A stretch of 19,602 bases of DNA from Dermabacter sp. p3-SID358 (GTDB lineage Bacteria; Actinomycetota; Actinomycetes; Actinomycetales; Dermabacteraceae). The stretch covers positions 1-19,602 of the forward strand of contig NZ_JALXOZ010000025.1 of the NCBI RefSeq assembly GCF_025147465.1, in the 5' to 3' direction. Both the position numbers and the translations under genes were made by a program. Of this stretch, positions 1 through 19,602 are shown in pieces; within the stretch, counting starts at the first letter, position 1; the number at the start of each line of letters is the position of its first letter. A model generated the notes under the pieces. It did no database searches. It was given only the letters and a program-made list of their open reading frames with translations, and had not been told where the DNA came from.

Positions 1-14
1 CTGGGGAGAGCTTT

Positions 15-620
15 CTAGCTATTGGCGATGACGACGGTCTTGGCGACTTTGTCGTGCCAGCCCTGGCGGCGGCCCGAGCCGTCGAACAGGGGCGAGAGCC
101 AGCACAAGAGCGAGGCGATGCCGCCCACGATGGGAATGATGCCCATGAGGCCGGGGAGCGCGAAGCGGAGAGCTGCGTTGACGAGTCGAGGTGCCTCACC
201 TGTCTCGAGGCTCACTACCTTGATCTTCATGGCCATTTTCCCGAGAGTTGCGCCGAAGCGTGCGAGCATGAGGGTTTCGTAGACGAGACCGGCGATCGCG
301 ATGAAGAGAATTCCGACCCCGGTAACGATCATGGCCAGCCCGAATCCGGCATCGGAGCCGTCACTCGCCGACGCGATGGCACCGATGATGCCACCGAGGA
401 TGACAGCGGCGATGCCACCAGCGAAGCCGGCAATGAGAGCATCGATGATACGGGCAAGAGCACGCTGACCGATGCTCGCGAGAGTACGAGTACCCTTCCC
501 GGGGATCTCTACGCTTTCAGAGCCCGAACCGGATGACTGCTGGCCGAAGCTTTGCTGACCTTGGTAGCTCTGGTTCATGTGCGGATTCTGCGGCTGAAAA
601 TTAGGGGTGGGGTTCGACAT
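15..620 (-). CDS. RDD family integral membrane protein
   Basis: This is a 201-residue membrane protein of the RDD family, whose transport or accessory role is not well defined. The first 40 or so residues are polar and rich in Gln, Asn, Ser and Gly, so probably a disordered cytoplasmic tail. The RDD domain follows from about residue 48, with Arg57 and Asp60 (RIID) at the start of the first membrane helix (about 59-82). A second helix lies at about 94-118, then the typical LGKMAMKIKVV segment, a third hydrophobic segment at about 153-175, and the closing GWHDKVAKTVVI motif typical of the family. An upstream in-frame start exists at 644, but I chose the ATG at 620 because GAGGAGAAA lies just before it. 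It diverges from the M16 peptidase gene across about 93 bases. Family assignment is firm; the function is unknown. Confidence 0.86.
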   Translation of the reverse strand: MSNPTPNFQPQNPHMNQSYQGQQSFGQQSSGSGSESVEIPGKGTRTLASIGQRALARIIDALIAGFAGGIAAVILGGIIGAIASASDGSDAGFGLAMIVTGVGILFIAIAGLVYETLMLARFGATLGKMAMKIKVVSLETGEAPRLVNAALRFALPGLMGIIPIVGGIASLLCWLSPLFDGSGRRQGWHDKVAKTVVIANS

Positions 621-713
621 TTTTCTCCTCGGGAAAACTGACAACGAAAGTACGGCTGCGAATGACCGCGCCTATAGAGTAATGCACACCACTAGGAGAA
701 GGACCTTTTTCAC

Positions 714-2072
714 ATGCCAGTTGCTCTCGACCTTACGTCAGGCCTCGATCAGGTCTTGCACGAGCACGAGGGCGCCTTCACGCGCCGCTCAATTCTTCCC
801 GGGGGCGTGCGGCTCCTTACCGAACGTGATCCCGGTGTCCGCTCGGCAAGCGTCGGATTTTGGCTCCCCGTGGGCTCACGCGATGAGCGACCTGAGCACG
901 CCGGCTCGACTCACTTTCTCGAGCACCTGCTGTTTAAAGGCACACCCACGAGAAGCGCCCTCGACATCGCCCGCGCCTTCGATGAAGTGGGAGGCGAGTC
1001 GAACGCCGTGACCGCGAAGGAGCACACGTGCTATTACGCTCGCGTACGCTCGGTCGACTTGCCCATGGCCCTTGCGACCCTCGCGGACATGGTCACGAGC
1101 GCCTCGATCACGAGCGAAGCATTCACGACCGAACGCGAGGTCATTCTCGAGGAACTCGCGATGGCGGAGGATGACCCGACTGATGTGGGCCACGAGGCTC
1201 TCATCGCTTCGGTGCTCGGCGAGGAAACGGCCCTCGGGCGGCCCGTAGGGGGAACGCCCGCGACGATCAACGCCGTCACGGTCGAGGCGGTGCGGGAGCA
1301 CTACCGCGCCCATTATTTGAGTACCAACCTCGTGGTGACGGCAGTCGGAGACGTCGACCACGACGAGGTGGCGACGATGCTTCTCGACAGTCTTGCGAAA
1401 GGCGGGTGGAGCCTCAGTGACGGGCAAGCGCCGCGCCCTCGCCGTGCTCAGCAGGGCTTTGCGTACCCGAGCGGCGAGGATGGCACAGATGGACTCGAGG
1501 CGCTGCGGCACGGAGCCGTCACGAAGCGCCTTATGCGCGAGACCGAACAGACCCACCTTTTCCTCGGCGGACCGGCGATCCCCGCGTGGGACGAACGGCG
1601 GCATTCTCTGAGTGTCGCGATGGCGATCCTCGGTGGTGGGATGAGTTCGAGGCTCTTCCAGGAGGTGCGTGAGAAGCGCGGCCTTGCCTATTCGGTGTAC
1701 GGGTTTACAGCGGCGTATCGCGATGCCGGTCTTGCGGGGCTGTACGCCGCGTGCCGTCCCATGAATGCGGAACAGGTTGCGCAGCTTTTGCTCGAGGAGA
1801 CGCAGAGGCTCGCGACAGACGGGATTGAACGAGAAGAGCTTGCGCGGACGCTCGGGCACATCTCGGGGTCGATGGCGCTCAGCCTCGAGGACACGCAGTC
1901 GCGCATGGCGCGGCTCGCAACGGCTGAGCTCATTCTCGGTTCGTATCGAACGGTTGATGAAGCTCTCGAAGCCTTCCACGGTGTGACGCGCGAGAGCGTG
2001 CGCGAGATCGCCTCCGAGGTTGCTTCGGCGCTGCGAGTGCGCGTCGACGTCGGCCGTACCGGCACCGCCTGA
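714..2072 (+). CDS. M16 family zinc metallopeptidase (processing peptidase / PepR-like)
   Basis: A 452-residue zinc-dependent endopeptidase of the pitrilysin/mitochondrial-processing-peptidase family. The inverted zinc motif HxxEH is visible as His67-Phe-Leu-Glu70-His71 (STHFLEHLLFKGT). The third ligand is expected about 76 residues on, in the VILEE segment (Glu147). The second, non-catalytic half carries the usual EKRGLAYSVY segment (about residues 320-335) that helps bind substrate. Length is normal for single-chain bacterial members. No signal peptide is seen, so it should be cytoplasmic. AGGAGAAGG lies 11 bases before the ATG, and a TAGAGT element at 675-680 could be a -10 box with no clear -35. 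dapB starts 37 bases after the stop, so the two are probably co-transcribed; this pairing is common in actinobacteria, where the mycobacterial relative is called PepR. Physiological substrate unknown. Confidence 0.93.
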   Translation: MPVALDLTSGLDQVLHEHEGAFTRRSILPGGVRLLTERDPGVRSASVGFWLPVGSRDERPEHAGSTHFLEHLLFKGTPTRSALDIARAFDEVGGESNAVTAKEHTCYYARVRSVDLPMALATLADMVTSASITSEAFTTEREVILEELAMAEDDPTDVGHEALIASVLGEETALGRPVGGTPATINAVTVEAVREHYRAHYLSTNLVVTAVGDVDHDEVATMLLDSLAKGGWSLSDGQAPRPRRAQQGFAYPSGEDGTDGLEALRHGAVTKRLMRETEQTHLFLGGPAIPAWDERRHSLSVAMAILGGGMSSRLFQEVREKRGLAYSVYGFTAAYRDAGLAGLYAACRPMNAEQVAQLLLEETQRLATDGIEREELARTLGHISGSMALSLEDTQSRMARLATAELILGSYRTVDEALEAFHGVTRESVREIASEVASALRVRVDVGRTGTA

Positions 2073-2109
2073 CATACTTGATCGCGAATACACACACGAG
2101 GGGATGGTT

Positions 2110-2868
2110 ATGAGCATTCGCGTTGGAGTTATTGGTTCAGCCGGGCGTATGGGAAGCGAGGTTGTCCGCGCTCTCGAGGCGGCCTCCGATCTCGACTTCG
2201 TACGGGGAATCACGGCCGAGGACTCCCTCGAGCAGCTTCTCGACGACGATGGCGCGCCGCTTGTGGACGTGGCCGTCGACTTCACCCTTCCGAGCGTGAC
2301 GAAAGCGAACGTGCTGTGGCTTATCGAGCACGGTATCCACGCGGTCGTGGGGGCGACCGGTTGGGATGATGCGGCGCTCGCCGACGTTCGGGCGGCCCTC
2401 AGCGATACCCCTGAGATCGGCGTTCTCATTGCCCCGAACTTCGCGATCGGGGCGGTGCTCGCGATGAGTTTCGCGCGCACCGCCGCACGGTTTTATGAGA
2501 GCGCAGAGGTGGTCGAACTTCACCATCCCGACAAACTCGATGCGCCGTCCGGAACCGCGCTGCATACGGCCCGCGCGATCGCTGACGGCCGCGCACAGGC
2601 GAGCCTCGGGCCCGTCCCGGATGCGACCGAGCGCGACCCCCACGGCGCGCGAGGAGCCGACATCGACGGCGTTCACGTGCACGCCGTGCGCCTGCGCGGA
2701 CTCGTGGCGCACGAGGAAATTCTTTTCGGCAACCCGGGAGAACAGCTCACTATCCGTCACGACTCATTCGATCGCGTGAGCTTCATGCCCGGGGTTCTCC
2801 ACGGCGTGCGCGAGGTGGCCTCTCATCCCGGTCTCACGGTGGGGCTAGAGAACTACCTCTCGCTGTAA
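2110..2868 (+). CDS. dapB: 4-hydroxy-tetrahydrodipicolinate reductase
   Basis: DapB reduces the DapA product to tetrahydrodipicolinate with NAD(P)H, in the cytoplasm, on the way to meso-diaminopimelate and lysine. The 252-residue product opens with the nucleotide-binding motif GVIGSAGRMG (residues 6-15). DFTLPS (58-62 region), GATGW (81-85) and the substrate loop APNFAIG (108-114) follow. The signature ELHHPDKLDAPSGTA at 136-150 contains the catalytic pair His138 and Lys142, and the C-terminal segment FMPGVL is also conserved. The frame is open further upstream into the M16 gene. I chose the ATG at 2110 because GAGGGG at 2098-2103 is six bases before it; ATG 2104 overlaps that site too closely. 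dapA of the same pathway lies 3.2 kb downstream in the same orientation. Confidence 0.96.
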   Translation: MSIRVGVIGSAGRMGSEVVRALEAASDLDFVRGITAEDSLEQLLDDDGAPLVDVAVDFTLPSVTKANVLWLIEHGIHAVVGATGWDDAALADVRAALSDTPEIGVLIAPNFAIGAVLAMSFARTAARFYESAEVVELHHPDKLDAPSGTALHTARAIADGRAQASLGPVPDATERDPHGARGADIDGVHVHAVRLRGLVAHEEILFGNPGEQLTIRHDSFDRVSFMPGVLHGVREVASHPGLTVGLENYLSL

Positions 2869-2928
2869 GCTAAGTGGCGTCGGAACTGCTCGCCCACCTC
2901 TCGCACGCACCCGAGGAGGCTCTGCCAC

Positions 2929-3828
2929 ATGTCCGAGAACCCGCCCTCGCACGCCCTCGCGCGTGCCTTTGCGGCACTCGCGCCCGAACGGTCTCTTGCA
3001 CTGTGGGGTTCGAGTTCGATGGAAGGCGGTCTCGGTGCCGAGCACACGCCTCGACCGGTATACGTCCACGAGGAGGTTGCGAATGCAATGAACCCCGTCC
3101 CGGTCACGAATCTCGCGTACGGGGCACAGTTTTCGGGGCACACGACGATTCTTCGTGGACTCGACACGCCCATGGTGCATATCCCCGAGGGGTACACGGG
3201 CGGGCGAGTGAATGTGCGCGTGGACACGGATGTTCCCGGCATGTGGTCGTTCACGTGTCACGGGGAGCTGTCGAGCGGGGCGAGCGGCACGCTTACGGGC
3301 ACGCCGGAAAACCAATGGTTCTTTGAGTCCGACGGCGGCCCTGCGACATCGGGTGTCTTCACATCGTCGTGGAAAGCCACTACCGAGAACTGGCGGCACG
3401 TGATCTGGACGGGGAAGAACAACATCGTGCAGCGTGAGCAGGTACTGAGCGACGTCGAGAGGCTCGTCGCATCCGCGCATGATCCGAAGACGGATGCAAT
3501 CGTTCTCGGTCAGTGGGTCACGAAAAACGATCTCGATGCCCCCGAGAAAATAAGGGCCATTCACGCGGTCAACGCCGCCCAACGCGAGGCTTACGGGCGC
3601 CGCTTCGTGGATGTGCAAGCCCTCCTGACGAGCGAGGAGGCGCTGCGCGCCGAACCAATCGCGTCGCTTGATTTGCACTCGCGAGCAGAAACGCGTTCCG
3701 AACTCGAGAAGGGGATCGTGCCGACCCCGCTCAGGGGTAGCGACGGTATCCATTTGAGCGGTTGGGGCAATCTCCTCGTCTCGTGGGTTCTCATCGAGAA
3801 AATGAAGGAGCTCGCGTGGATGGCATGA
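2929..3828 (+). CDS. SGNH/GDSL-like hydrolase with internal beta-rich insert
   Basis: A 299-residue protein that I assign to the SGNH hydrolase superfamily (ester hydrolases acting on acyl or acetyl groups). Block I is LWGSSSMEGG (residues 25-34), with Ser29 the probable nucleophile in place of the GDS motif. Block II is NLAYGAQFSG (Asn61, Gly65). Block III is probably TGKNN (Gly162, Asn164). Block V is DGIHLSGWGN with Asp272 and His275. Between blocks II and III lie about 90 residues, rich in Gly, Thr, Val and aromatics, that look like an inserted beta-sheet domain. No signal peptide is seen, so cytoplasmic action is likely unless exported another way. GAGGAGG nine bases before ATG 2929 supports the start. 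The next gene, an SLH-domain protein, overlaps its end and is probably translationally coupled, which suggests a cell-envelope role. The substrate is not identifiable. Confidence 0.75.
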   Translation: MSENPPSHALARAFAALAPERSLALWGSSSMEGGLGAEHTPRPVYVHEEVANAMNPVPVTNLAYGAQFSGHTTILRGLDTPMVHIPEGYTGGRVNVRVDTDVPGMWSFTCHGELSSGASGTLTGTPENQWFFESDGGPATSGVFTSSWKATTENWRHVIWTGKNNIVQREQVLSDVERLVASAHDPKTDAIVLGQWVTKNDLDAPEKIRAIHAVNAAQREAYGRRFVDVQALLTSEEALRAEPIASLDLHSRAETRSELEKGIVPTPLRGSDGIHLSGWGNLLVSWVLIEKMKELAWMA

Positions 3829-4586
3829 GGGCGGTGAATTCGGAAGCGGCAGGCCTCGTGACGACGCGGCGGGCGTTGCTGGCCTCGCTCTTGGGGATTG
3901 CCGGCATCGCCGTGGTCAAGCTAAGGCCCGCGACCGCGACGAAGCCGGGCATGCAGGTCGTTGCTGATCCCGCGGAGCGCTACGCCGACGCGATCGAGTG
4001 GCTCGTGAAGCACGATCTGTTCGATCCAGCTCGCGAGGGAACGTTCCTCCCGGGCGCCGATGTGACGCGTGAGGACGCCGCGATCATGCTGTACCGTCTC
4101 GCTGGCGCTCCTGAGCGTGACGGTCTCGACCTCGAACCGTATCGCGACATTGAGAAGACGGCTCGCAGCTATCGCGAAATCATGTGGATGCGCGGCCAAG
4201 CGGTGTTCTTCGGCGAGTACGACGCGACTTTTCAGCCGACCCAGCCCGTGACGCGAGCGGAGGGGTGTTCGTTCCTCGCGCGGCTGCTTCGTGGCGTACT
4301 TGCCGCGCACCTCGCGGCGGGAGGCTCCGCTGTTGCGCCCGAGATCGCGAGCTTTCGCGACGTCTCCAAGGGACACCCGCGCTTTGCGGATATCGAGTGG
4401 GCTCGTGCAGTGGGACTGCTCGGGCGCGACCTCACGCTCAGTGAAGCCGAGAACTCGGGCGAGCGACAGGCCGACGCTTCCGCCCCTCTCGTCGATGCCG
4501 AGCTTCGGCCAGACGCTACTCTCATGAGGGGCGAGTTCGCGCGGTTGCTTCAACGCGCGAACGCCCTATTCGACGACGCCCACTAG
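3816..4586 (+). CDS. Exported SLH (S-layer homology) domain protein
   Basis: A 256-residue protein with a twin-arginine-like N-terminus (TTRRALLASLLGIAG, residues 16-30), followed by SLH-type repeats. The clearest repeats read FLPGADVTREDAAIMLYRLAG (residues about 77-97, split as FLPGADVTRED and AAIMLYRLAG) and FQPTQPVTRAEGCSFLARLL (139-158). A weaker third copy lies near LRPDATLMRGEFARLLQRA (230-248). SLH repeats usually bind pyruvylated secondary cell-wall polymers and hold proteins on the surface. Almost nothing but the repeats is present, so this may be a wall-binding partner or scaffold rather than an enzyme. I chose GTG 3816 because AAGGAG (3805-3810) sits five bases before it. ATG 3825, overlapping the stop of the SGNH gene as ATGA, is the alternative and would remove only three residues. 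It probably works with the SGNH hydrolase just upstream. Confidence 0.78.
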   Translation: MDGMRAVNSEAAGLVTTRRALLASLLGIAGIAVVKLRPATATKPGMQVVADPAERYADAIEWLVKHDLFDPAREGTFLPGADVTREDAAIMLYRLAGAPERDGLDLEPYRDIEKTARSYREIMWMRGQAVFFGEYDATFQPTQPVTRAEGCSFLARLLRGVLAAHLAAGGSAVAPEIASFRDVSKGHPRFADIEWARAVGLLGRDLTLSEAENSGERQADASAPLVDAELRPDATLMRGEFARLLQRANALFDDAH

Positions 4587-4619
4587 ACGGGCACCCCAAC
4601 CTCGACTAAGGAGTGACAC

Positions 4620-5336
4620 GTGGCAGACATGGCGGCGACGCTCGACGGGTGCGCGAAGGGAACATCTCTCGCGCGTGCGAAAGCGATCCTTCTCGATTCC
4701 GATGGGACCCTCGTCGACTCAACTCGAAGCGTCGAGGCAAGCTGGGACACCCTCCTCGGTGACGAGGGTGCGGGACGCTTTGAAAAGCACTATCACGGGC
4801 AACCGGCCAGGCGAGTATTGCGCCTCGCGATGCCCGACATCAGCGAGGAGAGGCTCGAGGAGCTTTTCACCAAAGTCGAGGGATACGAAATTGCGAGCGC
4901 GGGCGATGTCGAGGCATTCGACGGGACCGCGCGTTTCCTCGGCGAACTCGAAGAGGCAAAGGCTGCGCTTTCGCGCGAATGCTGGGCGATAGCGACGAGC
5001 TGCACGCTTCCACTCTTCGAGGCGCGCTACCGGCCCCTTGGGCTCCCGTTCCCCACAACCCTCGTGACCGCTGATCAGGTCACGCACGGCAAGCCGGATC
5101 CCGAGCCCTACCTCCTCGCGGCTCGGAGACTCGGGGTCGATGCGGCGGAGTGCATCGTCGTCGAAGATGCGCCGGGCGGCCTCGCCTCAGCCCGTGCTGC
5201 GGGAGCGTTCGTCGTGAGTGTTCTCAACAGTGCGAGTGCGGAGACCGTCGGCCCCCTTGCCGATCTCGTGATTCCCTCGCTCGCGGATGTCTCGATCGAG
5301 GCCTGCGAAGGGGAGCTCGTGCTGCGCGCACGGTGA
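4620..5336 (+). CDS. HAD superfamily sugar-phosphatase (DOG/Gph-like)
   Basis: A 238-residue cytoplasmic phosphatase of the haloacid dehalogenase superfamily, closest in layout to 2-deoxyglucose-6-phosphate or glycerol-phosphate phosphatases and beta-phosphoglucomutase-like proteins. Motif I is LLDSDGTLVDS with nucleophile Asp26 and acid/base Asp28. Motif II is AIATSC (Thr126/Ser127). Motif III is HGKPDPEPY with Lys158. Motif IV is VVEDAPGGLASARAAG with Glu182 and Asp183 for magnesium. The helical cap occupies about residues 35-105. The GTG start at 4620 is supported by AAGGAG (4608-4613) six bases upstream. It begins 33 bases after the SLH gene and may be in the same transcript. The sugar-phosphate substrate cannot be read from sequence. 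Confidence 0.88.
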   Translation: MADMAATLDGCAKGTSLARAKAILLDSDGTLVDSTRSVEASWDTLLGDEGAGRFEKHYHGQPARRVLRLAMPDISEERLEELFTKVEGYEIASAGDVEAFDGTARFLGELEEAKAALSRECWAIATSCTLPLFEARYRPLGLPFPTTLVTADQVTHGKPDPEPYLLAARRLGVDAAECIVVEDAPGGLASARAAGAFVVSVLNSASAETVGPLADLVIPSLADVSIEACEGELVLRAR

Positions 5337-5391
5337 GCGCCACGCGGCGATTATCGGTTTTTGAACTGCTTGGTCAATTAGGGTGATACAT

Positions 5392-6111
5392 ATGAGCGAA
5401 ATAGTGTTCCGATCCGACGTCACGGTCGACCTTGTGAGGTCGCAGGCTTCCGATTCCGATGTCATCTTTGCCGCGCGGGTCTCGACCCAGGGGGAAAAGT
5501 CCAAGAGCGTCGTGGGCACCGATGCTTCCGATCGCGACAAGGGCCTCATCAATTACCTCATGCGTGACCGTCATGGCTCGCCGTTCGAGCACAACAGCTT
5601 CACGTTCTACGTCGAAGCGCCGATCTTCGTGTTCCGCGAGTTCATGCGCCACCGGATCGCGTCCTATAACGAAGAATCAGGCCGTTACCGCCAAATGCGC
5701 CCGATTTTCTACGTGCCCGGCCCCGAGCGCAAGCTCGTCCAGAAGGGCAAGCCCGGCGCCTATGACTTTTACGAGGGCAGCCCCGAGCAGCACGACATCG
5801 TGACGAAGGCGTACAAGGCGCAGTGCGAGAGCGCGTATGCCGCTTATCTCGAGATGCTCGAGGCCGGCGTTGCACGCGAGGTCGCACGCGGCGTTCTGCC
5901 CCTCACGCTGTTCAGTTCGATGTACGTGACCGTCAATGCCCGCAGCATGATGAACTTCCTGTCGCTGCGCACCAAGCGTGAAGGCTCGCACTTCCCGTCG
6001 TTCCCGCAGCGCGAGATCGAGATGGTCGCCGAAAAGATCGAAGAGTTCTTCGCCGAGGCGATGCCCCTCACCTACGAAGCGTTCAACGCGGGCGGTCGGG
6101 TGGCGCCGTGA
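5392..6111 (+). CDS. thyX: Flavin-dependent thymidylate synthase ThyX
   Basis: ThyX methylates dUMP to dTMP using methylene-tetrahydrofolate, FAD and NADPH, and makes a ThyA enzyme dispensable. The 239-residue product carries the ThyX signature RHRxxSxNExSxRY as RHRIASYNEESGRY (residues 86-99), which binds FAD and dUMP. HGSPFEHNSFTFYV (61-74) and the C-terminal segment NARSMMNFLSLR (182-193) are also conserved in the family. Length is typical. The frame extends to GTG 5383, but ATG 5392 is preferred because AGGGTGAT lies immediately upstream and matches ribosome-binding spacing. The stop overlaps the GTG of dapA (GTGA at 6108-6111), so thyX and dapA are translationally coupled, an arrangement common in actinobacteria. 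Confidence 0.97.
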   Translation: MSEIVFRSDVTVDLVRSQASDSDVIFAARVSTQGEKSKSVVGTDASDRDKGLINYLMRDRHGSPFEHNSFTFYVEAPIFVFREFMRHRIASYNEESGRYRQMRPIFYVPGPERKLVQKGKPGAYDFYEGSPEQHDIVTKAYKAQCESAYAAYLEMLEAGVAREVARGVLPLTLFSSMYVTVNARSMMNFLSLRTKREGSHFPSFPQREIEMVAEKIEEFFAEAMPLTYEAFNAGGRVAP

Positions 6112-7025
6112 GTCAAGAAGCACCGGTATTTGGACGTCTCGGCGTCGCTATCGTCACGCCCTTTACCGAGGATCTCGAGAAGGTCGATCACGAGGCTCTC
6201 GCCGGCCTCGCACGCCATCTCGTCGACGAAGGCCACGATCTCATCGTCGCGAACGGCACGACGGGCGAATCGCCCACGACGAGCGATGAGGAAAAGCTCG
6301 CGATTCTCGCGACCGTGCGCGAGGCAGTTGGCGCGGATGTCACCCTCCTCGCGGGGGCGGGCACGAACGATACGCGTCACTCTGTCGCGCTTGCGCGCGC
6401 GATCGAAGAGGGGGGCAATGCTGATGGCCTCCTGCTCGCAACCCCGTACTACTCCAAGCCCACGCAGCGCGGCCTGATCGCGCACACGCTCGAGATCGTC
6501 AACGCCGTCGACCTGCCGGCGATGCTCTACGACATTCCCGGTCGCTCAGGCATCCCTATCGAATACGAGAGCGCCGTCGAACTGTCCCAGCACCCGAACA
6601 TCGTTGCCCTCAAGGAAGCCAAGGGGGACATGCACGAAGCCTCGAAGCTCATCCGTGACACGGGCCTCGATATCTACTCCGGTGAAGACGCTCTCAACCT
6701 TCCGTGGCTCGCGATCGGCGCGGTTGGTACGGTTTCGGTCACGAGTCACCTTACGGGGCGGCTCGACCGTCTCATGTTTGACGCCCTCGAACGGTGCGAC
6801 CTCGCGCTCGCGCAAAGGCTCCACGCGTCGCGCATCGACTTTGTTGACGCGATCATGAACCAGGGCCCAGGAACGATGGCGATCAAAGAAGCCCTTAAAC
6901 ACCTCGGCGTGCTTCCGCACGCTGGCTGCCGCGCCCCGCTCGGAACGGTCGAGCCGGAGGTCGCGGCGCGCATCCACGCCGCCGTAGACGCCTACCAGAG
7001 CGTCCTCGCGCAGCACACCAGCTGA
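6108..7025 (+). CDS. dapA: 4-hydroxy-tetrahydrodipicolinate synthase
   Basis: DapA condenses pyruvate with aspartate semialdehyde, the first step committed to diaminopimelate and lysine. The 305-residue product shows the family landmarks in order: GTTGESPTTSDEEK (residues 50-63, with the Thr-Thr of the proton relay), GTNDTRHSVAL (86-95), YYSKPTQRGL (114-123), YDIPGRSG with Tyr141, and VALKEAKGD with the Schiff-base Lys169. A TIM-barrel fold is expected. The GTG start at 6108 overlaps the thyX stop by four bases and gives the normal N-terminus (FGRLGVAIVTPF); its own ribosome-binding site is poor, which fits translational coupling. RNase J starts 15 bases after its stop. With dapB upstream, two steps of the lysine pathway are in this window. 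Confidence 0.97.
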   Translation: MSQEAPVFGRLGVAIVTPFTEDLEKVDHEALAGLARHLVDEGHDLIVANGTTGESPTTSDEEKLAILATVREAVGADVTLLAGAGTNDTRHSVALARAIEEGGNADGLLLATPYYSKPTQRGLIAHTLEIVNAVDLPAMLYDIPGRSGIPIEYESAVELSQHPNIVALKEAKGDMHEASKLIRDTGLDIYSGEDALNLPWLAIGAVGTVSVTSHLTGRLDRLMFDALERCDLALAQRLHASRIDFVDAIMNQGPGTMAIKEALKHLGVLPHAGCRAPLGTVEPEVAARIHAAVDAYQSVLAQHTS

Positions 7026-7040
7026 AGAATTTAGGACACT

Positions 7041-8732
7041 GTGACTACACCCTTTTCCACGACACTCGGGACCCCGCCACAACTGAAGAACAAGACACTA
7101 CGTGTGACCCCGCTCGGCGGTCTCGGCGAGGTTGGCCGAAACATGACCGTATTCGAGTATGAGGGCCGGCTTCTCATCGTCGATTGCGGCGTTCTCTTCC
7201 CCGAAGAAGCCCAGCCGGGCGTCGACCTTATCCTCCCGGACTTCCGCTCGATCGAGGATCGCCTTGATGACGTTGCCGCGATCGTGCTCACACACGGCCA
7301 CGAAGACCACATCGGTGCAGTTCCCTACCTTCTGCGCCTCAAGCCGGACATCCCGCTCGTCGGTAGCCAGCTGACCCTCGCCTTTGTCGAGGCGAAGCTC
7401 CGTGAGCATCGGCTCAAGCCGTACACGCTCGCTGTCAAGGAAGGCGACGTCGAGAAATTCGGCGCTTTCGAATGCGAGTTCGTTGCCGTGAACCACTCGA
7501 TCCCAGACGCGCTCGCGGTCGCGATCCGTACCGAGGCTGGCACGGTTTTGCATACGGGCGACTTCAAGATGGACCAGCTCCCGCTCGATGGTCGCCTGAC
7601 GGACCTTCGTGCCTTCGCACGCCTCGGTGAAGAGGGCGTGGATCTCTTCCTCGTCGACTCGACAAACGCCGAGGTCCCCGGCTTCACCGTCAAGGAGCGC
7701 GAGATCGGTCCCGTGCTCGATAATCTTTTTGCGCGCGCTCAACGCAAGATCGTTGTCGCGAGCTTTTCGAGCCACGTCCACCGCGTTCAGCAGGTGCTCG
7801 ATTCGGCGCACGCGCACGGCCGCAAGGTGGCGTTCGTGGGGCGCTCGATGGTGCGCAACATGACCATCGCTGCCGATATGGGCTACCTCAATGTTCCCCC
7901 GAACACGCTCGTGGACCTCAAGAAGGCCGACGACATTCCGGATCACAAGATCGTGTACATGTGCACGGGCAGCCAGGGCGAGCCGATGGCCGCGCTCGGG
8001 CGTATCGCGAACCGCAACCACCGCGTCGAAGTCGGCGAGGGGGACGTCGTGATTCTTGCGTCCTCGCTCATCCCGGGCAATGAGAACGACGTGTTTCGCG
8101 TGATGAATGGCCTCATGGAACTCGGGGCCGAGGTCGTGCACCAGGCGAACGCGCGCGTGCACGTCTCGGGGCACGCGAGTGAGGGTGAGTTGCTGTACTG
8201 CTACAACATTCTGCGCCCGAAGAACGTGATGCCCGTGCACGGCGAGGTGCGCCACCTCATCGCGAACGGGAAGATCGCGCAGTCCTCAGGTATCCCTCGC
8301 GAGAACATCGTGCTCGCGAAGGACGGCACGGTCGTCGACCTCAAAGACGGCGTCGCACGTGTTGTCGGCGAGGTCGAGGTTGGGTACGTGTATGTGGACG
8401 GTTCGAGTGTGGGCGAGGTAAGCGAGGCCGATCTTAAGGACCGCCGTATCCTCGCAGAAGAGGGCTTCATTTCCCTGTTCGCCGTGGTCAATAGTGAAAC
8501 CGGCGAGCTCATTGCGGGGCCAGAGATCCACTCGCGAGGCATCGCCGAGGACGACGAGGTGTTTGAGCGCATCAAGCCCGACGTCATCAAGGCGCTGCAC
8601 AAGGCGATCGAGGACGAGAAGGGGCACGACACGTATCAGCTTCAGCAAGCGATGCGTCGCGTGATGGGGCGTTTCCTCTCGCAACGCCTTCGCCGCCGCC
8701 CGATGATCATCCCGGTTGTCGTCGAGGCTTAG
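7041..8732 (+). CDS. rnj: Ribonuclease J
   Basis: A 563-residue metallo-beta-lactamase/beta-CASP ribonuclease with 5'-to-3' exonuclease and endonuclease activity in mRNA decay and rRNA maturation. The zinc motif HxHxDH is THGHEDHIGA, with His85, His87, Asp89 and His90. Further landmarks are VNHSIPDA (about 150-157), HTGDFKMD, the beta-CASP segments SFSSHVHRVQQ and GRSMVRNM, CTGSQGEP, HVSGHASEGEL (His374, His378) and MPVHGEVRHL (His400). The C-terminal domain of about 110 residues is typical of the family. The start is GTG 7041, 15 bases after dapA, with a modest AGGA at 7033-7036. It is probably the last gene of the thyX-dapA unit, because ftsK downstream seems to have its own promoter. Confidence 0.96.
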   Translation: MTTPFSTTLGTPPQLKNKTLRVTPLGGLGEVGRNMTVFEYEGRLLIVDCGVLFPEEAQPGVDLILPDFRSIEDRLDDVAAIVLTHGHEDHIGAVPYLLRLKPDIPLVGSQLTLAFVEAKLREHRLKPYTLAVKEGDVEKFGAFECEFVAVNHSIPDALAVAIRTEAGTVLHTGDFKMDQLPLDGRLTDLRAFARLGEEGVDLFLVDSTNAEVPGFTVKEREIGPVLDNLFARAQRKIVVASFSSHVHRVQQVLDSAHAHGRKVAFVGRSMVRNMTIAADMGYLNVPPNTLVDLKKADDIPDHKIVYMCTGSQGEPMAALGRIANRNHRVEVGEGDVVILASSLIPGNENDVFRVMNGLMELGAEVVHQANARVHVSGHASEGELLYCYNILRPKNVMPVHGEVRHLIANGKIAQSSGIPRENIVLAKDGTVVDLKDGVARVVGEVEVGYVYVDGSSVGEVSEADLKDRRILAEEGFISLFAVVNSETGELIAGPEIHSRGIAEDDEVFERIKPDVIKALHKAIEDEKGHDTYQLQQAMRRVMGRFLSQRLRRRPMIIPVVVEA

Positions 8733-8774
8733 CGACGCGGATTTTTGCAGTTACCACTGCGAAGTCAGCTCCCT

Positions 8775-8787
8775 GTGTGATTCACAC
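8775..8787. repeat. Perfect 13-base operator-like palindrome upstream of ftsK
   Basis: GTGTGA-T-TCACAC is a perfect inverted repeat with six-base arms around one central base, lying between rnj and ftsK and about 16 bases upstream of the putative -35 box of ftsK. The symmetry and position suggest a binding site for a dimeric regulator, but no regulator is identified. It lacks the spacing of a classical CRP site. There is no following T-tract, so it is not a terminator. Confidence 0.4.
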
Positions 8788-8802
8788 GCCGGGGCTGGCC
8801 TC

Positions 8803-8832
8803 GTGACGTTCGTACCCTTCGGCGGGTAGATT
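8803..8832 (+). promoter_or_regulatory. Putative promoter giving a leaderless ftsK transcript
   Basis: GTGACG at 8803-8808 (four of six matches to TTGACA) and TAGATT at 8827-8832 (fits the actinobacterial TANNNT -10 pattern) are separated by 18 bases. Only seven bases separate the -10 from the ftsK ATG at 8840, so transcription should begin at or one base before the start codon. This fits the absence of a usable ribosome-binding site. Inferred from sequence only. Confidence 0.45.
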
Positions 8833-8839
8833 GTGGAGT

Positions 8840-11731
8840 ATGGCGACACGTACGACTTCCCCCGCACGTGCGTCGAAAGGAACCTCCCGAGGCTCGTCCT
8901 CGGGCTCGTCGCGCACGAAAGGTGCGCCCACGGATCCCTCGACGCTTCCCCTCCCGGTGCGCGCTTTGCGCGTCGGGTACCTCGGCGTTGCCCGCGCGGT
9001 TGGCGGCTTCGTTCGCGGCATCGGCATTCAGCGCTGGGAGGTCGCCTACGAAGAGCGGCGCGATGGCTTCGCTCTTTTCTTGAGCATTCTCGCGCTCATT
9101 CTCATCGTTCCCGAATGGTTCCAGGTGCGCGAATGGGGCTTTGGCGCGATTCATACGGTCGCTGCGAGCTCGTTCGGCGTGATCGCCGTGCTGCTTCCCC
9201 TCCTTCTAGGGTTGTGGTCGCTTCGGATGTTCCGCAGGCCCGATCTTGTTCACGCGAACGGACGCCTTTTCGCGGGACTACTCATGCTTGTGTGTGCGCT
9301 CTGTACAGTCGCATCCGTGAGCGCGCGCATTCCCACGCCGTCCAATGGTGTTGACGCCCTCGCGCGCGGTGGCGGCGTGTGCGGCTATCTCGTCGCGGCG
9401 CCCCTCGCGAATGTCCTTCCTGACTGGGTGATCGTCACTCTCGGAGTCGTCCTCGCCCTGTTCTCCGTTCTCGTGCTCACCGCTACGCCGCTCGGCCAAG
9501 TGGGCTCGCGTCTCGCGGGGGTCTACGGGGCTCTCGTGGGCAGGGGAGAGCATGAAGAAGCGGAGCGCGAGGCCTTCGGCTTGGACCGACGCCAGCAGGC
9601 TCTCCACGCTGCCGAGGGCAACGCCGAGGGCAGCCCAACGAAGACTCGGCGCATGAGCGATCTGTTCCGCCGCAAGAATCGCCGGTCGTCAAGCGACACC
9701 GAGAATCTCGAGGCCGGCGTCGATCACGAAGCCTTTGGCTACGAAGGCGATGGCGCGTATCGCCAGAGCGCCGAGAGTGAGCAGGCCGAGACGACGACGC
9801 TTCCGCGCCCGCAGAAGAAACCGCTCGCGAAGAAGACAGATGCCGCCAGTGCAAACGCACCCGGCGCGAAAGGCTCTGACCCCTACGATTACCTCGAAGC
9901 GGAAAACAGTAGGAAGAAGGAGTTTCCGACGGCTGCCAGGCAAACGTCGGACCTGGAAAACGCCCCCACCGTGCCGGTGCCGAGCGTGAGCGCTGCGGAG
10001 CAGACCCGCGAGCTGACCCCGCCCAAGGGCGAAGGTGTCAAGGGACCGCACGTGCAGCCCGAACTTCAGGTTGAGACCGCCTACCCGCTCCCGAGCCCCG
10101 ACATGCTCGTGGCCGGCCCGCCCGCGAAGGCTCGCTCCGAAGCGAACGATCGCGTTGTCGCGGCACTCGGCGAGGTGTTCGAGCAGTTTGGCGTGAACGC
10201 CGAGGTCGTTGGCTTTTCCCGCGGCCCGACCGTGACGCGCTACGAGGTCGAGCTCGGCCCCGGCACGAAGGTCGAGAAGGTCACGGCGCTGTCCAACAAC
10301 ATCGCGTACGCGGTCGCGAGCGCCGATGTGCGCATCATTTCGCCGATCCCCGGCAAGAAGGCGATCGGTATCGAGATTCCGAACGCGGACCGCGAAACCG
10401 TTGCGCTCGGGGATGTTCTTCGTAGCGGTGTCGCGACCGCCAACGAACACCCCATGGTGATGGGACTCGGTAAGGATGTCGAAGGCGGATTCGTGATTGC
10501 GAATCTCGCGAAGATGCCCCACTTGCTTGTTGCGGGCGCGACCGGTGCCGGTAAGTCAAGCTTTGTGAACTCGATGATCACCTCAATCCTCATGCGTGCA
10601 ACGCCGGAGGAAGTGCGCATGGTACTCGTTGATCCGAAGCGCGTTGAGCTGACGATCTACGAGGGGATCCCGCATCTCATCACCCCCATCATCACGAACC
10701 CCAAGAAGGCTGCGGAGGCGCTCGAGTGGGTTGTGAAGGAGATGGACCACCGCTACGACGATCTCGCCGAGTACGGTTTCAAGCACATCGATGACTTCAA
10801 TAAGGCCGTGCGCGCGGGCCAAGTGAGCCCCCCGCCGGGAAGTGAGCGAGTGCTCGCGCCCTACCCGTACCTCCTCGTGGTCGTTGACGAGCTTGCCGAC
10901 CTCATGATGGTCGCCCCGCGAGACGTCGAGGCGTCGATCCAGCGCATCACGCAGCTTGCGCGCGCTGCCGGCATTCACCTTGTGCTCGCAACCCAGCGAC
11001 CCTCCGTCGACGTCGTCACGGGCATCATCAAAGCGAATGTTCCCTCCCGCCTCGCGTTCGCGACGAGTTCCCTCCAGGATTCGCGCGTCATTCTCGATAC
11101 TCCCGGCGCGGAGAAGCTCATCGGCCAGGGCGACGCGCTCTTTCACCCCATGGGCAAGGCGAAGGCTATGCGTGTGCAGGGCTCGTGGGTCAACGAGTCC
11201 GAGATTCACGCAGTCGTCGACTACGTGAAGGGGCAGGCGAAGCCGCAGTACCGCGAGGACGTGCAGCAGGTCGCCAAGAAGAAGCAGATCGACGATGACA
11301 TCGGCGGCGATCTTGACGTGCTGCTTCAGGCGGCCGAACTCGTCGTCACCACGCAGTTCGGCTCCACCTCGATGCTTCAGCGCAAGCTCCGAGTGGGCTT
11401 CGCGAAGGCGGGGCGCCTCATGGACCTTCTCGAGTCACGCGAGATCGTGGGGCCGAGCGAGGGCTCGAAAGCTCGCGATGTGCTCGTGCGTCCCGAGGAT
11501 CTCCCGCGCGCGATCGCGCGTATCAAGGGAGAGGACACGGACCTGTATGAGGATGCGCAGGACGCTTCCCACGCGGGTTCCGGTTCCGGGGCGGGGGAGT
11601 CCGACGCCTCCTCGGCCCACGATCGCTACTCGGATGATCCGTTGGACCACTCCTCGCGTGAGGTGAGCCCCGAGTATTACGACAACGACGATGCCGACGG
11701 CGAAGACGCCTGGCAGCTCACGGGCCGCTAA
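8840..11731 (+). CDS. ftsK: FtsK/SpoIIIE family DNA translocase
   Basis: A 963-residue septal DNA pump that moves chromosome ends across the division site and activates XerCD recombination. A Ser/Thr/Lys-rich N-terminus (about 1-35) precedes roughly four membrane segments (about 76-94, 104-128, 142-162, 180-217). A polar, charged linker (about 220-420) follows. The motor contains Walker A GATGAGKS at residues 566-573 and Walker B VVVDELADL with Asp683-Glu684. The C-terminal gamma winged-helix domain (about 820-885, with TTQFGSTSMLQRKLRVGFAK) reads KOPS-type DNA sites, and an acidic Ser/Asp-rich tail follows (about 895-963). The frame opens at TTG 8831; I chose ATG 8840. GGAG is only one base from that ATG, so a classical ribosome-binding site is lacking and leaderless translation is likely. 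pgsA follows 37 bases later. Confidence 0.94.
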   Translation: MATRTTSPARASKGTSRGSSSGSSRTKGAPTDPSTLPLPVRALRVGYLGVARAVGGFVRGIGIQRWEVAYEERRDGFALFLSILALILIVPEWFQVREWGFGAIHTVAASSFGVIAVLLPLLLGLWSLRMFRRPDLVHANGRLFAGLLMLVCALCTVASVSARIPTPSNGVDALARGGGVCGYLVAAPLANVLPDWVIVTLGVVLALFSVLVLTATPLGQVGSRLAGVYGALVGRGEHEEAEREAFGLDRRQQALHAAEGNAEGSPTKTRRMSDLFRRKNRRSSSDTENLEAGVDHEAFGYEGDGAYRQSAESEQAETTTLPRPQKKPLAKKTDAASANAPGAKGSDPYDYLEAENSRKKEFPTAARQTSDLENAPTVPVPSVSAAEQTRELTPPKGEGVKGPHVQPELQVETAYPLPSPDMLVAGPPAKARSEANDRVVAALGEVFEQFGVNAEVVGFSRGPTVTRYEVELGPGTKVEKVTALSNNIAYAVASADVRIISPIPGKKAIGIEIPNADRETVALGDVLRSGVATANEHPMVMGLGKDVEGGFVIANLAKMPHLLVAGATGAGKSSFVNSMITSILMRATPEEVRMVLVDPKRVELTIYEGIPHLITPIITNPKKAAEALEWVVKEMDHRYDDLAEYGFKHIDDFNKAVRAGQVSPPPGSERVLAPYPYLLVVVDELADLMMVAPRDVEASIQRITQLARAAGIHLVLATQRPSVDVVTGIIKANVPSRLAFATSSLQDSRVILDTPGAEKLIGQGDALFHPMGKAKAMRVQGSWVNESEIHAVVDYVKGQAKPQYREDVQQVAKKKQIDDDIGGDLDVLLQAAELVVTTQFGSTSMLQRKLRVGFAKAGRLMDLLESREIVGPSEGSKARDVLVRPEDLPRAIARIKGEDTDLYEDAQDASHAGSGSGAGESDASSAHDRYSDDPLDHSSREVSPEYYDNDDADGEDAWQLTGR

Positions 11732-11768
11732 CGCGCGAAAGACGCCGCTAAAGAGAAGGGAAACACCC

Positions 11769-12362
11769 ATGAGCGCTTCCGATACCCCGCGCGTTCCGCT
11801 GTGGAATATCGCGAACATCCTCACCGTGACGCGCATGGTCATGGTGCCTATCTTCGTGGTCGTAGCCGCGCTCTACCACGAGGACATCGCCATGAGGTGG
11901 GTCATTGCCGGGATCTTCGTGCTCGCAATGGTCACGGACTTCGTCGACGGCTACCTCGCGCGCTCTCGGAGCCTCATTACCGATTTTGGCAAGATTATGG
12001 ACCCGATTGCCGACAAGGCGATGACGGGCGCCGCGCTCATCATGCTTTCGGTATGGCAGTACGTGCCGTGGTGGATTACAGTGCTCATTCTCGTGCGCGA
12101 GATCGGCATTACGGTCATGCGCTTCACGATCTTGAAATACGGAGCCCTTCCCGCGAACTTCAGCGGAAAGGCGAAGACGATGATGCAGTCTATCGGGATC
12201 ACCTTCTGCCTCATGCCCTTTGAGCTGATGTGGCCTCCCGCGTGGTGGATCGGCATCACGCTCATCGCCATCGCTCTTGTGCTCACGCTCTGGTCGGGAC
12301 TTCGCAATGTCAACGACGGGCTGCGCCTGCGCCGCGAGGCACTCGCGCAGAAAGCGGCGTAA
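11769..12362 (+). CDS. pgsA: CDP-diacylglycerol-glycerol-3-phosphate 3-phosphatidyltransferase
   Basis: A 197-residue inner-membrane enzyme of the CDP-alcohol phosphatidyltransferase family. It probably forms phosphatidylglycerol phosphate, the precursor of phosphatidylglycerol and cardiolipin. The signature DxxDGxxARx8GxxxDxxxD is complete: Asp57, Asp60, Gly61, Ala64, Arg65, Gly74, Asp78 and Asp82. Hydrophobic segments lie at about 17-36, 43-58, 85-118, 137-155 and 159-176. Start ATG 11769 has AGAAGGG about eight bases upstream and removes a non-homologous extension reaching back into ftsK. The location between ftsK and cinA is the usual actinobacterial context for pgsA. Other members of this family use inositol phosphate or other alcohols, so the exact acceptor is inferred from context and the LWNIANILTVTR N-terminus typical of PgsA. 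Confidence 0.92.
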   Translation: MSASDTPRVPLWNIANILTVTRMVMVPIFVVVAALYHEDIAMRWVIAGIFVLAMVTDFVDGYLARSRSLITDFGKIMDPIADKAMTGAALIMLSVWQYVPWWITVLILVREIGITVMRFTILKYGALPANFSGKAKTMMQSIGITFCLMPFELMWPPAWWIGITLIAIALVLTLWSGLRNVNDGLRLRREALAQKAA

Positions 12363-12367
12363 CGAGG

Positions 12368-12868
12368 ATGGACACGCCGCGTGAGGAGCTGGCGTCGGCC
12401 CGCGCCCTCCTTGCGATGTGCGAAGAGAGGGGTATGAGCCTCGCGACGGCTGAGTCGCTCACGGGCGGGATGCTCGTCGCGCGCCTCGTGGATGTTCCAG
12501 GCGCTAGCAGAGTCGTCCAGGGTGGTGTGTGCACGTACAGTTTCGAAGCGAAGGCGTCTATTTTGGGGCTAGACCTTGCGGACCTGCAGGCAAAGGGAGC
12601 CGTGCGCGCCGAGGTCGCGAGCAGCATGGCTCGAGCCGCGCGCCGCGTGTACGAGGCAGATGTTGCCTTTGCGACGACCGGAGTGGCCGGGCCCGGGAAT
12701 GACGATTACGGCAACCCGGAGGGGCTCGCCTACATCGCCGTGAGTACGCCAAGTCGCGATCTCGTGCGTGAAGTACGCCTCACGGGCTCGCGACCGGCGA
12801 TCCGTGCGGGTGTTGTGGACGACGCGATCACCCTCGGCATTGAGGCTCTGACCAGCGCAAATGTGTAA
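12368..12868 (+). CDS. pncC: CinA C-terminal-type nicotinamide-nucleotide amidohydrolase
   Basis: A 166-residue stand-alone version of the CinA C-terminal domain, which deamidates nicotinamide mononucleotide to nicotinic acid mononucleotide in NAD recycling. It contains AESLTGGMLVARL (residues 28-40), with Ser30 the expected nucleophile and Leu replacing the commoner Cys in AESCTGG. VPGASRVVQGGVCTYSFEAK (43-62), with conserved Lys62, and TGVAGPG near residue 105 are also present. The competence-type N-terminal domain of full CinA is absent, as in many actinobacteria. It starts five bases after pgsA; GAGG directly abuts the ATG, so the ribosome-binding spacing is poor and translation is probably coupled to pgsA. 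In actinobacterial annotation this gene is often simply called cinA. Confidence 0.9.
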   Translation: MDTPREELASARALLAMCEERGMSLATAESLTGGMLVARLVDVPGASRVVQGGVCTYSFEAKASILGLDLADLQAKGAVRAEVASSMARAARRVYEADVAFATTGVAGPGNDDYGNPEGLAYIAVSTPSRDLVREVRLTGSRPAIRAGVVDDAITLGIEALTSANV

Positions 12869-13108
12869 CTGGCGCGTTGGGCCGGTGTGGGAAACCTGAA
12901 AAGCGAGCGTGTGTGAGGCCGTAGGATGGCGGAACAACGAGGAACCCTCGTGCGTTGAACAGACGTGAATACGTACAAGAATGCGGGAGCAGGTGCTCCC
13001 GGGCAACGAAAATGGGTGACGGCCACGGGGCCTCGCCCGGCGTCCGTGCTGGGCCGCGAGTCGGCAGTACCGCGGCGCGGAACACTGACAAGGAAGGGAG
13101 AATCTCGC
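12869..13108 (+). promoter_or_regulatory. Structured intergenic region and leader of clgR
   Basis: This 240-base gap contains no convincing gene. TAGGAT at 12922-12927 fits a TANNNT -10 box, without a clear -35. Just downstream is an inverted repeat ACGAGG-AAC-CCTCGT (12937-12951). Next comes a strong hairpin CGGGAGC-AGGT-GCTCCCG (12984-13001) with a seven-base-pair GC-rich stem and a four-base loop. The clgR frame stays open back to 12965, but that extension crosses the hairpin and does not resemble the family. No T-tract follows the hairpin, so it is not a standard terminator. If the -10 is right, the transcript has a leader of about 175 bases. Confidence 0.4.
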
Positions 13109-13420
13109 ATGGTGCTCTTCCGCCAGGAACTCGGCGGCGTTTTGCGTGAGGCACGCCGCCGCCAGGGCAAGACTCTGCGTCAGGTATCGGCCGATGCGCG
13201 AGTCTCGCTCGGCTACTTGAGCGAAATCGAGCGCGGCCAAAAGGAAGCCTCGAGTGAACTGCTCGCCTCCGTGACCGAAGCTCTCGGTTACCCCATGTCG
13301 GTGATTCTCCGCGAAGTTGCAGATCGCGTGGCACTCGAAGAGGGCATCGTTATTCCCGACATCGTTCCTGCCGAACTCGAGCGGGGCGTCCAGGGCGCCG
13401 AATACGCACTGGCGCGGTAG
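13109..13420 (+). CDS. clgR: XRE-family transcriptional activator ClgR
   Basis: A 103-residue DNA-binding protein with one helix-turn-helix domain (about residues 8-70). The segment LRQVSADARVSLGYLSEIERGQKEASSELL (24-52; key residues VSLGYLSEIERGQKEASSE) is the hallmark of ClgR, the actinobacterial activator of clp protease genes. ClgR also controls some DNA-repair genes in corynebacteria and is itself degraded by ClpP. The C-terminal part, rich in Val, Ile and Glu, ends in YALAR, with no Ala-Ala degron. ATG 13109 has GGAAGGGAGAA about eight bases upstream and matches the normal family N-terminus (FRQELGGVLREAR). Its position between cinA and DUF3046-recA is conserved in actinobacteria. The long structured leader suggests control beyond the promoter. 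Confidence 0.9.
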   Translation: MVLFRQELGGVLREARRRQGKTLRQVSADARVSLGYLSEIERGQKEASSELLASVTEALGYPMSVILREVADRVALEEGIVIPDIVPAELERGVQGAEYALAR

Positions 13421-13425
13421 TCCAC

Positions 13426-13653
13426 GTGAGGCGAAGCGAGTTTCGCGAGCTCGCCGCCTATGTCTTTGGTGCCGAACTCGCGCATACGTACTGTCATGAA
13501 TTCGCGCTTGTGACGTGCGGGAACTTAACCCCGAACGAGGCGATTGAGGCGGGCTACCCCGTTAAAGAAGTGTGGCACGCGCTGTGTGATGACATGGATG
13601 TGCCTGTGCACATGCGCTGGGAGGTCCCGCCCGAGGCGCGTCCGCGCGCGTGA
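13426..13653 (+). CDS. DUF3046 family protein
   Basis: A 75-residue protein of the actinobacterial DUF3046 family, of unknown function. Typical features are the start MRRSEFRELAAYVFGAELA, the middle LTPNEAIEAGYPVKEVWHALCD with conserved Trp and Cys, and MDVPVHMRW near the end. The GTG start at 13426 is five bases after the clgR stop, so the two genes are probably co-translated. Family members are nearly always found just upstream of recA, as here. No membrane segment or known catalytic motif is seen. Confidence 0.87.
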   Translation: MRRSEFRELAAYVFGAELAHTYCHEFALVTCGNLTPNEAIEAGYPVKEVWHALCDDMDVPVHMRWEVPPEARPRA

Positions 13654-13872
13654 GCGTGTGGTGGCGAAAGGCGTGACAAGAATCGAACACGCGTGCGCAT
13701 AAACGTGTAAATCGAACAGGTGTTCGTTTACGATGGTGTTGTTCGGCCTCCACGGTGCGTGTGCATCCACACCTGTGCCGGGGTCGAGTTTAAATGTCTC
13801 ACCCCCGTTTACCGTTGGAAGGGTCAAGCGAGAGGCCACCTCGTAGCGGGGTGACAAACGAAAGGAACCGCC
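13654..13872 (+). promoter_or_regulatory. recA promoter and leader region
   Basis: A 219-base gap without a gene. It holds a LexA operator (13713-13726), a degenerate second site (13684-13697) and a possible -10 TACGAT at 13729-13734 directly after the operator, so LexA bound there would cover the promoter. The leader from there to the recA ATG is about 130 bases and includes a small hairpin with GTGTG/CACAC arms. GAAAGGAA just before ATG 13873 is the ribosome-binding site. Confidence 0.55.
13713..13726. promoter_or_regulatory. LexA (SOS) box upstream of recA
   Basis: CGAACAGGTGTTCG has perfect CGAAC/GTTCG half-sites around a four-base centre. It matches the Gram-positive and actinobacterial LexA consensus GAAC-N4-GTTC. 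It sits 146 bases before recA and abuts a candidate -10 box, the expected layout for repression relieved by DNA damage. Confidence 0.88.
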
Positions 13873-14961
13873 ATGGCAGCTGCCGCCAAGGATCGCGATA
13901 AGTCGCTCGAAAACGCGCTCGCACAGATTGACCGTCAGTTCGGCAAAGGCTCGATTATGCGCCTTGGCGACGACACACGCCCGCCCGTCGAAGTCGTTCC
14001 CACGGGGTCGGTCGCACTTGACGTCGCGCTCGGTATCGGTGGTCTTCCCCGCGGTCGTGTCGTCGAGATCTACGGCCCGGAGTCCAGTGGTAAAACCACG
14101 GTTGCGCTCCACGCGATTGCAAACGCGCAGCGGGCGGGCGGCATTGCGGCCTTCATCGATGCGGAGCACGCCCTCGATCCGGAGTATGCGAAGAAGCTCG
14201 GCGTCGATATCGATGCACTTCTCGTGTCGCAGCCCGACACCGGCGAGCAGGCTCTCGAAATTGCCGACATGCTCGTGCGCTCGGGCGCGATCGACGTCCT
14301 CGTCGTCGACTCCGTCGCGGCACTCACGCCAAAGGCCGAAATCGAAGGCGAGATGGGCGACTCCCACGTGGGCCTCCAGGCGCGCCTCATGTCGCAAGCT
14401 CTTCGCAAGCTTACCGGTGCGCTCTATTCGAGTGGCACCACCGCTATCTTCATTAACCAGCTTCGCGAGAAGATCGGTGTGTTCTTCGGCAGCCCCGAAA
14501 CCACCACGGGTGGCAAAGCACTCAAGTTCTATGCTTCGGTGCGCATGGACATTCGTCGAATCGAGACCCTCAAGCAGGGCACCGATGCGGTTGGCAATCG
14601 TACTCGCGTCAAGATCGTGAAGAACAAGATGGCTCCGCCCTTCAAGCAGGCCGAGTTCGACATCCTTTATGGCGAGGGTATTTCTCGCGAAGGTGGCCTC
14701 ATCGATCTCGGCGTTGAAAACGGCATCGTGCGCAAGTCCGGCGCGTGGTTTACCTACGATGGCGATCAGCTCGGCCAGGGTAAGGAAAACGCGCGCCAGT
14801 TCCTCAAAGACAACCCGGATCTCGCCGCCGACATCGAACAGAAGATCCTCATGAAACTCGGCATTGGCCAGTACGCGGATGAGACCGCTAAGAAGGCCGC
14901 TGCCGAAGCGCCCGTGGGGGATGGCGAATTCGTAGACGATGACGTCCCCGCGCAAATCTGA
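13873..14961 (+). CDS. recA: Recombinase RecA
   Basis: A 362-residue ATP-dependent strand-exchange protein that also promotes LexA self-cleavage in the SOS response. Walker A is GPESSGKT at 68-75. Glu98 in DAEHALD corresponds to the catalytic glutamate. Walker B is VLVVDS with Asp146. The DNA-binding loop L2 covers [20 protein letters not shown] (195-214). [10 protein letters not shown] (154-163) precedes loop L1. The tail is acidic (GEFVDDDVP). No intein is present, unlike some mycobacterial RecA proteins. ATG 13873 is supported by AAAGGAA upstream. LexA control is expected from the box at 13713-13726. recX overlaps the last 23 bases. Confidence 0.98.
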
Positions 14962-15619
14962 GCCTCTTGGCCAAGCTCGGGCGGCGCAAGAGGATTGGCG
15001 CGCGGGCGTCGTTGAAGAGCTCGCCGAGCACGTTGCCGCCATCGAAGCGGGGGAAGCCGCACCTGGGGAGGGCAGCAACCCGTGTCGAGGTGGAGTATTC
15101 CGCGATCACGAAACGGAAAAGGTCGTCGTCAAGGAATGCCGGTATGTGCTCGGCCTGCTCGCCCACCGTCAGCGCAGTGAGGCGGAGATTCGCGCGAGGC
15201 TCGCGCAGCGCGTGCATGAAGTTGATGTTCTTGAAGAGGTCATGCGGCGTCTCGATACCGCTGGGCTCATCGATGACGAAGGCTTTGCGCGCGCCTGGGT
15301 AGAGCAGCGGCGCGAGAGCAAACTCCTCGGCACAGCTGCTTTGCGTCGAGAACTCGAAAATAAAGGCGTCGGTGCGCCCGATATCGACACCGTTCTCGCG
15401 GAGAGCGCTCCGTATGACAGCGAAAAGGAGCGGTGTCAGATTTTCGCGCGCGAACGGCTCGCGAAGGAGCTGCGCAAGAGTGGCGGGGCCGAGAACCTCA
15501 ATCGTGGGGCGGCGCTAAGGCGCATCGGGGGCGCGCTCGCGCGGCGCGGATACTCCGAGAACCTCACGCTCTTCGTCGTTAATCGCGAGCTCGATGCGGC
15601 AGGAGTCACCTGGTTATAG
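14939..15619 (+). CDS. recX: RecX, regulator of RecA
   Basis: A 226-residue inhibitor and modulator of RecA filaments. After a variable N-terminal extension of about 60 residues come the three-helix repeats: [23 protein letters not shown] (66-88), the signature [22 protein letters not shown] (103-124), [14 protein letters not shown] (131-144), and a last repeat near [17 protein letters not shown] (190-206). ATG 14939 lies inside the recA end with no good ribosome-binding site, so translation is probably coupled to recA, which keeps RecX low relative to RecA. A later in-frame start would still keep the domain. Orientation and overlap are standard for actinobacteria; the miaB-type gene often found next is replaced here by a surface-protein gene. 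Confidence 0.92.
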
Positions 15620-15733
15620 GGCGCGTGGCGGCATCGATGGGTGTCTAGCGGGGCAAGAGCAAGCGTGATGGGAGCGCTCGACCCAACCGCTGGACAATGT
15701 GAGCTATGTCGCAAAATAGCGAGCATGCTTGAT

Positions 15734-15763
15734 GTGTCACACCGTTGTCTATGGCGGTACTAT
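15734..15763 (+). promoter_or_regulatory. Putative promoter of the adhesin-like gene
   Basis: TACTAT at 15758-15763 fits a TANNNT -10 box. GTGTCA at 15734-15739 is a weak -35 candidate, 18 bases upstream. The predicted transcript starts about 35 bases before ATG 15805. A short palindrome GTGTCACAC overlaps the -35. The rest of the 185-base gap after recX shows no terminator or small gene. Confidence 0.35.
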
Positions 15764-16095
15764 GTGGGCGTAGTCAGCGACCCTTCTCCCTAGAAAGTAG
15801 TTCCATGAGATCCCCGGACACCCTTCGCCCTGCCTTTGTGCGGGTTTTCTTTGCGTTTCTGCTCTCGTGCATTCTTGTCGTTCAGTCCCTCCTCGGTGGC
15901 GGCATGGCGGCTCTCGCAGAGCCTGCAACACCGAAAGTTGAAATTCAGCTCGAGCGCGTCACGGAAGACGAGCGCCCCACCGGATCCCAAAATCTGTATC
16001 GCATTACGGTGAAGTGTGCTTACTTGAATAGCCAAGAGACAGAGGATAACTGCCTCGAAGGTGGGCGAGTAGAGATCGGTGGAGTCCCAGAAGGT

Positions 16096-16098
16096 TAG
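16096..16098 (+). other. In-frame TAG interrupting the adhesin frame
   Basis: The codons read GAA GGT TAG GGT TTC. Both sides are in the same frame, with coding character continuing at once (GFEIVGNDH after the stop). A single substitution from a Tyr, Gln, Trp, Lys, Glu, Leu or Ser codon would explain it. The next base is G, not the C that favours readthrough. Confidence 0.85.
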
Positions 16099-18750
16099 GG
16101 TTTCGAAATTGTAGGTAATGACCATCTCATGGGCAAAAACGATGGTGAACGGACTTTTGGGTTGGACACAATCGGCAAAGAGGCGCGTGTGATCGAGACT
16201 TATGTCAAGGTTACGCCGCCGAACTATGTCACGCCGAACAACACCTCGTGGGACTTGAAAGCCACTCTTGAATCGGAGAGCCCTCAAGGGGGACACTGGG
16301 AGACCGGGGTTGTGAAGACGACCGCGGTTGCCGCGCAAAAACTTAATGTTAAGAAGAATGCACTACAGGAATCAACCTGGATTGGCGATACGGTCTACTG
16401 GGAGATTGCGACCGAGATCGATAATGACAAGTATGGCGACCTGGGCATTTATCGGCCTTCGACAATCACGTATACGGATGTGCTTCCCGTCGGGTTTGAC
16501 CCCGTTGCCATGCGGTACGAGGGCAAACCGTTCACTGACTACACATTCGACAAAGCTACGCGAAAACTGACGTGGACTCTTGACGGACTCCACGAAGAAG
16601 AACGTCGAAGCCACGCCGTCCCCAAGTTCGAAATTCACACAAAAGTTCTGCCCACCGCGTGCGAGGGGGATCCGGCGCCTTGCACGAAAGAGTCCAAGAA
16701 CACAGTCGAGGCTCTCTCGACATACTCGAACAACGACACTTTAGATTCCAGCGCCCAAGCTACCGTGACGATGGCTGGGCGAAAATCAGGTGAGCTCGGG
16801 ACAATCAGCAAAACGTCGCAAGGGCTGCACATCAACGGAGGAGACGAAACCCGTAAGGGCATTTTTCGACGAAGCTATAAGCATGCCAAGGACTCCGATT
16901 GGGATCGCAGGGAGCTACGACAGTCGACAGAAGAATCCCGTGCAGCGGGTGATCCTCTTTCTGATGAGAAGCGATCGCTCGTCGCGGGCGCCTATACAGT
17001 GGATGTTGCTGTCATGCAGGGGGGAAGGCCTGTTAAAGACGGCAGTAATCTTCTCCCCTTGACGCAGAGCTATGAAGATGATGTGCCCTGCATGGATCAG
17101 GGATTCGTCGAGGAAGGGTTCCTCTTTAAGTCTCGCACCGACGGAAAGCTGTGTCAGGAGCCGGCTTTTCACGTGACGGCTGTTGAAATTAGTCGTGCCT
17201 CAGATGGCAGCCTTGACGTCGGCGACTTCGCGCCTGTCGCGGTGCTTAACGACAAAAGGGAAGTTCGCCTGACGAAGCTCGGGGAGGTCAAGGCTGAAGA
17301 AGACGGCAAAGAGGTGACTCAGGCTGTCGTGTACTCGGTTCCCGCGGATGCACGCGGTAAGGTGTCGCGAATTGTGGCAGCTCCCGGTCGTCCGCTTAAA
17401 GGGGTGAAGACGTGGAAGATGACGATTGGCGGCTTCGCTGAAGACTCTCTTCCCGGTGACGCGATCCTGCGTAACGAAAACGCGCGGGTCAAGGTTTGGG
17501 CTAAAGGTCAAACTGAGCCTTTTGGTGAGGGAACTTCACCGTTAGCAGAACTGCACGTGTTGGGAAGCTTGCACAATGTTCTAAAAAATAACCCAGTCGC
17601 GCTCGATATATTGCACCCGGTTGAGGGCCTCGGCGATGAAACGAAGACTGGGGTTCTGTGGAATCTAGAGTTCTCCTATCGCGGTAAGCAGAAGGAATCT
17701 GGCTATATTGTTGTGAGCGACCTCCTTCCGCGCGGTATGGAGCTGGTGACCGATCCCGATCAGCGCCTTCGAGACGGTGGAGAGTTTGAAGATGCTGTAG
17801 TGAAATACAAGATCGCTCATTTTGACCGGGGGGTTAAAGGAGAAAGAGAGCGCGAGGTCCAGACCACAGTCGTGGAGAATTACCGCGATGGCAGAACTCT
17901 CGTTCAATGGAAAATTCCCCATGAATGGGCAGTCGAAGAAGATGGCCAAGTAGATCTTGTTGGTAGATTCAAATTCATTACTCGCCCGCTTTATTTTGGA
18001 AACTTTCCCAACGACGCCTATGCGAATGATGCGACGGAGCCGAACCTGCGCTGTGCAGGAGAAAATGTTGAAGATTCATTCGACATCGATCGCGATCGTA
18101 GAACGAAGCAGGCATGTCATACCGCCGCTTACTGGTTCAACGTTCCTCCAGAGGATTCTCGCGCGCTAACCTTGGCGAAAGCGGTCAAAGGGCCGAACGA
18201 TGAATCGTTCGCATATACACCGAAGAAAGCTCTTGTTCCCGCTGAGGGCGGTGACGTCACGTATCGCGTTGAAGCGCTCAACTCTTCGGGTAAGCCGATG
18301 ACCGAGGTTGTGGCGTATGACGTGCTGCCGTATGAGGGTGATACGGGTGTGAGCTCGGATCTTTCTGGTGAGAACCGTGGATCTACGCAGTCGGCCAAGT
18401 TCACTCAGATGACGGAAGTTCCTGAGGGCGTGACGGTCTATTATTCGACCTCGGTGAATCCTTGCCGTCCCGAAGTGTTCGAAGCGCATAAGGGCAATAA
18501 GGGCTGCGACAATAATTGGTCGAGCACGGTTCCGAAGGATCCCGGCTCGGTGAAGGCGTTGAAGTTCGTCTATAAGGGTGAGTTGAACCCGAGGGAGACT
18601 TTGACCGTCGAGTTCGCTATGTCGGTACCGGCTATGAAAGCGACGACGGATGTCGTGTGGAACTCTGTTGCGGCTAAGGCGAGTTTCGCTGAGGGTGCTC
18701 CGTTGCCTGCGATCGAGGCGCCGAAGGTTGGTGCTGCTCGCGTGGTTGAG

Positions 18751-19602
18751 CCACAGTTTGCGGTGGAGAAGAAGCCTGGTAAGGCGACTGTCGGGGATGG
18801 TAAGTGGTCTTCTTCCTACACGGTGACAGTGAAGAACACGAGCCCGTTTGAAGGGACGTCCTCTCGCGTGACGGATACGCCGAAGCTTCCGAAGGGCTTC
18901 AAGTTCAATAAGGTCCTGGTTGATGGGGCTGAGGTGAACTTTAAGAATGGTTCGTTCCCTGTAACTGCTGGGGAAAAGCTTGCAGCGGGTAAGTCGAAGT
19001 CGTTCAAGGTTGTGGTCTCGGGCACGTACACGGCTTCTGAGGTTGATTGGGCTGCTGCCGCGAAGTGTGAGCCCGGTGATGGTGGTGCTTCGGGTGGTCT
19101 CGTGAATACGGTGGCCATGGCTGATGATTCCGATGGCCCCGATAACAACTCTGCTTGTAACCCGGTACCTGCGAAGTTCTCTGTGAAGAAGGAAGCCGTG
19201 GGTAAGGCGACTGCCAAGAACGGCACGTGGTCTTCGACCTATAAGGTGACGGTGAAGAATACCGGTGATGTGAAGGGCGTCTCGAAGCCGGTGAAGGATA
19301 CGCCTTCGGTTCCGGCTGGCTTTACGGTCACGAGCGCAAAGGTTGATAAGGGCGAGCCTGTGGAGCTCACTGATGGTTCGTTCACGGTGACTGAGGGCGT
19401 TGAACTTGACCCGGGTAAAGAGAAAGAGTTCACGGTTGTAATCTCGGGGTCGTTTGACCCTGCGAAGGTTGTGGAGTCTGAGGTTTCTGAGTGCGCCAGT
19501 GCGGGTGCTGCTGAGGGCGCTCATGGTTTCGTCAACAAGGTCACGATGGGTGGCGACACTGACGGCGCCAAGAACAACACGGCGTGCACCACGGTGGAGG
19601 GT
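18751..19602 (+). repeat. Two tandem Ig-like modules of about 140 residues
   Basis: Module 1 spans 18751-19170 (140 codons) and module 2 runs from 19171 to about 19593 (about 141 codons), continuing at the window edge. Shared positions include FxVxK, GKAT, WSSxYxVTVKNT, VxDTP, PxGF, GSFxVT, GKxKxFxVVxSG, VNxVxM and DGxxNNxAC. Each module has a conserved Cys pair 30-31 codons apart (codons at 19066/19156 and 19492/19585), likely a disulfide. Identity between copies is partial, so the duplication is not recent. More copies may lie past the edge. Confidence 0.78.

What the first reader, a model, noticed from the sequence alone, without database searches (positions are those of the whole stretch)
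15805..19602. Large secreted adhesin frame cut by one in-frame TAG
A signal-peptide start and more than 1,100 downstream codons lie in the same frame, separated only by TAG at codon 98. Everything else about the frame looks intact, so the stop is recent, an error, or tolerated. A surface antigen switched off by a point mutation (possible on/off variation between isolates) or a recoded stop would both be notable. Gene finders would split this into a 97-residue secreted peptide and an orphan cytoplasmic-looking protein, hiding the real gene.
Basis: seen in the sequence. Interest (0 to 1): 0.75.

Follow-up and report, generated by a model that had tools for sequence, protein, structure and literature searches.

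The report
Broken skin-bacterium surface adhesin gene
In a Dermabacter skin bacterium, the gene for a long wall-anchored surface protein is interrupted by a single premature stop that intact relatives lack, most likely an ordinary loss-of-function allele at a spot where surface-protein versions are swapped between strains and species.

Summary
ATG 15805 opens a 97-codon secreted start, TAG lies at 16096-16098, and the same frame stays open for 1,168 codons to the window end. The window is Dermabacter, 96.9% identical to D. hominis over 15.6 kb up to the end of recX. The gene is an allele of a fibrillar, sortase-anchored, adhesin-like protein with DUF11 (CLIPPER) stalk repeats. All 7 close relatives found (cluster representatives) run uninterrupted from the same kind of signal peptide; 5 of 7 reach an LPRTG anchor. 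TAG ends 5 of 15 neighbouring genes, so it is a normal stop. The downstream frame has no signal peptide, so no wall-anchored product is expected. Best reading: a real, recent nonsense allele. A base or assembly error is the main rival, since no reads can be seen. An identical 97-residue protein listed from a contig of another length (19,518) weakly favours a real stop. Recoding and a dedicated switch are not supported. The more interesting fact lies around it: adhesin alleles at this locus cross species lines. G001 and G002 differ at recA with dS 0.78 but at the adhesin with 0.12.

The parts
15805..16098 (+). First piece: 97 codons with an N-terminal signal peptide (hydrophobic core, AxA-type cleavage motif near residue 38), ended by TAG
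   Evidence: matches residues 1-96/97 of 6 of 6 intact relatives compared; signal peptide judged by eye, no predictor run
16096..16098 (+). In-frame TAG; the close relatives found are uninterrupted at the aligned place
16099..19602 (+). Downstream part of the same frame, 1,168 codons without a stop, open at the window end
16129..19602 (+). What a gene finder would call: 1,158-codon ORF from an internal ATG, no signal peptide, 3' end outside the window
   Evidence: listed as P0001
16327..16785 (+). CnaA-like Ig-fold module in the variable N-terminal region (residues 67-219 of the downstream ORF)
18760..19119 (+). DUF11 (CLIPPER) stalk repeat
   Evidence: Pfam PF01345, best stretch residues 878-997, whole protein 51.4 bits against cut-off 24.6; direct repeats with spacing 423-426 nt
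19177..19602 (+). Next DUF11-type stalk repeat, cut by the window end (start estimated from the repeat spacing)
   Evidence: three DUF11 stretches in the ORF; direct repeats
14939..15619 (+). recX: left border of the variable locus; near-identity to D. hominis G001 stops at 15614, at its end
   Evidence: RecX_HTH1 and HTH2 domains

Best explanation
The frame is one allele of a long, sortase-anchored, fibrillar adhesin-like surface protein of Dermabacter (signal peptide, variable N-terminal head, DUF11/CLIPPER stalk repeats, LPRTG anchor in complete relatives) that a real and fairly recent nonsense mutation at codon 98 has inactivated. Translation would give a 97-residue exported stub without head, stalk or anchor. 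Anything started again downstream would lack a signal peptide and stay in the cell. The cell would therefore lack this surface protein unless an intact allele comes in by recombination, which the locus evidently undergoes. Shown: the frame, the stop, intact relatives, ordinary use of TAG, allele exchange at the locus. Inferred: that the stop is real, absence of product, recency, adhesive function.
For: 7 of 7 close relatives (54-72% identical to the downstream ORF) are uninterrupted here and share the upstream signal peptide; P0002, P0003, P0004, P0006 and P0009 end in LPRTG. The pieces abut with exactly one codon between them in 4 of 6 relatives aligned. No further stop in 1,168 codons. DUF11 repeats and CnaA-like/CLIPPER fold matches. 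TAG terminates 5 of 15 window genes. The other genes look sound: against G001, 13 of 15 align full length without gaps, cinA over 169 of 170 and recX over 225 of 226 residues. An identical 97-residue protein is listed from a contig of 19,518 bases, not 19,602.
Against: No reads and no second isolate of this strain could be seen. The two contig lengths may be two assemblies of one sample. The stop-based age bound is weak: about 2.3% neutral substitutions per site would be needed for 3 expected further stops. The gene's 3' part is not in the window, so other lesions could precede or follow this one. The 7 relatives are cluster representatives (55 member sequences in all); the other members were not read.
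Confidence: 0.72

Rival explanations
1. Base-call or assembly error, or a chimera of coexisting strains: the organism has an intact gene and the stop is an artefact.
For: A single substitution in an otherwise clean frame is what an error would look like. The window ends in repeats where assemblies break: G001's contig C5 also ends inside this gene and two NCBI entries of the family are named 'partial'.
Against: 15 of 15 upstream genes are undamaged relative to G001. The same 97-residue product is listed from a contig of a different length, though perhaps from the same sample.
Confidence: 0.19
2. The stop is read through or suppressed (recoding, suppressor tRNA), so the full surface protein is still made.
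For: The long downstream frame is intact.
Against: Not conserved: the 7 close relatives are uninterrupted. TAG ends 5 of 15 genes here, including recX just upstream. RNA after the stop is not clearly more structured than shuffles (z -1.25; 22 of 200 shuffles at least as good). The host assembly is not held, so its tRNAs could not be searched; the window itself holds none.
Confidence: 0.04
3. Selected on/off variation: stop and intact alleles coexist in the population and are swapped by recombination, so that the stop acts as an OFF state.
For: The locus is highly allelic and exchanged: G001-G002 recA dS 0.78 against adhesin 0.12; window-G001 recA 0.17 against adhesin 1.46, a near-saturated value. 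The window is mosaic against P0002: 87 of 97 residues, then 43-83%, then 90-100% identity.
Against: Only one stop allele was found: the search with the 97-residue piece gave no other stub (1 hit of 2 candidates). No tandem repeat and only one weak inverted repeat near the codon, so no hallmark of a dedicated switch.
Confidence: 0.05

Closest known systems
Fibrillar adhesins with DUF11 (CLIPPER) stalks
   Same: Signal peptide, N-terminal head, tandem DUF11 repeats and, in complete relatives, an LPxTG-type anchor. DUF11 as adhesin stalk is described in PMC12617251 (passages read) and PMC9210967 (passages read).
   Different: This copy is cut at codon 98. No Pfam adhesive domain is recognised in its head or in P0002, P0003, P0006.
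Premature-stop alleles of internalin A (inlA) in Listeria monocytogenes
   Same: A surface protein of a Gram-positive truncated by nonsense mutations in natural isolates; 36.1% of 546 food isolates in PMC12427964 (abstract and outline read).
   Different: Different protein family and host; one instance only here, without population or phenotype data. In that abstract the effect of the stops on adhesion and invasion varied with clonal complex.
DUF11 protein of Dermabacter hominis (P0005) and D. vaginalis (P0007, G002)
   Same: Same locus after recX, same signal peptide type, same architecture.
   Different: Uninterrupted, and a different allele class (59% identical in the compared part).

Membership tests
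DUF11/CLIPPER fibrillar adhesin | Tandem DUF11 stalk domains | tested here: met
   PF01345 at 51.4 bits, cut-off 24.6, 3 stretches
DUF11/CLIPPER fibrillar adhesin | Signal peptide on the same polypeptide as the stalk | tested here: not met
   Separated by TAG in this copy; joined in 7 of 7 close relatives. So this is a broken allele of the family, not a working member
DUF11/CLIPPER fibrillar adhesin | Sortase motif and C-terminal anchor | not testable with these tools
   Lies outside the window; LPRTG with hydrophobic tail and basic end in G002 and in P0002, P0003, P0004, P0006, P0009
DUF11/CLIPPER fibrillar adhesin | Adhesive N-terminal domain | tested here: inconclusive
   No Pfam adhesive domain; CnaA-like module at residues 67-219; most of the rest of the head is modelled poorly (mean pLDDT of the model 53.5)
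DUF11/CLIPPER fibrillar adhesin | Intramolecular isopeptide triad | not tested
   Described for many DUF11 domains in PMC12617251; not checked here
Programmed stop-codon readthrough or recoding | Stop conserved among orthologues | tested here: not met
   7 of 7 close relatives uninterrupted
Programmed stop-codon readthrough or recoding | TAG reassigned in the genome | tested here: not met
   TAG ends 5 of 15 window genes, all 15 with matching frames in G001
Phase-variable surface gene | Switching element (simple repeat tract or invertible segment) at the lesion | tested here: not met
   0 tandem repeats in 15600-16800; one weak 15-nt inverted pair 477 nt apart in 15600-16400
Nonsense allele of a surface protein (inlA-like) | Single in-frame stop in an otherwise open frame, with intact alleles in circulation | tested here: met
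   met for the 1,168 codons held, the 3' part is unseen

The most novel reading that the evidence does not exclude
The recX-miaB interval of Dermabacter is a swap site for surface-adhesin alleles, crossing species lines by homologous exchange, and nonsense alleles such as this one are kept in circulation as reversible 'off' versions that recombination can replace, giving a skin commensal a slow population-level on/off and serotype-like system.
Probability: 0.12. Interest if true: 0.55.

Novelty: new member of a known kind. Interest (0 to 1): 0.3.

Why it matters
Taken alone, this is one more broken surface-protein allele of a commensal. It matters a little for annotation, because the gene would be filed as two unrelated ORFs. 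It matters more as a pointer to a hypervariable, interspecies-exchanged adhesin locus in a skin bacterium for which no adhesin study appeared in the listings I saw (20 of 109, 2 of 2 and 8 of 14 papers).

Tried and rejected
The plasmid collection gave no match. No solved structure matches the head by sequence. The AlphaFold model of the downstream piece is poor (mean pLDDT 53.5, pTM 0.29, 7 sequences), so only residues 67-219 are used from its fold matches; the top Foldseek rows over the whole model (integrins, macroglobulins) are set aside as generic Ig-type matches, and the VIA rows for residues 67-219 also include integrin and cohesin modules, so they show a fold and not a function. Promoter scan: 2 weak sites, both on the other strand, and one weak terminator-like hairpin at 15829-15844, uninformative. 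cinA was first given one base off and redone. Two searches scored only the candidates sharing most words (7,991 and 7,994). Dropped before counting relatives: P0001 (the window itself), P0008 (25% identity), and a weak match in G014 (E 9.4e-4 over 79 residues). P0005 was read but not put in the alignments. Gene names of the neighbours were first given by eye and then checked against NCBIfam and Pfam: recA, miaB, thyX, dapA, dapB, RNase J, pgsA and a CinA-type amidohydrolase pass a curated cut-off; recX passes in Pfam only; FtsK matches below the full-length cut-off; the SGNH-like gene has no Pfam match.

Paper searches for Dermabacter surface proteins: 'Dermabacter hominis' 109 papers with 20 listed, 'Dermabacter LPXTG' 2 papers, 'Dermabacter adhesin' 14 papers with 8 listed, 'recX miaB surface protein insertion' 1 paper. 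None of the listed titles or abstract openings treats this locus; only listings were seen. Two further searches gave the papers cited, and one on wall-anchored skin adhesins was not pursued.

Full report
What is there. ATG 15805 opens a frame with an evident signal peptide (by eye); TAG at 16096-16098 closes it after 97 codons. The same frame then stays open for 1,168 codons to the window's end. A gene finder would start a second ORF at ATG 16129, without any signal peptide.

Where it is. The window is from Dermabacter. Over window bases 1-15614 it is 96.9% identical to genome G001. One G001 contig has the same length (111,395) as the D. hominis NBRC 106157 contig found, so I take G001 to be that strain. 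G002 matches the D. vaginalis protein P0007 at 100% over 700 residues. The gene lies behind recA-recX. In G002, and from the two contig ends in G001, it is followed by miaB. In G004 about 40 bases separate the end of recX from the start of miaB. In G003 the recX match is partial and the stretch holds masked bases, but miaB follows closely. Neither G003 nor G004 has a DUF11 match (0 of 2) or a match to either piece. So the adhesin is an accessory gene at a fixed place. Among 29 related genomes, only G001 and G002 have a strong match; G014 has a weak one that I dropped.

The stop. The search with the downstream piece gave 8 hits: the window itself, 6 close relatives and one distant one (P0008, 25%). 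A search with the G002 protein gave one further close relative, P0009. All 7 close relatives, which stand for clusters of 55 sequences in all, run through this place from the same kind of signal peptide. In 4 of the 6 that I aligned, the two pieces flank exactly one codon; in the other 2 the offset is the same but the residues next to the stop do not align closely. Intact copies thus exist, including a close one, P0002 (87 of 97 residues identical in the first piece). None of the 7 starts downstream, within the length range that the search admits. TAG ends 5 of 15 genes in the window, so it is not reassigned. The RNA after it is unremarkable. No repeat tract or clear invertible element lies nearby.

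Real or error? I cannot see reads. The other 15 genes are undamaged compared with G001. The search with the 97-residue piece returned one identical 97-residue protein, on a contig listed as 19,518 bases long, while the window is 19,602. That hints at a second assembly with the same stop, though perhaps from the same sample. Zero further stops in 1,168 codons is compatible with a recent event, but only as a weak bound.

The locus. Between window and G001, recA has dS 0.17 and the adhesin downstream piece 1.46 (near saturation); between G001 and G002, recA has 0.78 and the adhesin 0.12. The identity profile of G001 against G002 goes from 75-91% upstream to 88-100% from the adhesin start on. Alleles have therefore moved between species; strong constraint alone is unlikely to explain it, since synonymous sites are close too. 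Against P0002 the window is mosaic: close at the start, 43-83% in the head, 90-100% in the stalk from residue 781. This exchange is the more interesting result and offers a natural route by which a broken allele could be replaced; that last point is inference.

Verdict. An ordinary nonsense allele of a known kind of surface protein, in the manner of inlA premature-stop alleles in Listeria (PMC12427964, abstract), at an unusually exchange-prone locus. Recoding and a dedicated on/off switch are not supported.

Noticed in passing
window 15614 onward; L019 against L010: Interspecies exchange of adhesin alleles behind recX: G001-G002 recA dS 0.78 but adhesin dS 0.12; window-G001 shows the reverse (0.17 against 1.46).
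   Followed up: partly
L020, L021: G003 and G004 lack the adhesin; in G004 about 40 bases separate recX from miaB.
   Followed up: yes
window 18760-19602; G001 C5 and C8 contig ends: Assemblies break inside the DUF11 repeats, so this gene is split or 'partial' in several records.
   Followed up: partly
G002:C1:1924695-1925003 and 48575-48922: G002 carries two further DUF11 matches in other long frames (2,166 and 1,138 aa); only the first passes the Pfam cut-off.
   Followed up: no
window 3825-4586: A protein with S-layer homology (SLH) domains (PF00395, 53.4 bits) sits between a gene without Pfam match and a HAD hydrolase.
   Followed up: no
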